Shown here piece after piece: positions 1 through 64,000 of a DNA stretch of 64,000 nucleotides. The DNA lies in assembly GCF_000385565.1 (NCBI RefSeq), contig NC_021169.1, positions 124,001-188,000 of the forward strand, in the 5' to 3' direction. Each line of letters starts with the position of its first letter. Positions within the stretch are counted from its first letter, which is position 1. Made by a program: the position numbers and the translations under genes. A model generated the notes under the pieces. That model made no database searches, was not told the DNA's origin, and worked only from the letters and a program-made list of their open reading frames with translations. This DNA comes from Archaeoglobus sulfaticallidus PM70-1. Lineage in GTDB: Archaea > Halobacteriota > Archaeoglobi > Archaeoglobales > Archaeoglobaceae.

Positions 1-1
1 T

Positions 2-544
2 GTGGCTTCCAATGATAGGGTTCTGAGTGTAGTTGTCGTTTCCAAGAAAAAGGAGCTTGAAGGAGATATTGCGATAACAAACCAATCGCTGACAAGCGTC
101 AATTTACTCAAGATAATCCTAAAAGAAAAGGGTTTGGAGAACAGGCTCAGGGAGTTCGATAGTGGTAGTGCGTGGGATTTGCTTAAAGAATGCGATAATG
201 CACTTGTTATAGGCGATGAGGCGATAAAGGCGAGAATGGTCTTCAGGGTGGTGATGGATCTTGGAGAGGAGTGGTATGATATCACAGGTTTGCCGATGGT
301 TTTCGGCATATCTGCATCCCTCAACGGCTTCGACGCAAGCAAAATAGATAGGGATTTGCTTGAATCAACTGAAAAGGGTTATAAAAACATCCATCTGATA
401 ATAGAGGAGGCTGAAAAACACTTCAAGATGCCTGTAGAGTTTCTGGAGGAGTATTTCAAGACTCTGAAGTTCAAGCTTGGGGGTAAAGAGAGAAGGAGCA
501 TTGAGCTTTTTGAGGAGTATTGCAGAAAGTATGATCTCATTTAG
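2..544 (+). CDS. mqnA: Chorismate dehydratase MqnA, C-terminal part (cut by window edge)
   Basis: MqnA removes water from chorismate to give 3-(1-carboxyvinyl)oxybenzoate, the first step of the futalosine route to menaquinone. The 180 visible residues match the second half of the periplasmic-binding-protein-like fold. They contain the family stretch ASNDRVLSVVVVSK and the TNQSLTSVNLLKIIL segment. Whole family members are roughly 250-280 residues and these motifs lie mid-protein, so the GTG at base 2 is not the true start; the gene begins left of the window. It ends 8 bases before mqnC, which indicates one operon and supports the assignment. Family known; identity inferred from motifs and neighbour. 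Confidence 0.88.
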   Translation: MASNDRVLSVVVVSKKKELEGDIAITNQSLTSVNLLKIILKEKGLENRLREFDSGSAWDLLKECDNALVIGDEAIKARMVFRVVMDLGEEWYDITGLPMVFGISASLNGFDASKIDRDLLESTEKGYKNIHLIIEEAEKHFKMPVEFLEEYFKTLKFKLGGKERRSIELFEEYCRKYDLI

Positions 545-552
545 GTGACTCT

Positions 553-1575
553 ATGCGCCTGGAGTTTGATGAGGCTTTAGAATTGTTCGATATCCCGATA
601 TACGAACTCGGAAAAATGGCTGATGAAATTAGAAAAGAGAGATGTGGAGATGTTGTAACTTTCGTCATAGACACGAACATCAACTACACGAACATCTGCG
701 TTTCAAAATGCAAATTCTGTGCGTTCTACAGGGACGACGGATTTGTCCTGAGCTACGATGATATTCTGGACAGGATATCAGATGCTGTAAAGCATGGAGT
801 GACCCAGGTTATGCTTCAGGGAGGGATGAATCCCGATCTCGGGATCGAGTGGTTTGAGGGGCTTTTCAGACTGATAAAATCAAAATTCCAAAACATACAC
901 CTTCACAGCCTGTCTCCTCCAGAGATAGTGTTTCTCTCAGAGTTGGAAGGGTTGAGCTATCGTGAGGTTCTCGAAAAGCTAAAAAATGCCGGGCTGGATT
1001 CCCTTCCCGGAGGGGGTGCAGAGATCTTATCCGATAGGGTTAGAAGAAAGCTGAGCCCGAAGAAGTGCAGTGCTGATGAGTGGATTGAGGTCATGAGAGA
1101 AGCCCATAGACTTGGAATGAAAACAACCGCCACGATGATGTTCGGGCATGTTGAAAGCCATGAGGACATCGTAGAACACCTCTTCAGAGTAAGGGATTTG
1201 CAGGATGAAACTGGAGGCTTCACAGCATTCATCCCCTGGACATACCAGCCCGGAAACAACGAGTTAACATCAACCATCAAAGAGCCTGCATCCTTCACCC
1301 ACTACCTGAAAATTCTCGCAATCTCAAGAATAGTTCTCCACAACATAGAGAACATACAGGCATCATGGCTAACCCAGGGCTTTGATGTCTCGTTGCTGGC
1401 CTTATACTTCGGAGCCAACGACTTTGGAGGGGTTATGCTTGAGGAGAATGTGCTTAGAGCTACCGGAAAGAAAATTGCCTGCATTAAGGTTGAGGATATG
1501 GTTAGACTGCTGAAAACCACTGGAAGAAAGGTTGCCCAGAGAGACACATACTACAATATCCTGCGATGGTTTTAA
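553..1575 (+). CDS. mqnC: Cyclic dehypoxanthine futalosine synthase MqnC (radical SAM)
   Basis: This radical SAM enzyme cyclises dehypoxanthine futalosine in menaquinone synthesis. The 340-residue protein has the iron-sulfur motif CVSKCKFC near residue 50, followed by AFYR as in the MqnC/MqnE and CofG/CofH group. It also has the MLQGGMNPDLGIEWF and SLPGGGAEIL motifs of this group. ATG at 553 lies 8 bases after mqnA, so the two are probably translated from one message. MqnE is the closest alternative, but the pairing with mqnA and the GGG motif fit MqnC better. Menaquinone is the membrane quinone of Archaeoglobales, which fits this genome. Confidence 0.87.
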   Translation: MRLEFDEALELFDIPIYELGKMADEIRKERCGDVVTFVIDTNINYTNICVSKCKFCAFYRDDGFVLSYDDILDRISDAVKHGVTQVMLQGGMNPDLGIEWFEGLFRLIKSKFQNIHLHSLSPPEIVFLSELEGLSYREVLEKLKNAGLDSLPGGGAEILSDRVRRKLSPKKCSADEWIEVMREAHRLGMKTTATMMFGHVESHEDIVEHLFRVRDLQDETGGFTAFIPWTYQPGNNELTSTIKEPASFTHYLKILAISRIVLHNIENIQASWLTQGFDVSLLALYFGANDFGGVMLEENVLRATGKKIACIKVEDMVRLLKTTGRKVAQRDTYYNILRWF

Positions 1576-1610
1576 TTGACTGTGTTTTCTAAAATTATTT
1601 TTGACAGAAA

Positions 1611-1620
1611 ATATTTATAC
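1611..1620 (+). promoter_or_regulatory. TATA box for the membrane-protein gene
   Basis: The AT-rich box atatttatac is centred about 25 bases before the ATG at 1641. No ribosome binding site lies between them, which fits a leaderless archaeal transcript. Confidence 0.5.
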
Positions 1621-1640
1621 TATCAAACTGAATTGCCACT

Positions 1641-2270
1641 ATGAAATCCTATTTGATCTCGTTTATCGCTGGCTTTATATCAGTATTTGTAGCAAACTTT
1701 CTGAGCCTCTTTTTCAGGATTGAGGGGCCAGCAATGGTTTATCTGGCACTGGCCATATCCATACTGCTCTCATCTCTGTACACCCTAACAAAATCCGAGA
1801 AGCTGACAGCAATACACATAGCTGTTTCAGCAGCAACAGCCCTGACTTTAATTGCCGTGATCAGGTTTTCTCCATCAGCAATAATCCTTTTCGCAATCAT
1901 CCTGATCGCTGGAAGCATAATACTTGGAAGGAACAGAAAAGAGGAGGTATCCATAGCTGCCAACTCCTTCCTTACAGTTCTCGGTGTCATCATTGCATTT
2001 ATGGCTCTGATAGGCTACTCGGCTCATGAACATTACAACGCAAAGTACATCTCGGTTGAAAAAATAGGAGATGCTGAATGTTCAGAGATAGATCTCGACA
2101 GCTATCCATACCTAAAAAATGCTTTAAAGCTGGCTGAAAAGAATGGAAAGGCCATATCGAGAGTTCCTCCAGAAGAGTGGTATAAAATCCTCAGACGCAT
2201 TAACTCGCTCGAGAAAAAGTGCATAATGTATAACGGAAGCAATTACAGTACAGCCTTCATGCTGTCCTGA
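1641..2270 (+). CDS. Membrane protein of unknown function
   Basis: I do not recognise this 209-residue protein. The first 130 residues form about four or five hydrophobic segments separated by short charged loops (for example TKSEKLTA and GRNRKEE). After the last membrane segment, an approximately 75-residue polar tail follows. The tail contains two Cys (about residues 149 and 194) and a SRVPPEEWYKILRRI helix. The C-terminal domain could be a sensory or adaptor domain. A TATA box about 25 bases upstream and no ribosome binding site suggest a leaderless message of its own. Nothing in its neighbours (mqnC before, HD hydrolase after) indicates a job. Confidence 0.75.
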   Translation: MKSYLISFIAGFISVFVANFLSLFFRIEGPAMVYLALAISILLSSLYTLTKSEKLTAIHIAVSAATALTLIAVIRFSPSAIILFAIILIAGSIILGRNRKEEVSIAANSFLTVLGVIIAFMALIGYSAHEHYNAKYISVEKIGDAECSEIDLDSYPYLKNALKLAEKNGKAISRVPPEEWYKILRRINSLEKKCIMYNGSNYSTAFMLS

Positions 2271-2290
2271 TCTGTGACTGTTAAGTAGAG

Positions 2291-2299
2291 CTTATATAC
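2291..2299 (+). promoter_or_regulatory. TATA box for the HD hydrolase gene
   Basis: The sequence cttatatac is 21-29 bases before the GTG at 2320, and no Shine-Dalgarno sequence lies between them. The spacing fits leaderless initiation. Confidence 0.5.
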
Positions 2300-2319
2300 A
2301 ACCAAACCGATAAGCCATC

Positions 2320-3507
2320 GTGGGAACGCTCATTCAGGATTCAGTCCACGGGATGATCGAGCTCCCAGAATGGGCTGAAAGGATAATCGATACACCTCAG
2401 CTTCAGCGGTTGAGGAGGATCAAGCAACTTGGGTTCGCGAATCTCGTTTATCCGGGAGCCAACCATTCGAGGTTTGAGCACAGCCTAGGGGTTTTTTACA
2501 TAACCAAGAAGCTAACAGAGAAACTTGAAATTAGCAAAGACTCCGAGATGGAGATTCTGATTTCCGCCATAATCCACGACTCCGCTCATGCACCTTTCTC
2601 ACACAGCAGTGAAAGAATAATCAAGAGATACCTGGGAAAAACCCATGAAAGGATAGACTTCTACCTCAAAAGCACAGAGCTAGAAGATGTCATCAAAGAG
2701 CTTGGCTTCAGCCTGAGAGATGTTGCAAGACATCTGAGCGAGGAGTCCTACGGGATCGTTAGCGGAGAGATAGATGCAGATAGGATGGATTATCTGGTTA
2801 GGGACTCTCACTATACCGGAGTGGCTTATGGTGTTTTCGATATAACGAGGCTAATAAACACGACCAAGTTCGTGAACGATCGGCTGGTTATAGACAAAAA
2901 GGGCCTTAAGTCTGCAGAATCACTGCTGATCTCAAGATTCATGATGTATCCTACCGTTTATCATCACCATGTCTGCAGAATAGCCAGAAAGATGTATGAG
3001 AAAGCCCTGGAGAGATGCATAGAGCTCGGTGAACTTGAGGCAAGGGATCTCGTAAGGATGGACGACTACGACATGGTTTCTTTTTTGAGAAGTTCCAACA
3101 GCTTCTCAAAAGAAATTATCGACAGAATTGACAGACGGGATCTGTTCAAGAGAGCAATTTATGTTGGCAGAGATAGGGTTGGAGATGTGAAGATCTCCGA
3201 AAGGAGGGCAGAACTGGAGATTGCTGAGATTGCGGATGTCGATGTGGATGATGTTATCGTGGATATACCTCCAGAAACAGATGTCAGGGAGGTTTCAGCA
3301 CTTGTGCATATGGATGATGGGCTTAAAAAGCTTGAAGATTGCTCTCCACTGGTAAAAACGCTAAGAGATGCTGAAAGGGATATCTGGATGCTCGGTGTAT
3401 ACACAACAAAGGAAAATATTAGAGCTGTCGCAAAGGCAAGTGTTAAATTGTTCAACATCGAAAGGATTCCAAAGCAGAGAAGGCTTGATGAAGTCATAAA
3501 TTTTTAA
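2320..3507 (+). CDS. HD-domain phosphohydrolase (dNTPase-like)
   Basis: This 395-residue protein belongs to the HD superfamily of metal-dependent phosphohydrolases, in the SAMHD1/dGTPase-like branch. The metal-site residues are visible: His in NHSRFEHSLGVFY (about residue 48-55), the HD pair in AIIHDSAHAPFSH, and the late Asp in GEIDADRMDYLVRD. The start DSVHGMIELPEW is typical of the archaeal and bacterial YdhJ-like subgroup, in which a conserved helix QLQRLRRIKQLG follows. The substrate is not shown by sequence; dNTP hydrolysis is the family expectation. GTG is chosen as start because the TATA box is 21 bases upstream and the homologous N-terminus begins here. Confidence 0.82.
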   Translation: MGTLIQDSVHGMIELPEWAERIIDTPQLQRLRRIKQLGFANLVYPGANHSRFEHSLGVFYITKKLTEKLEISKDSEMEILISAIIHDSAHAPFSHSSERIIKRYLGKTHERIDFYLKSTELEDVIKELGFSLRDVARHLSEESYGIVSGEIDADRMDYLVRDSHYTGVAYGVFDITRLINTTKFVNDRLVIDKKGLKSAESLLISRFMMYPTVYHHHVCRIARKMYEKALERCIELGELEARDLVRMDDYDMVSFLRSSNSFSKEIIDRIDRRDLFKRAIYVGRDRVGDVKISERRAELEIAEIADVDVDDVIVDIPPETDVREVSALVHMDDGLKKLEDCSPLVKTLRDAERDIWMLGVYTTKENIRAVAKASVKLFNIERIPKQRRLDEVINF

Positions 3508-3514
3508 GGTAAAA

Positions 3515-3524
3515 TGTTTTATAG
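3515..3524 (+). promoter_or_regulatory. TATA box for leuA
   Basis: The sequence tgttttatag lies about 35 bases before the TTG start of leuA. A short leader containing the ribosome binding site aggggtgag follows it. Confidence 0.42.
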
Positions 3525-3554
3525 CGTTAAAATCTACATTCGAGGGGTGAGAGG

Positions 3555-5078
3555 TTGAAGAGAATCAGCGTGTTCGATACAACGCTAAGGGATGGTGAGC
3601 AGACTCCCGGAGTGTCCTTCCCGATAAACTACAAGATTCAGATTGCAAAGCAGCTTGACAAGCTGGGTGTTGATTATATTGAAGCCGGATTTCCCGTAGC
3701 TTCCAAGGGGGAGTTTGAGGCTGTAAAAACGATTGTAAATCTTGATTTGGACTCAAAAATTTGCGGTCTGGCGAGAATAGTTAAGGAAGATATAGACTCA
3801 GCCCTTGATTCCGGAGTTGATCTCGTTCACATTTTCATCTCAACCTCAAAGATTCAGATAGATTACACGATTAAGAAGAGCAGAGAGGAGATCATCAACG
3901 ACTCTGTTGAGGCTGTAGAGTACATCAAGGATCACGGCAGAGAGTGCATGTTCTCTGCGATGGATGCCACGAGGACTGAAATCGATTACCTTAAGGAGAT
4001 ATACAAGGCGGTTGAGGAGGCTGGAGTTGACATAATAAATGTGCCCGATACTGTAGGAGTTGCAACTCCATTCAGGTTTCACAACCTCATAAAAGAGTTA
4101 AGGGAGCATCTGAAAGTTCCAATCGATGTGCACTGCCACAACGACTTTGGATTAGCTGTTGCCAACACCCATGCGGCTGTCTTAGCTGGCGCGGATCAGG
4201 TTCAGGTTACCGTTAATGGAATAGGGGAGAGGGCCGGAAACGCGAGTCTGGCAGAGGTAGTTATGATTCTCAAGAGTCTGGAGGGCATAGAGACCAACAT
4301 AAGAACCGAGTATCTGGTTGAGACCTCAAGGCTCGTTGAAAGGTTCACGGGATTCAGGCTGCCACCCAATACACCGATAGTTGGTGACAACGCCTTCAGC
4401 CATGAAAGCGGAATCCATGCACATGGCGTGATAAAGGAGGCTTCAACCTTCGAGCCCGGTGTGATAACTCCGGAGATGGTCGGACATAGGAGAAGGATAG
4501 TCATCGGAAAGCATGCTGGGAGACATCAAATCAAGAAGATGCTCGAGGATGCTGGATACATAGTCAACGAGGAGGATCTGACGAAGATCTTCGAGAAAGT
4601 TAAGGAGCTTGGAGATAAGGGCAAGAAGGTAACAGATCTGGATCTCTTCACAATAGCTGAGGTTGTAATCGGAGAACTCAGAAAGGAGGATAGGGCAATT
4701 GTTGTGGACGAGATTACCGTTCTCACGGGAAACAAGATCACTCCAACTGCTGTTATAAACGCGAATGTCTTCAACGATAGCAGGGTTAAATCCGCCATCG
4801 GTGTTGGGCCGGTGGATGCGGCTTTGAAGGCCGTGAGGGAGCTTGTTGGTGAAACGATAAAGATCACCGAGTTCAAGATGGATGCAATAACGGGCGGGAG
4901 CGATGCTCTGGCAGAGGTTTATGTAACGGTGGAGGATGATTCTGGGAAGTCCTTCACAGCAAGGGCTGCCGGGCCGGATATAGTTATGGCCTCCATTGAT
5001 GCAGTTATCAACGCTGTAAACTATTTAATGATAAAGAAAAGACTCGATTCGAAAAAGAAAGAAAAGTCAGAGGATTGA
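3555..5078 (+). CDS. leuA: 2-isopropylmalate synthase (alpha-isopropylmalate/citramalate synthase family)
   Basis: LeuA condenses acetyl-CoA with 2-oxoisovalerate, the first step of leucine synthesis. The 507 residues have the DRE-TIM barrel start (FDTTLRDGEQTPGVSF), the metal-binding DVHCHNDFGLAVANT and NGIGERAGNASL motifs, and the NAFSHESGIHAHGV and GKHAGRH motifs. A C-terminal regulatory (leucine-sensing) domain begins near residue 390 (EITVLTGN...). The start is TTG with a good ribosome binding site (aggggtgag). Paralogues making citramalate or homocitrate share these motifs, so substrate is likely but not proven. The tatD-like gene starts one base after the stop. Confidence 0.85.
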   Translation: MKRISVFDTTLRDGEQTPGVSFPINYKIQIAKQLDKLGVDYIEAGFPVASKGEFEAVKTIVNLDLDSKICGLARIVKEDIDSALDSGVDLVHIFISTSKIQIDYTIKKSREEIINDSVEAVEYIKDHGRECMFSAMDATRTEIDYLKEIYKAVEEAGVDIINVPDTVGVATPFRFHNLIKELREHLKVPIDVHCHNDFGLAVANTHAAVLAGADQVQVTVNGIGERAGNASLAEVVMILKSLEGIETNIRTEYLVETSRLVERFTGFRLPPNTPIVGDNAFSHESGIHAHGVIKEASTFEPGVITPEMVGHRRRIVIGKHAGRHQIKKMLEDAGYIVNEEDLTKIFEKVKELGDKGKKVTDLDLFTIAEVVIGELRKEDRAIVVDEITVLTGNKITPTAVINANVFNDSRVKSAIGVGPVDAALKAVRELVGETIKITEFKMDAITGGSDALAEVYVTVEDDSGKSFTARAAGPDIVMASIDAVINAVNYLMIKKRLDSKKKEKSED

Positions 5079-5819
5079 ATGTACGAACTAATAGATTCTC
5101 ACTGCCACATCCAGATAAAGAACTTCGATAGGGACAGGCAGGAGGTTATCAGGAGAGCTATATCGAACGGTGTTGTTGGAATTGTCGTTTCAGGGTACGA
5201 CATATCCTCAAATCACAAAGCCCTGAATCTCAAATCGAGCAATATTTTTGCAACACTTGGGTTCTCGCCAACAATGAACACCAAGGGGCACGAGCATGTT
5301 ATTTCACAGATAATGGAGCATCAGAATGAGATCGTTGCCGTAGGTGAGGTAGGAATCGACAGGGTTAAAGGCAGACTGCCGTTTGACGAGCAGAAGAAGA
5401 TCTTCGAGAGCTTTCTCAGATTGGCCAGTGAGATGGATAAGCCGGTTGTCATTCATGCGAGAGACGCTGAGATAGAGGCGATAGATCTTGCCAGCAGATA
5501 TGGTGTCAAAGCGATGATACACTGCTTTAATGGAAGTCTGAAAGCTTTCAGACTTGCTAAAGACTCTGGAGCCATTGTTTCGATTTCAACCATGGTCACC
5601 TTCTCAGATAGGCTGAAGAGGGTTGTTAGAGAGATGGATCTGGAAAATGTTGTTATCGAAACCGACAGCCCGTTCCTCTCCCCAAAGAGAGGTAGAAACG
5701 AACCTGCGAATCTGGTGTATGCAGTGAATGAGATTTCAAAGCTGATAGAAGAGGACAAAGAGGAGGTTGCAAGGATAACGAAGAGGAATGCAGAAGACTT
5801 CTATGGCATTAGTGTTTAG
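5079..5819 (+). CDS. TatD-family metal-dependent deoxyribonuclease
   Basis: TatD-family enzymes are TIM-barrel metal hydrolases with 3'-5' DNase activity. The 246 residues show every expected metal ligand: HxH in LIDSHCHIQ, Glu in AVGEVGID, His in VVIHARD, His in MIHCFNGS, and Asp in VIETDSPFLSPKRG. Length matches the family (about 250). The ATG directly follows the leuA stop codon, so the two genes are co-transcribed, though no functional link is evident. Related amidohydrolases are a remote alternative, but the ETDSP motif is typical of TatD. Confidence 0.85.
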   Translation: MYELIDSHCHIQIKNFDRDRQEVIRRAISNGVVGIVVSGYDISSNHKALNLKSSNIFATLGFSPTMNTKGHEHVISQIMEHQNEIVAVGEVGIDRVKGRLPFDEQKKIFESFLRLASEMDKPVVIHARDAEIEAIDLASRYGVKAMIHCFNGSLKAFRLAKDSGAIVSISTMVTFSDRLKRVVREMDLENVVIETDSPFLSPKRGRNEPANLVYAVNEISKLIEEDKEEVARITKRNAEDFYGISV

Positions 5820-5843
5820 CAAGCTTAAGCACAATTCAGCAAC

Positions 5844-6440
5844 CTAAATCCTCTCGCAGATGACATAGCTATCGTTCAGGAACCCATAGAACTTGTTTCT
5901 TTCCTTTATCGGGATTATTATCTCGTTTTCAGCCTCTTCAATCGATCTTATTTTCCTTACAGTAACTATTTTGAATTCTTCAACCTTTACGGCCAGGAAT
6001 TCTGTATTATCGAATTCTTCACAGTGCTTGTCTATGAGTATGGCCCTCATCAGGTTGTACGATGAGTCAAGGGTTTCGGCAAGCTCCTCTCCATAGAGCA
6101 ACTCCTGAAGGATTTTGCTGTAGAAAACCCAGTCCTCCTCTACAAGCCTTTGCCTTGGATACCTGCTGAGGGCGAAGATGACATTTTCAGAGAATTCCCT
6201 ATCATGAATCAGATCACAGTTCATGCAGCTCCAGACATAGCTGCCATCAGAAGTTACCTTCAGCTCCCCGCCCATGTCGTAGTTCAGGCATGGGTAGAAA
6301 GGACAGTAGCAGAACGAGCAGTCCTGGCCAGCGAAATGGCATGGATAGTACTTGCACTCCAGCACCGGGCCGGTTATACCATCCAGAGCCGAAAAGAGGT
6401 CTTTCAGCGTTCTCTCCCTGAGATCCTCCATACCCATCAC
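5844..6440 (-). CDS. Cysteine-rich small-domain protein
   Basis: The N-terminal half of this 198-residue protein has a dense cysteine cluster: ECKYYPCHF, QDCSFCYCPFYPC and WSCMNCDLIHD, between about residues 23 and 75. This is the pattern of the cysteine-rich small domain family (PF04071), thought to bind metal and often found near cobalamin-related genes. The rest (about residues 80-198) is acidic and helical with no recognised motif. Its ATG overlaps the stop of the upstream DUF89 gene by four bases, so the pair is translationally coupled. Function is unknown. A metal-binding or redox role is inferred from cysteine spacing only. Confidence 0.78.
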   Translation of the reverse strand: MMGMEDLRERTLKDLFSALDGITGPVLECKYYPCHFAGQDCSFCYCPFYPCLNYDMGGELKVTSDGSYVWSCMNCDLIHDREFSENVIFALSRYPRQRLVEEDWVFYSKILQELLYGEELAETLDSSYNLMRAILIDKHCEEFDNTEFLAVKVEEFKIVTVRKIRSIEEAENEIIIPIKERNKFYGFLNDSYVICERI

Positions 6441-7291
6441 CTCAAAAGGGCAACCATATCCCCTACCTCAACTCCTATGGACTTCGCCACCGGCTCACAC
6501 TTCGCAGTCAACAGAAATCCTATCGTGTAAGCTGAATCAGATAAGCACTCGTAGTTCGCCATTCCCTTGGCGATGATTATGTCCGCATTCTCTATTCTGT
6601 CTTTAGTTTTCTCAGGCAACTCCTCATCTATAATCCCTATTCCATCTCCGTTATCGAGAACCTCGTCTGCTATCTTATCCACCCCGGCTATTACTGCATC
6701 CTCATAAGTTGCATCACTTATGATAGGTCTTCCTCTCACAACAACGCTCAGCCTCTCGCATATCTTCTTTATCTCCTTCATAAACAGAGCATCATAAACG
6801 ATCTCTCCACAATTATCCGTGAGATAAACAACCCTCCCCTTGCACAAACTCCTTATCTTCTCAAGATTATCTATCTTCAGGCTCTCCCTGAATTTCCGGA
6901 TGAAGTAATCGAGAAATGCTGAATCGTTCACCTCATGACCCATAACACCATAGTCAAACGTGTTCGCGATTATACTGGCTTTTGCAGTTGATCTGAACGC
7001 ATCATCCCTGTAAACTATCCTTTTAATCTCTGGCAGGTACTTGAGGGATACCTCGTTTGCCCTCTTCTTCACCTCTCTGTAGGGATCCTCATCTTCAAGC
7101 ACCTCGTACACCTTCCTGTGAATTCTTGTTGCTATCACCGCATTGATTCCCTTTTTAGGATACTCCTCAGCCAGAATTTTCAGTGCTAATTCAACAGCCC
7201 GATCTATCTTCTCAGCATCATCTGTTGACATCCGGGCTTCCATGTACACCCTGTTCAGCAAGCACGAAGGGCATTTGGGTGAGATTTTCAT
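6437..7291 (-). CDS. DUF89 / ARMT1-like metal-dependent phosphatase
   Basis: DUF89 proteins are metal-dependent phosphatases proposed to repair or remove damaged phosphometabolites. This 284-residue member has the N-terminal CPSCLLNR motif with two Cys and the central Asn/Asp segment VYLTDNCGEIVYDALFMKEI. It also has RGRPIISDAT with ISDATYEDA, and the late IAKGMANYE motif. Those late motifs carry the family's metal and phosphate ligands. The ATG at 7291 is chosen over the TTG just before it because a TATA box lies 20-29 bases upstream, which suggests a leaderless mRNA. It is coupled to the cysteine-rich gene downstream. The right end of an IS element abuts its promoter. Confidence 0.83.
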   Translation of the reverse strand: MKISPKCPSCLLNRVYMEARMSTDDAEKIDRAVELALKILAEEYPKKGINAVIATRIHRKVYEVLEDEDPYREVKKRANEVSLKYLPEIKRIVYRDDAFRSTAKASIIANTFDYGVMGHEVNDSAFLDYFIRKFRESLKIDNLEKIRSLCKGRVVYLTDNCGEIVYDALFMKEIKKICERLSVVVRGRPIISDATYEDAVIAGVDKIADEVLDNGDGIGIIDEELPEKTKDRIENADIIIAKGMANYECLSDSAYTIGFLLTAKCEPVAKSIGVEVGDMVALLR

Positions 7292-7310
7292 CAAGTCGAT
7301 TTAGCACGGT

Positions 7311-7320
7311 GGTTTTAATA
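7311..7320 (-). promoter_or_regulatory. TATA box for the DUF89 gene, next to an IS end
   Basis: On the minus strand the box tattaaaacc lies 20-29 bases before the ATG at 7291. The terminal hairpin of the neighbouring IS element begins only about 20 bases further upstream, so any upstream promoter element now comes from IS DNA. Confidence 0.45.
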
Positions 7321-7338
7321 AGTCTTTCGTGACCTCCT

Positions 7339-7358
7339 CCCTCCATTAAAATGGAGGG
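7339..7358 (-). repeat. Right-end hairpin of IS element 1
   Basis: A perfect 9-bp inverted repeat with a 2-base loop. The tnpB stop codon (TAA) lies inside the hairpin. A nearly identical hairpin ends the second tnpB element at 44420-44439. Confidence 0.7.
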
Positions 7359-8731
7359 CGTCCCTTCACCACAGGCGTAGCCCTCTGGAGGGAGGTTGTG
7401 TGTTCAGGGAGCTCTTCGCCCCCATCATCCACACTTAAGGGCTGGGTCACGGCAGCCCCCGCTCTCAGCATGGCTTCATCGAGCCCTGTTTTCTTTAAAC
7501 CCTTCAAAAGGATGTTTGTTGATGCGTTCTCATCTCTGTCGAGTTTGGTATCGCAGTTCTTGCAGTAGAAGCTTCTGTCCTCTACAATGGTGTTTGTGGA
7601 TCCGCAGACGCAGCACGTTTTGGTGCTGTACACTTCACCAACAAAGATGGCGTGGTTTTCGTTCTCCTTTAGCTTGAGGATAAGAATATCGCCGAACTCT
7701 TTGAAGGCCCAGCGGTTGAGTCTCTTCCTTGCAAGTTTGTTCCCGTTACCTCTGTAGTATTCATCCCGTATGTTTTTAGGGTAGCCGACGAACACGATTG
7801 TGTTGGTGATGTGGCTGGCAACATCCTTCGCAAGTTTTCTCCTGAAATCTCTGGCAATGTTTCTCCGCTTGTTTTTTAGTTTTTTGAGAACCTTGATCTT
7901 CTTCAACCTCTGAAGTCTTGCGATCCTGTTGTTGAGTTCGTGCATTCTCCTGAAGAAGTGGTGGTGGTCTTCCTTGGGAATGGAGAGAACACGGTTCTCC
8001 CCCTCACTTACCTGCTTAACGTAAGCCAGCCTCTTCATTCCCAGATCTATGCCAGCATAACCTTTAACATGAACTTCTACTTCTTTTTCAATCGTAACGT
8101 GGACTTCCCATCTTCTCAGATTGTAGTTATATATGAGCTTAAACCCCTTAATTTTCCATTTCAGATGTCTGTTGGCGTAAGGATAAGTGAGGAGAGGGAT
8201 GTAGATTGTCTCGTGCCTTCTCAGAGTGGAGATCTTAGCCCACACCCTGAACTTCTTGCAGGTGGAGAAGACGATCTCTCCAATCCTCCTGTCGAAGAAG
8301 ATAGGTTGCTTTCTGTTAACAGAGGGAGGAGAGGGTTCCCGATCCATCATTCTCTTAAGCTTCCTTTCTAGCTTTCTGATCCCGTTTTTGTTTTCCTTAG
8401 CTCTCGCCCTTTCAAGGGACTTTTTGAGTTCTTCCACCCTCTTCTTCCATTTTTCGTGCAGTCTTTTGTAGCTGCGATACATCTCGAGGGCTCTGTCCCT
8501 TGCACACTGTATGAAGGCTGAAGTGAGTCCGGTTCTTTCGGCAATTGTTTTTTGATATGCGTTTGCTTCTTTTCTGGTGGTAATACCTTTTTCAATAACA
8601 ATGTCAAGGTAAAGGGAAATCGCGTACGTCAATCTGGCTGAAAGCCTCTCAATACGATCTAGCTTTCTCTTCGTTATTTCGTGGCTTACAGGCAGTTTAA
8701 CGGTTTTCTGGATCGTGGTTGTAACGGTCAC
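7346..8731 (-). CDS. tnpB: TnpB RNA-guided nuclease homologue with altered RuvC-II site
   Basis: This 461-residue protein is a TnpB (OrfB) of the IS200/IS605 group; TnpB proteins are RNA-guided DNA nucleases related to Cas12. Visible parts are a basic helical N-terminal half, RuvC-I Asp229 (YAGIDLGMKRLAYV), a CxxC...CxxC zinc ribbon (Cys373, 376, 390, 393), and RuvC-III Asp400 (DRDENASTNIL). The usual RuvC-II Glu motif (VEDL) is replaced by VFVGYPKNI (Gly316), so the canonical Glu is missing; Glu366 in GEVYSTKTC may stand in. The last approximately 50 residues are low-complexity and read through the right-end hairpin, where the guide RNA scaffold normally lies. ORF is intact. Confidence 0.85.
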   Translation of the reverse strand: MTVTTTIQKTVKLPVSHEITKRKLDRIERLSARLTYAISLYLDIVIEKGITTRKEANAYQKTIAERTGLTSAFIQCARDRALEMYRSYKRLHEKWKKRVEELKKSLERARAKENKNGIRKLERKLKRMMDREPSPPSVNRKQPIFFDRRIGEIVFSTCKKFRVWAKISTLRRHETIYIPLLTYPYANRHLKWKIKGFKLIYNYNLRRWEVHVTIEKEVEVHVKGYAGIDLGMKRLAYVKQVSEGENRVLSIPKEDHHHFFRRMHELNNRIARLQRLKKIKVLKKLKNKRRNIARDFRRKLAKDVASHITNTIVFVGYPKNIRDEYYRGNGNKLARKRLNRWAFKEFGDILILKLKENENHAIFVGEVYSTKTCCVCGSTNTIVEDRSFYCKNCDTKLDRDENASTNILLKGLKKTGLDEAMLRAGAAVTQPLSVDDGGEELPEHTTSLQRATPVVKGRPPF

Positions 8732-8738
8732 CGCTTAT

Positions 8739-9175
8739 TCACCTTTTGGGCTCCTTCGTCTTTTTTGCATTTCCACATACTTCTTTATAACAATTGTTAC
8801 ATGTTACATCTCCCAACAGTTCCCACGTAATAGGAAGGATTCCACAGATTCTGTAAAATTGCTGCTTCAGCTCGGGAAACCTCTCAAAAAATTTGGCAGA
8901 CACACCCTTGAATATCTTAACGAGCTGGGATTGTGACCACTTTGGTTTGCAGTAACAAAAATGAACGTGATGTAGCACAACTTCCTTGCTCGTGAAGCGT
9001 GATCTATCTCCCTAGCTCTATTTCCTCGTGAAGTGCTGAATACCTGAAGCAACTTCACCTGCCAGGATGGGTATTTTGTCGACCATACGAAGTGATAGTA
9101 GATGTTGTACACACATCCTCTGGCTGAAATCCGATGCCCTTGTTTAGCCATTAAATACACATGGTTACCATCCAC
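8739..9175 (-). pseudogene. tnpA: Decayed tnpA (Y1/HUH IS200-type transposase)
   Basis: Two overlapping minus-strand frames together resemble the short IS200-type transposase. One (from 9175) supplies the N-terminus with RGCVYNIYYHFVWSTKY. The other (from about 8978) supplies the HxH metal motif HHVHFCYCKP, then SQLVKIFKGVSAKFFERFPEL and a degenerate tail ending KTKEPKR. The change of frame falls before the HxH motif. The stretch between VWSTKY and HxH is shorter than usual, so there is both a frameshift and a deletion. The catalytic Tyr region is eroded. The enzyme is very unlikely to be active, so this copy could move only if helped by another TnpA. Confidence 0.75.
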
Positions 9176-9236
9176 TCATATGTTCGTGGCTGTATCCCAC
9201 GACTAAAGTTGCGAGGATTAGCGACGAGTAATGCTA
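9176..9236 (-). repeat. Left-end hairpins of IS element 1
   Basis: On the minus strand two stems are present: attagc...gctaat and tcgtgg-gataca-gccacga. The second follows the motif actttagtc, which recurs as acttttagtc at the left end of the second tnpB element (43023-43032). Confidence 0.5.
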
Positions 9237-9983
9237 ATGTAACACAACCATCTGCGACAACAGTTCATCCTCCAAAAGCTTGGTAAAGAAGTTTTCATCT
9301 CTCAGCACGGCCCTCGCACAGGATACGAGCTCTGCACCACATTCTATCATCTTTCTCGCGTCATCAACGCTGGTAACCGAGTTGTTACCTATCGTGAAGA
9401 TTATCCCGGAAAGTTCTCTGATCAGATCCAGATCTGCCTTTCCACCTACAATCATTGCATCAACATGCAGCATATCGCAGCCATGCTCCTTCAGCTTCTC
9501 AGCAAGAGCAGCATAGTCTATATCCAAGCCCCCCCTTATCTTAACAGAAGTCGTGCAGATCTCCGATGTTTTTTCCACTATTGCACAGAGTCTCTCGATA
9601 TCGAAAAGCAAGGCCTGTCCACAACCCAGCTCCATCATCTCCGGCTGCCTGCAGTGAGCGTTTATCTCGATGATCCCATTATAATCAGCTACAGCCTCTG
9701 CCACATCGATGTAGCCCCTATCAGTATAGGATCTTACGTTCACGGCAAACTCTGCATCAGATAGCTCGATAAACCGCTCAATCTCTTCTTTTATTCCGTT
9801 AACTGGATCTTCAAATAGGAACTCCCTTCTCCCTCTCCATACAATCTTCTTCGATGCCAGCATGCTCCGTTTATCAGCACTGAATCCGCCGAGAACTGCC
9901 AGACCAACAGGAAATTTCGAGCAGAATTCAGCGTTGTTTATTCCTGCCATTGCAGATAAACATAACCTGTTTTTGAAGATCAT
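9234..9983 (-). CDS. TIM-barrel protein related to tRNA-dihydrouridine synthases (archaeal nifR3-like)
   Basis: The 249-residue product resembles the archaeal nifR3-related TIM-barrel family (TIGR00736-like), a short relative of dihydrouridine synthases. Motifs are LSAMAGINNAEF at the start, IEINAHCRQPEM with the Cys in the place of the Dus catalytic loop, and VKIRGGLDIDYAALAEKL. HVDAMIVGGKADLDLI and FTIGNNSVTSVDDARKMIECGAELVSCARA (flavin phosphate-binding region) follow. Activity is not proven for this group. ATG 9983 is preferred over GTG 9989 because ggtga lies just upstream. The 3' end abuts the IS left end, so the last residues may have been altered by the insertion. It follows dapF by about 20 bases. 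Confidence 0.78.
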   Translation of the reverse strand: MIFKNRLCLSAMAGINNAEFCSKFPVGLAVLGGFSADKRSMLASKKIVWRGRREFLFEDPVNGIKEEIERFIELSDAEFAVNVRSYTDRGYIDVAEAVADYNGIIEINAHCRQPEMMELGCGQALLFDIERLCAIVEKTSEICTTSVKIRGGLDIDYAALAEKLKEHGCDMLHVDAMIVGGKADLDLIRELSGIIFTIGNNSVTSVDDARKMIECGAELVSCARAVLRDENFFTKLLEDELLSQMVVLH

Positions 9984-10004
9984 GCTCACCTAACTGTATT
10001 CTCT

Positions 10005-10850
10005 CTACACGAACCTCAATTCCTTCAGATTCAGCTCTCCATCGAACACCCTGTTGGCAGAGCCGCTCATGTAGGCGATGTCCCCATCGAACTCGATTAT
10101 CAGCTCACCACCCTTGGTTATAACCCTCACAGGATCGCTGACATATCCAAGCTCCTTTGCAACAAAGGCACTCGCCACACTTCCCGTCCCACAGCTTAAG
10201 GTTTCATCCTCAACTCCCCGCTCATATGTCCTGATCCTGAGTTCATTCTCGCCAGCAACCGAAACGAAGTTGACGTTTATTCCATGTGGGAACAGCTCGT
10301 GATACCTTATTTTCCTCGCAGGTGGAATTATGTCCATGTGGTCTATCTCATCAACAAATATCACCGCATGTGGCACACCGGAGTTCACTGCATACACTTC
10401 CATCGATCCTATTCTCTCTCCCCAGAAGAACTCCTTTTCAGTATTAACCGGAACATCTTCTGCCCTTTTCCTGACTCTCCCCATGTTCACCTTCACCAGA
10501 AACTTCTCCCCATTGCTCACCTCAAGCTCAAGCACTCCTGCCAAAGTTTCAACCTTCACGATGTCATTAGCATAGCCCTCATCCACAAGGTATCTGGTGA
10601 AGCATCTTATCCCATTTCCGCACATTTCAGCCTCACTTCCATCGCTGTTGAAGTATCTGAACCTCACATCAGCCTTCTCAGACCTCTGAACGAACAAAGC
10701 TCCATCTGCCCCGACACCAAACCTCCGGTGGCATACGGCCCTGACGAACTCTGGTTTCCTGTCTTCAGGGATTATTGTGCCGGAAAACTCATCCACCAGG
10801 ACAAAATCATTTCCGTTACCATGCAGTTTCACGAACTTTATCTTGCTCAC
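10005..10850 (-). CDS. dapF: Diaminopimelate epimerase
   Basis: DapF converts LL- to meso-diaminopimelate on the lysine pathway using two cysteines. Both catalytic motifs are present in this 281-residue protein: MCGNGIRCF (about residue 76) and LSCGTGSVASAF (about residue 220). The start FVKLHGNGNDFVLVDE is typical. GTG at 10850 is the start; its ribosome binding site ggaggtg lies inside the last codons of pyrF, so the two are coupled. Length matches the family. Its presence implies lysine synthesis by a diaminopimelate route in this archaeon. Confidence 0.93.
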   Translation of the reverse strand: MSKIKFVKLHGNGNDFVLVDEFSGTIIPEDRKPEFVRAVCHRRFGVGADGALFVQRSEKADVRFRYFNSDGSEAEMCGNGIRCFTRYLVDEGYANDIVKVETLAGVLELEVSNGEKFLVKVNMGRVRKRAEDVPVNTEKEFFWGERIGSMEVYAVNSGVPHAVIFVDEIDHMDIIPPARKIRYHELFPHGINVNFVSVAGENELRIRTYERGVEDETLSCGTGSVASAFVAKELGYVSDPVRVITKGGELIIEFDGDIAYMSGSANRVFDGELNLKELRFV

Positions 10851-10853
10851 ATA

Positions 10854-11498
10854 TCACACCTCCAGACCTTTAATTCTCTCATAGATATCCCTTGCTACCG
10901 CTTTAGGCTCATCAGAGGTATAAATACTTCTCCCGACTATGATGTAATCCGCTCCAGCCTTAATCGTTTCCTCAACACTTCCACCCTGTGCTCCAACTCC
11001 TGGCGATAGAATTTTCATACTCCCTACTATCTTTCTCAGCTGTGCTACCCTCTCGGCTCTCGTTGCAGGAGCTATTATGCCATGACAGCCTATGTCCCTT
11101 GCAAGCATCGCTATTTCGTCTGAGAATTTTCTCAAGAATTCGCTCTCGCTTGAAAGCTCTGTAACAACATAAACTTCACCACCAAACTCATCGGATACAT
11201 CAAGCACAGCTTTCAGTGTATCACTACCAGCCATCCCATGACATATAACCGCAAATGCTGAGTTCTCAAAGGCTTTTCTCGCAATCAGTGAACTGGTATA
11301 GGGTATGTCAGCAATCTTAAAATCAGCGATTACCGGCTTGATTTCGCTCAGCTCCCGGATTATCTCTATTCCAGCAGAGAGGACGAGTGGGTAATTAACC
11401 TTCAGGTAATCCACATACTCTGAAACCTCTCTGGCTAACCAGATCGCCCTATTTCTGTCCATAACATCCAGCGCCAGTATCAAACCCACCATATGCAT
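10854..11498 (-). CDS. pyrF: Orotidine 5'-phosphate decarboxylase
   Basis: PyrF makes UMP from OMP, the last step of pyrimidine synthesis. The 214 residues show the diagnostic active-site run [11 protein letters not shown] (DxKxxD), the early Lys in [15 protein letters not shown] at the start, and the phosphate-binding end [29 protein letters not shown]. The start overlaps the stop codon of the upstream activator gene (tgatg arrangement); GTG 11501 and ATG 11492 are alternatives. The gene sits between a corrinoid-activator-like gene and dapF, an order with no obvious pathway logic beyond operon packing. Confidence 0.93.
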
Positions 11499-13270
11499 CA
11501 CACATACTTCTTATAGATGGTTGGAAAAAGCTCGGGATTTCCGGGGAGAGATAGGGCTGAATTGTACTCCTCCATGAAGTTGGGATCTGTGCTTAGATCG
11601 AAGTACGTGAAAACCCTGGCAATCCTCTCAACAATTTTTCGCTTTCTCTCAGATGTCATCGCCATGTATGCTCCAGCAAGCGATCCGTTTCCTATCTGCA
11701 CAACCTCCGCGTTCGGGAATTCCGGGAATAAGCCTATTATTGTGGAATTTTCAATGTTGATATAATACCCAAAAGCCCCTGCTATGTAGAATTTCGTTAT
11801 GTCATCCACACTCAGCCCGGCTTTTTTGAGCAAAACAGCTATTCCTGCACAAACCGCAGCTTTCGATTTGATAAGGGTATCAATATCATTCTGGGTCAGA
11901 AATATATCCTTACCAGTCGAGGTCTCCTCAGCATAGGCAACGATGAACTTTCCATCCTTCACCCTCTCATTATCCTGCAAACTACCAGTAAAATCAACTA
12001 TTCCGTTCTTGAAAAGTTCAGCAAGCAAATCTATCAGCCCGCTACCGCAAATGCTTGCCGGCTTCGTGTTTCCTATTACGGTATATTCTAGATTCCCACC
12101 CTTGATCCTGACATGATCTATCGCACCTTCAACAGCCCTGCTCCCATGCTCGATCTCGTAGCCTTCAAATGCCGGGCCAGATGCCACAGAGGTTGAGATC
12201 AGCCATCCTTCGCTCCCAAGCACTATCTCACCGTTTGTTCCGAGATCCACCAGCAGGGATATATCTCCAGACTCGAGTATCGTTGATGCCAGAATGTCAG
12301 CAACTATATCTCCTCCAACATACTTCCCCACAGACGGAAAACCGAATACCATTGCGTTCGGATTTGAATTGATCCCTAGATTCTTCGCATAATCAACAAA
12401 AGCCTTCCTCTCGATTTTAGGGTTAGATGTTGTAAATAGATATTCAATGTCCTTTTTGAAAAAGAAGTGTGTCATCAGGGTGTTTCCGGCGATCACTATA
12501 TCATAAATCCTCTTACTGCTTAGATTTCCCATTATTTCACCGATCAGCCTGTTTATCGTATCGATTATCGCCCTGTTAATCTTCTCAAGCCCATCCTTCC
12601 TGCTCCTGACGAACTCTACCCTTGAAAGCACCTCCTCTCCGTAAATTATCTGCCCGTTGTAGTCCGATCTGACATCCACTATGCTACCATCGCCCAGGTT
12701 GATTAAAGCACCAACTACAGTAGTCGTGCCAACATCAACCGCAAGCCCGAAGTTTTCATCCCTTGTATCCCCTTCCTCAACCGCAATTATTTCGTTGCCT
12801 CTCAAAACGATCGTAAAATCTCCTTCTTCAATTTCAGGGCTGAAATTAAGCCTGTAACCCTTTTTGGACACAACTTCTGGAAGGAAGGAGCCCTCATAAA
12901 ACTCCTTTCTGATTGCAGGATTGAATTCCCTCTCACCAACCACAAATTCCGACAGAATTTGCTGTTTCTCGAGCCTCGACTCCACCGGGATGAAGACCTC
13001 GGCATCAGTCAGGAGCCTTGACTGACAGGCAAGGATTTGCTTACCAAGAAGCTTTAAAAACTTCTCATGAGCCTCCAGATTCTTCTCAACCTCTCCTTTA
13101 TTAAGCACAACCCTGCACTTCCCACAACTCCCCTTCCCACCGCAAATGCTCCTTATACCCTCACCAGCTTCCTGTGCGGATTCGAGTATCGTAGAACCTT
13201 TCCTCACAGTAACCCTCTTTCCAGAGGGGAGAAATGTGACAGTAACATTGGCATTTTCTGTAACATCCAT
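11498..13270 (-). CDS. RACo-like ASKHA-domain protein with N-terminal 2Fe-2S ferredoxin (reductive activator of corrinoid proteins)
   Basis: This 590-residue protein fuses an N-terminal [2Fe-2S] ferredoxin domain to a large ASKHA ATPase-type domain (DUF4445). The ferredoxin ligands are Cys43, 49, 52 and 82, and the ATPase region shows [25 protein letters not shown] and [12 protein letters not shown]. This is the layout of RACo, which uses ATP to re-reduce inactive cob(II)amide in corrinoid methyltransfer proteins. RamA-type activators have a different, C-terminal 4Fe-4S arrangement. The partner could be the corrinoid iron-sulfur protein of the Wood-Ljungdahl pathway or a methyltransferase system; none is in the window. 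The gene heads a tight operon with pyrF and dapF. Confidence 0.83.
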
Positions 13271-13321
13271 GAAATTGATTTTACAAAAAAGATATTTAGT
13301 AGTTTCTGGATTCTTAAAATA

Positions 13322-14095
13322 ATGGAATTCGTTGTTGTGTATTCTCCAGAGATGAAGGAGTCAAATCTTGCAGTTTGTAGAAGGCTTTATGGGTTTGAGA
13401 AAGCCTTAAAAGAGCTCGGGATAGAGTATAAAGAGCCAGAAATTTTAGAGTTCGATGAGGAGTTGCTGTATCAGATACACTCAAGGGAAATGATAGATAA
13501 GTCGAAAAAATTTTTCGCATTCAAAGCTACCTTCAAATCCGCATGGTGTGTTTATACTGCCGTTAAGCTTCTCGATGAGTATGATCTGGCGATAGTCGCC
13601 ACTGCTGGGACAGGGCATAATGCCATGAGAGATAGGTTCAGAGGATACTCGTTTATCAACGATGTCAATCTTGCTATAAGCATTATGAAAGATTCCATGC
13701 CCAGAATAGCCGTAATAGATACGGACATCCACCATGGAGATGGTGTTTTTGAATATGCTGCATACAACGACAACATCTCAATTTTTTGTTTCTGCAATAG
13801 AGAAGAATCACATGAATCGAAAATTTGCAGACATGTCAGCAAATTGGAAGATGAAATCGACTCAGTTTTTGAGGATGCTGGATCGCATGATGCTCTTATC
13901 TGGTATCTCGGACAGGATGCTTTTGAGGAACTTCACGAACAGAGCTTCGATGAAAAATGTTTGGAGAGGATAGCCAGAAAGATCAGAGAGCTTGGAACCA
14001 AAACCAGAATTAAAACCCTGATAATTCTGTCAGGAGGAGTTGATTCGGAGGTTACAGAGAGAATATCGAAAAAAATTTTTTCGGTTCTCATCTGA
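13322..14095 (+). CDS. Histone-deacetylase-fold protein with altered active site
   Basis: The 257-residue product has the arginase/deacetylase fold of HDAC-like hydrolases. The zinc ligands are conserved: Asp135 and His137 (DTDIHHGDGVFEYA) and Asp199 (YLGQDAF). The paired-His motif of active enzymes is GTGHNA here, so the general-base His is Asn100. The usual late GGGY Tyr is not found (LSGGVDSEV instead). It is also short for the family (usually 300 or more). Substrate and activity are open; it may be a divergent deacetylase or a binding protein. The ATG at 13322 is chosen because upstream in-frame sequence belongs to the oppositely oriented activator gene. Confidence 0.75.
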   Translation: MEFVVVYSPEMKESNLAVCRRLYGFEKALKELGIEYKEPEILEFDEELLYQIHSREMIDKSKKFFAFKATFKSAWCVYTAVKLLDEYDLAIVATAGTGHNAMRDRFRGYSFINDVNLAISIMKDSMPRIAVIDTDIHHGDGVFEYAAYNDNISIFCFCNREESHESKICRHVSKLEDEIDSVFEDAGSHDALIWYLGQDAFEELHEQSFDEKCLERIARKIRELGTKTRIKTLIILSGGVDSEVTERISKKIFSVLI

Positions 14096-14111
14096 TGAGA
14101 GGATTTGGGAA

Positions 14112-14122
14112 ACTATATAAAT
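14112..14122 (+). promoter_or_regulatory. TATA box for the hexuloisomerase gene
   Basis: The sequence actatataaat lies about 37 bases before the GTG start at 14159. A leader with the purine-rich run gagaaggg follows it. Confidence 0.5.
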
Positions 14123-14158
14123 TCATTGTACTTAAACACATGACCCAGCTGAGAAGGG

Positions 14159-14737
14159 GTGGTAGTTCTGACAGGTGAGATGATACTCGAATTCCTCGAA
14201 ACCCTTGAGAATCACATAAGGGAACTGAGAACATCCATAGACATGGAGAGCGTTGGTAAACTTATCGAGTCTATAGTGAGTTCAAGGAGCATATTCATCA
14301 TGGGTGCTGGCAGAAGCGGTTTTGTCGCTAAATCCTTTGCTATGCGACTCATGCACCTCGGCTACAATGTTTATGTGGTTGGAGAAACAACCACACCAAA
14401 AATAAAGAAAGATGATCTGCTCATAACGATTTCAGGTTCTGGCGAGACAAGCTCTGTTGTGAACATCACCATGAAAGCCAAATCCATGGTGGGTTCAAAG
14501 ATAGCTGTGATAACCAGCTCACCGAACTCGAGTCTGGCTAAGATGAGCGACGTTGTCGTGGTGATCAAGGGGAAGGTTAAGACAGAAAAGGATGACAGAA
14601 TATCCAAGCTTGCTCCTCTCGGAACGATGTTCGAGCTGACATCAATGATATTCCTCGATGCACTTGTAGCAGAGCTTTTAAACATTAAAGGTCTGACTGA
14701 AGATAACTTAAAAGAAAAGCATGCGATACTGGAGTGA
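14159..14737 (+). CDS. hxlB: 6-phospho-3-hexuloisomerase (SIS domain)
   Basis: PHI interconverts 6-phospho-3-hexulose and fructose 6-phosphate, the second step of the ribulose-monophosphate route; in archaea it runs in reverse to make pentoses. The 192-residue SIS-domain protein has IFIMGAGRSGFVAKSFAMRLMHLG, GETTTPKIKKDDLLITISGSGETSS and the C-terminal FELTSMIFLDALVAEL typical of PHI. Length matches the stand-alone enzyme. The partner hexulose-phosphate synthase is not in the window. GTG 14159 is the likely start; an internal ATG at 14180 is an alternative. The M42 peptidase gene follows 15 bases later. Confidence 0.85.
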   Translation: MVVLTGEMILEFLETLENHIRELRTSIDMESVGKLIESIVSSRSIFIMGAGRSGFVAKSFAMRLMHLGYNVYVVGETTTPKIKKDDLLITISGSGETSSVVNITMKAKSMVGSKIAVITSSPNSSLAKMSDVVVVIKGKVKTEKDDRISKLAPLGTMFELTSMIFLDALVAELLNIKGLTEDNLKEKHAILE

Positions 14738-14752
14738 CCTTAAGGTGGTTTT

Positions 14753-15808
14753 ATGGAGGATGTTAAAGAGCTTCTGAGGAAGTTGAGCAATGCCCATGGC
14801 GTTAGCGGGTTCGAAGATGATGTCAGAGAAGTCGTGAAGGCTGAGCTTGAAGACCATGTCGATGAAATCAGAATAGACTCGATGGGCAACATCATATGTG
14901 TAAAGAATGGCAACGAATTTACCGAAATGATAGCGAGTCATATCGATGAGATTGGTTTCATAGTCAAGTACATCGATGACAGGGGCTACATCAGGTTCGC
15001 AGCACTGGGTGGATGGTTCGATCAAACTGCCCTCAACCAGAGAGTTGTTCTTCATGGAAGCAAGGGAAATGTTTACGGAGTTATTGGATGCAAGCCCCCT
15101 CATCTGATGAGGGACGATGAAAGGAAGAAGGTAATCCAGATCAAGGACATGTTCATTGATGTTGGAGCTGGCTCAAAGGAAGAGGTTCAGGAGCTGGGAA
15201 TAGACATAGGTACACCCATAACCATAGATAGGGAATTCAGAGAGCTTGGGAACAACAAGGTTACCGGCAAGGCTTTCGACAACAGAGCAGGAACGGCCGT
15301 GATGATAGAGGCCCTGAAAAACACGGAAAGCAAGGCAACGATATTTGCCGTTGGAACGGTTCAGGAGGAGGTTGGATTGAAGGGTGCGAGGATTTCAGCC
15401 TTCGCAATAGAGCCAGATGTTGCCATCGCAACGGATGTATGCGTTGCAGTGGATTTCCCGGGGACAGAATCAGCATACATGGATGTCAAGCTCGGCAACG
15501 GTCCAGCGATTACGGTTGTGGATGCGAGTGGAAGGGGATTGATAGCCTCAAAAAGAGTTATCGAGTGGCTGAAGGGTACAGCGGAAAGGTATGAGATTCC
15601 ATACCAGATGGAGGTTGCAGAAGGTGGAACCACAGATGCAACTGCAATACATCTGACCAAATCCGGAATTCCGACAGGAGTTGTTAGCGTTCCAGCGAGG
15701 TATATACACTCCCCGGTTGAGGTTATAGATGTAAACGATGTTGTGAATTCAGCAAAGCTCGTTGCGAGATCGCTTGAAACTGCCGAAGAGTATTTCAGAA
15801 GCAAATAA
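14753..15808 (+). CDS. M42-family metallo-aminopeptidase (TET-like)
   Basis: M42 peptidases are large self-compartmentalised aminopeptidases with two metals. All metal and catalytic motifs appear in this 351-residue protein: MIASHIDEIGF (His and Asp), KAFDNRAGTAVMI (bridging Asp), VQEEVGLKGA (catalytic Glu pair), IATDVCVAVDFPG (Asp) and RYIHSPVEV (His). Length is standard. The gene follows hxlB closely and shares its promoter region. Annotations of this family as endoglucanase are historical; peptidase activity is the established function. Substrate preference cannot be read from sequence. Confidence 0.88.
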   Translation: MEDVKELLRKLSNAHGVSGFEDDVREVVKAELEDHVDEIRIDSMGNIICVKNGNEFTEMIASHIDEIGFIVKYIDDRGYIRFAALGGWFDQTALNQRVVLHGSKGNVYGVIGCKPPHLMRDDERKKVIQIKDMFIDVGAGSKEEVQELGIDIGTPITIDREFRELGNNKVTGKAFDNRAGTAVMIEALKNTESKATIFAVGTVQEEVGLKGARISAFAIEPDVAIATDVCVAVDFPGTESAYMDVKLGNGPAITVVDASGRGLIASKRVIEWLKGTAERYEIPYQMEVAEGGTTDATAIHLTKSGIPTGVVSVPARYIHSPVEVIDVNDVVNSAKLVARSLETAEEYFRSK

Positions 15809-15873
15809 TTTTTTCGTCAATACTCGCAACAACCTTGCAATACTTTTTTAACATCTATTACTAACTCTCAGCA

Positions 15874-17325
15874 ATGAGATTTGAGATTCTGCACAAAGAT
15901 GCAATGGGGAGAATAGGGAGGCTGAAGACTCCATCAGGAGTTGTTGAAACTCCAGCTCTGATGCCTGTGATAAATCCAAACATAGACTTTATCCCAGTTA
16001 AGGACTTGAAGAGAATAGGTGCTGAGATTGTAATCACGAACTCATACATAATTTACAGAAGTCGGGATTTGAGGGAGGTTGCCGAAAGTAAGGGAGTTCA
16101 CAGGCTCATAAACAGCGATTTGCCCGTGATGACTGACAGCGGGAGTTATCAGCTGATGGTATATGGGGATGTCGAGGTTGACAACAGAACGATCATTGAA
16201 TTTCAGAACAGGATAAAATCAGACATAGTTGTCCCGCTTGACATACCCTCCCTGCCAGATATCGACAGGGAGAAAGCTGAAAGAGACCTTGAAATAACCT
16301 TAAAGAGAGAGAAAGAAGCCATAGATCTGCATTCGGAGATTGGAGATGATAGACTGATTTCCGCACCCATTCAGGGCTCAACCTATTTGGATTTGAGAAG
16401 AAAGAGCGCTGAAGAGTGTTCAAAGCTGAATGCCGATTTTTATCCCATTGGAGGAGTTGTTCCCCTGCTCGACGCGTACAGGTTTCAGGATGTTGTCAGG
16501 ATAATTCTGGAAGTTAAGTCCGCGCTCCCCCCTTCAGCCCCTGTCCACCTGTTTGGAGCAGGGCATCCGATGGTGTTCGCGATGGCTGTTGCCCTTGGCT
16601 GTGACTTCTTTGATTCCGCAGCGTATGCACTGTATGCAAAGGATGGAAGGTATCTTACGGTAAATGGCACTAAAAAGCTTGAGGAGCTTCAGTACTTCCC
16701 GTGCAAATGCCCTGTGTGCAGTGATTATACCCCCAGAGAGGTCAAAAGTATGGAAAAAAGAGACAGAGAGATTCTGCTCGGGAAGCACAACCTGTATGTC
16801 TGTTTTGAGGAGATCAACACGATAAAGCAGGCGATAAGGGAGAACAACCTGTTCGAGCTTGTTGAGACAAGAGTGAGGTCCCATCCATATTTGCTATCTG
16901 GATGGAGGGTTGTAAGAGACTATATCGACCTGATGGAAAAGTACGATCCGGTATCGAAACAGGGATTCTTCTATACAGGGATAGAAAGCATCTACAGACC
17001 AGCAGTTGTTAGGCATGAAAGGAGGATTATGAATATCGAAATCGACAAGAAAGAGGTATTAATATCATCTGATAAAAACGAAAGGGCTGATTTTTATCTT
17101 GTTCCAGTCTTCGGTCTCTCGTTCGCTGAGAACTACCCCTCCGGGCATGCTGAATTTCCGGATGAGGAGTATATCGAGGACGAGGCCATAGTCAAGGCCC
17201 TTGACATTCTGTACAGGTTTGCAGAGCAGAACAGGGATGTAAAATTCAGGCTGAATGTGTCGGATAGATGGAAAGAGGTTATGAAATCCCGTAACCCGCC
17301 TGAAAACATAATTCTGCTGGAATGA
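15874..17325 (+). CDS. tgtA: tRNA-guanine(15) transglycosylase TgtA (archaeosine synthesis)
   Basis: TgtA swaps guanine-15 in the D-loop of archaeal tRNAs for preQ0. The 483-residue protein has the TGT barrel motifs MTDSGSYQLMVYGD and PLDIPSLPD, SAPIQGSTYLDLR and YPIGGVVPLLDAYRF. The zinc site is CKCPVCSDYTP with a later His in GKHNLYVCFEEI. A C1-like linker domain follows, but the protein stops before a PUA domain; full-length euryarchaeal enzymes usually run to about 580 residues with PUA. The arcS gene next door, 8 bases downstream, carries a PUA-type end. The pair covers both steps of archaeosine formation. Confidence 0.9.
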   Translation: MRFEILHKDAMGRIGRLKTPSGVVETPALMPVINPNIDFIPVKDLKRIGAEIVITNSYIIYRSRDLREVAESKGVHRLINSDLPVMTDSGSYQLMVYGDVEVDNRTIIEFQNRIKSDIVVPLDIPSLPDIDREKAERDLEITLKREKEAIDLHSEIGDDRLISAPIQGSTYLDLRRKSAEECSKLNADFYPIGGVVPLLDAYRFQDVVRIILEVKSALPPSAPVHLFGAGHPMVFAMAVALGCDFFDSAAYALYAKDGRYLTVNGTKKLEELQYFPCKCPVCSDYTPREVKSMEKRDREILLGKHNLYVCFEEINTIKQAIRENNLFELVETRVRSHPYLLSGWRVVRDYIDLMEKYDPVSKQGFFYTGIESIYRPAVVRHERRIMNIEIDKKEVLISSDKNERADFYLVPVFGLSFAENYPSGHAEFPDEEYIEDEAIVKALDILYRFAEQNRDVKFRLNVSDRWKEVMKSRNPPENIILLE

Positions 17326-17333
17326 GGTGAATC

Positions 17334-18944
17334 ATGAAAGCCACCTGCTCTTTAATAAAGCGAGACGGATGGGCGAGAATAGCGGAATTCGATTTCAACG
17401 GAGAAAAATTCCAGACTCCATTCGTGATTGACATCGAGAACCCCCCTGAGTTTATAGATGAAATCATAAACCTAGTCCCATACAGCATTAAAGAACTCGA
17501 TCCCCAAGCTTTTGAGAAATTTTTTGTGGAGAAGGAGTTTCTCATAGCTTCTGGTCTGACCGCTGTTCCACCTTCAAAGGTTGTTGAGCTGCTGATCGAA
17601 ATCAGACAGAAAAGCTTAACAAAGCCGATGATAGCCACAGCAATCGCCACCCCTCAGAACATCCCCCTGCTCTGCTATTTCGGAGTTGACTTCTTCGACA
17701 ACGCTATGGCAATAGCTTCAGCCCACAAAGGGCTTTACTTTCATGAAAGAGTCCTGAACTTCGATTCACTGGATGAGCTTCCATGCAGCTGCGAGGCTTG
17801 TAGAAATCTCGAGGGCTTAGAGCTTTTGAAGAGGCACAACACGATAAAGCTTGAGGAGCAGGCTCTGCTCGTGAGACAGCTGATTAGAAACGAGAGCCTG
17901 AGGAACCATGTTGAGGTTAAGGCTAAAACCCAACCCGAGCTAACAGTTATGCTCAGAATTGCCGATAGGAACTACGATTTCTTCGAGAAAATGCATTCGA
18001 GGTTCAAGAAGAGCATCGTTTACCCGACAACAACCGAATCGTTCACCAGGATGGAGGTATCATACTTCCTCCAAAGAATCAAGGAGGTTTATGAGCCAGA
18101 AACAAAGGTAGCTCTGCTTCTTCCATGCACGGCTAAAAAGCCGTACTCCCTGTCCAGAACCCATAAAACCATATTGAGCCATTTAGGGAATCTCATAAAA
18201 AGAGTTGACGAGATCATCATCTCCTCTCCCCTCGTTCTGCCGAGGGAATTTGAGCTATGCTATCCAGCAATGAACTATGACACCCCCGTTACAGGACACT
18301 GGAGTGGAGAGGAGATAGAGTTCGTGGCTGAGCATCTATCCAGCTTAATCGACTCATTCGATTACATCATAGCCCATGTAGAGGGTGGTTATAAGGAGGT
18401 CGTGAGAGAAGCTCTGGATGCTACCGGGAAGGACGCCAGTTTCACAGCCGAAAATGGAGTAACATCCAAGAAATCAATGGAAAGGCTTAAAGAAGAGCTT
18501 AAAAATGTTGAAGATTGCAGAAAAGACAGGTATCGCTCTCTCTTCGAGCACATGTTCAGATATCAGTTCGATCTGGATCTCAAATCGCTTACCAAATTCA
18601 GCATGAACTTCAAAGGGAGATATCCCAATATTTTCGCCACTATAAACAGGGAGAACGCTCTGAGAGTGGATACCGTTTACGGCATGCTCGATGTGTACCT
18701 TCCCATGGCAGAGAAGATCAGCACATACAATGTCGAGATTGCAGATTTCGAACCCAAGGGAACGATCTTCTCCGCTGGGATAGAGTGGGCGGATGAGAAA
18801 ATACGGCCAAACGATGTCGTGATTTTCAGGAACAGCGAATTTATTGGGGTTGGCAGGGCATTGATGTCCGGGAGAGAGATGATGGAGAGTAATAAAGGTT
18901 ATGCTGTGAGTGTGAAAAGAAAAACAAGAATACAGTCAGATTAA
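17334..18944 (+). CDS. arcS: Archaeosine synthase ArcS (TgtA2)
   Basis: ArcS acts on preQ0 already in tRNA position 15 and takes part in converting it to archaeosine. The 536-residue protein is a TGT paralogue with the ArcS signature PC-x3-KPY-x2-S-x2-H (PCTAKKPYSLSRTH, about residue 263-276). It also has the LPREFELCYPAMNYDTPVTG segment and a C-terminal PUA-type domain from about residue 460 (RVDTVYGMLDVYLPMAEK...RPNDVVIFRN). The TGT-type zinc motif CSCEAC is kept near residue 151. It directly follows tgtA in one operon, a strong functional link. Confidence 0.92.
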   Translation: MKATCSLIKRDGWARIAEFDFNGEKFQTPFVIDIENPPEFIDEIINLVPYSIKELDPQAFEKFFVEKEFLIASGLTAVPPSKVVELLIEIRQKSLTKPMIATAIATPQNIPLLCYFGVDFFDNAMAIASAHKGLYFHERVLNFDSLDELPCSCEACRNLEGLELLKRHNTIKLEEQALLVRQLIRNESLRNHVEVKAKTQPELTVMLRIADRNYDFFEKMHSRFKKSIVYPTTTESFTRMEVSYFLQRIKEVYEPETKVALLLPCTAKKPYSLSRTHKTILSHLGNLIKRVDEIIISSPLVLPREFELCYPAMNYDTPVTGHWSGEEIEFVAEHLSSLIDSFDYIIAHVEGGYKEVVREALDATGKDASFTAENGVTSKKSMERLKEELKNVEDCRKDRYRSLFEHMFRYQFDLDLKSLTKFSMNFKGRYPNIFATINRENALRVDTVYGMLDVYLPMAEKISTYNVEIADFEPKGTIFSAGIEWADEKIRPNDVVIFRNSEFIGVGRALMSGREMMESNKGYAVSVKRKTRIQSD

Positions 18945-19732
18945 TCGAAAAGCTTTGATAGATCCTCCAGAACATAATCCGGCTTCACACCATACTTTTT
19001 GATCATATTCTCGAGGTTATCTCTGGTTGTTACTCCAGACAGCACGAGCAGGGTCTCAGCATTTATGCTCTTTCCAGCTATGACATCCACATCTATCTGA
19101 TCCCCCACGACGACGACATCTTTGGCTTCAAGGCCTAGATACTCGAGAGCCTTGAGCATTATAACCTTTTCAGGCTTTCCACATATACAATCCGGCATCC
19201 TGCCGGTCATCCAGTAAAGCGCCCCTATGATCATGCCCGTTCCGGGAATCGGGCCATCCTCTGATGGAAATATCCTGTCGGGATTGGTTGCTATGTAAGG
19301 CTTTTTGCTCAGGCACATCCGGAGAGCTTTGGTTATCAGCTCGAAGTTTATCTCCCTGTTGGATCCAACCACCAGCATCTCAGCTTCCTCATAATCAACA
19401 ATCTCATGTCCTGCAAGCTCAAGCTCCTCTATCAGCCCGATCTCTCCAGTTGTGAAAATCCTCATTTTTCCATAGTTCTCTTTGATATACTGAGCTGTAG
19501 CATAGGTCGTGAGAATCATCTGATCTTCATCAACCTCCAAACCATAATCCCTGAACCTCCGGGTATAGATTCTCCTGCTTCTCGTTGAGTTGTTGGAAAC
19601 GAAAACAACTTTCTTTTCCATCTCGATGAGCTTTTTCACCGCAGAAATTGCTGGCTTGATGGGTTTTTTACCTCTGCCAATAACGCCATCAACATCGAGT
19701 ATGAAGCCCTTTTTGCTGAGGAGTGGATGCAT
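18941..19732 (-). CDS. HAD-superfamily (NagD-like, class IIA) phosphatase
   Basis: The 263-residue protein is a HAD subfamily IIA hydrolase. Motif I is FILDVDGVIG (nucleophile Asp and acid Asp), motif II VFVSNNSTRS, and motif IV VVVGDQIDVDVIAGKS with the metal-binding Asp residues. The cap domain is of the NagD/p-nitrophenyl-phosphatase type (GTGMIIGALYWMTGR). Family members dephosphorylate small molecules such as phosphoglycolate or nucleotides; the substrate is not evident here. Its stop codon overlaps that of arcS by four bases on the opposite strand. Confidence 0.85.
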   Translation of the reverse strand: MHPLLSKKGFILDVDGVIGRGKKPIKPAISAVKKLIEMEKKVVFVSNNSTRSRRIYTRRFRDYGLEVDEDQMILTTYATAQYIKENYGKMRIFTTGEIGLIEELELAGHEIVDYEEAEMLVVGSNREINFELITKALRMCLSKKPYIATNPDRIFPSEDGPIPGTGMIIGALYWMTGRMPDCICGKPEKVIMLKALEYLGLEAKDVVVVGDQIDVDVIAGKSINAETLLVLSGVTTRDNLENMIKKYGVKPDYVLEDLSKLFD

Positions 19733-19816
19733 AGGCGGTTTAATTCTTCAAGCAATAAATAGGTTATCAACTTGGAGTGGAACTAGAATAATTTGGCAAA
19801 TATTTAAAGAAAAAAA

Positions 19817-21001
19817 TCAGGTCCTGTAACTCTTCGGCATTCCCAGAAGATACTCTCCAATGTATGCAAGAGCCATCTGCTGGGTTACAGGAGCCAGCCG
19901 GATGAGGTTTATTTCCCTCCACCATCTCTCGACATCATATTCCTTAGCATATCCGTAGCCACCAAAGCACTGCATCGCCCAGTAAACCGCCTTGAGTCCA
20001 GCTTCAACAGCAACAACCTTGGCCATATTCGCGTACTTGCCCACCTCCCTGTACGGTGCGTTTTTATCGAAGAGAGTTGAAGCTTTGAAGTTCATCAGCC
20101 TCGCGGTCTCAAGGGTTGCATAGGCCTCAGCTAACGGGAACTGCAGTCCCTGATAGCTGCCTACAGGATCGACAAAGACCTTTCTCTGCTTGCTGTATTC
20201 AACAGCCTTCTTGATTGCGGCCTTCGCTATGCCTATGGCTGCGGTTGTGAAGCACATCCTCTCAGGATTCAATGTGTCGAGCAGGTTATACCAGCCACCA
20301 TCCAGTGGAGGGACCAGAGCGCTTTCAGGAAGTCTCAGGTTGTTTATGCTCACCTCACATGTTTTAGAATAGTTTATTCCGTGCTTGGGTATTGGATTAA
20401 CTTTAACTGCAGGATCTGGCAGATCTGCCAGGAAAAGCGTAATACCATGTGTTTTCTTCTCCGCTTTCTCCCTTGGAGTCGTTCTGGCCACTATCAGCAT
20501 TCCTTTGGCTCTATCAGCACCGCTGATGAATATCTTGTTTCCATTTATCACCCATTCGTCTCCATCCTTCTCAGCTCTGGTTTTTATGCTCAATGTATTC
20601 GTTCCGGCATCCGGCTCTGTCAGAGCCATGCAGAACTCAAGCTCACCTTTCGCTATTCCCGGTAGATACTTCTCCTTCTGCTCTTCAGTTCCATGCCTGA
20701 CTATGGTCATCCCGCCGAAAACCTCTGTCAAAACGAGATACCAGTTACCGGCCATTCCACAGCCATTTGCACATAACTCTTCAATTGCTATGAGCAGCTC
20801 TGTCATCCCCATTCCCGCGCCACCGTACTCCTCCGGAATGACTATCCCAGTAAACCCGGCATCGCTCAAAGCTTTCCAGAACTCCTCTGCGAACTCACCC
20901 TTTTCGTCCTTCTCCCTCCAGTACTCTGGAGGGAAGTCCTTTGCTATATCCCTTGCTGAACTTGCAATCATCTTCTGCTCTTCGTTAAATTCAAATTCCA
21001 T
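19817..21001 (-). CDS. Acyl-CoA dehydrogenase
   Basis: FAD-dependent acyl-CoA dehydrogenases oxidise acyl-CoA to the enoyl-CoA. The 394 residues have the standard three parts: a helical N-domain (EEQKMIASSARDIAKDFP), a beta-domain with flavin-binding CMALTEPDAGTN and WVINGNKIFISGAD, and a C-terminal helical domain with the MQCFGGYGYAKEYDVERWWRE motif. It is the last gene of a minus-strand operon with two thiolase-like and two DUF35 genes. No enoyl-CoA hydratase or hydroxyacyl-CoA dehydrogenase is adjacent, so the operon is not a complete beta-oxidation set. Substrate chain or ring cannot be told from sequence. Confidence 0.9.
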   Translation of the reverse strand: MEFEFNEEQKMIASSARDIAKDFPPEYWREKDEKGEFAEEFWKALSDAGFTGIVIPEEYGGAGMGMTELLIAIEELCANGCGMAGNWYLVLTEVFGGMTIVRHGTEEQKEKYLPGIAKGELEFCMALTEPDAGTNTLSIKTRAEKDGDEWVINGNKIFISGADRAKGMLIVARTTPREKAEKKTHGITLFLADLPDPAVKVNPIPKHGINYSKTCEVSINNLRLPESALVPPLDGGWYNLLDTLNPERMCFTTAAIGIAKAAIKKAVEYSKQRKVFVDPVGSYQGLQFPLAEAYATLETARLMNFKASTLFDKNAPYREVGKYANMAKVVAVEAGLKAVYWAMQCFGGYGYAKEYDVERWWREINLIRLAPVTQQMALAYIGEYLLGMPKSYRT

Positions 21002-21046
21002 AACATCACCTCATGATTTAACATTATAAAAATTTGTTAAAAAAAT

Positions 21047-21514
21047 TTATGAGGGTTTGAAATAGAGAATATCAGTAATCATTCCCTCCCTTTCCGATTT
21101 GTCCTTGAGCACGGGCTTAACCTTCATTCCGATGTAAACATCCTCTGGCTTGACCTCTCCAAGCAGGTGGATCAAGCAGCCGTCTGTGCCGTCCATGTCG
21201 ATTATTGCGTATATTTCCGGCTCCTCCATTGGGTTCTCATCTCCATCCAGCCTTGCAACTGTGAATGCTCTAACATATCCCTCCCCGCTGATCTCAACGA
21301 ACTCCGTGTCACTGAAATCGTACTCGCAGTATATTCTTGGCGGGAAGAATGTCCTTCCACACTTCTTGCACTTGCTTGCGATGAATTTATCCTCTTTCAG
21401 CTTCTTGAAGAATTCATCTCCAGCTTTTCCACTCGTGTAGATCCAGTAGAGTTCTATCTTTCCTTCCCATTCCCTAAGCTCTTTCGGATTAACAATTTTC
21501 TCGATCATGATCAT
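21047..21514 (-). CDS. DUF35 OB-fold/zinc-ribbon protein (thiolase partner), copy 2
   Basis: DUF35 proteins bind acyl-CoA through an OB fold and bridge thiolase-family enzymes in several archaeal and bacterial complexes. This 155-residue member has the N-terminal helix, a rubredoxin-like ribbon (IASKCKKCGRTFFPPRIYCEYDF) and an OB domain ending VKPEDVYIGMKVKP. The ribbon has only three Cys; the usual fourth is Asp (CEYD), unlike the paralogue beside it. The start overlaps the stop of that paralogue (atga), so the two are coupled; ATG 21508 is an alternative. It probably pairs with one of the two thiolase-fold proteins upstream. Confidence 0.83.
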   Translation of the reverse strand: MIMIEKIVNPKELREWEGKIELYWIYTSGKAGDEFFKKLKEDKFIASKCKKCGRTFFPPRIYCEYDFSDTEFVEISGEGYVRAFTVARLDGDENPMEEPEIYAIIDMDGTDGCLIHLLGEVKPEDVYIGMKVKPVLKDKSEREGMITDILYFKPS

Positions 21515-22041
21515 CCCTCCATCGGTTTCCAGTATTTGATATCGGTAACCGATCCCTCTCTCTCCTCCTCTGGTTTCCAGACGGCTTTGACCTTCATTCC
21601 GATGTAAACATCCTCTGGCTTGACCTCTCCAAGAATGTGCATGATTCCCATGTTCGGTGAGGCTCCATCTATAGCGATCACAGCAACAATAATCGGCTCT
21701 GGAAGTGGTTTCGCATCGGGATCAATGTACGAGATTGAGAAGGTCTGTACCGTGCCTGTATCCTTAACATAAACCCACTCATCAATGGGCTTGTAGCAGA
21801 GCTCGCAGAACATCCTTGGCGGGAACATTATTCTGTGGCACTTGTTGCATTTAACGGCTATCAGCTTCCCTTTCTTCAACTCGTTCAGGAATTTGCTGAT
21901 CGCCTGTCCTGCTGTCCAGGCATATCTTATATCCGGATGATCCTCAACATATGTGACCTTCTTTTCCTTGAGATCAGCATCAGATATCGGTGTTCCCTCA
22001 GCATATGGAGGGCATGAAATATCCTTCTTACCTACAGCCAT
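21511..22041 (-). CDS. DUF35 OB-fold/zinc-ribbon protein (thiolase partner), copy 1
   Basis: A 176-residue DUF35 protein with a complete four-Cys ribbon (VKCNKCHRIMFPPRMFCELC, about residues 70-90) and an OB domain (GTVQTFSISYIDPDAK...VKPEDVYIGMKVKA). An extra N-terminal segment of about 35 residues precedes the usual helix. The gene starts 4 bases after the upstream thiolase-like gene, with ribosome binding site gaggtgatat. Such proteins form complexes with thiolases (BbsAB, archaeal ACAT/HMGCS) or thiolase-fold aldolases (Ltp2-ChsH2). The neighbouring thiolase-fold protein that lacks its nucleophile is the most likely partner. Confidence 0.85.
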   Translation of the reverse strand: MAVGKKDISCPPYAEGTPISDADLKEKKVTYVEDHPDIRYAWTAGQAISKFLNELKKGKLIAVKCNKCHRIMFPPRMFCELCYKPIDEWVYVKDTGTVQTFSISYIDPDAKPLPEPIIVAVIAIDGASPNMGIMHILGEVKPEDVYIGMKVKAVWKPEEEREGSVTDIKYWKPMEG

Positions 22042-22045
22042 TATA

Positions 22046-23248
22046 TCACCTCTTGTTGGACATAACCATAACAGTTCCGACCTGCATCAGGTCTCCCCAC
22101 GCCTGACAGACACCATTCGTCACTTCCTTAGCCACCTGTCTCTTTCCTGCCCTGTAGGCGAGCTGCCAGTAAAGTTCGCATGCCTTAACACCCATGGTTG
22201 CCGCTATCGGGTTTCCAACTCCGAGCAAACCACCAGATGGACAGGTTGGCAGATCTCCATCTCTTGCAGTTACACCCTCTCTCGTGAGAATTGGAGCCTC
22301 TCCCTTCTTTGCCAGTCCGAGCCCTTCCATGTGGTGCAGTTCCTTGTAGTCGAAGGGATCATATGGCTCGGCAACATCTATCTCCTTTCGCGGATCGGTT
22401 ATGTGAGCCATCCTGTATGCCATCTTTGCAGCTTCAGCAACATACCTCGGGAAGTAGAGGTCTCTGTTCGTCCACATTGTTGTATCTAGAGCCCATCCAA
22501 CTCCGGTAACCCATACGGGGTTATCTGTGAGCTGTCTCGCTATGTGGGGGGCAACCATTATCAGAGCCGCTGCACCATCACTTGGTGGAGAAACATCCAG
22601 TCTCCTCACAGGCAGAGCCATAGGCTCGCTGTTGAGCACATCCTCAACCGTGATTTTCTCGGCAACCTGAGCGCATGGATGATCGAGAGCGTTTGCCTTG
22701 TTCTTTACAGACACGAGGGCAATATCTTCATGCTTTATGTTGTGAACATGCATGTATCTCCTCATTTCCAGCGCAAAGATCCAGATCAGGTTCGGGTTCA
22801 GCGGGCGGTCAAGAATCGGATCCCAGATGTACTTGAAACCTGACTGCGGATGTGGATGGCATGAGGACATCTTTTCCTCGCAGACAACAAGACAGACATC
22901 GGCCAAACCACTTGCAACATGCCAGTAACCGGCTATCGGAGCGAAAACTCCAGTTCCTCCTCCAACGAACACCCTCATGTATGGCCTATCACTCCCACCA
23001 GAGCCGTCGAGCAGGTACTCTCCCTTCATGTGCAGGCCATCGAATGTATCAGGGGCTGAACCCATGACAACCATCTCAATATCTCCAATCTCAAGGCCTG
23101 CCTCTTCCAGAGCCTGCTTGACAGCAAGATAGGATAGCTCCTTACCGGTCTCGTTAAGCCTCCTTTTCCATGTTGTCATTCCAGCCCCAACGATCGCAAC
23201 ATCCTGCTTCTTGTGAAACTTCAAACCGCTAATCCTCTCAACTTCCAT
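22046..23248 (-). CDS. Thiolase-fold protein lacking the nucleophilic Cys
   Basis: This 400-residue protein is clearly of the SCP-x/archaeal thiolase fold (VAIVGAGMTTWKRR, VASGLADVCLVV, NPIAATMGVKACELYW). Counting back from the ASGLAD motif, the position of the catalytic Cys is Gly97 (VGGGTGVFA). The GHP His is Asn346 (GVGNPIA), and the late CxGGG motif is absent. So Claisen thiolysis by the standard mechanism is unlikely. Thiolase-fold retro-aldolases such as Ltp2, which work with DUF35 partners, also lack the Cys, and the adjacent DUF35 gene fits that model. A structural subunit for the paralogue is the alternative. Confidence 0.85.
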   Translation of the reverse strand: MEVERISGLKFHKKQDVAIVGAGMTTWKRRLNETGKELSYLAVKQALEEAGLEIGDIEMVVMGSAPDTFDGLHMKGEYLLDGSGGSDRPYMRVFVGGGTGVFAPIAGYWHVASGLADVCLVVCEEKMSSCHPHPQSGFKYIWDPILDRPLNPNLIWIFALEMRRYMHVHNIKHEDIALVSVKNKANALDHPCAQVAEKITVEDVLNSEPMALPVRRLDVSPPSDGAAALIMVAPHIARQLTDNPVWVTGVGWALDTTMWTNRDLYFPRYVAEAAKMAYRMAHITDPRKEIDVAEPYDPFDYKELHHMEGLGLAKKGEAPILTREGVTARDGDLPTCPSGGLLGVGNPIAATMGVKACELYWQLAYRAGKRQVAKEVTNGVCQAWGDLMQVGTVMVMSNKR

Positions 23249-23252
23249 AATA

Positions 23253-24395
23253 TCACACTCCGAAAACTGCTACAGCACCACTTGCGGTTGGGATATACCT
23301 CCAGGCCTGAGCCACACCAACCTCAACATCGCTGAGCTGTCTTTTGCCAGCAAGTCCTCTGAGCTGCAGAACCACCTCAAGAGCTTTTTGCCCACCAGTT
23401 GCCTCAAGCAGGTTGCCAATTCCGAGATTTCCTCCTGAGATATTTACCGGCAGAGCTCCATCCCTTGCAAAGTATCCCTCCTGCATCAGTGTGGCTGTCT
23501 CGTACCTCTTCGATAGCTGCAGGGCTTCGAGGTGCTGCAACTCCTTAAACGCAAATCTGTCATCGACCTCAGCAAAATCGATCTCCTTTGCGGGGTTCGT
23601 TATTCCGGCAAGCTTGTAAGCCATCTTCGCAGATTTGTATGCGTAGTATGCGTTGAAGCTCATCGTGTCGAAGTTGCTTGTCTCACTCCACCAACCAACA
23701 CCTTTAACCCATACTGGATCCTCAGCCTCTTTGGCGATTTTATCACTCGCAAGGACAAAAACTATCGCTCCATCTGCCCTCTGGGCGATCTCGATCTTCC
23801 TCATCGGATCGAACACCATCGGACTGTTCAGAACATCCTCAACCGTTACCTTAGCACCGTAAGGTGCTGAGTCGTTAAGCAGGGCGTTGTTCTTGTTCTT
23901 GACAACAACTTCTGCAATCTGCTCCTCGGTTATGCAGCACTCATTAACATACTGAGCCATTTCAAGTGCTGCGAAGTAGTACGGATGTGCCTTTCCGACA
24001 TTTCTGAGCCATATAGGATCCATTGCAAACTTGATAACATTCCCGAATGTCAGGATGTCACTTGCCTTGCTGTGGGCTTCGACAACAGCCACATCTGCCA
24101 GTCCGCTCTCGATGTGCATGTAGGCTGTTGCGATTCCGTAAAGGAAGTCACCACATATCGTGCATGTTGGTTTCACAACTGCTCCAAGCTGATCTGGAAC
24201 GAACTCGTCAAAGATTGCGAATCCTTCGTAAATGTCCTCAGCACAGGTTATAAAGCTATCGACATCCTTTCTTGGATTTATTCCAGCATCCGCGTAAGCC
24301 CTCGTTGCCGCTTCGTACATAATCTCTTTCCAGCTGAGATCTGGTGTGTTTGCATTAAAGCCATAATAGCCAACACCAATTACTGCTACACCCAT
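23253..24395 (-). CDS. Thiolase-family protein (Cys kept, His replaced)
   Basis: A 380-residue protein of the same thiolase family as its downstream neighbour. The nucleophile position is Cys81 (TICGDF), 17 residues before the Gly of IESGLAD, so acyl transfer is possible. The usual catalytic His of GHP is Asn328 (GIGNLLEATG), and the family EVHD motif reads EVDDRF. It starts the lower part of the operon after a 179-base gap, with ribosome binding site gaggtgat. Acyl-CoA cleavage or condensation is likely, but the altered residues leave the exact reaction open. Confidence 0.85.
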   Translation of the reverse strand: MGVAVIGVGYYGFNANTPDLSWKEIMYEAATRAYADAGINPRKDVDSFITCAEDIYEGFAIFDEFVPDQLGAVVKPTCTICGDFLYGIATAYMHIESGLADVAVVEAHSKASDILTFGNVIKFAMDPIWLRNVGKAHPYYFAALEMAQYVNECCITEEQIAEVVVKNKNNALLNDSAPYGAKVTVEDVLNSPMVFDPMRKIEIAQRADGAIVFVLASDKIAKEAEDPVWVKGVGWWSETSNFDTMSFNAYYAYKSAKMAYKLAGITNPAKEIDFAEVDDRFAFKELQHLEALQLSKRYETATLMQEGYFARDGALPVNISGGNLGIGNLLEATGGQKALEVVLQLRGLAGKRQLSDVEVGVAQAWRYIPTASGAVAVFGV

Positions 24396-24574
24396 TCGAT
24401 CACCTCTTGAACAGGACGAACTTTGAATTGAAACTATTTAAAATTTCCTTTTTTAATCGTTCAAATTAGAAAGGGAAAGGTTAAAGAGAGTTATACTATA
24501 AAAGGTTGGATTTTGTATATTATTTCACCCAAAAAATAATTATAATTTGAAAAATTAGCTAAAGTTGGCCAAGA
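24396..24574 (-). promoter_or_regulatory. AT-rich spacer inside the acyl-CoA operon
   Basis: This 179-base gap separates the CoA-transferase genes from the thiolase genes. It is very AT-rich (for example aaaaaataattataatttg) and has several TATA-like stretches on the minus strand. It probably holds a second promoter for the thiolase/DUF35/dehydrogenase genes. No clear operator or ORF was seen. Confidence 0.35.
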
Positions 24575-25381
24575 TTAGATATCTAGCTTTATCTTTCTAC
24601 CCTTGGAGATAATCAAACCATACGGATCAATGTCTTCTCTGAGAGTCTTGAGTTCAAGCTCGGTCGGTGGCTCAAGCTCGACAACCTTCTCGGCCACCAA
24701 AGGTTCAATGTTCATCTCGTCCAGCACCTCATCTACAGTTAACCCTTTCATAACCCCAATGAGCTTCAGCTCCTTAGTTTTCTCATCAAAGCCGAACATT
24801 CCCATTGAGGTTATGACCCTGTAGGGCCCCGTCTCAGCAGGCAGACCAACCTCATCTCTTGATTTGCCATCGATCATATAGCCTGGGGAGGTTATGAAAT
24901 CACACCTCTCCACAAAACGCCTTTTTTCATGAGCCATGACTATTATCGTCTTCCAGCAATAGCTCGCAACCTCATTTCCGCCACCACTTCCCGGAAATCT
25001 GACCTTTGGTTTTTCATAATCATCTCCGATCATCGTCGAGTTTATGTTACCGTACCTGTCTATCTGAGCCGCTCCAAGCATTCCATAGTCGATGTAGCCA
25101 GCCTGAGCGTAGCTGAAAGCCAGATTCATGCTGCACCACTGCAGGCTGCGATAGGTGTTTGAAGGGCCACCCATTGTTCCCCTCAGGAAAGGTGTTCTGC
25201 TCAACGGCCCTATAGCCCCAAACTCGAAAACCTGAACTATGTTGGGCGTGTAAAGCTTTTCAGCCAGTATCGCAACAACCTGTGGGATTCCCCAGCCGAC
25301 GAATATTGTCTTGTTATCCTCAAGCAGCCTCGCAGCATTACATATCATGAATTCAGTATCCGTAAACTCAATCTCAGCCAT
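24575..25381 (-). CDS. CoA-transferase family I, subunit B (glutaconate CoA-transferase type)
   Basis: This 268-residue protein reads as the beta subunit of a glutaconate-type CoA-transferase. It has GWGIPQVVAILAEKLY, IGGAQ-like MLGAAQIDRYGNINSTMIG, RFPGSGGGNEVAS and MAHEKRRFVERCDFITSPGY. The catalytic Glu that forms the acyl-CoA intermediate aligns to Glu53 (QVFEFGAIG). Its presence argues against the hydrolase-type IpdB, where that residue is reported lost. It follows subunit A by 12 bases. The pair activates or recycles a carboxylate as its CoA ester for the enzymes encoded downstream. Confidence 0.88.
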   Translation of the reverse strand: MAEIEFTDTEFMICNAARLLEDNKTIFVGWGIPQVVAILAEKLYTPNIVQVFEFGAIGPLSRTPFLRGTMGGPSNTYRSLQWCSMNLAFSYAQAGYIDYGMLGAAQIDRYGNINSTMIGDDYEKPKVRFPGSGGGNEVASYCWKTIIVMAHEKRRFVERCDFITSPGYMIDGKSRDEVGLPAETGPYRVITSMGMFGFDEKTKELKLIGVMKGLTVDEVLDEMNIEPLVAEKVVELEPPTELELKTLREDIDPYGLIISKGRKIKLDI

Positions 25382-25393
25382 GATATCACCTAT

Positions 25394-26371
25394 TCACCTA
25401 TAACCCTCAAGAATCTGAGATTTCTGAATCAGCTCTCTGAGCCTCTTCACACCAACCTTCTTTTCCAGAAACTCGTCGTGACTTTCAACGCTGTATATGT
25501 ACTCCTCAAGATACTTCTGCATCTCCTCATCGGTTCTTATGGATGTTAGCTTAAGATAGTGTTCAGAATCCATCTCGTAGTACCCCTGAGTTCCTCCAGG
25601 GTATGCTCCGAACGGGGCATGAACGACGGCATCAACGCAGTAATACGGGATGGTCGTCCAGTTAGGATGCTCCCTGAATTCTATCGTCTCAACTATCCTT
25701 TCTGCAGAGATTATAACCCGCTTGGATGCCATGGCTGTTTCCAGTGTTGCCACAGTTGGCCCATAGACCCTCGCATTCCCGTACACATCCGCCTCCTGAA
25801 CATGAATCACAGACACATCCGGATTCAAGGCTGGCATCAGAGCTACAGGCTTTCCGCTGAATGGGTCCTTAACAACAATGGCTCCAGAGTGCTTCAATGT
25901 ATCTGTTCCCAGCAGATCTCTTGCGGGTATGAAGGGTATTCCCATCGCTCCCGCAACCAGTCTGTAGGTAACACTTCCATTGCTCCAGTCGTAAACTTTC
26001 ACAGCCCCTTCCTGAACCTTTTTGGCTATGTACGGCCCGAATCCGAGAAATCCAACATCTATCTTGTCCACACATCCTGCCCCAGCAAGCAAAACAGATT
26101 CAAGCAGTGTAAATTTGGCAAGAATCCACAAATTTTTCTTTCTCTGACGAATAATCTCCCTTATCAGACTCTGAGGGCCTCTTGTTAATGAGGAAAAATC
26201 GTATGCGAGATAGTCCCCATCCTTCACGAATTTCTTCACCGCCTCTTTTTCATCCATCAGCTTATCCTCAAAAGCCCTATTTTTCTTATCCCTGACAAAT
26301 TTCCTGAACTCATCAGGTGGGATGAAGTGTATGTCTGCTTCACCCATATCCAGAATTTCTATATTTGCCAT
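25394..26371 (-). CDS. CoA-transferase family I, subunit A (glutaconate CoA-transferase type)
   Basis: The 325-residue alpha subunit has the family layout: MDEKEAVKKFVKDGDYLAYDF at the start of the fold, GFGPYIAKKVQEGAVKVYDWSN, GIPFIPARDLLGTD, and ALNPDVSVIHVQEADVYGNARVYG. It is the first gene of the minus-strand acyl-CoA operon. ATG 26371 is chosen; a TTG six bases upstream is also open, and neither has a clear ribosome binding site. Together with subunit B it forms the CoA-transferase; the substrate is probably a dicarboxylic or branched acid but cannot be told. Confidence 0.88.
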   Translation of the reverse strand: MANIEILDMGEADIHFIPPDEFRKFVRDKKNRAFEDKLMDEKEAVKKFVKDGDYLAYDFSSLTRGPQSLIREIIRQRKKNLWILAKFTLLESVLLAGAGCVDKIDVGFLGFGPYIAKKVQEGAVKVYDWSNGSVTYRLVAGAMGIPFIPARDLLGTDTLKHSGAIVVKDPFSGKPVALMPALNPDVSVIHVQEADVYGNARVYGPTVATLETAMASKRVIISAERIVETIEFREHPNWTTIPYYCVDAVVHAPFGAYPGGTQGYYEMDSEHYLKLTSIRTDEEMQKYLEEYIYSVESHDEFLEKKVGVKRLRELIQKSQILEGYR

Positions 26372-26377
26372 GCCCAA

Positions 26378-26515
26378 TTTTGGGTTTTTCTAACACTTAA
26401 AAATTATGATTTTTAACCATCTTAAAACCGTTTTTGCGTGAAAAGAGTTAAAACAGATTACGGAGTATTGAAAATTTTCAAGATTATAATGATAATATAT
26501 GAAAAATTAAAAAAA
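26378..26515. other. Intergenic region between gctA-like and MBL genes
   Basis: This 144-base AT-rich gap lies between two minus-strand genes and should contain the promoter of the CoA-transferase operon. Stretches such as ttaaaaccgttt and ataatatatg are TATA-like, but no single box is convincing. Confidence 0.3.
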
Positions 26516-27361
26516 TCAGATCTCAAACCTGATTCCTGCACCAATCGGTATGTACTTGGATGGATCTCTCCTTACTATCTCACCAGCTACTCCAAACCCG
26601 GAGCAATGGGTTGGGGCTATGAGCTTAGCTACCATCAACTCCTCTGCCGTTTTCTGAATTCTTTCTCTATCAGCAAAGATGAGATGGAACCCGCCAGCGA
26701 CCATGAACGGGCTCTCTCCGCTCAACTCCATCCCTCTCTTAACCGTGTTCACAACTCCAGAGTGAGCGCATCCTGTAATGATCGATAAGCCCTTCTTCGT
26801 TTTTATGAAGACTGCCATATCATCATCCATTCGGTCATTAACGAACCTGCCATCCTCGAGGCTGAAAGTCTCCGGACTCTTCTCGAAATCTGTAACCCTT
26901 GGGATCTCACCGCTTATCACAACGCCGGGAGCTATCTTCAATGGGTCTCTGATCATGTATATCCTCGCCTTCTCCCTGATCAGGCTTTCAGGGAATGGTA
27001 GAGAGCCATCAACAAACCTCCCTCTCACCCAGAGAAAGCTCGGCTTGAAGAGGTTTGGGTGTGCTATAATCGGTGCATTTGTTTTATCCAGAACTTTGAG
27101 CAAACCACCTGTGTGATCGAAATGTCTGTGGCTGAGCACGATGTAGTTCACCTCATCCCAGCAGAGAGAGAACTGTTCCCAGTTATGCTCTATTGCATAG
27201 CCAGCACCAGTATCAAGCAGAACTCCAATCTCCTCATCACCATAAATCTTCAGGAAGGCTGAAAATCCATACTCAGCTATAAACTTCCCGGGTTTCGGAA
27301 CGAAGTTGTCTGCGAGAATGAAGACTTCAGCTTTTTTTACCTCACCAAACTCATCTATCAT
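26516..27361 (-). CDS. Metallo-beta-lactamase-fold hydrolase (COG1237, dihydropterin RFA-P synthase-like)
   Basis: The 281-residue MBL protein has the metal motif LSHRHFDHTGG (about residue 77), GCAHSGVVN, GGFHLIFADRE and THCSGFGVAGE. These are typical of COG1237 proteins such as MJ0301. That group is annotated as 7,8-dihydropterin-6-methyl-4-(beta-D-ribofuranosyl)aminobenzene-phosphate synthase, an early step of (tetrahydro)methanopterin synthesis. Archaeoglobales use tetrahydromethanopterin, so this is plausible, but the family is broad and the assignment is tentative. It stands alone between the acyl-CoA operon and a divergent GNAT gene. Confidence 0.78.
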   Translation of the reverse strand: MIDEFGEVKKAEVFILADNFVPKPGKFIAEYGFSAFLKIYGDEEIGVLLDTGAGYAIEHNWEQFSLCWDEVNYIVLSHRHFDHTGGLLKVLDKTNAPIIAHPNLFKPSFLWVRGRFVDGSLPFPESLIREKARIYMIRDPLKIAPGVVISGEIPRVTDFEKSPETFSLEDGRFVNDRMDDDMAVFIKTKKGLSIITGCAHSGVVNTVKRGMELSGESPFMVAGGFHLIFADRERIQKTAEELMVAKLIAPTHCSGFGVAGEIVRRDPSKYIPIGAGIRFEI

Positions 27362-27547
27362 GACCTTAAATTTTAATTCAAAAAAGATAAAGTTTACTGA
27401 GTTTAGATCGGGTTGGAAGATAAAAATATAAATTTATCTTCCATCAGTATATCCTCAAAATTCCTTATTATTCATACGAATGATTATAAAATGATTAATA
27501 ATCCTAAGAAAATAATAAATAGAATTAAGCGAAATTTCAAAGGAGCT

Positions 27548-28114
27548 ATGAAGCTGGATTCAATTGAGTTCAAAGAGTTCACAGCCAGAGACAAGATTAA
27601 AGAGCCTTTCACGATCAGGAAGTATATACATGAGGAGGACAGAGAAAAACTCATTCAGATGTACGAGAACTTTGATCCCTCGCTCAGGTGCCTCGGGTTG
27701 CCTCCGATAACGAGGGTTGCAATAGAAAACTGGATAGACTATCTGGCAAAAAACGGTTTTGCTCTCGTTGCTGAAAAAGATGGGAGGATTATCGGTCATG
27801 TTGTTATTGTACCTACCGAAGATGGCAAAAAAGCAGATATAACGATCTTCATCCACCAGGATTTCCAGAACAGGGGTGTTGGACAGATTCTGATGAAAAC
27901 GATGATAGATCTCTGCAGAAAAATTGGCTTTGATGGGATAATGCTTGTCACAGAAAGAACAAACGCAAGAGCGATCCATGTTTACAAGAAGCTCGGTTTT
28001 GAGGTTGTCAGCCCATACATCGAATACGACATGTATCTCGATCTAAAAAAGTCTGAAGGGACTGAAAAGCCTGAGGAATCCAAGGAAGAAAAAGTGGTTA
28101 TCTCTCCAGCCTGA
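27548..28114 (+). CDS. GNAT-family N-acetyltransferase
   Basis: The 188-residue product has the GNAT fold. Beta-4 and the acetyl-CoA-binding loop read ITIFIHQDFQNRGVGQILMK (Q/RxxGxG/A), followed by GIMLVTERTNARAIHVYKKLGFEVV, the usual C-terminal signature. ATG 27548 is chosen because aggag lies just upstream; the in-frame upstream stretch is AT-rich non-coding DNA. The acceptor substrate is unknown. The C-terminal tail is charged (EGTEKPEESKEEK). Its 3' end overlaps the convergent ClC gene by 17 bases. Confidence 0.83.
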   Translation: MKLDSIEFKEFTARDKIKEPFTIRKYIHEEDREKLIQMYENFDPSLRCLGLPPITRVAIENWIDYLAKNGFALVAEKDGRIIGHVVIVPTEDGKKADITIFIHQDFQNRGVGQILMKTMIDLCRKIGFDGIMLVTERTNARAIHVYKKLGFEVVSPYIEYDMYLDLKKSEGTEKPEESKEEKVVISPA

Positions 28115-29879
28115 GCACCTCTTTGGCGTGAGCCCTCATTATATCAGATCTCGTTATCAGCCCAACGAGCTTTGAGTCATCCCTTGAAAGCACTGGAAGT
28201 CTGCCAATGTTTCTCGAAGCTAACTTCTTTAATGCATCTTCAAGCGTCTCATCCGGGTAAGTTGCGATTATATCTTTTGTCATCACATCAGCTACAGTCT
28301 TAACATTCCTTTCCTCAAACGGCACCCTTTCAACATCCTCAAATGTTATGATTCCAACAATTTTTCCATTCTCCATTACCGGATAACCCATATGCCCCGT
28401 TTCTTCAATCATTTTCATAACCTCAATCAACTTCATTTCAGGAGTTACAGTCACGACCTTCTCAGCCGGAACCATCGCATCTCCAACCTTTACATTCTCA
28501 AGAACATCTATTACCATCTCTGCCCGATGTACCGGACTGTCAACCCTCGTTGGAACCTGCTCACTATAGATTGAGTTGTCTCCGGTTATTTTGTATGCAA
28601 GGATTGATGAGATCATCAAAGCTGGTAAAAGATTGTAACCACCCGTCATTTCGAGTACCATTATTATCGAAGCTATTGGGGTCTTGGCTACTGCAGAAAC
28701 GAAAGATGCCATTCCTACAAGCACGAAAAATGCTGGTTCTTCTACAACCCCAAATGACTGGAAAGCATAACCAACAAAAGCACCGATCATACCGCCTATG
28801 ACAACTGATGGTGCAAAAACTCCACCACTACCTCCTGAGCCTATGGTGAAGGACGTAGCCAGTATTTTTGCAAATATGAAGATGAATATGAACAGCAAAG
28901 TTAAGTTTCCGTAAATGCTTAGGATTTTGCCATCGATTGCGAGCTGCACTATACCATAACCCATTCCCATTGCTTCAGGGATGTAGATTGCTATAAGTCC
29001 AGTAAGTAATCCACCTATCATAGGTTTAAAGTAGTTAGGAATTCTAACTTTTTTGAAGTATTCGTGGGTTGTGTAGAACGCCTTAATGTAGATCAACCCA
29101 ATAATCCCAGCGAAAACAGCTATTACAAGACAGATTAAGAGGTCAGCAGGAGAGTTTATTCTGACCGCAGGAGTTGAGAATATCCTCAGCGTTCCGAAAT
29201 GGATTTGGTTTGTAAATCCCAGAAGTAGGTTGTAAACAGTATACGCTACTATGGAAGATGTGAAGCTTGGCACAAGAGCTTCAACCTCATAATCCCTTCT
29301 GTAGAGAACCTCTATTCCGAAAAGGGCTCCACCCATTGGAGACTGGAATATGCTGCCAATACCACCCGAGACACCACACAGCAGCAATATCCTTCTATCT
29401 CTGTCTGAGAGGTTCAGCAAGTTTCCAAGAAAAGAACCAAAGCCTGCACCAATCTGAGCTATAGGACCTTCTCTCCCCGCACTGCCTCCTGAACCAATGG
29501 TTATGGCTGAAGCTATGGTTTTGACTATCGGCACCCTCCCCCTCACATTCCCCTTAAGCCTGTGAAAAGCCTTTATGACTGCATCAGTACCGTGTCCCTC
29601 TGCTTCAGGGGCGAATCTGTAGACAATAAAGCCACTGATTAACCCACCAATAGCGGGTATTAAAAATATAGGCAATTTCGGGAGTTTGAAAGCAAACTTC
29701 GTTATCTCGATATCTCCTCCCGCTGGATACGGGTTGTATCCACCCAGCCCCTGAATAAAGAACTTTGTTGAAATCTCAAGCAATGTATAGAAGACAAAAG
29801 CACCTATTCCAGAAATAACACCAACAATTATTGCCAACAATATCAGTTTTCTCGTCTTCAATGGTTTTCTCTGAGTCAC
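28098..29879 (-). CDS. ClC-type chloride channel/antiporter with two CBS domains
   Basis: This 593-residue membrane protein has a ClC core with about 10-12 membrane helices. The anion-path motifs are GSGGSAGREGPIAQIG (gating Glu in GREGP) and GSGGSGGVFAPSVVIGG (GxFxP). After residue about 455 come two CBS domains (MVPAEKVVTVTPEMKL... and VMTKDIIATYPDETLEDALKKL...GRLPVLSRD), which in this family sense nucleotides. The gating Glu fits either channel or proton antiporter. The gene is monocistronic. The 60-base stretch upstream to the AOR stop is AT-rich and could hold its promoter. Confidence 0.9.
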   Translation of the reverse strand: MTQRKPLKTRKLILLAIIVGVISGIGAFVFYTLLEISTKFFIQGLGGYNPYPAGGDIEITKFAFKLPKLPIFLIPAIGGLISGFIVYRFAPEAEGHGTDAVIKAFHRLKGNVRGRVPIVKTIASAITIGSGGSAGREGPIAQIGAGFGSFLGNLLNLSDRDRRILLLCGVSGGIGSIFQSPMGGALFGIEVLYRRDYEVEALVPSFTSSIVAYTVYNLLLGFTNQIHFGTLRIFSTPAVRINSPADLLICLVIAVFAGIIGLIYIKAFYTTHEYFKKVRIPNYFKPMIGGLLTGLIAIYIPEAMGMGYGIVQLAIDGKILSIYGNLTLLFIFIFIFAKILATSFTIGSGGSGGVFAPSVVIGGMIGAFVGYAFQSFGVVEEPAFFVLVGMASFVSAVAKTPIASIIMVLEMTGGYNLLPALMISSILAYKITGDNSIYSEQVPTRVDSPVHRAEMVIDVLENVKVGDAMVPAEKVVTVTPEMKLIEVMKMIEETGHMGYPVMENGKIVGIITFEDVERVPFEERNVKTVADVMTKDIIATYPDETLEDALKKLASRNIGRLPVLSRDDSKLVGLITRSDIMRAHAKEVLRLER

Positions 29880-29945
29880 TTTATTTCGAAATGATGCTTA
29901 GAAAAATAAACTTTTCTCATTAGTCAAACCAACTCGACTTTAATT

Positions 29946-31745
29946 TTAAGGACATCCATTTTTCCAGCCCCGCATACTGTAATAGTCTCCAAGCATTTTC
30001 ATTACATGATCATAATCCACTGTCTCATTTGTTAGGTAATCCCTCCAGACCTTTTTTCCAACCCACGTCTGAAGTGGTGTGAAGAACTTTTTAGGTGGTA
30101 AATCGTCTTTGTAAGTGTATCCTTCACTACAGTTCAGCTTTCTTGCAACACCAAATGCTTCTGCAGATGCTTTGATCATTTCCTCGTTTGAGAGGTTGAA
30201 ACCTGTTGCATAGTTGAACATATCTCTCACAGTGTCTATATTCAGGCTTCTTGCTATGCTCTCTCTCCTGCACAATCCCATTCCATTAAGTAGCCAGAGC
30301 CAGTTTTCAGCAGAGATCGTATAGAGGGCTGAATTGAAACCATTGCGAAATGTTGCTTCAATCAACTCATCACTTGCTCCGATAGACCTCATGTATCTTA
30401 TGATACTCTCCTTCTTCCTTCCGGGAATGACTGTGATCGTTACCGGACCTTCCTGAGCTCCTCTTGGATTTGTCAGCAAGCCAAAAGCTTCGCTTCCAAA
30501 AGATATACGAGGATCAAAAATGGGTTCAATTCCCTTTATGAAATAATCCTCGAATTCACAAAGTCCTTTGAGTCCTTTAATACCCTTTCCAATGTACTCA
30601 CCTATACCTTCTCGATTTGCGACAAGCTTAAGGTACTTCATAACGCATTCAGCACTCCTTTCAATATCGATATCAGTTTTTCCAGATTCTTTAAGTGTTG
30701 CAAGTATATCAAAAAGCTCTGCGAAAGTCATGGCATCGATGCCCATTCTGTTTGCCAAATCATGACATAAAACCGCCTTTTCAGCACTTTCCACACCACA
30801 CTTCACACCAAATTCATATGCAACTCCAAGATACAGAGATGCAAGGCTCTCGACTTTTTTCCCATCAACTTCTACTTCGAGAACAGACTTACATCGTGCT
30901 GGACATCCTACGCACCCTGTACTTCTTTTCTTTATCCGTTCTTTATACTTCTCAACTCCAAATTCCTTTAGAGTGTCTGCATCTACCACTTCACTCTTCA
31001 TTCTCCTTGTGAGATATCCAAGTTTTGCCCATGCATCCCATGCAGACATTATGCCGATATCGGAATAGATTTTTGTAACCTTGTCAGATTTGACCTTATT
31101 CTTGAACTCTCTAACAACTCTACTAAATTCATCTGGTTTTGCAATCTTTGCATCTTTACTTCCTCTAACTCTGATTGCTTTCACATTTTTTGAACCTAGA
31201 ACAGCTCCAAGCCCGCCCTTGCCGATGTGGTGTATGGCATCTATCAGAGCGAGAGCAATTGGCACCCTATTTTCTCCAGCCTTACCGATTGCAAGAACGC
31301 TGTTCGAGTTAAGAAGTTTCGTTGTCTCAACGATATCTTTCCCCCAGAAATTCGCCTTATTTATCTCGATTTTACTGTTTATATCAATCCACACAGGATG
31401 TTTAGCTTTTCCCTTCAAGATAACCATGTCGTAACCAGCCCTTTTCATATTTCTCGCAAATGCACCACCTCCAACTGCTGGGCCGTAGGTGTTGTTCAGC
31501 GGGTTCTTTGTTACAGCTATCGTTTTAGTAGCTCCGGGAATTCCAGTATTGGTTAAAATCCCCGCAGATAAAATTACAAAATTTTCGGGACTTAGCGGAT
31601 CGTATCTTCCAGCAAGTTTTTCAGCAAATTCATAGGCGATGCCAATTATCCCAGCATGCTTCTCGTAAACATGATCATCGATTTCTATTTCTTCATACTT
31701 CATATCACTGAGGTTTATTTCAAGTGCTTTACCAGTAAAGCTCAT
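29946..31745 (-). CDS. aor: Tungsten-containing aldehyde:ferredoxin oxidoreductase
   Basis: AOR enzymes oxidise aldehydes to acids with ferredoxin as acceptor, using a tungsten bis-pyranopterin centre and one [4Fe-4S] cluster. The 599 residues match the family length. Cluster ligands Cys278, 281 and 285 are in TGCVGCPARC, and a fourth lies in the C-terminal third (likely MGLCRRE). The pterin-binding regions TKNPLNNTYGPAVGGGAFARNM and HIGKGGLGAVLGSKNVKAI are clear. It lies 30 bases after a PAS/GAF signalling gene and downstream of permease, aminotransferase and gamma-glutamyl-ligase-like genes, so its aldehyde may come from amine or amino acid breakdown (inference). Confidence 0.92.
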   Translation of the reverse strand: MSFTGKALEINLSDMKYEEIEIDDHVYEKHAGIIGIAYEFAEKLAGRYDPLSPENFVILSAGILTNTGIPGATKTIAVTKNPLNNTYGPAVGGGAFARNMKRAGYDMVILKGKAKHPVWIDINSKIEINKANFWGKDIVETTKLLNSNSVLAIGKAGENRVPIALALIDAIHHIGKGGLGAVLGSKNVKAIRVRGSKDAKIAKPDEFSRVVREFKNKVKSDKVTKIYSDIGIMSAWDAWAKLGYLTRRMKSEVVDADTLKEFGVEKYKERIKKRSTGCVGCPARCKSVLEVEVDGKKVESLASLYLGVAYEFGVKCGVESAEKAVLCHDLANRMGIDAMTFAELFDILATLKESGKTDIDIERSAECVMKYLKLVANREGIGEYIGKGIKGLKGLCEFEDYFIKGIEPIFDPRISFGSEAFGLLTNPRGAQEGPVTITVIPGRKKESIIRYMRSIGASDELIEATFRNGFNSALYTISAENWLWLLNGMGLCRRESIARSLNIDTVRDMFNYATGFNLSNEEMIKASAEAFGVARKLNCSEGYTYKDDLPPKKFFTPLQTWVGKKVWRDYLTNETVDYDHVMKMLGDYYSMRGWKNGCP

Positions 31746-31775
31746 AAAAAATCATTAATTAATAGGAATAAATAA

Positions 31776-34148
31776 TTAACCTTGACTTCCAGACCTTTTC
31801 AGAAAATTTCGTATGAGTTCAGACTCGAGCCACCCCCTGTCGAGTCTTTCAACAGTATCCACAATCCTTTCAACCTGACTGAGTATAAGTTCCCTTGTTT
31901 CCTCATCATCCACTCTTGTTTCTGCAAGTCCGGAGATTGCTGCGAGTGGGTTTCTGATGTGGTCAACGAGAATTGCAAATTTCTCTATGTTGTCTTCTAT
32001 TTGCTTGTATGCAACTTTTCTCTGCTCAAAAAGCACAGCCTCATGAAGCGCGATGGCAAACTGGTTTACGAGGCTCTTTACAAACTCAAAATCATCATCA
32101 GAGATTATTTTCTTCGATGCCAACATGAGCGAACCTATTCTTTCATCTCTCGCAATCAGTGGTAAAACAATGTAGGATTTCATTCCGTTCTTTAAAAGCT
32201 CCACCTCCAGCCTTGACAGAGTCTCAAGCTCCAAAATGCCATCTACCTTCTTCATTTCCACTTCAATATTTCTATCAGCAAAAAGCCGCTGTATGTTTTG
32301 ACTGATTTCCGGTTCCGCTAAGGTCTTCACCTCACTTCCACTGTACACAGCAATGCAGGCAAGATCATAATCTACTATCTCTCTCAAACCTCTCAGAGAT
32401 TCCTTCAATATTTTATCAAATGGTTTTACAGAAAGAATTCCTAAATCGATTGAATATAGGAGGTCCAGCTGTTTTATCATCTTTTCCATCTCTTTCTTAG
32501 TTGCCATATCCTCTGTGATGTCGTGTATCATGCTCAGAAAAGCATAAGGTTTGCCATCCTTCTCAATCAAGACCGATAGAACCTTAATCCACTTCTCTCT
32601 ACCCTCAACCGTTACCTTTAACTTTAACTCAAAAATTTTATCCTGCACACCTCTGTAAAATTCCTCCAAAATACGTGGAAGGTCTTCATGATGGAAAATA
32701 CCGAGATCTGGCCACTTCCTTCCGATAACATCTCTATCCATGCCAAAAATCTTTAATGCGGATTCGTTGCAGTCAAGTACCGTCATGTCAGTTCCAGTCA
32801 GCACAACACCTATGGGTGACTTCTCAAATAGCGTTTTGTATTTGATCTCGCTTTCCACCAATTCTTTCTCAAGCTTTTTCATTTCCGTGATATCAATGAT
32901 GGATAAAATGCACTGCTCTGCAGAAACCATCGAAGCCGTAATGAAAACATTTTTAACATTCCCCTTTACATCAACTATTTTTGTTTCATATCTGGATGGA
33001 GCGAGAGTTGGATCTATCTGTCTTAGCTTGTGATACCTCATCAATCTTTCAATCTCCTCCTCTGGAATAAATTCCATCCAGCTTTTACCAACTAACTCTT
33101 CTTTTGACTGTCCATACAATTTCTCAGCTTCGTGGTTTGCGAATTTTACGGTTGTATCTTCATCTATGATCACCAATGCTGTTCCGGTATTTTCAACAAT
33201 CGTTCCGTATAACACTTCCATTCTCTCTTTCACCTTCTTTTCCCTCAACACCGCAATCGCATAAGACAGGTTCTCTGAAAGTTTTTTCAGCAGTTCAGTT
33301 TCCCCCCCATCAAACGCATCCCTTTCGGAGGAATAGATGTTCAAAGCACCGAAAACAGAGTCCCCATGGATGAGTGGTAAAGCTATTGATGAGGCAAAAC
33401 CTCTTTTCAGTGCGAAATCCCTCCACGGGGTGAAAACTGGATCCGTTTCAATATCTCTAACGATAGCTGGTTTCCCCATCCTTATTGCAGACCCTGTTGG
33501 ACCTTTTCCCGTCTCACTCTCATCCCATGTAACCTTGATCACATCAGCATAACCATCAATTCCTGCCTTTGCAACGGGTCTGACGGTCTTATCGCTTTCC
33601 GCATAACCAATCCATGTGTATGCATAACCACCCTCCTCCACAATCACCTTACAAACTCTCTCCAGCAACTCCTTTTCATCACCAACACGGACTATTTCTT
33701 CATTTACCCTGCTTAAAACCCTCAAAGCTCTTTCAGCTCTTCTCTTCCTTTCCTCAAGCTTTTTAATATCTGTTATATCTCTTATAACGCGAACCGTGTG
33801 AGTTGGTTTTCCATCAGCATCCCTCATTAAAGAAAGGCTTATCAGAACATGAACTTCTGTTCCATCCCTACGCCTCACAAGTCCCTCTACATTCCTGACA
33901 TAGCCTTTCTCCATAAGCTCTGGCATTATTTCTTTAACAACTCTATCCTTCATCTCTTCCGGACGGATTTCAAGTCCTGTAACTGCTTTTCCAACCACTT
34001 CTTCCCTTTTAAATCCAGTAATCCTTTCAAACTCTTTATTAACAAACAGTATTTTTCCAGCTATATTGGTAATTACAACAGCATCATTCATCACTTCAAA
34101 GACATCAGGTATTAGCTCTTTGATTTCTGTATTACACTTACCCTCCAT
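31776..34148 (-). CDS. PAS/GAF multi-sensor protein with H-box but no kinase ATPase domain
   Basis: The 790-residue cytoplasmic protein is built as PAS (about 10-130), GAF (about 145-300), PAS (about 315-425), PAS (about 430-550), GAF (about 560-705), then a short helical end. That end has a histidine-kinase-like H-box, VDHIRNPLAAISG, with His at about 730. Only 60 residues follow, finishing RGWLESELIRNFLKR, so no HATPase domain exists. AOR begins 30 bases downstream, leaving no room for a lost domain. It may be a phosphotransfer or scaffold protein acting with a separate kinase. Its closeness to aor suggests it senses conditions relevant to that enzyme (inference). Confidence 0.85.
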   Translation of the reverse strand: MEGKCNTEIKELIPDVFEVMNDAVVITNIAGKILFVNKEFERITGFKREEVVGKAVTGLEIRPEEMKDRVVKEIMPELMEKGYVRNVEGLVRRRDGTEVHVLISLSLMRDADGKPTHTVRVIRDITDIKKLEERKRRAERALRVLSRVNEEIVRVGDEKELLERVCKVIVEEGGYAYTWIGYAESDKTVRPVAKAGIDGYADVIKVTWDESETGKGPTGSAIRMGKPAIVRDIETDPVFTPWRDFALKRGFASSIALPLIHGDSVFGALNIYSSERDAFDGGETELLKKLSENLSYAIAVLREKKVKERMEVLYGTIVENTGTALVIIDEDTTVKFANHEAEKLYGQSKEELVGKSWMEFIPEEEIERLMRYHKLRQIDPTLAPSRYETKIVDVKGNVKNVFITASMVSAEQCILSIIDITEMKKLEKELVESEIKYKTLFEKSPIGVVLTGTDMTVLDCNESALKIFGMDRDVIGRKWPDLGIFHHEDLPRILEEFYRGVQDKIFELKLKVTVEGREKWIKVLSVLIEKDGKPYAFLSMIHDITEDMATKKEMEKMIKQLDLLYSIDLGILSVKPFDKILKESLRGLREIVDYDLACIAVYSGSEVKTLAEPEISQNIQRLFADRNIEVEMKKVDGILELETLSRLEVELLKNGMKSYIVLPLIARDERIGSLMLASKKIISDDDFEFVKSLVNQFAIALHEAVLFEQRKVAYKQIEDNIEKFAILVDHIRNPLAAISGLAETRVDDEETRELILSQVERIVDTVERLDRGWLESELIRNFLKRSGSQG

Positions 34149-34260
34149 CAGATCACTCCCGTTAGCCCATAAAATTATGCAAATCCAGAATAAACCAGAA
34201 TAAGAACTTTTTCATAAATTCTCATAATAATCATGAGGTGTTTATCTTGATAATACTATC

Positions 34261-35613
34261 TTATACAAATCCCATTTTGTTAAGTAAAGTTGTTGTAACC
34301 TTTACGCCCCTTTTTATCTCATCTATTTCAACATATTCATGTGCGTCGTGGGAGAAAGCTCCAGCCGGTCCAAATTCTACGAGTGTCTTAAAACCAGCTG
34401 AGTGCAAAAAAGCCCCTTCACTCGCACCCGGTGCTATACCAACTTGGTTTATTCCGCTACTTTCCATCACCGCTTTAACAAAATCATCTTCCATTGCATC
34501 ATCAAAAGAGTTACCAATCCCCGCAGAAGGATAAAAAGTCTCTTCCTCTACTGTAAACTCGAAATCCTGCGATACTTTTTTGATTTCTCTCGTAAAGAAA
34601 TCGTGAATGAGTTCAGCTGTTATGCCCCTCCCGTATCTAATATCAACAGAGGATTCGCAAAAATCCGGTATGACATTCAGATCGATTCTATCTATTTTAC
34701 CGCCCACAACCTTTCTTATCCCACCACCCACAATTGAAGTTATGCTGAAGGTCGGTTTTCCAAGCAGTCTGTCTTCTGAATGTTCGTAAAGCTCATCAAT
34801 GATTCTTCTTTTGTTTGCCTCCAAGTAATCTACAATTCTGCACATCTCAACAACAGCATTTCTACCGAGATGAGGTGTTGAGGCGTGGCATCTCTTCCCA
34901 TAGGTCCTGATGTATGCCCAGCAAACACCTCTATGGGCTATGACTGGCATGAAGGAGTAAGACCCTTCCAAGACAACCGCATACCTTTCCCTAAATTTAT
35001 CAAAATCTCGCTTATAGGTTTTAATAAAATGTTTGATTCCTTCAGCATCAACCTCTTCACGCACAGTAAAAACAGCATATATCTTTCCGTCCATTTCTAT
35101 ATCTCCTAAAATATCAAGGAGAAACAGAAGAATTGCTACAGAAGCTTTATTATCGAAGCTCCCTCTCCCGTAAATTATCTTTTTTTCCTTTTCTTTTCGC
35201 ATTTTCCAGATTCTATCCATCTGATCTCTGATTTTCCCTCTCACTCTCTTACCACAAACTTCTACCTCAACAGCAGAATTGCCGAGATACCTAACCACAC
35301 CCTCTTCAGCTCCAAAAGGGTCAGTGAGCCATTTTCCGTAATCTCCAGCAGAGACTGTGTCCATGTGAGCAGAAAAAACGATGCATCTTTCTCCTTCTCC
35401 AACCTCACAGACTATGTTATGTGAATTATCAACCTCGTGGAAGGTTGCACTGACACCAATATCATTCACATATTCCCAAACAAGGTTTGCTATGCTGTCT
35501 TCTCCTATTCTACCCTCCCTGCCGCTAAGACTCTCTTTCTTTACCAGTTCTTTTAAGATGTCGATGTATCTCTTCTCTTTATTTTCTATCTTTAAAGATA
35601 ATTTATTCAACAT
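34261..35613 (-). CDS. M20-family metallopeptidase/deacylase (ArgE/DapE/ACY1-like)
   Basis: The 450-residue protein is an M20 hydrolase. Metal motifs are IVFSAHMDTVSAGDYG (His, Asp), GRGSFDNKASVA (bridging Asp), FTVREEVDAEGIKHF (Glu pair) and late His in GAFSHDAHEYVE. An insertion of about 60 residues lies between the first two motifs. A dimerisation domain (HRGVCWAYIRTYGKRCHASTPHLG) is present. These enzymes cleave N-acyl or gamma-glutamyl amides or short peptides. ATG 35613 is used; ATG 35625 overlaps further into the gene before it. Its place after a ligase-like and a cysteine-hydrolase-like gene suggests amide cleavage in the same pathway. Confidence 0.85.
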   Translation of the reverse strand: MLNKLSLKIENKEKRYIDILKELVKKESLSGREGRIGEDSIANLVWEYVNDIGVSATFHEVDNSHNIVCEVGEGERCIVFSAHMDTVSAGDYGKWLTDPFGAEEGVVRYLGNSAVEVEVCGKRVRGKIRDQMDRIWKMRKEKEKKIIYGRGSFDNKASVAILLFLLDILGDIEMDGKIYAVFTVREEVDAEGIKHFIKTYKRDFDKFRERYAVVLEGSYSFMPVIAHRGVCWAYIRTYGKRCHASTPHLGRNAVVEMCRIVDYLEANKRRIIDELYEHSEDRLLGKPTFSITSIVGGGIRKVVGGKIDRIDLNVIPDFCESSVDIRYGRGITAELIHDFFTREIKKVSQDFEFTVEEETFYPSAGIGNSFDDAMEDDFVKAVMESSGINQVGIAPGASEGAFLHSAGFKTLVEFGPAGAFSHDAHEYVEIDEIKRGVKVTTTLLNKMGFV

Positions 35614-36466
35614 ATGGGCTCCCATTATCCCACAGGCTGATTTTTAGCCCCAATTCTTTCAGACTCTCCTCTATCTCTTCTTTCCTTTCAGATTCAACTA
35701 CGATAAGCATTCCTCCTTCCCTTCCATCATCCCTGAGCAGAGCATTCCTAACACATTCTTCTGGCTGAAGGTGGTAGCCATTGAAACCGTATTTTTTGTA
35801 TGTATCCCTGATTAATATCCATCTGCTATTTTCAAATTCAACAACTCCCGCAAATCCAACAAAATGTCCAACATTCCACTTCCATTTTTCAAAAAATTCT
35901 GGATGTTCGTTGAATTCAATTATCCTCTCCAGAAAGTAGAACTTTCCATTTGGGTCAAGAAGCTTCGATGTATGGTAGTTCAGAACAACCTCCACTTCCT
36001 TTTCTGAGAGTATATAATCTATTAACTGGGAGAATTTTTCTTTCGTGAAGTAGATTTCATTTCCTTTCCGTGACGGAACTGGAATGCATGAAATTCTTCC
36101 ATTCGTTGCTTTCTCACATGCCAGAACAAGTCCTTCTGGACCTATACCACTCTCGCTGTAATCATCTGTAACCCTGTACTCGTACTCGTACCAGAATTCG
36201 TTATACAGCCTTCTGGCGAAGCTTTCTCTCAGTTCACCCCTGCTTACCCCCTCCCTCGCCTCATCGCATTTCCTCTGCTCATTCCTGTGAATATTCATCC
36301 TGGCGAGGTATGCAAGATAATCAATGCTCAAATCCCTAAACCCAATCCCCCTTAGAATACATCCAAGAGAGAAGGCTCCACAAGTATTCTCTTTTTGTGA
36401 TCCAATCTTTACATACTCTTCATGAATATCAAAAAAATTATCAAGGAGCTTTACACTGAATCGCAT
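35603..36466 (-). CDS. Papain/C39-like cysteine hydrolase fold, function unknown
   Basis: I do not recognise the family by name. The 287-residue protein has a papain-like arrangement: Gln24 and Cys29 (SQKENTCGAFSLGCILRG), His201 (NVGHFVGFAGVVEF) and Asp221 (WILIRDTYKKYGFNGYH). This is a possible Cys-His-Asp triad with an oxyanion Gln in C39-like spacing. A charged insert (about residues 60-120) separates the Cys from the core. There is no signal peptide, so it acts inside the cell. It starts 5 bases after the ligase-like gene and overlaps the M20 gene, so it belongs to the amine/amino-acid cluster. A gamma-glutamyl amidase role, replacing PuuD, is a hypothesis. Confidence 0.75.
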   Translation of the reverse strand: MRFSVKLLDNFFDIHEEYVKIGSQKENTCGAFSLGCILRGIGFRDLSIDYLAYLARMNIHRNEQRKCDEAREGVSRGELRESFARRLYNEFWYEYEYRVTDDYSESGIGPEGLVLACEKATNGRISCIPVPSRKGNEIYFTKEKFSQLIDYILSEKEVEVVLNYHTSKLLDPNGKFYFLERIIEFNEHPEFFEKWKWNVGHFVGFAGVVEFENSRWILIRDTYKKYGFNGYHLQPEECVRNALLRDDGREGGMLIVVESERKEEIEESLKELGLKISLWDNGSPYVE

Positions 36467-36471
36467 GCGTC

Positions 36472-37791
36472 TTAGAAGGCTTTCAGATATTTATTAATTT
36501 CCCAATCCGTTACATGCTGGCAAAATGCTTCCCACTCAAACTTTTTGGTTTTGAGATACTCTTCGTAAAGCGTTCTGCCCCAGAATTCTTCAAACATTCT
36601 GTCTTTTTCAAGTTCAGCAATCGCTTCACCGAGATTTTGTGGAAATCTTTCTACACCATACCTATCTCTCTCGGCTTCACTCATATCTGCTGGATCTTTG
36701 TCCACTGGGTCTCCGGGATCGATTTTATTCTTTATCCCATCCACTCCAGCGGCAATTATGCTCCCCAGGACAAGATACGGATTGTTGCAACCATCAACTG
36801 GTTTTATTTCAAGATGGAGTGTTTCTTTTTCCTTTTTGTGAATGGGCAGAGGTATTCTTATCGCAGCTTCCCTATTCTCAAACCCGTAACAGGCATAGGC
36901 TGATGCCCAGTTATGGGGCAGTAGTCTCTTGTAGGAGTTTACTGTTGAGGCTGTGAAGGCAAGCAATGCTTTCATATGCTTTAATATTCCCCCTATGAAG
37001 TGGTAGGCCAAATCGCTCAAATCACTTCCGTCAGCAAACAGGTTCTCACCATCTTTCCAGAGACTTATGTGGATGTGGACACCCGAACCAGGTAGCTCGT
37101 TGGAGGGTTTCGGCATAAAGCTCGCTGTCAGTCCTAAACCCTGCGCAACACCCCTTACAGTCTCTCTGAGTATTATCTGATTGTCAGCAGAGGTTATTCC
37201 ACAAGCTGGTTTTACCGCTATCTCATACTGTCCTGGACCATACTCCGGATAGAAGTGTTCAACAAATACATCCTGCATTTCGAGATATTCTTTTACCCTG
37301 ATTGCAAATTCGTTAGATGCGTTCATGGCTGGAGTGGCAAAGCACAATGCATCATCATATGGTTTTGAGTTGCTGTCGAAAAGATAGAATTCTGTTTCAA
37401 ATGCTGATTTAATTTCAAAATCAAGCTCACTGAGTTTTTGCTTGAGAATTGGTCTCGGATCAGCCTCGAATATTTTCATATCTCTCGTGTAAAAATCTCC
37501 AATAACCATTGCAGTTTTTTCAGCATATGGAACGATTCTGAATGTATTTAAGTCAGGTATGTGCTTGAGTTCACCAACACAGCCATATATCGAGTTTGGT
37601 GTCAGCAGATCAAGTGCACCGAAAGCAGACTGCATGCATGAAACGTATGTCACTCCGCTCACAAGGTCGCTTTTAGCATTTTTTGCATTTCCCATTTTAC
37701 CTCTCACAACACCATCGTTGTCAATGTACAGATATCTGATATATTCTATCCCTTTTTCTTCAATAAGCTTCAGAATTTCATCAAGCTCCAC
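36472..37791 (-). CDS. Glutamine-synthetase-like ligase (gamma-glutamyl-amine ligase type)
   Basis: This is a GS-I fold ATP-dependent ligase of about 440 residues. Glutamate and metal motifs are kept (ETEFYLFD, GPGQYEIAV, GSGVHIHISLW, NSYKRLLP). The ammonia-site motif PGFEAP of the true GS in this window (52376-53824) reads PHNWAS here, so the Glu is Trp. That change is typical of relatives that ligate amines rather than ammonia (PuuA-like). GTG 37791 is chosen: it follows the aminotransferase TAA by one base and has gggtgg upstream; ATG 37830 would overlap that gene. Permease and aminotransferase neighbours support an amine or amino acid substrate. Confidence 0.83.
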   Translation of the reverse strand: MELDEILKLIEEKGIEYIRYLYIDNDGVVRGKMGNAKNAKSDLVSGVTYVSCMQSAFGALDLLTPNSIYGCVGELKHIPDLNTFRIVPYAEKTAMVIGDFYTRDMKIFEADPRPILKQKLSELDFEIKSAFETEFYLFDSNSKPYDDALCFATPAMNASNEFAIRVKEYLEMQDVFVEHFYPEYGPGQYEIAVKPACGITSADNQIILRETVRGVAQGLGLTASFMPKPSNELPGSGVHIHISLWKDGENLFADGSDLSDLAYHFIGGILKHMKALLAFTASTVNSYKRLLPHNWASAYACYGFENREAAIRIPLPIHKKEKETLHLEIKPVDGCNNPYLVLGSIIAAGVDGIKNKIDPGDPVDKDPADMSEAERDRYGVERFPQNLGEAIAELEKDRMFEEFWGRTLYEEYLKTKKFEWEAFCQHVTDWEINKYLKAF

Positions 37792-37792
37792 T

Positions 37793-39115
37793 TTACCACC
37801 CCGCAAACTCCTTAACTTTACTTTCATCAAACCTTCCTTCTACAATGTCTTTAAGAGCCTGATCAAAAATATTCAGACCTTCATCGATTCCCTCTTCATC
37901 GATTACAAGCGGTGGGGTGATCTCCACGACATTGGAATAAAGCCCAACATACGCAAGAACGAGTCCAAGCTCCCAGCAACGATAGGTTAGCATCGCACAT
38001 TCTTTACTTGCAGGTTCTTTACTCTCCCTATCTCTCACCAGCTCAACTCCCACAATAAGCCCTTTTCCCCTGACATCCCCAATAATGTCACGGTTTTCAG
38101 CAATTTCTTTAAGCCCTTTAATCAACCTGTCCCCCATCTTTTCAGCATTTCTATCCAGCTTATTTTCCTTGATGTATTCTATTGTCGCTATACTTGCTGA
38201 ACATCCCGCTGGATGGCCTGCGATGGTTGAAAGATGAAAAGCTCCGGGATAGTCCAAGACCTCCCTGACTCCTATACATGCACTGATAGGGAACCCACCA
38301 CCCATCGGTTTACCAACTGTGATGAAATCTGGTTTTATGCCATAATGTTCAAAACCGAAAAACTTGCCCGTTCTTGCGAAACCGACTTTCACCTCATCAA
38401 CACCATAATATATTCCATTCCTTTTACAGAGCTTATACAATCGATCATGGAACTCCTCTGGCGGGACTATATCTCCCCCATCGCTCTGTATAGGCTCTAG
38501 AAAAACTATCGACACATCCTCTGCTGGTGCAACAGTTTCGAATATATACTCCTCTATGAATCTAACACAGTGAATCTTGCATTCCGGATATTCCAGAGAG
38601 AACGGACAGCGATAGCAGTATGGATATGGAACTTTAACAACACCTCCAGCAGGATTCAACCACCCTTCCGCTTTGTGACCCGACAGGGAAAACGAGCCAT
38701 AGGTTTGCCCATGATATGATCCAAGAAAGGTTATAATCTTGTTCTTTTTGGTTGCATATGGAAGAAGTTTGAAGATGCCATCATTTATATCCGAACCAGA
38801 ATGACCGAAGATAACCTTCTTGTTCTCACTCTCTGGAACCAAAGAGAGTAGGAGTTCAGCAAGTTTTATGGACTTCTCATGATAGTAAGATGTCAAAGAA
38901 AAAGAAGAAGTTTTTGAAAATTGCTCGCACACAGCATCAATGATTTTTTTGTTTCCGTATCCTACATTTGCCACAGCCCAGCTTGCATTGAAGTCTATAT
39001 ACTCCTTCCCGTCAATGTCACGAATCCTGTATCCCTCGCATCTATCCACGATAAGAGGATAAAATTTAATGTCGAAAACACCACCGATTACTTCTGACGA
39101 CCTTCTCCAAGTCAT
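37793..39115 (-). CDS. Class III PLP-dependent aminotransferase (GABA/4-aminobutyrate type)
   Basis: The 440-residue protein is a fold-I omega-aminotransferase. It has GHSGSDINDGIFKLLPYAT and YHGQTYGSFSLSGH, YGVDEVKVGFARTGKFFGFEHYG (cofactor Asp), and the PLP Lys in TVGKPMGGGFPISA. A four-Cys set in PYPYCYRCPFSLEYPECKIHC (about residue 160) is seen in several archaeal relatives and may bind metal. Such enzymes remove terminal amino groups from GABA, ornithine or diamines, giving an aldehyde. It overlaps the permease stop by four bases and is followed at once by the ligase-like gene. Exact substrate unknown. Confidence 0.87.
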   Translation of the reverse strand: MTWRRSSEVIGGVFDIKFYPLIVDRCEGYRIRDIDGKEYIDFNASWAVANVGYGNKKIIDAVCEQFSKTSSFSLTSYYHEKSIKLAELLLSLVPESENKKVIFGHSGSDINDGIFKLLPYATKKNKIITFLGSYHGQTYGSFSLSGHKAEGWLNPAGGVVKVPYPYCYRCPFSLEYPECKIHCVRFIEEYIFETVAPAEDVSIVFLEPIQSDGGDIVPPEEFHDRLYKLCKRNGIYYGVDEVKVGFARTGKFFGFEHYGIKPDFITVGKPMGGGFPISACIGVREVLDYPGAFHLSTIAGHPAGCSASIATIEYIKENKLDRNAEKMGDRLIKGLKEIAENRDIIGDVRGKGLIVGVELVRDRESKEPASKECAMLTYRCWELGLVLAYVGLYSNVVEITPPLVIDEEGIDEGLNIFDQALKDIVEGRFDESKVKEFAGW

Positions 39116-40437
39116 TCCTCCATCACCCTTTTACCGTAAACGAAGTAATATATTGTCAGCAACACCACATAAGCGATTCCGATAATCACCGAGGTCTCTG
39201 CTCCCTGAAAGGTTCCGTAGAATATGATCGCAATTCCTATCAGCCCCAATATCGGGAAAAGTGGGTACAATGGCTGCTTCCAAGGCAGATTTTTGACCTC
39301 TTCAGGGAACTTCCTTCTGTACTGCACCGCACTGATGAGTGAAATTAACCAAGTTACAACCCATGCGAACACAAGAAGGAGCGAAAGGTGTACATAAACG
39401 ATGTCCGGGTTCTGATAACCCAGCAAAACCAGTCCTATACTAGCAATCCATGTGAAGATTATTGCAACATGTGGTGTTTTGTGTTTTTCATGCACTTTTG
39501 AGAAAACACTTGGCAAGATTCTGTCTTCACCCATTGAGTAGAGGAGTCTTGGGGCCGCATAAAGTGTGCCTCCAAGAAGACATGTCGCTGCAGCAAGCCA
39601 AGCAGCAAAGTTAATGATATATGCTGCAGATGTACCAAACGCAACTTCAGCAGCTTTGGTAAACGGAGATTCTGAGACGCTGAGTTCTGAATATGGGACA
39701 AGTCCAAGCATTGCCGCCATTGCAATTGTATATATGATCAGAAATGTTATAGATGATGCCCACAACGCTCTTGGCAGGTCCCTTGGGTCTCTAACTTCAC
39801 TTCCAGAAGTTGCAAGAGTTAAAGCGCCCATGTATGCATAGGTTCCAAAGGCAATCGCCGGAAAGAGGCTTGAAAAACCATTGGGCATAAAGGGTGTATA
39901 ATTGCTCGGGTCTATTTTACCACTTGCAAACCCGAAGATGCCAAAGAGTAGCATAAGTCCAACCAATCCAAGGACCAGTACTAACTGAGTGTTCGCTGCA
40001 GGAATGACACCGACCAAGTTCAGTAGCATGAAAACTGTTAACCAGATTATCGCCCATATAACTACTGAGATCTCTGGGCTTCCAATCTGGAAAAACCAGG
40101 AAGTAATTGTTCCTATGGCTAAACCCACTGATCCTCCTGCGATTATCCACCCGATTGCATAAGAAGTGCCCGTAAGAAATCCTGCCAGTCCACCAAGCGT
40201 TCTTTTGTTCCATACCCACATTGCACCAGCATCAGGCATGCCTACAGCCATCTCACCCATGCTAATCATTATAAAAAGCAAGAACAACCCCGCAATCGTA
40301 TAAGCTACCAAAGCTGCTGGGCCGGCGATTTTTGCACCCTCTCCAATAAGGAGAAAAATACCATCACCGACGACAGCACCCACTCCGATAGCCCACACAT
40401 GTTTAAAAGAAAGTCCCTTTACCAATTCTCTATCCAT
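39112..40437 (-). CDS. APC-superfamily amino acid/amine permease
   Basis: The 441-residue protein has about 12 membrane helices and the APC signature in helix 1 (VGAVVGDGIFLLIGEGAKIAGPAALVAY) and helix 6-7 (FGTYAYMGALTLATSGSEVRDPRDLPRAL). The latter is the EVxxPxRxxPRA motif of the family. It is the first gene of the minus-strand cluster running to the M20 hydrolase, with ribosome binding site ggggtgat. The imported substrate is probably an amino acid or polyamine that feeds the aminotransferase and ligase encoded next. Confidence 0.88.
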   Translation of the reverse strand: MDRELVKGLSFKHVWAIGVGAVVGDGIFLLIGEGAKIAGPAALVAYTIAGLFLLFIMISMGEMAVGMPDAGAMWVWNKRTLGGLAGFLTGTSYAIGWIIAGGSVGLAIGTITSWFFQIGSPEISVVIWAIIWLTVFMLLNLVGVIPAANTQLVLVLGLVGLMLLFGIFGFASGKIDPSNYTPFMPNGFSSLFPAIAFGTYAYMGALTLATSGSEVRDPRDLPRALWASSITFLIIYTIAMAAMLGLVPYSELSVSESPFTKAAEVAFGTSAAYIINFAAWLAAATCLLGGTLYAAPRLLYSMGEDRILPSVFSKVHEKHKTPHVAIIFTWIASIGLVLLGYQNPDIVYVHLSLLLVFAWVVTWLISLISAVQYRRKFPEEVKNLPWKQPLYPLFPILGLIGIAIIFYGTFQGAETSVIIGIAYVVLLTIYYFVYGKRVMEE

Positions 40438-40899
40438 CTTTAATCACCCCTGCCACCGTGTTTCAAATTAACTCGGATAAAACATGGTTAACTTAAAAAA
40501 CTTTTTGATTTGAAGGTAAAGAAATGGAAATTTTTATCACATTGGATAAAACCTTTCGGAATTTGATCAATATGCTACAAAAATACTATAAAATTTATCA
40601 AGTTTGGGGTTGCCAAATCAGCACCATATTTTACAACATCATGAAACCCTCAATCCATCTCTGAACAGTCAGATTCAAAGAACTTTCTCCTTGATTTTCC
40701 TTTACCAAGATACTCCTCTCGCCAAAGGCAGTCTCAGAAGTCTCTAAACATGCATCCCTGTGGAGATGCGTGTAAACGGAAGCCAACACTGACAGTAAAC
40801 AGTGAACTCAGTGAGTCTGTGAATTTAATGGAGAAAACTGACTCAATAAGCTCCTTTCTAGAAATAAAACTATGAAAGTTTTTTAGAAAGAAACGGACA
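40438..40899. other. Gene-free stretch upstream of the permease gene
   Basis: This stretch of about 460 bases holds no convincing gene. Next to the permease start are AT-rich promoter-like sequences (for example gttttttaag on the minus strand) and two copies of ggataaaac at 40475-40483 and 40544-40552. Between about 40620 and 40800 the minus strand has a 57-codon open frame and adjacent broken frames that could be remains of a decayed gene. I could not identify it. Confidence 0.4.
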
Positions 40900-40970
40900 T
40901 GCGCGAGCCGGGATTCGAACCCGGGCTAACGGCTCGGAAAGCCGTTGTCCTACCACTAGACTACTCGCGC
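40900..40970 (-). tRNA. tRNA-Gly (anticodon TCC)
   Basis: Read on the minus strand the gene folds as a full cloverleaf. The acceptor stem is gcgcgag/ctcgcgc, the D arm gtc...gac with aGTGGTAg loop, the anticodon stem acggc/gccgt with loop tttccga, and the T arm ccggg-ttcgaat-cccgg. Loop positions 34-36 are tcc, which reads glycine codon GGA. The discriminator base is A. There is no intron and the 3' CCA is not encoded. Confidence 0.95.
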
Positions 40971-41060
40971 TTGAAACTAATCTATTAAACAGGGTTTATG
41001 AATTTTATGGTATTTCCCGCTGTGGCGATTGTGGCAATTCAAGTTAATTCAGGAAAGTTA

Positions 41061-41068
41061 TTTAAACT
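41061..41068 (+). promoter_or_regulatory. TATA box for the DsbA-like gene
   Basis: The sequence tttaaact lies 20-27 bases before ATG 41088, with no ribosome binding site between; this fits leaderless initiation. Confidence 0.42.
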
Positions 41069-41087
41069 CAATTCAATCCTAAAAATC

Positions 41088-41942
41088 ATGGATAAAAATA
41101 TATTATTTGCTTTGATTGCTGGAGTCCTGATTGGCGCGATTGTAGGATTTGCTTTTTCGAACATGCAGAAAAGTGAGACCGAGATTAACAAAACTGCTGT
41201 AGATTATTCTGTTAAATACATAAATAGGTATCTCCTCAAACCTGGAGTAAAGGTAGAAGTGAAAGATATCAAAAAATTGGATGTGTATGCCCTGAATGTT
41301 GAGTTCGTAAGCAAGAATTCAACTTTAGGCGAGGATTACGTTTACATAACCTCCGACGGAAAAACCCTGATTTTAAATTCAATAGATATCACAAAAGAAC
41401 CCAAAAACTACAGAACCAATGTAAGCGCAGATGATGACCCATACAGGGGGAAAGAAGATGCTAAGGTAACCATAATCGAGTTCTCCGACTATGCCTGCCC
41501 TTACTGTGCAAAATTCGAAAAAGTCCTTTCAGAAATCGAAAAGAAGTATCCAGACATTAAAATTGTTTTCAGAGACTTTCCGATTCACGGTAATGTTTCG
41601 ATAATCGCAGCCAAAGCTGCTAACTGTGCAAACGAACAGAACAGGTTCTGGGAGTACCACGATCTCCTGTTTGAAAAACAGAATGAGTGGATTGAGGCCC
41701 TAAAGAATGGAGATAAGCAGAAGCTGTATCTGTATGCTGAGGAGCTTGGTCTCAACCTGACAGAGTTCAAGTCATGTCTGAATTCCAACAAGTATGACAG
41801 TGAAATCCAGAAGGACTACTTCGACGGATTGACCGCTGGAGTTAGCGGTACACCAACAGTATTCCTAAACGGAATTAAAGTGGAAGGTCTAGCAACTCAG
41901 GAAGCGCTGGCTGAGATCATAGAACAGGAAGCTGGAAAATAG
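41088..41942 (+). CDS. DsbA-like thioredoxin-fold protein, membrane anchored
   Basis: The 284-residue protein begins with an uncleaved-type membrane anchor (NILFALIAGVLIGAIVGFAF). A beta-rich N-terminal domain (about 40-125) and a Thioredoxin_4/DsbA-like domain follow. The redox motif is CPYC in FSDYACPYCAKFEKV, and the cis-Pro loop is SGTPTVFLNG. It should sit outside the membrane and make or shuffle disulfides. ATG 41088 is chosen because the anchor begins there and a TATA box is 20-27 bases upstream; the longer frame from 40998 overlaps the promoter. sepF follows but has its own promoter. Confidence 0.87.
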   Translation: MDKNILFALIAGVLIGAIVGFAFSNMQKSETEINKTAVDYSVKYINRYLLKPGVKVEVKDIKKLDVYALNVEFVSKNSTLGEDYVYITSDGKTLILNSIDITKEPKNYRTNVSADDDPYRGKEDAKVTIIEFSDYACPYCAKFEKVLSEIEKKYPDIKIVFRDFPIHGNVSIIAAKAANCANEQNRFWEYHDLLFEKQNEWIEALKNGDKQKLYLYAEELGLNLTEFKSCLNSNKYDSEIQKDYFDGLTAGVSGTPTVFLNGIKVEGLATQEALAEIIEQEAGK

Positions 41943-41952
41943 TTCTACCAAT

Positions 41953-41962
41953 AATTTAAATA
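41953..41962 (+). promoter_or_regulatory. TATA box for sepF
   Basis: The sequence aatttaaata lies about 35-44 bases before ATG 41996, leaving a short leader that carries the ribosome binding site aaggtgg. Confidence 0.5.
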
Positions 41963-41995
41963 CCAGAATGAATTATTAAGGATAAGGTGGTAGCT

Positions 41996-42367
41996 ATGGG
42001 AATCATGGATAAGCTACTCGGCAGAACAGAAACCCGTGTGGTTGACGAGTATGAAGAACTCGATCTCGGAGAATATGAATCCGAAATACTCGATGAAGCT
42101 GAAACAGTAATAAAGGTTGCAGAAGTTACAGGCCTGAGTGAGGTTCCTGAGATAAGAAGGCAGATTTATGAAGGAAATATCGTCATCATAGATGTTGCAT
42201 TCCTCAAGCATGATAAGCTAACACTTGACAGGATCCTGAAAGACCTCAGACAGCTTGCAGAGGATGTTAAAGGAGATATAGTGGGCTTGGGCGATGACTA
42301 CTTCATCGTAACCCCAACAGGCATAAGGATCGATAGAAAGAAAATAGTCGGATCGAGAAGAAGGTAA
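41996..42367 (+). CDS. sepF: Cell division protein SepF
   Basis: Archaeal SepF anchors FtsZ to the membrane at the division site. The 123-residue protein starts with a short amphipathic membrane-targeting helix (MGIMDKLLGR). An acidic linker and the SepF core follow (IRRQIYEGNIVIIDVAFLKHDKLTLDRILKDLRQLAEDVKGDIVGLGDDYFIVTPTG region, about residues 55-112), ending in a basic tail. Length fits archaeal SepF. ATG 41996 is preferred over GTG 41987 because aaggtgg sits five bases before it. The ZPR1 gene follows 17 bases later and may be co-transcribed. Confidence 0.9.
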   Translation: MGIMDKLLGRTETRVVDEYEELDLGEYESEILDEAETVIKVAEVTGLSEVPEIRRQIYEGNIVIIDVAFLKHDKLTLDRILKDLRQLAEDVKGDIVGLGDDYFIVTPTGIRIDRKKIVGSRRR

Positions 42368-42384
42368 AAGAGAGCAAAGAAAAC

Positions 42385-42963
42385 ATGATTAGCTGTCCAG
42401 CCTGTGGCAGGGAAATTAAGATCCTGAGCACTGTGCATGATGTCCCGTACTTCGGAAAGGTGCTGATAACATCGATTTCATGCGAGTGCGGATTCAAGCA
42501 TTCTGACTCGATAATAACAGAGATAAAAGATCCTGTGAGATACATATCAAAGATCAACAAAGACAACCTTTTCACCAAGGTAATACGCTCCACCTCCGGG
42601 ACGATAAGGTTTCCAGAGCTTGGAGTGGACATCGAGCCCGGTCCGGCATCGAATGCCTTCATAACCAATTTTGAAGGTGTTCTGAGCAAGGTTGAAGATA
42701 TCGTCAAACTGGCGAAGTCATGGAATTCTGAGAATCAGGAAAAAGTTGAGATCTGCGATAAAATTTTGGAGAAAATCAGTAACACAATAAACGGCGATGA
42801 AGAGCTAACAATCATCATCGAAGACCCGTATGGAAACAGTGCGATAGTGTCCGACGATGTCTTTGTTGAAAAAATGAGCGAGCATGAGGTTGCAAAACTC
42901 AAAACAGGATTAACAGTTATGGATATCACGGGAAAAACTGAAGAGGAGATCTTCGAGCTATAA
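42385..42963 (+). CDS. ZPR1-type zinc-finger domain protein
   Basis: The 192-residue protein is a single archaeal ZPR1 module, half of the eukaryotic two-module protein. The four-Cys ribbon is ISCPACGREIK ... SISCECGFKHSD. The ZPR1 beta domain follows, with SKINKDNLFTKVIRSTSGTIRFPELGVDIEPG and the helical FEGVLSKVEDIVKLA. An acidic C-terminus (IIEDPYGNSAIVSD...EEEIFEL) closes it. Eukaryotic ZPR1 is a chaperone for translation factor eEF1A; an aEF1A-related role is an analogy only. Confidence 0.87.
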   Translation: MISCPACGREIKILSTVHDVPYFGKVLITSISCECGFKHSDSIITEIKDPVRYISKINKDNLFTKVIRSTSGTIRFPELGVDIEPGPASNAFITNFEGVLSKVEDIVKLAKSWNSENQEKVEICDKILEKISNTINGDEELTIIIEDPYGNSAIVSDDVFVEKMSEHEVAKLKTGLTVMDITGKTEEEIFEL

Positions 42964-42976
42964 AACTTTTTTTTCA
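42962..42976 (+). terminator. T-rich terminator after the ZPR1 gene
   Basis: A run of nine T (aaaactttttttttcag) directly follows the stop codon, typical of archaeal intrinsic termination. Confidence 0.5.
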
Positions 42977-43003
42977 GATTGGGTAACCTAACCATGTCAA
43001 CTG

Positions 43004-43248
43004 CCACCGTCTAAAGACGGTGACTTTTAGTCCCCAGCACGCTTTCACCGTACGCTCTGGCTGTGTTCACTTGCACTCCTTCGGCTTGGTTAGGCTCGTG
43101 TGAGTGACCACAGCCAGGCACCCACACCGAACCGCTCTCACCGCCTCAGGAGTGCCAAATGCGTGCTGGAGACGTGAGGCTGGTTGACCGCAGCCCCTGC
43201 AACAGTTACACCAAAAGATATACAAGTTTTACTCACTCACTTACCTAC
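43004..43248 (+). other. Structured left-end region of tnpB element 2
   Basis: This region is GC-rich relative to its surroundings and has no convincing protein gene. It contains the hairpin caccgtc/gacggtg (43006-43023) and three further perfect complementary pairs: 43034-43042 with 43161-43169 (ccagcacgc/gcgtgctgg), 43057-43065 with 43109-43117 (ctggctgtg/cacagccag), and 43073-43080 with 43148-43155 (gcactcct/aggagtgc). The last two cross each other, so they form either a pseudoknot or alternative structures. It may encode a non-coding RNA or serve as transposon-end DNA structure. Confidence 0.5.
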
Positions 43249-43380
43249 ATGAAGAAGCTAAGATGCCATCACTGTGGGCACGAGTGGAACTACAAGGGTA
43301 AGTCAAAATACTATGCTACCTGTCCTGTGTGTCATTACAAGGTGAGGATTCGTGAAAGCTCGGAAAGTGATTTCAGTTAA
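43249..43380 (+). CDS. Small zinc-ribbon protein coupled to tnpB
   Basis: A 43-residue protein starting MKKLRCHHCGHEWNYKG with a complete CxxC...CxxC ribbon (RCHHCG, TCPVCHYK) and a basic, Ser-rich end. The longer frame from 43159 reads through the structured region and is unlikely. Its last 29 bases overlap the start of tnpB in another frame; the ggtgag ribosome binding site of tnpB is inside this gene, so the two are translationally coupled. It may help TnpB bind DNA or RNA. Zinc binding is inferred from the four Cys; the function is unknown. Confidence 0.72.
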   Translation: MKKLRCHHCGHEWNYKGKSKYYATCPVCHYKVRIRESSESDFS

Positions 43381-44455
43381 GCTGAAACCTGTTGGAGAGC
43401 AAGCGGAGAAAATAGACGGGCTGTTTAGTGAGTACAGGCGATTAGCCATGTTCCTCATTGAGTGTTGTAAAAAGACTGGAATCAGAGATTACTACCGACT
43501 GCACAATTTTGCGTACAACTTTTGTAAGGAAAACTATCGATTACCATCAGAAGTAATACAGCAAGGGATGAAACTCGTTACAAATACTTTTAAGGGAAGT
43601 TATAAAGCAAGACATATTCCTAAAATTGATGTTAATGATTTTCCGATAAGGCTTACTTACGGAGAGAAGCACCTATTCTACTTTGTGTTTGATGGTGGTC
43701 TTAAAGCAAGAATAAGCTTGCCTAACGGTAGAAGCTTCAAAAAAGAAGAAATCCTGATTCACAACGGTGAACTGAACGACAAGCTCTCAGAACTGACCAA
43801 ACACAAAATCTCCGATTCCTTGCTCTTTCCAGATTACAGACTGCTAATCACACTAACGAAAGAGGTTGAAATAGACTACGTGCCTGAGAACGCTATTGGC
43901 GTTGATATAGGAATAATCAACCTAATAACGGCATACTGCAATGGCAAAGTTCTGCAAATCTCAGGAGAACAAATTCTTGAGGCTCACAAGAAAGGTGTTG
44001 AACATCGAAGGCTGAAGCAAAAGCTTGGTTCGAGAAAGTTCACATACAACGAATCCAAGTTCGTTAGGGATTACGTGTACCATGCTGCCAATCAAGTAAT
44101 CGAGTTTGCCAAGCAGTTTGAAAAGCCCGTAATCGTACTGGAAGATTTAAAGTGGCTGAAGAGAAAACTAAAGAGGCTACCACACATCTATACAATAGCT
44201 CCTTACGAGTTAATTCACTCAGCAATTGTTGAGAAGGCTTTGTGGGAAGAGATTGCAGTTCAAACAAGGAAGGCCTATTACTCATCACAGAAGTGTCCTG
44301 TGTGTAAATATGTCAGTTCAAAGAACAGAAAAGGAAGAAGATTCAAGTGTCTTAAGTGTGGGTTCGAAGAAGATGTTGATGTTGTTGCGGGAATGAATTT
44401 ATCGTTTTTCGCAATTCCCCCACCCATTAAAATGGGTGGTACCCTTGCGAGGTGA
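43352..44455 (+). CDS. tnpB: TnpB RNA-guided nuclease homologue (canonical RuvC site)
   Basis: This 367-residue TnpB has all three RuvC acids: Asp185 (IGVDIGIINLITAY), Glu264 (VIVLEDLKWLKRKL) and Asp343 (EEDVDVVAGMNLSFF). It also has the zinc ribbon Cys315, 318, 333 and 336. Its sequence is very different from the other TnpB in the window. The start is GTG inside the zinc-ribbon gene, with ggtgag six bases upstream. The last residues (PPPIKMGGTLAR) are read from the terminal hairpin and then from flanking host DNA; the TGA stop lies within the ribosome binding site gaggtga of the next gene. No tnpA accompanies it. Confidence 0.87.
   Translation: MKARKVISVKLKPVGEQAEKIDGLFSEYRRLAMFLIECCKKTGIRDYYRLHNFAYNFCKENYRLPSEVIQQGMKLVTNTFKGSYKARHIPKIDVNDFPIRLTYGEKHLFYFVFDGGLKARISLPNGRSFKKEEILIHNGELNDKLSELTKHKISDSLLFPDYRLLITLTKEVEIDYVPENAIGVDIGIINLITAYCNGKVLQISGEQILEAHKKGVEHRRLKQKLGSRKFTYNESKFVRDYVYHAANQVIEFAKQFEKPVIVLEDLKWLKRKLKRLPHIYTIAPYELIHSAIVEKALWEEIAVQTRKAYYSSQKCPVCKYVSSKNRKGRRFKCLKCGFEEDVDVVAGMNLSFFAIPPPIKMGGTLAR
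44420..44439 (+). repeat. Right-end hairpin of tnpB element 2
   Basis: A perfect 9-bp stem (ccacccatt/aatgggtgg) with a 2-base loop, matching the form of the hairpin at 7339-7358. In tnpB elements the guide RNA scaffold normally ends at this structure. Confidence 0.7.
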
Positions 44456-44459
44456 TTTT

Positions 44460-45023
44460 ATGGAATTTGAGAAAATCGTCAGACTGATTTTCGAAGTTGG
44501 CGAGCTAAAAAGAGTTCCGAGATCTGGATGGTTGAGATTTGGTATCGGCAATGTTGAAAGCGTGGCAGAGCACTCTATGAGAACAGCCTTCATTGCATTC
44601 ATCGTAGCCTTCATCGAAACCAGTAGCTATGAGGTCGCAACAAAATCCGCATTTTATGCACTGATACACGATATGGCTGAAGCGAGAACCACCGATCTGC
44701 ATAAGCTGGCCAGAAAGTATATGGATGTTGATACCGAGAGGGCTTTCAGAGATCAGCTATCCCTTCTTCCCAGTAATCTTGCAGAAAAAATTCTCGAAGA
44801 AAGGGATGATGTTAAAAAGTATGTGAAGGATGCAGACAAACTTGAACTCCTTTTTCAGGCCATGGAGTACTCAAAAATAAATTCAGAAACTCTGCTATAT
44901 GCAGAGAACCTGAGCTTCGAAACAGATGCAGCAAAAGAGATAGCCAGAGCCATAAAACCAGACAGCTGGTGGATCTATTTTGAAGAGCTAAACCATAATA
45001 AACATAAAAAACATGAAAAATAG
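44460..45023 (+). CDS. HD-domain hydrolase (YfbR/HDDC2-like 5'-deoxynucleotidase)
   Basis: The 187-residue protein matches the HDDC2/YfbR group of HD phosphohydrolases, which cleave deoxynucleoside 5'-monophosphates. Metal motifs are VESVAEHSMRTAF (His), ALIHDMAEARTTDL (HD with the Glu-Ala typical of this group) and KDADKLELLFQAMEY (late Asp). ATG 44460 is chosen over the longer frame from 44436 because gaggtgat sits directly upstream and the extra residues come from the IS end. The next gene starts within its last codons. The element inserted just upstream may have separated it from its native promoter. Confidence 0.85.
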   Translation: MEFEKIVRLIFEVGELKRVPRSGWLRFGIGNVESVAEHSMRTAFIAFIVAFIETSSYEVATKSAFYALIHDMAEARTTDLHKLARKYMDVDTERAFRDQLSLLPSNLAEKILEERDDVKKYVKDADKLELLFQAMEYSKINSETLLYAENLSFETDAAKEIARAIKPDSWWIYFEELNHNKHKKHEK

Positions 45024-45504
45024 GAAGGTCGTGTGCGACAGGATGCTCGGAAAGCTCACCACATGGCTGAGAATATCCGGATACGATACAGTCTATGTCG
45101 GAGACCTGAACATCATGAACAGAAGAAAGGAGGACACCTTTCTGGTTACGAGCTTTAAGGACAGGATTCTGCTAACAAGAGACAGGGAACTCTACGAGAG
45201 GTGCATCTCCTCCAACAGAGAGGTCATCTTCATTAACTCGAATACTATAGCGGAGCAGATAAAAGAGCTCTCAGAGAAGGGCTTCGAGTTCAGAATCGTC
45301 ATGGACAGGTGCAGTGTTTGCAACAATCTGCTGAGGAGGCCAAGTGAAGAAGAGATACTCGATGTCCTCAGAAAAGAGGGTTTACCAGAGGATTTCAAAA
45401 CGAGATATGAATTCTGGTACTGTGAGAACTGCGTTAAGCTCTACTGGATGGGGAGTCACTGGAGAAACATGGTAAAATTTTTGAAAAATATTGAGGAGAG
45501 GTAA
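45013..45504 (+). CDS. Mut7-C RNase-domain protein
   Basis: Mut7-C proteins (PF01927) join a PIN-like RNase fold to a zinc ribbon. This 163-residue protein has the N-terminal signature VVCDRMLGKLTTWLRISGYDTVY, the acidic LLTRDRELYERC segment, and a C-terminal four-Cys ribbon (DRCSVCNNLL ... FWYCENCVKLYWMGSHW). Its ATG lies 11 bases inside the end of the HD gene, so the two are coupled. The likely role is RNA cleavage or tRNA/rRNA handling; target unknown. Confidence 0.85.
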   Translation: MKNRKVVCDRMLGKLTTWLRISGYDTVYVGDLNIMNRRKEDTFLVTSFKDRILLTRDRELYERCISSNREVIFINSNTIAEQIKELSEKGFEFRIVMDRCSVCNNLLRRPSEEEILDVLRKEGLPEDFKTRYEFWYCENCVKLYWMGSHWRNMVKFLKNIEER

Positions 45505-45537
45505 AATTTTAAACAGTTCTGTTGATTTTATGATTCC

Positions 45538-47130
45538 ATGGATGCACACAGCACATATCACAAAGCCTGCAAGGAGATTGCTGAAGAGCTCATCAAAGCC
45601 AGCACAGAACCTGGTATAGAGCTGACAAGATCCGATATAGAGATCATAAAAAAGAGGATAGCAAAGAAGTACAATCTATCCAGAATCCCATCGAATCCGG
45701 ATATCAGAAAATTCATTCCAGATAACGAGAGAATCAAAAAGATGTTGAGGATAAAGCCTGTTAGAACAATCTCAGGTGTTGCCGTTGTCGCTGTCATGTC
45801 ATCTCCTGCTCCATGCCCCCATGGTAGGTGCGTTCCCTGTCCTGGAGGTATCAAAACCCCGCAGAGCTATACCGGCAGGGAACCTGCAGCTATGAGGGCC
45901 ATCCAGCACGGTTATGATCCTTTCAGGCAGGTTACTGCAAGACTGGGCGAGCTGAAGGAGATAGGCCATGCGGTGGATAAGGTTGAGATTATCGTTATGG
46001 GCGGAACATTTCCGGCGAGAGATAAGGAATACAGGGATCACTTTATACTGAACATTTACAACGCCCTTAACAGTTTTGATAGCGATCCAAGTATCAGCTC
46101 AACTATTGAGGAAGCAAAGGAGATAAACGAGAAGGCTAAAGCGAGATGTATCGGAATGACCTTCGAAACCCGTCCGGATTATTGTGGTCTCGGAGAGATA
46201 AAGGAGATGCTGAGCTACGGTGGCACAAAGGTGGAGCTTGGCGTTCAGAGCATTTACGATGATGTTCTTGAAATCATAAAGAGGGGGCATGGCGTTGATG
46301 CAACAGTTAAAGCCACAAAGCTTCTCAAGAATTCGGCTTTTAAAGTCGGATACCACATCATGCCCGGATTGCCTTCAAGCGACTTTGAAAGAGATTTGAG
46401 AATGTTTAGGAAGATTTTCGAAGACGAGAGGTTCAAGCCGGATTACCTCAAGATATACCCAACTCTAGTTGTAGATGGCACTGAGCTATACGAGATGTAC
46501 AGATCTGGGGAGTACAGACCATACACAACTGAAGAGGTTGCCGAGCTTATAGCAAGGGCGAAGAGGTTCTTCCCGAAATGGGTCAGGGTGCAGAGGATAC
46601 AGAGAGATATCCCTGTCAAGCTTGCAATAGGACTTGACAAAGGAAATCTGAGGCAGATAGTGCATCAGAAGCTGAAGGAGAGAGGCTGGAGGTGCAACTG
46701 CATAAGATGCAGGGAGATCGGACACAATGTTGGAGAGAGTAGAGTAGAAGAGATCCTGTCATCCTGTGAGCTGAAAATAGAGAGATACAGGGCATCAGAT
46801 GGAGTGGAGTACTTCATATCTTACGAGACTGAAGACTTTCTGGCCGGGTTTATAAGACTGAGGTTCTGTGAGGCGGCACTGGAAGAGATAGAAAACCATG
46901 CGCTCATAAGAGAGCTCCATGTTTACGGCATATCCCTTCCACTTGGCTTGAAGGATTCCTCCTCTCCACAGCATCGCGGAATTGGATCAAAGCTCTTATC
47001 TGCCGCAGAGGAGATTGCAATCCAGGAATTTGATAGAATAGCTGTGATAAGCGGTGTTGGAGCAAGAGAATACTACAGAAAACATGGATACAAAAAATTG
47101 AGGAATTATATGGCAAAAAGGTTGAAGTAA
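45538..47130 (+). CDS. elp3: Elp3: tRNA uridine-34 carboxymethylation enzyme (radical SAM/acetyltransferase)
   Basis: Archaeal Elp3 alone makes 5-carboxymethyluridine at the wobble position of tRNA using SAM radicals and acetyl-CoA. The 530-residue protein has a tRNA-binding N-terminus and the [4Fe-4S] motif CPHGRCVPC with CPGG following (about residues 99-110). The radical SAM barrel follows (KVEIIVMGGTFPARD, GMTFETRPDYCG, VELGVQSIYDDVL), then a zinc-binding segment (CNCIRCREIGH) and a C-terminal GNAT domain (SSPQHRGIGSKLLSAAEEIA ... YYRKHGYKK). All parts are intact. The ATG follows an AT-rich TATA-like box (aaattttaaac). Confidence 0.95.
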   Translation: MDAHSTYHKACKEIAEELIKASTEPGIELTRSDIEIIKKRIAKKYNLSRIPSNPDIRKFIPDNERIKKMLRIKPVRTISGVAVVAVMSSPAPCPHGRCVPCPGGIKTPQSYTGREPAAMRAIQHGYDPFRQVTARLGELKEIGHAVDKVEIIVMGGTFPARDKEYRDHFILNIYNALNSFDSDPSISSTIEEAKEINEKAKARCIGMTFETRPDYCGLGEIKEMLSYGGTKVELGVQSIYDDVLEIIKRGHGVDATVKATKLLKNSAFKVGYHIMPGLPSSDFERDLRMFRKIFEDERFKPDYLKIYPTLVVDGTELYEMYRSGEYRPYTTEEVAELIARAKRFFPKWVRVQRIQRDIPVKLAIGLDKGNLRQIVHQKLKERGWRCNCIRCREIGHNVGESRVEEILSSCELKIERYRASDGVEYFISYETEDFLAGFIRLRFCEAALEEIENHALIRELHVYGISLPLGLKDSSSPQHRGIGSKLLSAAEEIAIQEFDRIAVISGVGAREYYRKHGYKKLRNYMAKRLK

Positions 47131-47142
47131 TAGTCGAGATAA

Positions 47143-48030
47143 TCAGTATCCCAACTCTTTCAATCTCTCTTTCAGAATGCTTGCAGACCTCTTAAAGCCC
47201 TCCAGCTCTTCTTCGCTGAAGTCGTACTCAACAACCTTCTCAACTCCGTTCTTGCCGAGAATTGCTGGAACGCCGAGAGCAACATCCTTTATTCCGTACT
47301 CTCCATCGAGTATAACGCTTGTTGGGATCTCCTCCTTTGTATCTTCAACCACAGCCCTAACCATTCTGAATATGCTCACCGCAGGGCCAAAAATCGTTGC
47401 GCCCTTCCTCTTTATAACCTCTGCAGCCACAAACCTCGTCTCTTCCTCAACCTTGGCCCAGTCAACCTCGTTGTCGAAGTCTGCAAGGCTCTTCGCCAAG
47501 AACATGCTGTCTCCATGCTCTCCAAGCATGTATGCCTTCCTTATGTTTCTCGCACCATGGGCGTAGAGCCTTTCTTTTAGCCTGGAGGAATCGAGCATGT
47601 TGCCCATTCCGAATACCTCATTTCTCGGTTTTCCGGTTTCCTTCCACATTATGTAGTTCATCACATCCATTGGATTTGTGACAACAAGGATCTTGCTCTC
47701 CGGAGCGTACTCCATTATCTTCCCTGCGATGTCCTTGATTATGCCAGCATTCTTTGTTGCCAGATCGAGCCTGGTCATTCCCGGTTTCCTCGCAAGTCCG
47801 GCACTCACCACAATGATGTCGCTCCTCTTGAGCAGCGAGTAATCTGAACCACCCTTTATATTAGGATACTTATCCAGTCCAGCTGCTGCATGAGCCAAAT
47901 CCATCGCCTCTCCAACTGCCAGATCTTCCATTATATCAACAATAGCTATTTCATCCACATCCATGTGCTGTAAGCAGGTAAAAGCTGAAGTGGCACCGAT
48001 TCTTCCCGCTCCAACAAAACCAATCTTCAT
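47143..48030 (-). CDS. mdh: Malate dehydrogenase (LDH-like type)
   Basis: MDH interconverts malate and oxaloacetate with NAD(P). The 295 residues have the Rossmann start MKIGFVGAGRIGATSAF, substrate-specificity region SAGLARKPGMTRLDLATKN with the two Arg of malate enzymes, NPMDVMNYIMW, and catalytic His in LGEHGDSMF. The sequence reads very close to the Archaeoglobus fulgidus enzyme. ATG 48030 is the start: the family begins MKxGFVGAGR and gagggga lies upstream; the longer frame from 48057 adds nine non-conserved residues. It converges on elp3 with a 12-base gap. Confidence 0.93.
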   Translation of the reverse strand: MKIGFVGAGRIGATSAFTCLQHMDVDEIAIVDIMEDLAVGEAMDLAHAAAGLDKYPNIKGGSDYSLLKRSDIIVVSAGLARKPGMTRLDLATKNAGIIKDIAGKIMEYAPESKILVVTNPMDVMNYIMWKETGKPRNEVFGMGNMLDSSRLKERLYAHGARNIRKAYMLGEHGDSMFLAKSLADFDNEVDWAKVEEETRFVAAEVIKRKGATIFGPAVSIFRMVRAVVEDTKEEIPTSVILDGEYGIKDVALGVPAILGKNGVEKVVEYDFSEEELEGFKRSASILKERLKELGY

Positions 48031-48139
48031 ATCAATCCCCTCACTCAATTTATTCAATTAGTAATTAAGTTTTATGGAATTTGCTCAGTTCGTTTAATCC
48101 TGCCAGCAGCATTTTTAAAATCCCTGTGAAATATCCATT

Positions 48140-48925
48140 ATGGGTTTTCTTGGACTTGATGTCGGAGGAACAAACACAGATGTCGTGCTTTTAGATGACT
48201 CTACTTTCCACCACATCAAAACCGTAAAGACAAGAGATATAATCGATGGAATAAGTGATCTTATTAGTGACTTTATTCTTGACATTATTCCTGAAAAAGA
48301 TGTAAAGGCTGTGGGTATAGGCATTGCAGCATGGATTAGAGATGGAAAGATATTCAGAGCACCCAATCTACCAGTAATTCCGAATATAAATATTAATCTG
48401 AACCATATCATAGAGAACGATGCCAACTGCTTCGCCTTCTTTGCATCAAAGGAGTTTGGATTTAAAGACATGATCGGAATAACCATCGGCACCGGAATAG
48501 GCTCTGGTATAATTCTGGAAGGAAAGCTGTACAGGGGAAAGGGTCTGGCAGGAGAGATCGGGCATGCCGTTGTGAGTGATGATAAAACATGTGTTTGTGG
48601 GGAAGTAGGCCACTTAGAAGCCCATTTTGGTGGGTGGGCTATAGAAAGAGATTTCTCAAAACCCGCTGAGAAGCTGGATATCGATATCCATAGCTTAAGT
48701 GGCTTTGATAGGTTCTGCAGGGCTGTTGCCTTTGCGGTTATGATGATGGATTTCGAGGGAGTGGTTGTTGGAGGAAGGATCGGCATGAGTCTGAGCGAGA
48801 AGGTTTTAAAGAAGAGAATATCAGAATATCTGATGCCTGAGTTTGATCCAGAGATTAAGATTTTGAAGGATGAACTGGCTGTTGCGAAAGGCTCTGCACT
48901 TCTCGCAAAAGAGTATTTCGGGTGA
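48140..48925 (+). CDS. ROK-family sugar kinase/ASKHA protein
   Basis: The 261-residue protein has the ROK ATPase layout: phosphate-1 motif FLGLDVGGTNTDVVLLDD, NDANCFAFFAS (active-site Asp), phosphate-2 IGITIGTGIGSGIILEGKLYRG, and GEIGHAVV. The ROK zinc motif CxCGxxGCxE reads TCVCGEVGHLE here, so the third Cys is His. It is shorter than typical glucokinases (about 300). The next gene is ribose-1,5-bisphosphate isomerase, 4 bases downstream, which suggests a pentose-phosphate or nucleoside-related substrate rather than glucose (inference). Confidence 0.82.
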   Translation: MGFLGLDVGGTNTDVVLLDDSTFHHIKTVKTRDIIDGISDLISDFILDIIPEKDVKAVGIGIAAWIRDGKIFRAPNLPVIPNININLNHIIENDANCFAFFASKEFGFKDMIGITIGTGIGSGIILEGKLYRGKGLAGEIGHAVVSDDKTCVCGEVGHLEAHFGGWAIERDFSKPAEKLDIDIHSLSGFDRFCRAVAFAVMMMDFEGVVVGGRIGMSLSEKVLKKRISEYLMPEFDPEIKILKDELAVAKGSALLAKEYFG

Positions 48926-48929
48926 TTGT

Positions 48930-49871
48930 ATGAGCATAGATTACGTCGTCAAATCCGCAGAGAAAATAAAGAATATGGAGGTTAGAGGGGCTGGGAGAAT
49001 AGCCAAATTCTGTGCAAAGGTTCTGATGGAGTATGCGATGGAGATAAAGAAAAATTTCGATGAAGAGATGAAGAAGGCTGCTGAGATACTTCTCAACACG
49101 AGGCCAACGGCTGTTAGCCTGTACAACTCGATATACTATGTGATGGACTACAGTGGGGAGAGCGATGAGGAAAAGAGAGAGAGTCTAGTAAAAAGGGCTA
49201 AAGAGTTCATAGAATGGGTAGATACCGCACAGAAAGAGATTGGCAGGATTGGATCCAGAAGGATAAAAAGTGGTTCCACCATTCTGACTCACTGCAACTC
49301 AGCTTCAGCCCTTTCAGTAATCAAAGAAGCTTACAGAAAGGGAAAGGATATCGAGGTTTTTGCCACAGAATCAAGACCAAGGTATCAGGGACATCTAACT
49401 GCAAAGGAGCTTTCAGCTGAAGGAATCCCGGTTACGCTAATCGTTGATTCCGCAGTGAGATACTTTATCAGAGAAATAGACTATGTTATTGTTGGTGCGG
49501 ATGCCATAACCGTTAACGGATCTTTAGTCAACAAGATCGGCACATCCCAGATTGCTCTGATAGCTAAGGAGGCGAGAGTTCCTTTCATGGTTGCAGCAGA
49601 GACCTACAAGTTCAGTCCCAAGACTCTGCTTGGTGAGAGCATAGTTATTGAGGAAAGGGATCCAGCAGAGGTTGCTCCTGAGGAGTTGCGTTCCCTCGTT
49701 AAGATAAGAAATCCAGCATTTGATATAACTCCAAGGCACTACATAGATCTGATAATCACGGAGATTGGAGCTATTCCTCCCGAAATGGCATATCTGGTGA
49801 TAAAGGAGAGGCTTGGATACAGACTTCTTGGAGAGGATGAGCTTAAGCTATCAGTCCACCACTACGATTAG
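48930..49871 (+). CDS. Ribose-1,5-bisphosphate isomerase
   Basis: This enzyme turns ribose 1,5-bisphosphate into ribulose 1,5-bisphosphate, feeding form III RubisCO in the archaeal AMP pathway. The 313-residue product belongs to the eIF2B-like isomerase family and shows the isomerase segments ILTHCNSASALSVIKEAY, FATESRPRYQGHLTAKELS, VIVGADAITVNGSLVNKIGTSQIA and VAAETYKFSPKT. The latter includes the catalytic Asp and Cys positions of this group. ATG 48930 is the start (ggtgatt upstream). MtnA-like methylthioribose isomerase and aIF2B are alternatives, but the motifs fit R15P isomerase best. AMP phosphorylase and RubisCO are not in the window. Confidence 0.88.
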   Translation: MSIDYVVKSAEKIKNMEVRGAGRIAKFCAKVLMEYAMEIKKNFDEEMKKAAEILLNTRPTAVSLYNSIYYVMDYSGESDEEKRESLVKRAKEFIEWVDTAQKEIGRIGSRRIKSGSTILTHCNSASALSVIKEAYRKGKDIEVFATESRPRYQGHLTAKELSAEGIPVTLIVDSAVRYFIREIDYVIVGADAITVNGSLVNKIGTSQIALIAKEARVPFMVAAETYKFSPKTLLGESIVIEERDPAEVAPEELRSLVKIRNPAFDITPRHYIDLIITEIGAIPPEMAYLVIKERLGYRLLGEDELKLSVHHYD

Positions 49872-49880
49872 GTGTAAGGA

Positions 49881-50780
49881 ATGAAACAAGGAATGAAACT
49901 TAAAGAGTACTATAAGCCGATCTCAGAAGAAGTTGAATTTGAGGACTTTTTAAAGAGGTATGATGAAATAAAAGAACATTTTGGAGACTACATCACAGAA
50001 GAGACTGCCTTGCAGCTAACCGTCTACAGCTTCGGTCATCAGCCAATCCAGAAGATATCCGATGTCGTTAATGGCAGCAACAGAGTCGTTAGAGTGAGTG
50101 GAGTTGTGGAGGAGATAGAGTACTTCTACACCAAGGGAATGGTGGCGAAGCTGAAGCTGAAGGATGAGAGTGGAGTTGTTGGTGTCAAGTTCTGGAAGGA
50201 CTGTGCTGAACTTGTAAAGGTTGGAGATGTCTTCGAGGGTTGCATTATCGAGATTAAGGGATTTCTGAAGCAGAACGAGATTTTTGTCAGCTCTGCAGAG
50301 AATGTTGAGATTAAAGGATTTGAGGAAATGGAAGGGATATTCCTCGGGAAAGAGAGGGCTAACGAGAAATGTAGGATAGCTTTGGCCAAGGATGATGCTG
50401 TGAAGATTGTTGTGCTAGATATCGATCCGGATGTAAATTTTGGAGACAGAATCATCATCAGACAAGATTCAGTTGAGAGGGTCGGAAAAGGAGACCCCCT
50501 GCCATTTTTTAACAGAATAGCAGATCTTGGGCAGAGAGTTAATCTGATCGGAAGGGTTAGCGGAATAGGCATTAAGCGAGGGAATTATGCGGATATGTAC
50601 CTGTCAGATGATAGTGGAAGGATAAGGGTTGTCCTGTGGGACAGCAAGGTAGAGATCTTCAAGGAAATCGATATTGGAGATCATATCGTGATATTGAGGG
50701 GATATGTGAAGAATGGGGAGAAGTCAGAGGTTCACTGTGGGTGGGAGTCCCTAATATATATCGTTGAAAAATTCCATTAG
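49881..50780 (+). CDS. RPA-like single-stranded-DNA-binding protein (OB folds)
   Basis: The 299-residue protein has two OB-fold units: about 65-150 (VRVSGVVEEIEYFYTKGM ... VGVKFWKDCAEL) and about 205-295 (VNLIGRVSGIGIKRGNYADMYLSDDSG ... RVVLWDS). A helical N-terminus (about 1-55) precedes them. This matches archaeal replication-factor-A homologues lacking the zinc finger. It would protect single-stranded DNA during replication and repair. It lies 9 bases after the isomerase gene. A tRNA-binding or other OB role cannot be excluded. Confidence 0.8.
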   Translation: MKQGMKLKEYYKPISEEVEFEDFLKRYDEIKEHFGDYITEETALQLTVYSFGHQPIQKISDVVNGSNRVVRVSGVVEEIEYFYTKGMVAKLKLKDESGVVGVKFWKDCAELVKVGDVFEGCIIEIKGFLKQNEIFVSSAENVEIKGFEEMEGIFLGKERANEKCRIALAKDDAVKIVVLDIDPDVNFGDRIIIRQDSVERVGKGDPLPFFNRIADLGQRVNLIGRVSGIGIKRGNYADMYLSDDSGRIRVVLWDSKVEIFKEIDIGDHIVILRGYVKNGEKSEVHCGWESLIYIVEKFH

Positions 50781-50818
50781 CGCTAACCGAACGGATGATC
50801 AAAAACTATGATCTAAAA

Positions 50819-51874
50819 CTAACCGAGAAACTTTTCCAAAGCTGACAAAAATTTGAGGTTGTCCTCCCTTCTTCCCACGGTGATCCTGTAGTGAACTCCA
50901 TCGAGTCCTATCAACCCGGTTACATCCCTCAAGATGATTCCTTTTGACTCGAAATATCTTGATACCTCCTGTGAATCACTCAGATCATCAAACCTGACGA
51001 GGATGAAGTTTGCATCAGATGGATATACTTTAAGGGAATCGAACTTTTTAAGCTCTCTGTATAGCCATTCCCTCTCTCTCACTATTTCGTCTCTGACCTT
51101 AATGAAATAATCCAGATTGTCCAGACACGCTTTTGCAACTGCTACAGAGATATAGGATATGTTGAACGGCAATCGAACCTTCTCTATTGCTGAGATCGTC
51201 TCATAATTCCCTACAGCGTATCCTACCCTCGCTCCAGCCATTGAAAAGAATTTAGAGAAAGACCTGACTACTATGAGGTTCTCGAATTCATCTACTAACC
51301 TCAAAAAGGACTTTTTCGAGAATTCCGCATAGGCCTCATCAATAACAACCAATCCGCTGAAGCTTTCGAGGATTCTCCTGACTTCTCTCTCAGGAATGCT
51401 ATTTCCTGTTGGGTTGTTCGGAGAGCATAGGAAAATGAGTTTTCCATCCTCTATCTTCCCAGCATCAACTTTATATTCAGGAAACTCTACCAGCCGGATC
51501 GAGGCGTCCATCAGCATTGAGAAGACTATGTACATCGTGTAACCGGGCATTGGTATGATGACCTTATCGAAGGCCTCAAGATTAACTTCGCAGATCATCT
51601 TAAGTATTTCGCTCGCACCATTCCCAACAGCAATCATATCTTTCTCAACATCCACATATTCTGAGATTAACTCCTTTAAATCATCATAGAATGGATGAGG
51701 ATATCTGTTTATCCTGTCAAATGCCCTTATATATGCTTCTTTAACATCATCTGGTGGCAACAAAGGGTTCTCGTTGGATGAAAGGGAAATTATCTTGGAT
51801 TCACTTATACCCAAATCTTCAGGAAATCTTCCCGGATCATATGGATTTATGAAGTGTATAACATTTCTAACCAT
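50819..51874 (-). CDS. hisC: Histidinol-phosphate aminotransferase
   Basis: HisC is a fold-I PLP enzyme of histidine synthesis. The 351 residues show SSNENPLLPPDDV, NGASEILKMI, FLCSPNNPTGNSIP, VIDEAYAEFS and the PLP Lys in VRSFSKFFSMAGARVGYAVG, with C-terminal ANFILVRF and ITVGRREDNLKFL (substrate Arg). Length is standard. Other aromatic aminotransferases share these motifs, but HisC fits best. It is convergent with the RPA-like gene. It begins near 51874 with an AT-rich region upstream. Confidence 0.88.
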   Translation of the reverse strand: MVRNVIHFINPYDPGRFPEDLGISESKIISLSSNENPLLPPDDVKEAYIRAFDRINRYPHPFYDDLKELISEYVDVEKDMIAVGNGASEILKMICEVNLEAFDKVIIPMPGYTMYIVFSMLMDASIRLVEFPEYKVDAGKIEDGKLIFLCSPNNPTGNSIPEREVRRILESFSGLVVIDEAYAEFSKKSFLRLVDEFENLIVVRSFSKFFSMAGARVGYAVGNYETISAIEKVRLPFNISYISVAVAKACLDNLDYFIKVRDEIVREREWLYRELKKFDSLKVYPSDANFILVRFDDLSDSQEVSRYFESKGIILRDVTGLIGLDGVHYRITVGRREDNLKFLSALEKFLG

Positions 51875-51907
51875 GAATCAAACTATAAAAAATAAAATAT
51901 TAAAATC

Positions 51908-52225
51908 TTATTCAGATCCTATCTTGCTTTTCAATTCTTCAACCATCTTTTCGATCTCTTCAAGCTGAAGAATCTTGAACTCCCTTTCCGTGACTCCTGC
52001 CAAAGCCCAAAAGAGTCTTGCCACAACAACCATCAACTTCCCGGAGTTTCCGGGAGTGTGTGGGAGCAAAGCTGCTGCGAGATCACCCAGTTTCTCGAGA
52101 TCTTCTTTAGACAGCTCTCCAACTTTCTCACTTGCTTCACCGAAGAGAACGATTCCTGTACCGATGATCTTTTCTTTTAGTGCATAATATTTCGCAGCCT
52201 CGCTGGTTATCCTGTGAACACCCAT
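51908..52225 (-). CDS. Small helical protein of unknown function
   Basis: I do not recognise this 105-residue protein. It is predicted to be mostly alpha-helical, with a Gly-rich middle (HTPGNSGKLMVVVARLFWALAGVTE) between two charged helices and a coiled C-terminus (LEEIEKMVEELKSKIG). No signal or membrane segment and no Cys are present. ATG 52225 is chosen: the ribosome binding site aggaggt lies seven bases before it. It is preceded by a 140-base AT-rich gap with its promoter and followed 33 bases on by hisC, so the two may be co-transcribed. Confidence 0.7.
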   Translation of the reverse strand: MGVHRITSEAAKYYALKEKIIGTGIVLFGEASEKVGELSKEDLEKLGDLAAALLPHTPGNSGKLMVVVARLFWALAGVTEREFKILQLEEIEKMVEELKSKIGSE

Positions 52226-52375
52226 TTTATACACCTCCTATAGCATAGCTAGTATGAGTTATATCACAAAACATTATTAAACTTATCTATTCAAATTCGA
52301 TAATAGAATTGCACGAATTCAATTTAATTTTATGTATTAATTTATCATTTTAGCATTAAATTAATAAAAATAAAA

Positions 52376-53824
52376 TTAGATGTCAATGTATTTCAGTATC
52401 TCCCACGGAGTTATGTACAGACAGTACTGGTTCCACTCATCATACTTCAGGCTCATGAACGCATCGAATATATGGGAGCCAAGAGTCTTGATCAGGACCT
52501 CATCACTGGCCAGGTGGTCAAGAGCATCTCTCAGCGTTGTTGGTAGCTCTCCGATACCGAGTTCCTTCCTCTTCATTGGCGATAGCTCATAAACATCCTC
52601 CATTACTGGATCTCCGGGCTCAATCTTCTTCTTTATACCATCCAGACCTGCTGCAACCTGTGCGGCGAATGCCAGATACGGATTGCAGCTTGGGTCTGCA
52701 CCTCTGTATTCAAGCCTGACAGCAGATGGGCTCTTCACATACATTGGAACCCTAACCAGAGCACTCCTGTTTCTCGGGCTCCAGCAGATGTAGATTGGTG
52801 CCTCAAATCCCGGAACCAGCCTCTTGTACGAGTTTATCGTCGGAGCGCAGATGGCTGTCAACGCCTTGGCATGTTCGAGCAGTCCACCTATGTAATACCT
52901 CGCCTTCTGGCTCAGCATGAACTCATCATCTGCATCGCCAAATACGGGGTTTCCTTCGAAGGGTTTGCCCTCCCAGAGGCTCTGGTTTATGTGCATACCG
53001 CTCGCGTTATCCAGATACAGTGGCTTCGGCATGAATGTTGCGAGAAGCCCATTCATCGCTGCAATATTCTTGGCTGCGAACTTGTAGAGGTAGAACGCAT
53101 CAGAGACATCCACAAGCGTCTTTGGTCTGAAATCGAGCTCAACCTGTCCCGCTGTAGCAACCTCATGGTGATGATACTCTACAAACACACCAAGCTTTTC
53201 AAGGTAGTACGAAAGCTCGTTTCTGTATTCCATGGTTGTATCCTCTGGAGGTGGTCTGAAGTATCCTTCCTTTGGCCTTATGAAGAAGCCACCCGGCTCG
53301 ATCTCACTGCTCTCCGGCATAACCCTCGGGGGACCCCAGGAGTCACCAGCACCTCCGTTTGGAGATACCCACATGTCCCATGCAAGTCTTGTTGGATCTA
53401 TTCCCTCAAACACGAAGAACTCGATCTCCGGGCCGAATATAACACTCATCCCGTCATCGCCGAGCTTCTTCTCAAGGCTCTTTGCAACATAGGCTCTCGG
53501 ATCGCAGTCAGCCACTTCTGCCGGACCAGGTTCATGCACATCTCCAAACATTATCGCTGTCTTCTGAATTGGATCGTCTATCCACGGAATGACTTTAAGA
53601 GTTGCCGGATCTGGCATCCAGACGAGGTCACTCTTTTCAATACTCCTAAAACCTCTAATAGACGAGCCATCAAATCCTATACCTCTCTCAAAAACGCTGT
53701 TTTCCATGAAGACCTTGGCTGGTATGGAGAATGTTTGCAGGAAACCCCTGATATCACTGAAAGCACATAAAACCCATCTAACATTATTCTCTTCAAGTAC
53801 TTTTTTCACAGTCTCGGCATCCAT
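52376..53824 (-). CDS. glnA: Glutamine synthetase type I
   Basis: GlnA makes glutamine from glutamate, ammonia and ATP. The 482-residue protein has all GS-I motifs: FDGSSIRGF, PEIEFFVFEG, MEYRNELSYYLEKLGV, YHHEVATAGQVELDFR, NASGMHINQSLW, NSYKRLVPGFEAP with the ammonia-site Glu, and RNRSALVRVP. No clear adenylylation-site loop is seen near the C-terminus. ATG 53824 is seven bases after ggagg and is preferred over ATG 53830. A strong TATA box precedes it. It is the true enzyme in contrast to the ligase-like relative at 36472-37791. Confidence 0.94.
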   Translation of the reverse strand: MDAETVKKVLEENNVRWVLCAFSDIRGFLQTFSIPAKVFMENSVFERGIGFDGSSIRGFRSIEKSDLVWMPDPATLKVIPWIDDPIQKTAIMFGDVHEPGPAEVADCDPRAYVAKSLEKKLGDDGMSVIFGPEIEFFVFEGIDPTRLAWDMWVSPNGGAGDSWGPPRVMPESSEIEPGGFFIRPKEGYFRPPPEDTTMEYRNELSYYLEKLGVFVEYHHHEVATAGQVELDFRPKTLVDVSDAFYLYKFAAKNIAAMNGLLATFMPKPLYLDNASGMHINQSLWEGKPFEGNPVFGDADDEFMLSQKARYYIGGLLEHAKALTAICAPTINSYKRLVPGFEAPIYICWSPRNRSALVRVPMYVKSPSAVRLEYRGADPSCNPYLAFAAQVAAGLDGIKKKIEPGDPVMEDVYELSPMKRKELGIGELPTTLRDALDHLASDEVLIKTLGSHIFDAFMSLKYDEWNQYCLYITPWEILKYIDI

Positions 53825-53870
53825 TTTCATTCCTCCAGATTTAAATATATTTAGAGCAGATTGTAATTGG

Positions 53871-53882
53871 TTATATAAATTT
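53871..53882 (-). promoter_or_regulatory. TATA box for glnA
   Basis: Read on the minus strand the box aaatttatataa lies about 47-58 bases before ATG 53824. This leaves a leader of about 25 bases that contains the ribosome binding site ggagg. Confidence 0.6.
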
Positions 53883-53956
53883 TTTCGTAAGTGTTGTTTT
53901 ACTGAAAAATCTTCAATGAGTAAAGTAAAGAGTTAAAAGAGTGAGCCAGTTATAGA

Positions 53957-54520
53957 TTAATCATTACCAAATGGATTCCATCTGTTGTATTCTATGTCAA
54001 AACCGAGAAGATCAAGCACTCTGAATACAGTATGGTCAACAATGTCAGTTAGATGCTTAGGCTTTATATAAAATGCAGGAACAGGGGGCATGATTATGGT
54101 ACCCATTCTTGACAGCTTCAGCAGAGTTTCGAGATGTCCTTCGTGGAGTGGTGTTTCCCTAACAAGTAGAATTAACTTTCTCTTCTCTTTTAGTGTAACA
54201 TCCGCCGACCTCACGATCAGATTGTCTGCGATACCGTATGCTATAGATGATGCAGTGTTTACTGTGCATGGAGCGATGACCATTCCATCATGCTTAAAAC
54301 TACCACTCGCGAGCCTGGAAGAGATATCTGAAGTAGAATAGAAGTGATCCGATAAATCCTTTATATCTTCAAGATCTACACCTTCATACTTCATTGTTAT
54401 TATTGCTGGATTTGAGACAATCACATGTGTTTCAACATCAAGCTCTTTTAGTTTTTGAAGGAGTCTTAACCCATATATCTGCCCGCTCGCTCCAGTTATA
54501 GCTACAACGATTTTTTTCAT
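53957..54520 (-). CDS. ubiX: Flavin prenyltransferase UbiX
   Basis: UbiX makes prenylated FMN, the cofactor of UbiD-type decarboxylases. The 187-residue protein has the N-terminal flavin loop AITGASGQIYGLRLL, the GMVIAPCTVNTASSIAYGIADNLI motif with the conserved Ser/Thr pair, RKLILLVRETPLHEGHLE, and IIMPPVPAFYIKPKHLTDIVDH. Length and order are standard. No ubiD gene lies nearby; in this lineage the cofactor may serve menaquinone synthesis (futalosine route) or aromatic acid decarboxylation. Confidence 0.92.
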   Translation of the reverse strand: MKKIVVAITGASGQIYGLRLLQKLKELDVETHVIVSNPAIITMKYEGVDLEDIKDLSDHFYSTSDISSRLASGSFKHDGMVIAPCTVNTASSIAYGIADNLIVRSADVTLKEKRKLILLVRETPLHEGHLETLLKLSRMGTIIMPPVPAFYIKPKHLTDIVDHTVFRVLDLLGFDIEYNRWNPFGND

Positions 54521-54586
54521 AGAATAGCGTTATCAACCAGCTATATATTAGTTCTCGAAAAGTTAAAAAAAGAGAAAAAATTTAAT

Positions 54587-57292
54587 TTATCGTCTTCTGA
54601 GCAGGTATGCTACTGCCAGCAGTCCTGCTACAGCGAAGATCGCTTCAAATCCTGGTCCTGGCTGTGGTTCTTCCTTGGTTGGGGTTGGTGTTGGGGTCAC
54701 TTCCTTGGTTGGAGTTGGGGTTGGTGTTTCTTCTGGAGTTGGGGTTGGGGTCTTTTCTGGGGTTGGAGTTGGGGTTGGTGTTTCTTCTGGAGTTGGGGTT
54801 GGTGTTGGCTTGGTCGCAAGCAGGTCGATAGACATTACCAGCAGCACATCGTCATCTGCATCGTATGTGATCGCAGATGGTGAGGTTGGATCAAGGTTGT
54901 AATAGCTCTCAGCCAGCTGGGTCTCAGTAAGACCTCCGGCTATCGTATCCTGTGTATCCCTCACATAGAAGGTGTACTTGCCAGCAGCCAGCCCGAGGGT
55001 CTCAAATGTCACATATCCCTTGCCTTCATCGTTCAGAGACACCTGCTGTACGGCCTTGTGGTTCGGACCGACCATTGTAACATATATGTTGTCATATCCA
55101 GAATCACCCACTCTGTTCGTTGTTATCTCCAGCTCGAGTACGTCGCCAGTTACCGGCTGATCTGGTTTGATTGTCACAGTCATCTCCGGCTTCACAATCT
55201 CGATCGGGATCGTCTTCGTTGCAGAATCGACCTCAGAGTTGTTGTAGTAGAGCTTGACCTTCAGTGTGTATATGCCAACAGAGAGCTTGCTTGAACCCGT
55301 GTAGTCCCTCAGGCTCAGGCTGAAGCTTGCAATACCGTCAGAGTCAACACTTGTGAATGCCGCCATACCGAAGTCTGCTGGCCCAACCTTGATGTTCATT
55401 CCCTCGAGTGTGAATGTGACCTGTGCTTTGGATGTGTCTCCAACATTCACTTTGACATCAATATCCACTTTACCCTGATATGGTATCTTCGTTGTACTCA
55501 AGTTCACGCTCTCAATTGTACCCTCGGCAACAGTTATAACGAATGACTTCTGTGGATCTGAAGCTCTATCGATCATGCTCACATTTGCTGGAGCATAGAA
55601 GTACAGGTAGTATGTCCCCGCATCAACACCGGATGCATCAGAGACCTTTATCTTGAAGTCAAGATTATTGTCATTATCTGGCAGAGCGTATGCATTGTAT
55701 CCGGCGGTAAGTATTGTTGTGGTGCTTGGTCTGGCTTTGATTTTGGTGGTTCCAAACAGGAACACATCATCCTCATCTGCGTAGATGTAGACTCTGTCTG
55801 CAGTTGTCGTACCAGTTATTCTTATCGAGCTACCCTTTGTAACAACATTCTTGTCAAGACTGACATTCAGTGTCTGCTTGACAACCTCGACTGAGACTTC
55901 ATCCTTTACCGAGGTTCCTGGAATTTCCGCCTTGAATGTATAGGTCGTCAGCGGAGCATCGTTCGCGACAGTAATACTTACTGTAGCATCACCCAAAGCG
56001 TCAACTGCATACACGAATGTTCTTGTTGCATTAACAGTATCACCGATGATCTTTGGATTCTCAATTATGAAGTTAACGATCTTGTTGATCTTAAGGTTCG
56101 TATCGATCGTGAATTTTATTGACTGGCCCCTTGTTACGGTGCTCTTGTCCGCAGTCAGTGTGAGTGACGGATTAACAAACTCTATGTTATATACTGCTTC
56201 ATCCGAATACTTCAGATTAGCTGTTACATTATTGTATGAAATTGCCTCGATCTTTATCTTGTAGTATCCTGTGCTGAAGGCACCAACCTCAGAATCTGTG
56301 AACTTTACGCTGAACTTACCACTATCGTCAACAAACACTGTCTTGTTGATCTTTTCGTTGTCGTTCAGGTCAAGGATTCTAACAACTACTATGTTCTGAC
56401 CTTCTGCAACCTGCATATCGTAGCTGCTTCCAGTCTTCTGGAGGTTTGTAACTCCACTGAACTTGAGGTCTGTGAACTTGACATATGTCGCAGGTATATC
56501 TACACTCTCAATTGCTGGACTTACTACCTGGAAGGTTACAGCCTTTTCTGCAAGATTCGTACCTGATCCAGCTACAATCTTTGCAACATATATACCCTCT
56601 TGCAGCTCAGCTACGCCAAAGTCAAGTGCTGTTATGTCCACATAGCTGCTGGCATCCAACTGAGAGACTGTGCTATTCACCAGCTCCTTGTAGGCACCCA
56701 TTCCAGTAACGAATACCTTGACTGGAGTTGTGGTTGTGTACGACATCTTGTATGATACCTTGAGCCTGTCTCCAAACACCACTGTTGTTGGAGAGACTGA
56801 GATGTCAACGAATGGCTTTTGCGCCTCTACTGGCAAAACCTCAAAACCAAGTGCATCATTGAACACTGTGTTGTTCAGGAATATAACCACCTTGTAATTT
56901 CCTGGATAAACGCTCTTATCAACAGTATTGAAGGTGTATGTTGCAGAACCTCCAGCTTCACTCAATGAGACTACATACTTTGCCTCATCGAGGAGCTTTG
57001 CAGTATCAATCTGACCTGTTGTTGCATTGTATATTGATGAATTATATACCGTATACTCAACTACTGCAATCCTTCTTGTACCTGTCACCTTATCAAGATA
57101 GCTCCACTGGACGTCAATTGATAGGTCATCGCCATAACTGGGTGAGTCGTCAGACAATTTTGCAAGATCAACTTTCAGTGCGGTGTCGCTGATTGGCCCA
57201 GCGTTGGTCGTAAACGCTGCACTCACAGGTACGCTCAATGCAATCAATAGTACCACTAATACCGGAACCCCTAATTTCCACATTCTTTTCAT
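54587..57292 (-). CDS. Large surface-layer-type glycoprotein with PGF-CTERM anchor
   Basis: The 901-residue protein is built for export: signal peptide (MWKLGVPVLVVLLIALSVPVSAA) and about 780 residues of beta-rich, Ig/S-layer-like repeats such as LTADKSTVTRGQSIKFTI and VSLDKNVVTKGSSIRITG. A Thr-Pro-rich linker (TPTPTPEE repeats, about 830-870) follows. The end, PGPGFEAIFAVAGLLAVAYLLRRR in outline, is a PGF-CTERM archaeosortase sorting signal with hydrophobic helix and basic tail. It contains no Cys in the mature part that I noted. It is probably the main S-layer or an abundant cell-surface protein; the very Thr/Pro-rich part is likely glycosylated. A strong TATA box and ribosome binding site agggaggta support high expression. 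Confidence 0.88.
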   Translation of the reverse strand: MKRMWKLGVPVLVVLLIALSVPVSAAFTTNAGPISDTALKVDLAKLSDDSPSYGDDLSIDVQWSYLDKVTGTRRIAVVEYTVYNSSIYNATTGQIDTAKLLDEAKYVVSLSEAGGSATYTFNTVDKSVYPGNYKVVIFLNNTVFNDALGFEVLPVEAQKPFVDISVSPTTVVFGDRLKVSYKMSYTTTTPVKVFVTGMGAYKELVNSTVSQLDASSYVDITALDFGVAELQEGIYVAKIVAGSGTNLAEKAVTFQVVSPAIESVDIPATYVKFTDLKFSGVTNLQKTGSSYDMQVAEGQNIVVVRILDLNDNEKINKTVFVDDSGKFSVKFTDSEVGAFSTGYYKIKIEAISYNNVTANLKYSDEAVYNIEFVNPSLTLTADKSTVTRGQSIKFTIDTNLKINKIVNFIIENPKIIGDTVNATRTFVYAVDALGDATVSITVANDAPLTTYTFKAEIPGTSVKDEVSVEVVKQTLNVSLDKNVVTKGSSIRITGTTTADRVYIYADEDDVFLFGTTKIKARPSTTTILTAGYNAYALPDNDNNLDFKIKVSDASGVDAGTYYLYFYAPANVSMIDRASDPQKSFVITVAEGTIESVNLSTTKIPYQGKVDIDVKVNVGDTSKAQVTFTLEGMNIKVGPADFGMAAFTSVDSDGIASFSLSLRDYTGSSKLSVGIYTLKVKLYYNNSEVDSATKTIPIEIVKPEMTVTIKPDQPVTGDVLELEITTNRVGDSGYDNIYVTMVGPNHKAVQQVSLNDEGKGYVTFETLGLAAGKYTFYVRDTQDTIAGGLTETQLAESYYNLDPTSPSAITYDADDDVLLVMSIDLLATKPTPTPTPEETPTPTPTPEKTPTPTPEETPTPTPTKEVTPTPTPTKEEPQPGPGFEAIFAVAGLLAVAYLLRRR
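54672..54808 (-). repeat. Thr-Pro-Glu-rich coding repeats
   Basis: Tandem imperfect repeats encoding TPTPTP(E/K)E units in the surface protein. On the plus strand the DNA is G-rich (repeated ggagttggggttgg), so it could form G-quadruplexes and might vary in copy number between strains. Confidence 0.75.
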
Positions 57293-57602
57293 ACTTCTCC
57301 TACCTCCCTACGGCAGGTATTTTCTCACCCACCACTATATAAAATCTCCTTTTTTCTGGCGACGAACATAACTACGGCACTTGCCGTATATTACACTTTC
57401 AACTAAGTGATTTCCCCCGCCGCCAGCTACATTTTATAAAACCAATACCATATTTAAATTTTTTGCTGTTTTAATGGATACAGATGTGTCAGCGCATTAA
57501 AGGATTAACTATAGGGGGAGTTAGGAGCTAGTTCAGACATGCCCACACCAAACACCCGTTTTCGACAATAAAAGTTAAATTCAATTAAACTCTCTTAATG
57601 AC
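57293..57602. promoter_or_regulatory. Divergent promoter region of the surface protein and coiled-coil protein
   Basis: This 310-base intergenic region separates two divergent cell-surface genes. For the minus gene, the TATA box ttttatatag lies at 57337-57346, about 45 bases before its ATG. The perfect palindrome tacggca-ct-tgccgta lies at 57373-57388, upstream of that TATA box, and one more half-site tacggca is at 57309-57315. For the plus gene, an AT-rich box (aaaagttaaat) is near 57570-57580. Nothing else was recognised. Confidence 0.5.
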
Positions 57603-58826
57603 ATGAGTAAAATTACAAGAGTGCTGATCACTATTGCGGTTATCATGCTATCAGCATCACTGTCATTTGCCGCTGAAACTTTGACAAAAAGTAACTTTGC
57701 TGAACTAGTTATACCAAAGTTTAACGATTTTTACAAGGCCTCTGAGCAGGTACAGTTCTCAATAGAAATTAAACCAAAAACCGAAAATGATGCAGTTAAA
57801 CTCGATGAAAGGACATATGAATTTTCCACAGAACTGACTTCCCCAAAAATAAGAGCCACCATAAATTACAGAAACGGTGGATCAGTATCTTATGAGGGAG
57901 GAGAATACCTACAGCTAGCTGTAGGTACATGGCAGTATGGTGTGGAGTCGATAAAGGTAGAGGTTAGCGGAAAAGTCCCGGAGGTAGATAAAAGAATAGA
58001 GGAAATCACTGTACTCAAAATAGGCGTAACTGATGCAGAAAAGAATATTTTCCCAGATTTAAAAATTAAAGTCGTTAATCCAAAATTGTTCGGCAATTAC
58101 ATAACCTCACTGACACAAAAAATATCAGAACTGAGAAAAAGAGCTGATGGTCTTGAAAAAGCTGGAGTCTCTACAGCTACTGCCAAGAAATATCTCGACA
58201 TCGCAGAATCATACATAAACGATGGAAAACGATTTTTTAACAATGAGAAGTATATAGAAGCCAACACCACACTGACCAATGCAGAAGACAATCTCATTCA
58301 GGCAGAAAATGAACTGAACAGAATTGATGCTATGAACAGATTGTACAAAGTGGAGGACAAGTTGAACAAAGTACTTGACAAAATAAACGAAATTGATGCC
58401 ATACTTGTTGAACTGAGAAAAACCACTCCAACCACAAAATATGATATAAAATTTGAAGAGTTCAAGGACACATATAAAGAAATTAAAAACAAGAAAATAG
58501 AGCTTGCAAAAGATTACATAGCTCAGGGGTTGTTTGAGGATGCAATAGTGATAATAAACTCCGCAAACAATGAAGTTGATAAGCTAACTACCGATGTCAA
58601 TAACCTGAAAAAAGAGCTTGAGGGGCTAATGCCCACACCCACAAAGACCGCTGTAGCAACGCCTACTCCAAACACACTCGATAAGATCTCGAGCTTTTTA
58701 AGAGAGAACGCAAGAAAGATTGCGATCTATACAGGCATAATAGTTCTGCTCATAGCAATAGGGTATGCCCTATCACGCATCATAAAAGCCTACAGAAAGA
58801 GGAAAAAGTGGGACGAACTGAAATAG
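57603..58826 (+). CDS. Exported, membrane-anchored coiled-coil protein
   Basis: I do not recognise the family. The 407 residues start with a signal peptide (VLITIAVIMLSASLSFA) and then a beta-rich domain (about 25-160). A long helical coiled-coil stretch follows (about 165-335, rich in Lys, Glu, Leu, Asn, with NRLYKVEDKLNKVLDKINEI). A short Thr-Pro linker (MPTPTKTAVATPTPNT) comes next, and a C-terminal membrane helix with basic cytoplasmic tail (IAIYTGIIVLLIAIGYAL then KAYRKRKKW). It is probably displayed outside the cell. Its Thr-Pro linker and divergent position next to the S-layer-type gene suggest an S-layer-associated role (inference). Confidence 0.78.
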   Translation: MSKITRVLITIAVIMLSASLSFAAETLTKSNFAELVIPKFNDFYKASEQVQFSIEIKPKTENDAVKLDERTYEFSTELTSPKIRATINYRNGGSVSYEGGEYLQLAVGTWQYGVESIKVEVSGKVPEVDKRIEEITVLKIGVTDAEKNIFPDLKIKVVNPKLFGNYITSLTQKISELRKRADGLEKAGVSTATAKKYLDIAESYINDGKRFFNNEKYIEANTTLTNAEDNLIQAENELNRIDAMNRLYKVEDKLNKVLDKINEIDAILVELRKTTPTTKYDIKFEEFKDTYKEIKNKKIELAKDYIAQGLFEDAIVIINSANNEVDKLTTDVNNLKKELEGLMPTPTKTAVATPTPNTLDKISSFLRENARKIAIYTGIIVLLIAIGYALSRIIKAYRKRKKWDELK

Positions 58827-58835
58827 TAACCGAAT

Positions 58836-59435
58836 CTAAAATTTTCTTATCAATTTCACCAGAATCTTTGATTTTAGCTCATCTGACAGCTCGAATTCCA
58901 TATCATTAACCCTTACTGTATCCCCCACTTTCTGTATGATCGTATTCGGAGCAATACCCAGATTCCTAACGATTGTTGGAGCTGCCAGAACCTCATACTC
59001 CCCATCATCAGCCCCATCAAGCAGATAGTAAACCCTATCACACTCTTCGCAGATTTTGCAGTCCGAGGAGGATACGATCATGCATATCTTCTCTGCAACC
59101 TCATCGCTCACATGATGCTCAAGTTCACAGCTTAAGTTATGGGACTCTTCCTCATTCAATCCCAGAAATTCAGTAAAAAAAGTCTCGAATATCTTGTGGT
59201 ATTTCTTTATTCTCTTTGCTACATCGTAGCCCTTCTTTGTCAGCATAACACCTCTGTACGGCTGGTAATCCACATAACCAGAATCCTTGAGCTTAAGAAT
59301 CATCTCTGTAACGCTTGACGGTTTAACATCGAGCTTTTTAGCAAGCTCAGTAGTTTTAACAAGCCTGTTGGATGACTCCTGTATGTCATAGATTGCTTCA
59401 AGATATTCCTCTACCCGCTCCACACTCCATGTCAT
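58836..59435 (-). CDS. DtxR/MntR-family metal-dependent transcription regulator
   Basis: DtxR-family repressors sense Fe(II) or Mn(II). The 199-residue protein has the winged helix (VKTTELAKKLDVKPSSVTEMILKLKDSGYVDYQPYRGVMLTKKG). The metal-binding dimer domain follows (FFTEFLGLNEEESHNLSCELEHHVSDEVAEKI, with the typical Cys/Glu-His ligands). A Cys-rich stretch is SDCKICEECD. A FeoA/SH3-like C-terminal domain closes it (LGIAPNTIIQKVGDTVRVND). ATG 59435 is chosen as the family starts MTWSVERVEEYLEAIY; no ribosome binding site lies upstream, so it may be leaderless. Its regulon cannot be told here. Confidence 0.88.
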   Translation of the reverse strand: MTWSVERVEEYLEAIYDIQESSNRLVKTTELAKKLDVKPSSVTEMILKLKDSGYVDYQPYRGVMLTKKGYDVAKRIKKYHKIFETFFTEFLGLNEEESHNLSCELEHHVSDEVAEKICMIVSSSDCKICEECDRVYYLLDGADDGEYEVLAAPTIVRNLGIAPNTIIQKVGDTVRVNDMEFELSDELKSKILVKLIRKF

Positions 59436-59481
59436 AATCGAATCGATAAAAACCTTTTGCAATCTTGTCAATAACAGCCAG

Positions 59482-60663
59482 CTACAGAAAGTTTTCCAGT
59501 GACACCTGAAAAGACCTGACTATTCTGTCTTTCCAAAAATTATACGGGGTTTTTATTCGCTTACACGCCACCTCAACAGCAGAAGGAAAGCTATCAAATC
59601 TCACAGGATTATTCATAGCCTTTCTGACTCCTTCTTCCACCACCCACACTCCAAGAGGAGCATAGTACTCAGGAGTTATCTCCCTTATTACGAGAATCCT
59701 GCCTTTCCTCCTGATTTTTCTCAAATATTCAAGAACCGGTAGCCTTGCCGCATAGTATCCACCAGATAGCGGAGAGTATCCTCTCTTTCTTGCCAAGCTC
59801 TCACTATCAGAACCTATCCACACATTATCGGGACTCCAGAAGCTTTTTCTCATCCAGATCTCAATTAGCTGGAAACTGTAATCTCCCGGAGAGATTATAA
59901 TTTCAAAGTGGTTTCCGAAATGCTCATAGCTGAAGAGCAGTACTTCATCCAGCGATTCAAATTCAGCTATCTCTCTCTTTATCTGCTCCCCGAGGATGTC
60001 ATGGATTGCTGTTATGCTCCACCTCGTTGGCACAATTCTTCTCCTGCTTTGGTAGCCAAGCATGCCTATGGACAGTATCTTCTGCAGATAGTATGTGGAG
60101 AAGCCGTGATCGAACAGATACCTTACAGCATTTGCTGCGCTCAGATCATCGTAATATAAATTCTCAACTCTTCTCGGAATTTTCGGATTTTCGGCAAGCT
60201 CAAGAGCTTTGATTCTAGCAGACATGCCCATGGGCTGAACTGTATCGTCGAATACTTCTTTCCTCACTACCCTCCCAACCTCTGTGCTCAGGTCCACGGG
60301 TTTTATACTTGCAGTCATTTCCTGGATGTTCGTCAAAAACCTGTCCGGATTTTTCGCACTGTCAACACTCATGGTTTTCATCCCTCTGAGCAGGGACATT
60401 CTCAATGCAATTACATCATCCACCTTCCCGCTCCATTTCCAAGGAGAATCCAGATACTCAGGATTTTCAGGATTTAAAGCTATCAGCGGGCCAACAAAAA
60501 CCTTAGGATAGCCAATCCTGCCAACGAATACGGATGGTGGAGTGGGCTTCTCAAGCTCGCCCTCCCTAATATCAAAGGATTTCAAAAAGCTGAACTTTTT
60601 TAGCAGAGGGCATTCCTTTCTCCCGCACTTCAGATTTCCCTTGCATTCAGCACATCTGATCAT
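59482..60663 (-). CDS. nreA: Archaeal DNA repair protein NreA
   Basis: NreA is an archaeal repair protein that interacts with PCNA. The 393 residues begin with a Cys motif (CAECKGNLKCGRKECPLL) and carry the Nre core (PPSVFVGRIGYPKVFVGPL, VDSAKNPDRFLTNIQEM, YYDDLSAANAVRYLFDHGFSTYYLQKILSIGMLGYQSRRRIVPTRWSITAIHD region). The C-terminal segment SFQVSLENFL fits a PCNA-interacting (PIP) motif. Length fits NreA rather than a shorter paralogue. It is read in the same direction as the DtxR-like regulator, 47 bases from it, but a shared operon is uncertain. Confidence 0.9.
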   Translation of the reverse strand: MIRCAECKGNLKCGRKECPLLKKFSFLKSFDIREGELEKPTPPSVFVGRIGYPKVFVGPLIALNPENPEYLDSPWKWSGKVDDVIALRMSLLRGMKTMSVDSAKNPDRFLTNIQEMTASIKPVDLSTEVGRVVRKEVFDDTVQPMGMSARIKALELAENPKIPRRVENLYYDDLSAANAVRYLFDHGFSTYYLQKILSIGMLGYQSRRRIVPTRWSITAIHDILGEQIKREIAEFESLDEVLLFSYEHFGNHFEIIISPGDYSFQLIEIWMRKSFWSPDNVWIGSDSESLARKRGYSPLSGGYYAARLPVLEYLRKIRRKGRILVIREITPEYYAPLGVWVVEEGVRKAMNNPVRFDSFPSAVEVACKRIKTPYNFWKDRIVRSFQVSLENFL

Positions 60664-60714
60664 CTGATCACAAAAAAGTTGATAAAAGAGTTAATTTATT
60701 CGGTTAAGTGATAT

Positions 60715-61911
60715 TTAGAAAGTGCTCAACTCACCGTTTATGACCATCTCGGTAATTTTTGTTATATCGGAAAGCCACTCCTCTGCAACAAACCTTATCC
60801 TGCTCTCCATCTTATCCAAGCTGTAACCCTTCTCCGGAATTACCTGAATACTCAGTGCATACGGATCATCTATCGGCTTTCCGATCTGGGAGAGTATCTT
60901 AACATATATCTCCTTTATCCCCTCCACAGCAGAAACGCAGTCATTGGCTATTCTGTTTGCAAGGAGGTTATAGATCTTGCCAACATGGTTTATAGGATTC
61001 TTACCACTCGTCGCTTCCATGCTCATAGGTCTGCTTGGTGTAATCAGACCATTCGCCCTGTTACCCCTGCCAACACTACCATCATCACCATTTTCTGCGG
61101 AGGTTCCCGTAACGGTGAGATAAACAACCTTGTTATCGTAATCATCGGCTGTGTTTATGTTTACAACAACCTTTCTTTCCGTGTATTCAGTAATGATATC
61201 CTCAACGAACTGCTGGAGTTCTTCCTTTATCGCGATATATTCTCTGATGTCCCCAACATATCTGTCCACAAAGGCACAGGCAATCGTTAGGTTTATCATG
61301 TCCTTCTCTCTCAACCCCATAACCTTTACATCCTCTCCAATAGCTGGATTTTTCTTTCTGAACTCGTTGTATATCCTCCTTTCAACATTGTAAACTACCC
61401 TTTCAGTCTCGCTCAAGGGTGCGAAGCCTATTCCAAAGGATGTATCGTTTGAATGTGGAACCCCTTTGCTTCTCTGAAAAACATCCTTCAAATCCGTGCT
61501 TCCTTCCCCTATCCTCACATCAAAAACAATATCTGTTTCTGGATTCAGATTTTGCATGGAATTCTTCACGTATTCTTTTGCAGCTTTCAAAACGATCCTG
61601 TCAGCGGGAATGTAAACACCATCAAACTGCTTCGTTGCCCTGCCGACAAGTAAAACATAGATCGGCTCGATTATTTCTCCACCCCCAAACTGAGGGTTTG
61701 ACCTTCCAGCAACGATCTGTGTCTCATCGGTGTTGTGGTGTAAAACATACCCACATCTCTTCAGATACTCCTTGCTCAAAGCCCTGCTCATAGCTTCAGC
61801 TATACCATCCGCCAGACTATCCGGATGTCCTATTCCCTTCCTCTCAACAATTTCTATCTGCTGCTCCTCAATTGGTGTATGGACTATTTCCTCGATGAAT
61901 ATGTTCTTCAT
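60715..61911 (-). CDS. mat: Archaeal S-adenosylmethionine synthetase
   Basis: Archaeal MAT makes SAM from methionine and ATP. The 398-residue protein begins [21 protein letters not shown] and has [95 protein letters not shown] region and C-terminal [13 protein letters not shown]. These are diagnostic of the archaeal type. ATG 61911 is seven bases after ggaggtgat; the longer frame from 61956 adds promoter sequence. A TATA box lies at 61943-61954. Confidence 0.95.
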
Positions 61912-61942
61912 GAGCATCACCTCCCTAAAGGTAGATATCAAG

Positions 61943-61954
61943 AGTATAAATATC
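61943..61954 (-). promoter_or_regulatory. TATA box for the SAM synthetase gene
   Basis: Read on the minus strand, gatatttatact lies 32-43 bases before ATG 61911, leaving a short leader with ribosome binding site ggaggtgat. Confidence 0.5.
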
Positions 61955-61968
61955 ATTCCAAAAGTTAA

Positions 61969-62211
61969 TTACTGATCGTAATTATTTTCCTCGCTCTCTT
62001 TCTCTATTTCCTTCTCGACTTTCTTTTCAATTTCCTTTACCCTCTTCTCAATCTCTTCAAGCGTAAGCTCCTCAACAATCTCATACTTTCCGGTGCTTAT
62101 CCACATCAACTGGTCTTTCGTTGGTCTTTTGGCGAGAAACTTAGCTCCGGTTTTCTCATCTTCAAGGAGAATTACATTCTCTGATCCGTCTGGAAATCTG
62201 ATCCTTTTCAT
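61969..62211 (-). CDS. Small charged protein of unknown function
   Basis: An 80-residue protein that I do not recognise. The first half is a compact beta-type segment ([30 protein letters not shown]). The second half is a highly charged coiled coil ([25 protein letters not shown]). It has no membrane segment or Cys. ATG 62211 is preferred over 62226 because the conserved-looking part begins there; no clear ribosome binding site is seen. It lies just upstream of the SAM synthetase gene on the same strand, separated by that gene's promoter. Confidence 0.6.
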
Positions 62212-62352
62212 TTGGACAAGAAACATCCATCAGATAATTAGCTTTTCGGTAAGCTATAGTTTCCCGAAATTATTCACTTCATAAACACGAGACTCGATGA
62301 GAAGAGATAACAATTATGTGGCTGAAAAACCAGTCTAAACTCAAAAGCCAAA

Positions 62353-62362
62353 CCTTTAAATT
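62353..62362 (+). promoter_or_regulatory. TATA box for the ADC-family gene
   Basis: The sequence cctttaaatt lies 22-31 bases before ATG 62384 without a ribosome binding site, fitting a leaderless transcript. Confidence 0.5.
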
Positions 62363-62383
62363 TTTGCCAGCAACTGTAAAACC

Positions 62384-63115
62384 ATGCAGTGGACTTCACC
62401 ACTCACAAAATTCGGAAGGTCTGCTCTTGTTCCAGAAGGGCCATGGAGCTATGCTTTCGACGCAATAGCCGTGCACGCTGTTGCTAATCCGGATAGGTTG
62501 AAGAATATAACAGAGCTCAAGACTGATGGTGAGATGTGGATATACTTCGCAGACATAATTTCCCACAGTCCAAACTTTCCACAGCTAAACTATGAGACTC
62601 CACAGTTAGTCCAGTACAAAGAGGTTGCCTTTTTCATCAAAATTGAATTTGAAGGAAAAAGTTATGCCTACTGCCCATTCATGTATGTTGATAACGATGT
62701 TTCCCTGATGAGAGGGTACATAGTGGGATTTCCGAAGAAGATTGCGAGCATTGGGATAACAAGAGATCATCCGCTAATGAAACAGAAAATTTTCGGAGCG
62801 AACGCTATGAGGGCAGGATACAGCCTGATCAGAGCAAAAGTAGAGGTGGAGGAAAAAGCTAAGAGTCTTCCCTTGGACAACTTTGGCACATGGATTCTCA
62901 GAAGATACATCGGGCTGATGGGAATTGACGAACTGATCGAGTTCGTGCCAGAGGTCGAGTATGAATATATCTATAGAGGAAAAGCAACGCTCGAAATCGG
63001 AGGAGGAATAAACGATGAGCTGGAGTTTTTCAAACCAGAGAAGATACTTGAGGGATACAGATATTCAGCCTTGCTGAAGGTCAAGGATATCAGAGTTCTG
63101 AAATCAGAAAAATGA
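62384..63115 (+). CDS. Acetoacetate-decarboxylase-family protein
   Basis: The 243-residue protein matches the ADC family in length. The Schiff-base Lys region is RGYIVGFPKKIASIG, in which the active Lys is followed by Lys as in acetoacetate decarboxylase. It also shows a YCPFMYVDNDVSLMRG segment before it and IYRGKATLEIGG near the end. The family also contains aldolase-dehydratases and other acyl-acid enzymes, so the reaction is uncertain. The gene is monocistronic with its own TATA box, and its 3' end overlaps that of polB by 12 bases. Confidence 0.8.
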   Translation: MQWTSPLTKFGRSALVPEGPWSYAFDAIAVHAVANPDRLKNITELKTDGEMWIYFADIISHSPNFPQLNYETPQLVQYKEVAFFIKIEFEGKSYAYCPFMYVDNDVSLMRGYIVGFPKKIASIGITRDHPLMKQKIFGANAMRAGYSLIRAKVEVEEKAKSLPLDNFGTWILRRYIGLMGIDELIEFVPEVEYEYIYRGKATLEIGGGINDELEFFKPEKILEGYRYSALLKVKDIRVLKSEK

Positions 63116-64000
63116 GTCGAGGGTTTTCTGCTCGGCCTCTCCCTTAACTACTCCATCGGTATATCCGAATCTCTCAAGAATTCTCATAACAGATGGCAGA
63201 ATTTGGTTCTCGATGTAGTATTCCTTGTCTATCCTGTAAACTCCACCATCACTGCCCCGGATTATCTCCCCATCAAAGCTCTCGATCAGATCGTAAGGAT
63301 ATGCTCTATCACCTATATTTCCTGCACCCCTAACGATAACATAGCCAACCTTGGATCCAACGCTGTAATGGATCCCCATCTTCTCAGCCCTCATCGCAGC
63401 CTTAACATGTGCCTGAACGCTCTCGTACCTCGATATCTTCCTCGTTATGCTCTTGTATATTACATACTCCTCTATCCCAAAGCTGCCGGAGTTTATCTTC
63501 TCAATCACACTCTTAACAGTCTTCAGAGCTTTCTCAGGATCTCTCTCTTTCAAAAGTATCTCGATAACCATTTTCTGAACCTTTTTAGCCAGTTCACACC
63601 AGTCTCCTCTCCTGACCTCCAGACCCTTTACAATTATCCTGCCATCCTCAGTATATCCAGCATACCTCTTCTTCTCAACGAAAAATATGGTCTTGTAATA
63701 CTCATCAACCTCGATCTGTATCGGCAGCTCTTCAGACAATTTCATTATCAGCCTTTTAACCTCTGCCCTCATCTCATCAATACTCAATCCATCTTTTTTG
63801 ACGAATATGGAGTCCGTATCTCCATAAAGCACCGTGAATCCCATGTTCCTTGCAATCTCCGCAGATTTTTTGATGAAGTGTCTGCCCCATGCTGTTGTAG
63901 CCTCTGCACACTCCCTGCAGTACCATCTCGCCATGTTCCATCCGGTATAACCATAGAAAGAGTTCGTCAGGACTTTAAGAGCCTGCTGTCTGATATCAAG
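63104..64000 (-). CDS. polB: Family-B DNA polymerase, C-terminal part (cut by window edge)
   Basis: This is the palm and thumb end of archaeal replicative DNA polymerase B. The frame is open to the right edge. It shows motif B (KVLTNSFYGYTG), a Cys pair typical of hyperthermophile enzymes (WYCRECAEATTAWG), motif C (LYGDTDSIFVKKDG), and KKRYAGYTEDGRIIVKGLEVRRGDW. The last residues QKTLDSFF are a clear PCNA-binding PIP box. No intein is visible in this part. The N-terminal and exonuclease domains lie beyond the window. Its stop overlaps the convergent ADC-family gene. Confidence 0.95.
   Translation of the reverse strand, partial: LDIRQQALKVLTNSFYGYTGWNMARWYCRECAEATTAWGRHFIKKSAEIARNMGFTVLYGDTDSIFVKKDGLSIDEMRAEVKRLIMKLSEELPIQIEVDEYYKTIFFVEKKRYAGYTEDGRIIVKGLEVRRGDWCELAKKVQKMVIEILLKERDPEKALKTVKSVIEKINSGSFGIEEYVIYKSITRKISRYESVQAHVKAAMRAEKMGIHYSVGSKVGYVIVRGAGNIGDRAYPYDLIESFDGEIIRGSDGGVYRIDKEYYIENQILPSVMRILERFGYTDGVVKGEAEQKTLDSFF

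What the first reader, a model, noticed from the sequence alone, without database searches (positions are those of the whole stretch)
29946..40437. Possible anaerobic, ferredoxin-linked gamma-glutamylation pathway for amines
One strand carries, in order, an APC permease, a class III aminotransferase, a GS-like ligase whose ammonia-site Glu is Trp, a papain/C39-like hydrolase, an M20 hydrolase, a PAS/GAF sensor and a tungsten AOR. The first five genes overlap or nearly touch. The known bacterial Puu route uses permease PuuP, ligase PuuA, oxidase PuuB, aldehyde dehydrogenase PuuC, Cys hydrolase PuuD and aminotransferase PuuE. Here AOR could replace the oxygen/NAD-dependent oxidation steps, and the C39-like or M20 protein could replace PuuD. 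No such archaeal arrangement is known to me.
Basis: partly seen in the sequence, partly recalled or inferred. Interest (0 to 1): 0.75.

Follow-up and report, generated by a model that had tools for sequence, protein, structure and literature searches.

The report
Archaeal gamma-glutamyl amine-processing gene module
A block of five overlapping genes in the sulfate-reducing archaeon Archaeoglobus sulfaticallidus probably tags an imported amine or amino-acid compound with glutamate and then cuts the tagged product; the same block recurs in salt-loving archaea and in a second archaeal group, but the tungsten enzyme next door is not part of it.

Summary
The genes are as described, on the minus strand of Archaeoglobus sulfaticallidus PM70-1. 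Only the first five (34261-40437: APC permease, class-III PLP enzyme, GS-like ligase, DUF6885, M20 hydrolase) form a unit. That unit recurs in another Archaeoglobaceae genus and in haloarchaea. Its core, GS-like plus DUF6885, is together in all 20 DUF6885 loci examined. The AOR accompanies it in one of the 20, and AOR orthologs in ten related genomes examined sit beside unrelated genes. AOR and the PAS protein are therefore neighbours, not members.

Gamma-glutamyl chemistry gains support. The ligase has Trp at the ammonia-site Glu position and Cys at Tyr179. DUF6885 is predicted to have a papain fold whose best solved match is phytochelatin synthase Alr0975, caught as an acyl-enzyme with glutathione. 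Eight sister clusters carry a gamma-glutamyltransferase. The PLP enzyme is not PuuE-like: it has the signature of aminocaprolactam/amino-acid-amide racemases.

Best reading: an archaeal module that imports an amino compound, gamma-glutamylates it and processes the conjugate with a phytochelatin-synthase-like Cys enzyme. Substrate and direction are unknown. An archaeal glutamate-putrescine ligase is already known (Haloferax mediterranei GlnA-2). The ferredoxin/AOR part is not supported.

The parts
39112..40437 (-). APC-family amino-acid/amine permease, first gene of the unit
   Evidence: Pfam AA_permease 1e-53; 85% identical to the copy in sister genome G021, about 50% to haloarchaeal module permeases, 46-47% to permeases of cluster type b
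37793..39115 (-). Class-III-fold PLP enzyme, aminocaprolactam/amino-acid-amide-racemase-like
   Evidence: Aminotran_3 6e-91; best PDB matches include alpha-amino-epsilon-caprolactam racemase, amino acid amide racemase and broad-specificity amino-acid racemase; EPIQSDGG, DEVKVG and C-terminal FAGW shared with ACLR 5m49 and with all 13 module enzymes checked
36472..37827 (-). GS-like ligase, predicted to be a gamma-glutamyl-amine/amide ligase (TTG at 37830 is an alternative start)
   Evidence: Gln-synt_C 8e-100; metal-site Glu residues, R321, R339 and R344 kept; E327 to Trp, Y179 to Cys, D50 lost, R359 to Lys; best NCBIfam is gamma-glutamylputrescine synthetase NF045547 at 459 bits, below its 650 cut-off
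35603..36466 (-). DUF6885 (PF21819): papain-fold, phytochelatin-synthase-like cysteine enzyme
   Evidence: PF21819 2e-84; invariant Q24, C29, H201 and D/E221 in 17 sequences; AlphaFold model of the haloarchaeal homolog (pLDDT 83, pTM 0.86) has best PDB matches to phytochelatin synthase Alr0975, E 3.8e-5
34261..35625 (-). M20-family metallohydrolase, last gene of the unit
   Evidence: Peptidase_M20 2e-21 and M20_dimer 6e-17; orthologs with a shared insertion in G021 and haloarchaeal modules

Best explanation
The five genes at 34261-40437 form one archaeal gamma-glutamyl-conjugate module, gained or lost as a block. Proposed working: (1) the APC permease imports an amino compound (in two haloarchaeal versions a PotABCD-type ABC importer is in the cluster instead); (2) the racemase-like PLP enzyme adjusts the stereochemistry of its alpha-amino carbon; (3) the GS-like ligase spends ATP to make gamma-glutamyl phosphate and passes the glutamyl group to the compound's amine; (4) DUF6885, a phytochelatin-synthase-like papain-fold enzyme, forms an acyl-enzyme with the gamma-glutamyl-tagged compound and hydrolyses or transfers it; (5) the M20 hydrolase (a gamma-glutamyltransferase in second-phylum clusters) releases the parts. 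Shown by computation: gene set, conservation, predicted fold, active-site residues, absence of AOR from the unit. Inferred: each reaction, their order, catabolic direction, substrate.
For: Conservation: GS-like and DUF6885 are in the same cluster at 20 of 20 DUF6885 loci, directly adjacent in 18. ACLR-like PLP enzymes accompany them in 14, M20 in 8, gamma-glutamyltransferase in 8 others (PF01019 2.4e-98 in the one tested). Sister genome G021 has APC-PLP-GS, a contig break, then M20, flanked by unrelated genes. Patchiness: DUF6885 in 1 of 59 Archaeoglobi genomes (G021's copy would fall in its contig gap), 4 of 392 of the haloarchaeal class above cut-off, 11 of 398 of a second phylum. Ligase: ammonia-site residues replaced, catalytic Glu residues kept; Trp is also at this position in glutamate-methylamine ligase 9qur (alignment); a haloarchaeal module ligase passes the gamma-glutamylputrescine-synthetase cut-off, 702 against 650. 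DUF6885: fold match to Alr0975/glutathione acyl-enzyme, with Cys at a helix start, His at a strand start and Asp after a strand. PLP enzyme: racemase signature in 13 of 13; a catalytic Asp is essential in Ile 2-epimerase and in P. horikoshii Ala/Ser racemase (PMC6047364; the position match is my inference). AOR independence.
Against: No substrate, product or expression is known. Ligase and hydrolase acting on the same unmodified amine would be a futile ATP cycle, so a step in between is missing or DUF6885 cuts another bond, as Alr0975 does with the Cys-Gly bond of glutathione. Three clusters (type b) have only permease, ligase and DUF6885, so PLP, M20 and GGT are not essential. The window ligase is well below the NF045547 cut-off. 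The model of the window's own DUF6885 was poor (pLDDT 64) with no structural match; the good model is of a 35%-identical homolog, and its TM-scores to Alr0975 are moderate (0.43 by query, 0.59 by target).
Confidence: 0.6

Rival explanations
1. Puu-like polyamine catabolism: the ligase gamma-glutamylates putrescine or a longer polyamine, the PLP enzyme acts as a transaminase, an aldehyde is oxidised elsewhere, and DUF6885 or M20 does PuuD's job.
For: NF045547 is the best NCBIfam for the ligase; Haloferax mediterranei GlnA-2 is a proven glutamate-putrescine ligase (PMC8394153); PotABCD-type importer genes stand in two haloarchaeal modules.
Against: No PuuB or PuuC homolog seen in any module and no PF00171 in the genome; the PLP enzyme has racemase-type, not GABA-aminotransferase-type, motifs; most versions use an amino-acid-type APC permease; PotA/PotD-type components also serve other substrates.
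Confidence: 0.25
2. One reading: an anaerobic gamma-glutamylation route in which the neighbouring tungsten AOR oxidises the gamma-glutamyl aldehyde with ferredoxin.
For: AOR lies downstream on the same strand; the genome lacks PF00171 aldehyde dehydrogenases, so an AOR-type enzyme would be needed for any aldehyde.
Against: AOR absent from 19 of 20 DUF6885 loci and from sister genome G021; its orthologs in ten other contexts have unrelated neighbours; a 112-bp gap and a PAS gene separate it from the unit; no aldehyde-forming step is evident; the genome has seven AOR candidates to choose from.
Confidence: 0.07
3. Biosynthetic module: the ligase and the phytochelatin-synthase-like enzyme build a gamma-glutamyl peptide or solute (metal-binding, redox or osmotic) rather than degrade an imported compound.
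For: Best fold match of DUF6885 is a phytochelatin synthase, a family whose members build (gamma-Glu-Cys)n by transpeptidation (knowledge); the racemase could supply a D-residue.
Against: A permease is the usual partner, and M20 or GGT hydrolases accompany many copies; Alr0975 itself is mainly a glutathione hydrolase (knowledge); no peptide exporter or thiol genes seen.
Confidence: 0.15

Closest known systems
Bacterial Puu pathway (PuuP-PuuA-PuuB-PuuC-PuuD-PuuE)
   Same: Importer, GS-like gamma-glutamyl ligase, a cysteine enzyme and a class-III PLP enzyme in one cluster
   Different: No PuuB oxidase or PuuC dehydrogenase; the Cys enzyme is papain-fold, not a class I glutamine-amidotransferase-like PuuD (knowledge); PLP enzyme is racemase-like; M20 or GGT added
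Haloferax mediterranei GlnA-2 glutamate-putrescine ligase (PMC8394153)
   Same: Archaeal GS-like ligase lacking the ammonia-site residues; glnA-2 stands between transporter genes
   Different: Different residue at Y179 (Ala in GlnA-2, Cys here); no DUF6885, PLP or M20 partner described there
Phytochelatin synthase family, Nostoc Alr0975 (PDB 6tho, 2bu3, 6th5)
   Same: Best fold match of DUF6885; papain-type Gln/Cys/His/Asp set; acts on a gamma-glutamyl peptide through an acyl-enzyme
   Different: No sequence-level match to a phytochelatin synthase profile in Pfam at E 10; 10-12% identity; no cysteine-peptide or metal context
Alpha-amino-epsilon-caprolactam / amino acid amide / broad-specificity amino-acid racemases (5m49, 6gio, 9wrf)
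   Same: 41% identity to 5m49; shared EPIQSDGG, DEVK and C-terminal FAGW
   Different: Substrate unknown; found beside a gamma-glutamyl ligase here
Glutamate-methylamine ligase (PDB 9qur)
   Same: GS-like, about 219 bits by phmmer, Trp at the same position
   Different: Arg at position 359 in 9qur, Lys here; other genomic setting

Membership tests
Puu putrescine pathway | GS-like ligase specific for an amine | tested here: inconclusive
   Ammonia-site residues replaced, but window ligase scores 459 against the 650 cut-off of NF045547
Puu putrescine pathway | Gamma-glutamylputrescine oxidase PuuB and aldehyde dehydrogenase PuuC in the cluster | tested here: not met
   No such genes in the window cluster; none recognised at the other loci; PF00171 absent from the whole genome
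Puu putrescine pathway | PuuE-type GABA aminotransferase | tested here: not met
   Racemase-type EPxQSDGG/DEVK motifs, best PDB hits racemases; GABA-aminotransferase models score far below cut-off
Tungsten AOR as pathway member | Conserved linkage with the ligase unit | tested here: not met
   1 of 20 loci; orthologs elsewhere are unlinked
Glutamine synthetase (ammonia) | D50, Y179, E327 ammonia-site residues | tested here: not met
   D50 lost, Cys and Trp at the other two positions; a canonical GlnA lies at 52376-53830
Phytochelatin synthase | Papain fold with Gln-Cys-His-Asp catalytic set | tested here: met
   Fold match E 3.8e-5 and conserved residues, on a predicted model of a homolog; Glu replaces Asp in the second-phylum sequences
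Phytochelatin synthase | Sequence membership in the Pfam phytochelatin synthase family | tested here: not met
   17 members scanned at E up to 10; only DUF6885 significant
Phytochelatin synthase | Dipeptidyl transferase activity on gamma-Glu-Cys | not testable with these tools
   Needs enzyme assay
ACLR-type PLP racemases | Catalytic Asp in EPxQxD in place of the aminotransferase Glu, plus DEVK Lys | tested here: met
   13 of 13 module enzymes; importance of the Asp in related racemases from PMC6047364; role of the Lys from memory
ACLR-type PLP racemases | Racemase activity | not testable with these tools
   One member of the wider group showed no racemase activity (PH1423 in PMC6047364)

The most novel reading that the evidence does not exclude
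DUF6885 defines a new, archaeal gamma-glutamyl tag-and-cut pathway for amino compounds or short peptides, perhaps containing D-residues: the substrate is capped with glutamate to give a glutathione-like gamma-Glu-X(-Y), and a phytochelatin-synthase-like enzyme cuts or transfers the capped unit, with M20 or GGT finishing the release.
Probability: 0.3. Interest if true: 0.72.

Novelty: new variant of a known kind. Interest (0 to 1): 0.55.

Why it matters
It gives a family of unknown function (DUF6885) a predicted fold, a likely active site and a fixed partner, and turns a loose neighbourhood guess into a testable archaeal module present in at least three archaeal groups. If confirmed, it would add a non-Puu gamma-glutamylation route that works without oxidase or aldehyde dehydrogenase, and show a phytochelatin-synthase-like enzyme outside metal detoxification. 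It also removes AOR from the proposal, so assays need not chase a ferredoxin step.

Tried and rejected
AOR membership (rejected by context of orthologs). PuuE identity of the PLP enzyme (rejected by motifs). tRNA-Gly at 40900-40970 as an integration site: its 3' end has no second copy in the window. Viral contigs for DUF6885: none. First AlphaFold model with the window sequence as query: too poor, Foldseek gave nothing. Profile of 17 DUF6885 sequences against PDB sequences: nothing significant. Literature for DUF6885: no paper. GGT in the own genome: none.

Full report
What is there. The genome is Archaeoglobus sulfaticallidus PM70-1: the held genome is 2,076,931 bases, the size reported for CP005290 (PMC3703591). 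The first five genes, read from 40437 down to 34261, overlap or nearly touch; M20 is followed by a 112-bp gap, the PAS/GAF gene, a 30-bp gap and AOR.

Who belongs to the unit. DUF6885 (PF21819) was found in only one of 59 Archaeoglobi genomes and one of 393 genomes drawn from the phylum. A second Archaeoglobaceae genome, G021 of another genus, has APC, PLP enzyme and the first half of the GS-like gene at 85-86% identity at a contig end, and M20 (67%) at the start of another contig. The missing stretch would hold the rest of the GS-like gene and DUF6885; this is inference from a contig break. There the unit is flanked by unrelated genes, with no PAS gene, and no close AOR exists in that genome. 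Haladaptatus caseinilyticus and H. halobius plasmids, Saliphagus and Halorussus, and three further genomes of the haloarchaeal class carry GS-like, DUF6885 and M20; most also carry the PLP enzyme and a permease. In Halorussus and one other, a PotABCD-type ABC importer is in the cluster and no APC permease was seen there.

A second phylum. In the phylum of 'archaeon isolate B6' (L013), 11 of 398 genomes have DUF6885 above the cut-off. Their clusters, apart from L013 itself, are of two types. Type a (L082-L089): an APC-like transporter, a metallophosphoesterase, a gamma-glutamyltransferase (PF01019 2.4e-98 in L083; the same ORF is recognisable by its N-terminal sequence in the other seven), the GS-like gene, DUF6885 and a PLP enzyme about 50% identical to the window's. 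Type b (L090-L092): APC permease, GS-like and DUF6885, with an ornithine-cyclodeaminase/mu-crystallin family gene nearby in two. Over the 20 DUF6885 loci examined, the GS-like gene is in the cluster in all and directly adjacent in 18. AOR is present in one, the window.

AOR. Orthologs at 47-66% identity exist in 13 other Archaeoglobi genomes. In ten contexts none has a module gene beside it. The genome has no PF00171 aldehyde dehydrogenase and seven AOR candidates, so AOR enzymes probably do the cell's aldehyde oxidation in general. Nothing ties this AOR to the unit beyond adjacency in one genome.

GS-like ligase. Aligned to the genome's own GlnA, it keeps the metal-binding glutamates and R321, R339 and R344, but has Trp for E327, Cys for Y179, no D50, and Lys for R359. 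Trp and Cys hold in every DUF6885-linked ligase aligned; Lys at 359 holds in the Archaeoglobus, haloarchaeal-module and Deinococcus relatives only. Trp is also at that place in glutamate-methylamine ligase 9qur. Haloferax mediterranei GlnA-2 lacks the ammonia-site residues too and is an experimentally shown glutamate-putrescine ligase (PMC8394153). The H. halobius module ligase passes the NF045547 cut-off (702 against 650); the window's does not (459), so the amine should not be assumed to be putrescine.

DUF6885. Seventeen sequences share invariant Q24, C29 and H201, with D or E at 221. The first AlphaFold run (window sequence as query) was poor. A second, with the H. halobius sequence as query and the same five sequences, gave pLDDT 83 and pTM 0.86: Cys at the start of a helix, His at the start of a strand, Asp just after the next strand, as in papain-like enzymes. 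Foldseek against the PDB ranks phytochelatin synthase Alr0975 first to fourth (E 3.8e-5 to 1.5e-4, probability 1.00), including glutathione acyl-enzymes, then other papain-like proteases. No Pfam phytochelatin-synthase match is seen at sequence level. So it looks like, but is not a sequence member of, that family.

PLP enzyme. Closest solved proteins include aminocaprolactam racemase, amino acid amide racemase and broad-specificity amino-acid racemase. All 13 module enzymes checked have EPxQSDGG, DEVK(V/A)G and a C-terminus of the type (F/Y)xGW, as in ACLR 5m49. An Asp close to the substrate carbon is essential in Ile 2-epimerase and in the P. horikoshii Ala/Ser racemase, whose relatives were annotated as GABA aminotransferases (PMC6047364); that it corresponds to the Asp of EPxQSD is my inference. 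A racemase or epimerase is more likely than PuuE, but a homolog in that group had no detected racemase activity, so this stays an inference.

M20. The window and haloarchaeal M20 proteins align over their length with a shared insertion and conserved metal-site motifs. M20 occurs in the Archaeoglobus and haloarchaeal versions, gamma-glutamyltransferase in type a; the window genome has no gamma-glutamyltransferase. That the two play equivalent roles is a hypothesis.

Mechanism and limits. Import, stereochemical adjustment, gamma-glutamylation, cysteine-enzyme processing and final hydrolysis is the reading that uses all five genes. Ligase and hydrolase on the same unchanged amine would waste ATP, so either a modification step lies between or DUF6885 cuts a different bond, as Alr0975 cuts Cys-Gly in glutathione (established knowledge). 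Substrate candidates: an amino acid or D-amino acid, an amino-acid amide or small peptide, or a polyamine. None is shown.

Evolution. Patchy distribution, different flanks in two Archaeoglobaceae genera, plasmid location in Haladaptatus and mixed affinities (PLP enzyme closest to type a; APC and M20 to haloarchaea) suggest transfer between lineages; direction is not resolved. In the GS tree the module ligases lie apart from GlnA, with the window ligase on a long branch near the haloarchaeal and Deinococcus ones.

Noticed in passing
window 31776-34148: PAS/GAF sensor protein (790 aa) ends in a HisKA match with no ATPase domain match; possibly a truncated or split histidine kinase.
   Followed up: no
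window 29946-31745: AOR belongs to an Archaeoglobi subfamily (47-66% identity) present in 13 other sampled genomes with varied neighbours.
   Followed up: partly
whole genome G000: No PF00171 aldehyde dehydrogenase in Archaeoglobus sulfaticallidus, although all 14 control genomes have one.
   Followed up: no
window 43352-44455: TnpB-like protein (Cas12f1-like TNB domain 4e-13), about 3 kb from the module.
   Followed up: no
window 22046-26377: Two thiolase-like proteins and two CoA-transferase subunits in a row on the minus strand, an apparent acyl-CoA degradation cluster.
   Followed up: no
L010 12600-13721, L005 18714-19814, L012 6546-7646: Haloarchaeal modules also carry an Amidohydro_2 protein; in Deinococcus plasmids a GS-like gene is followed by an annotated amidohydrolase, recalling fungal FluG fusions (from memory).
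   Followed up: partly
L090 6934-8022, L092 9610-10593: Ornithine-cyclodeaminase/mu-crystallin family gene next to the minimal APC-GS-DUF6885 cluster; could hint at the substrate.
   Followed up: no
L082-L089: A conserved gene of about 269 aa without Pfam match lies near the PLP gene in second-phylum clusters (L083: 10426-11235).
   Followed up: no
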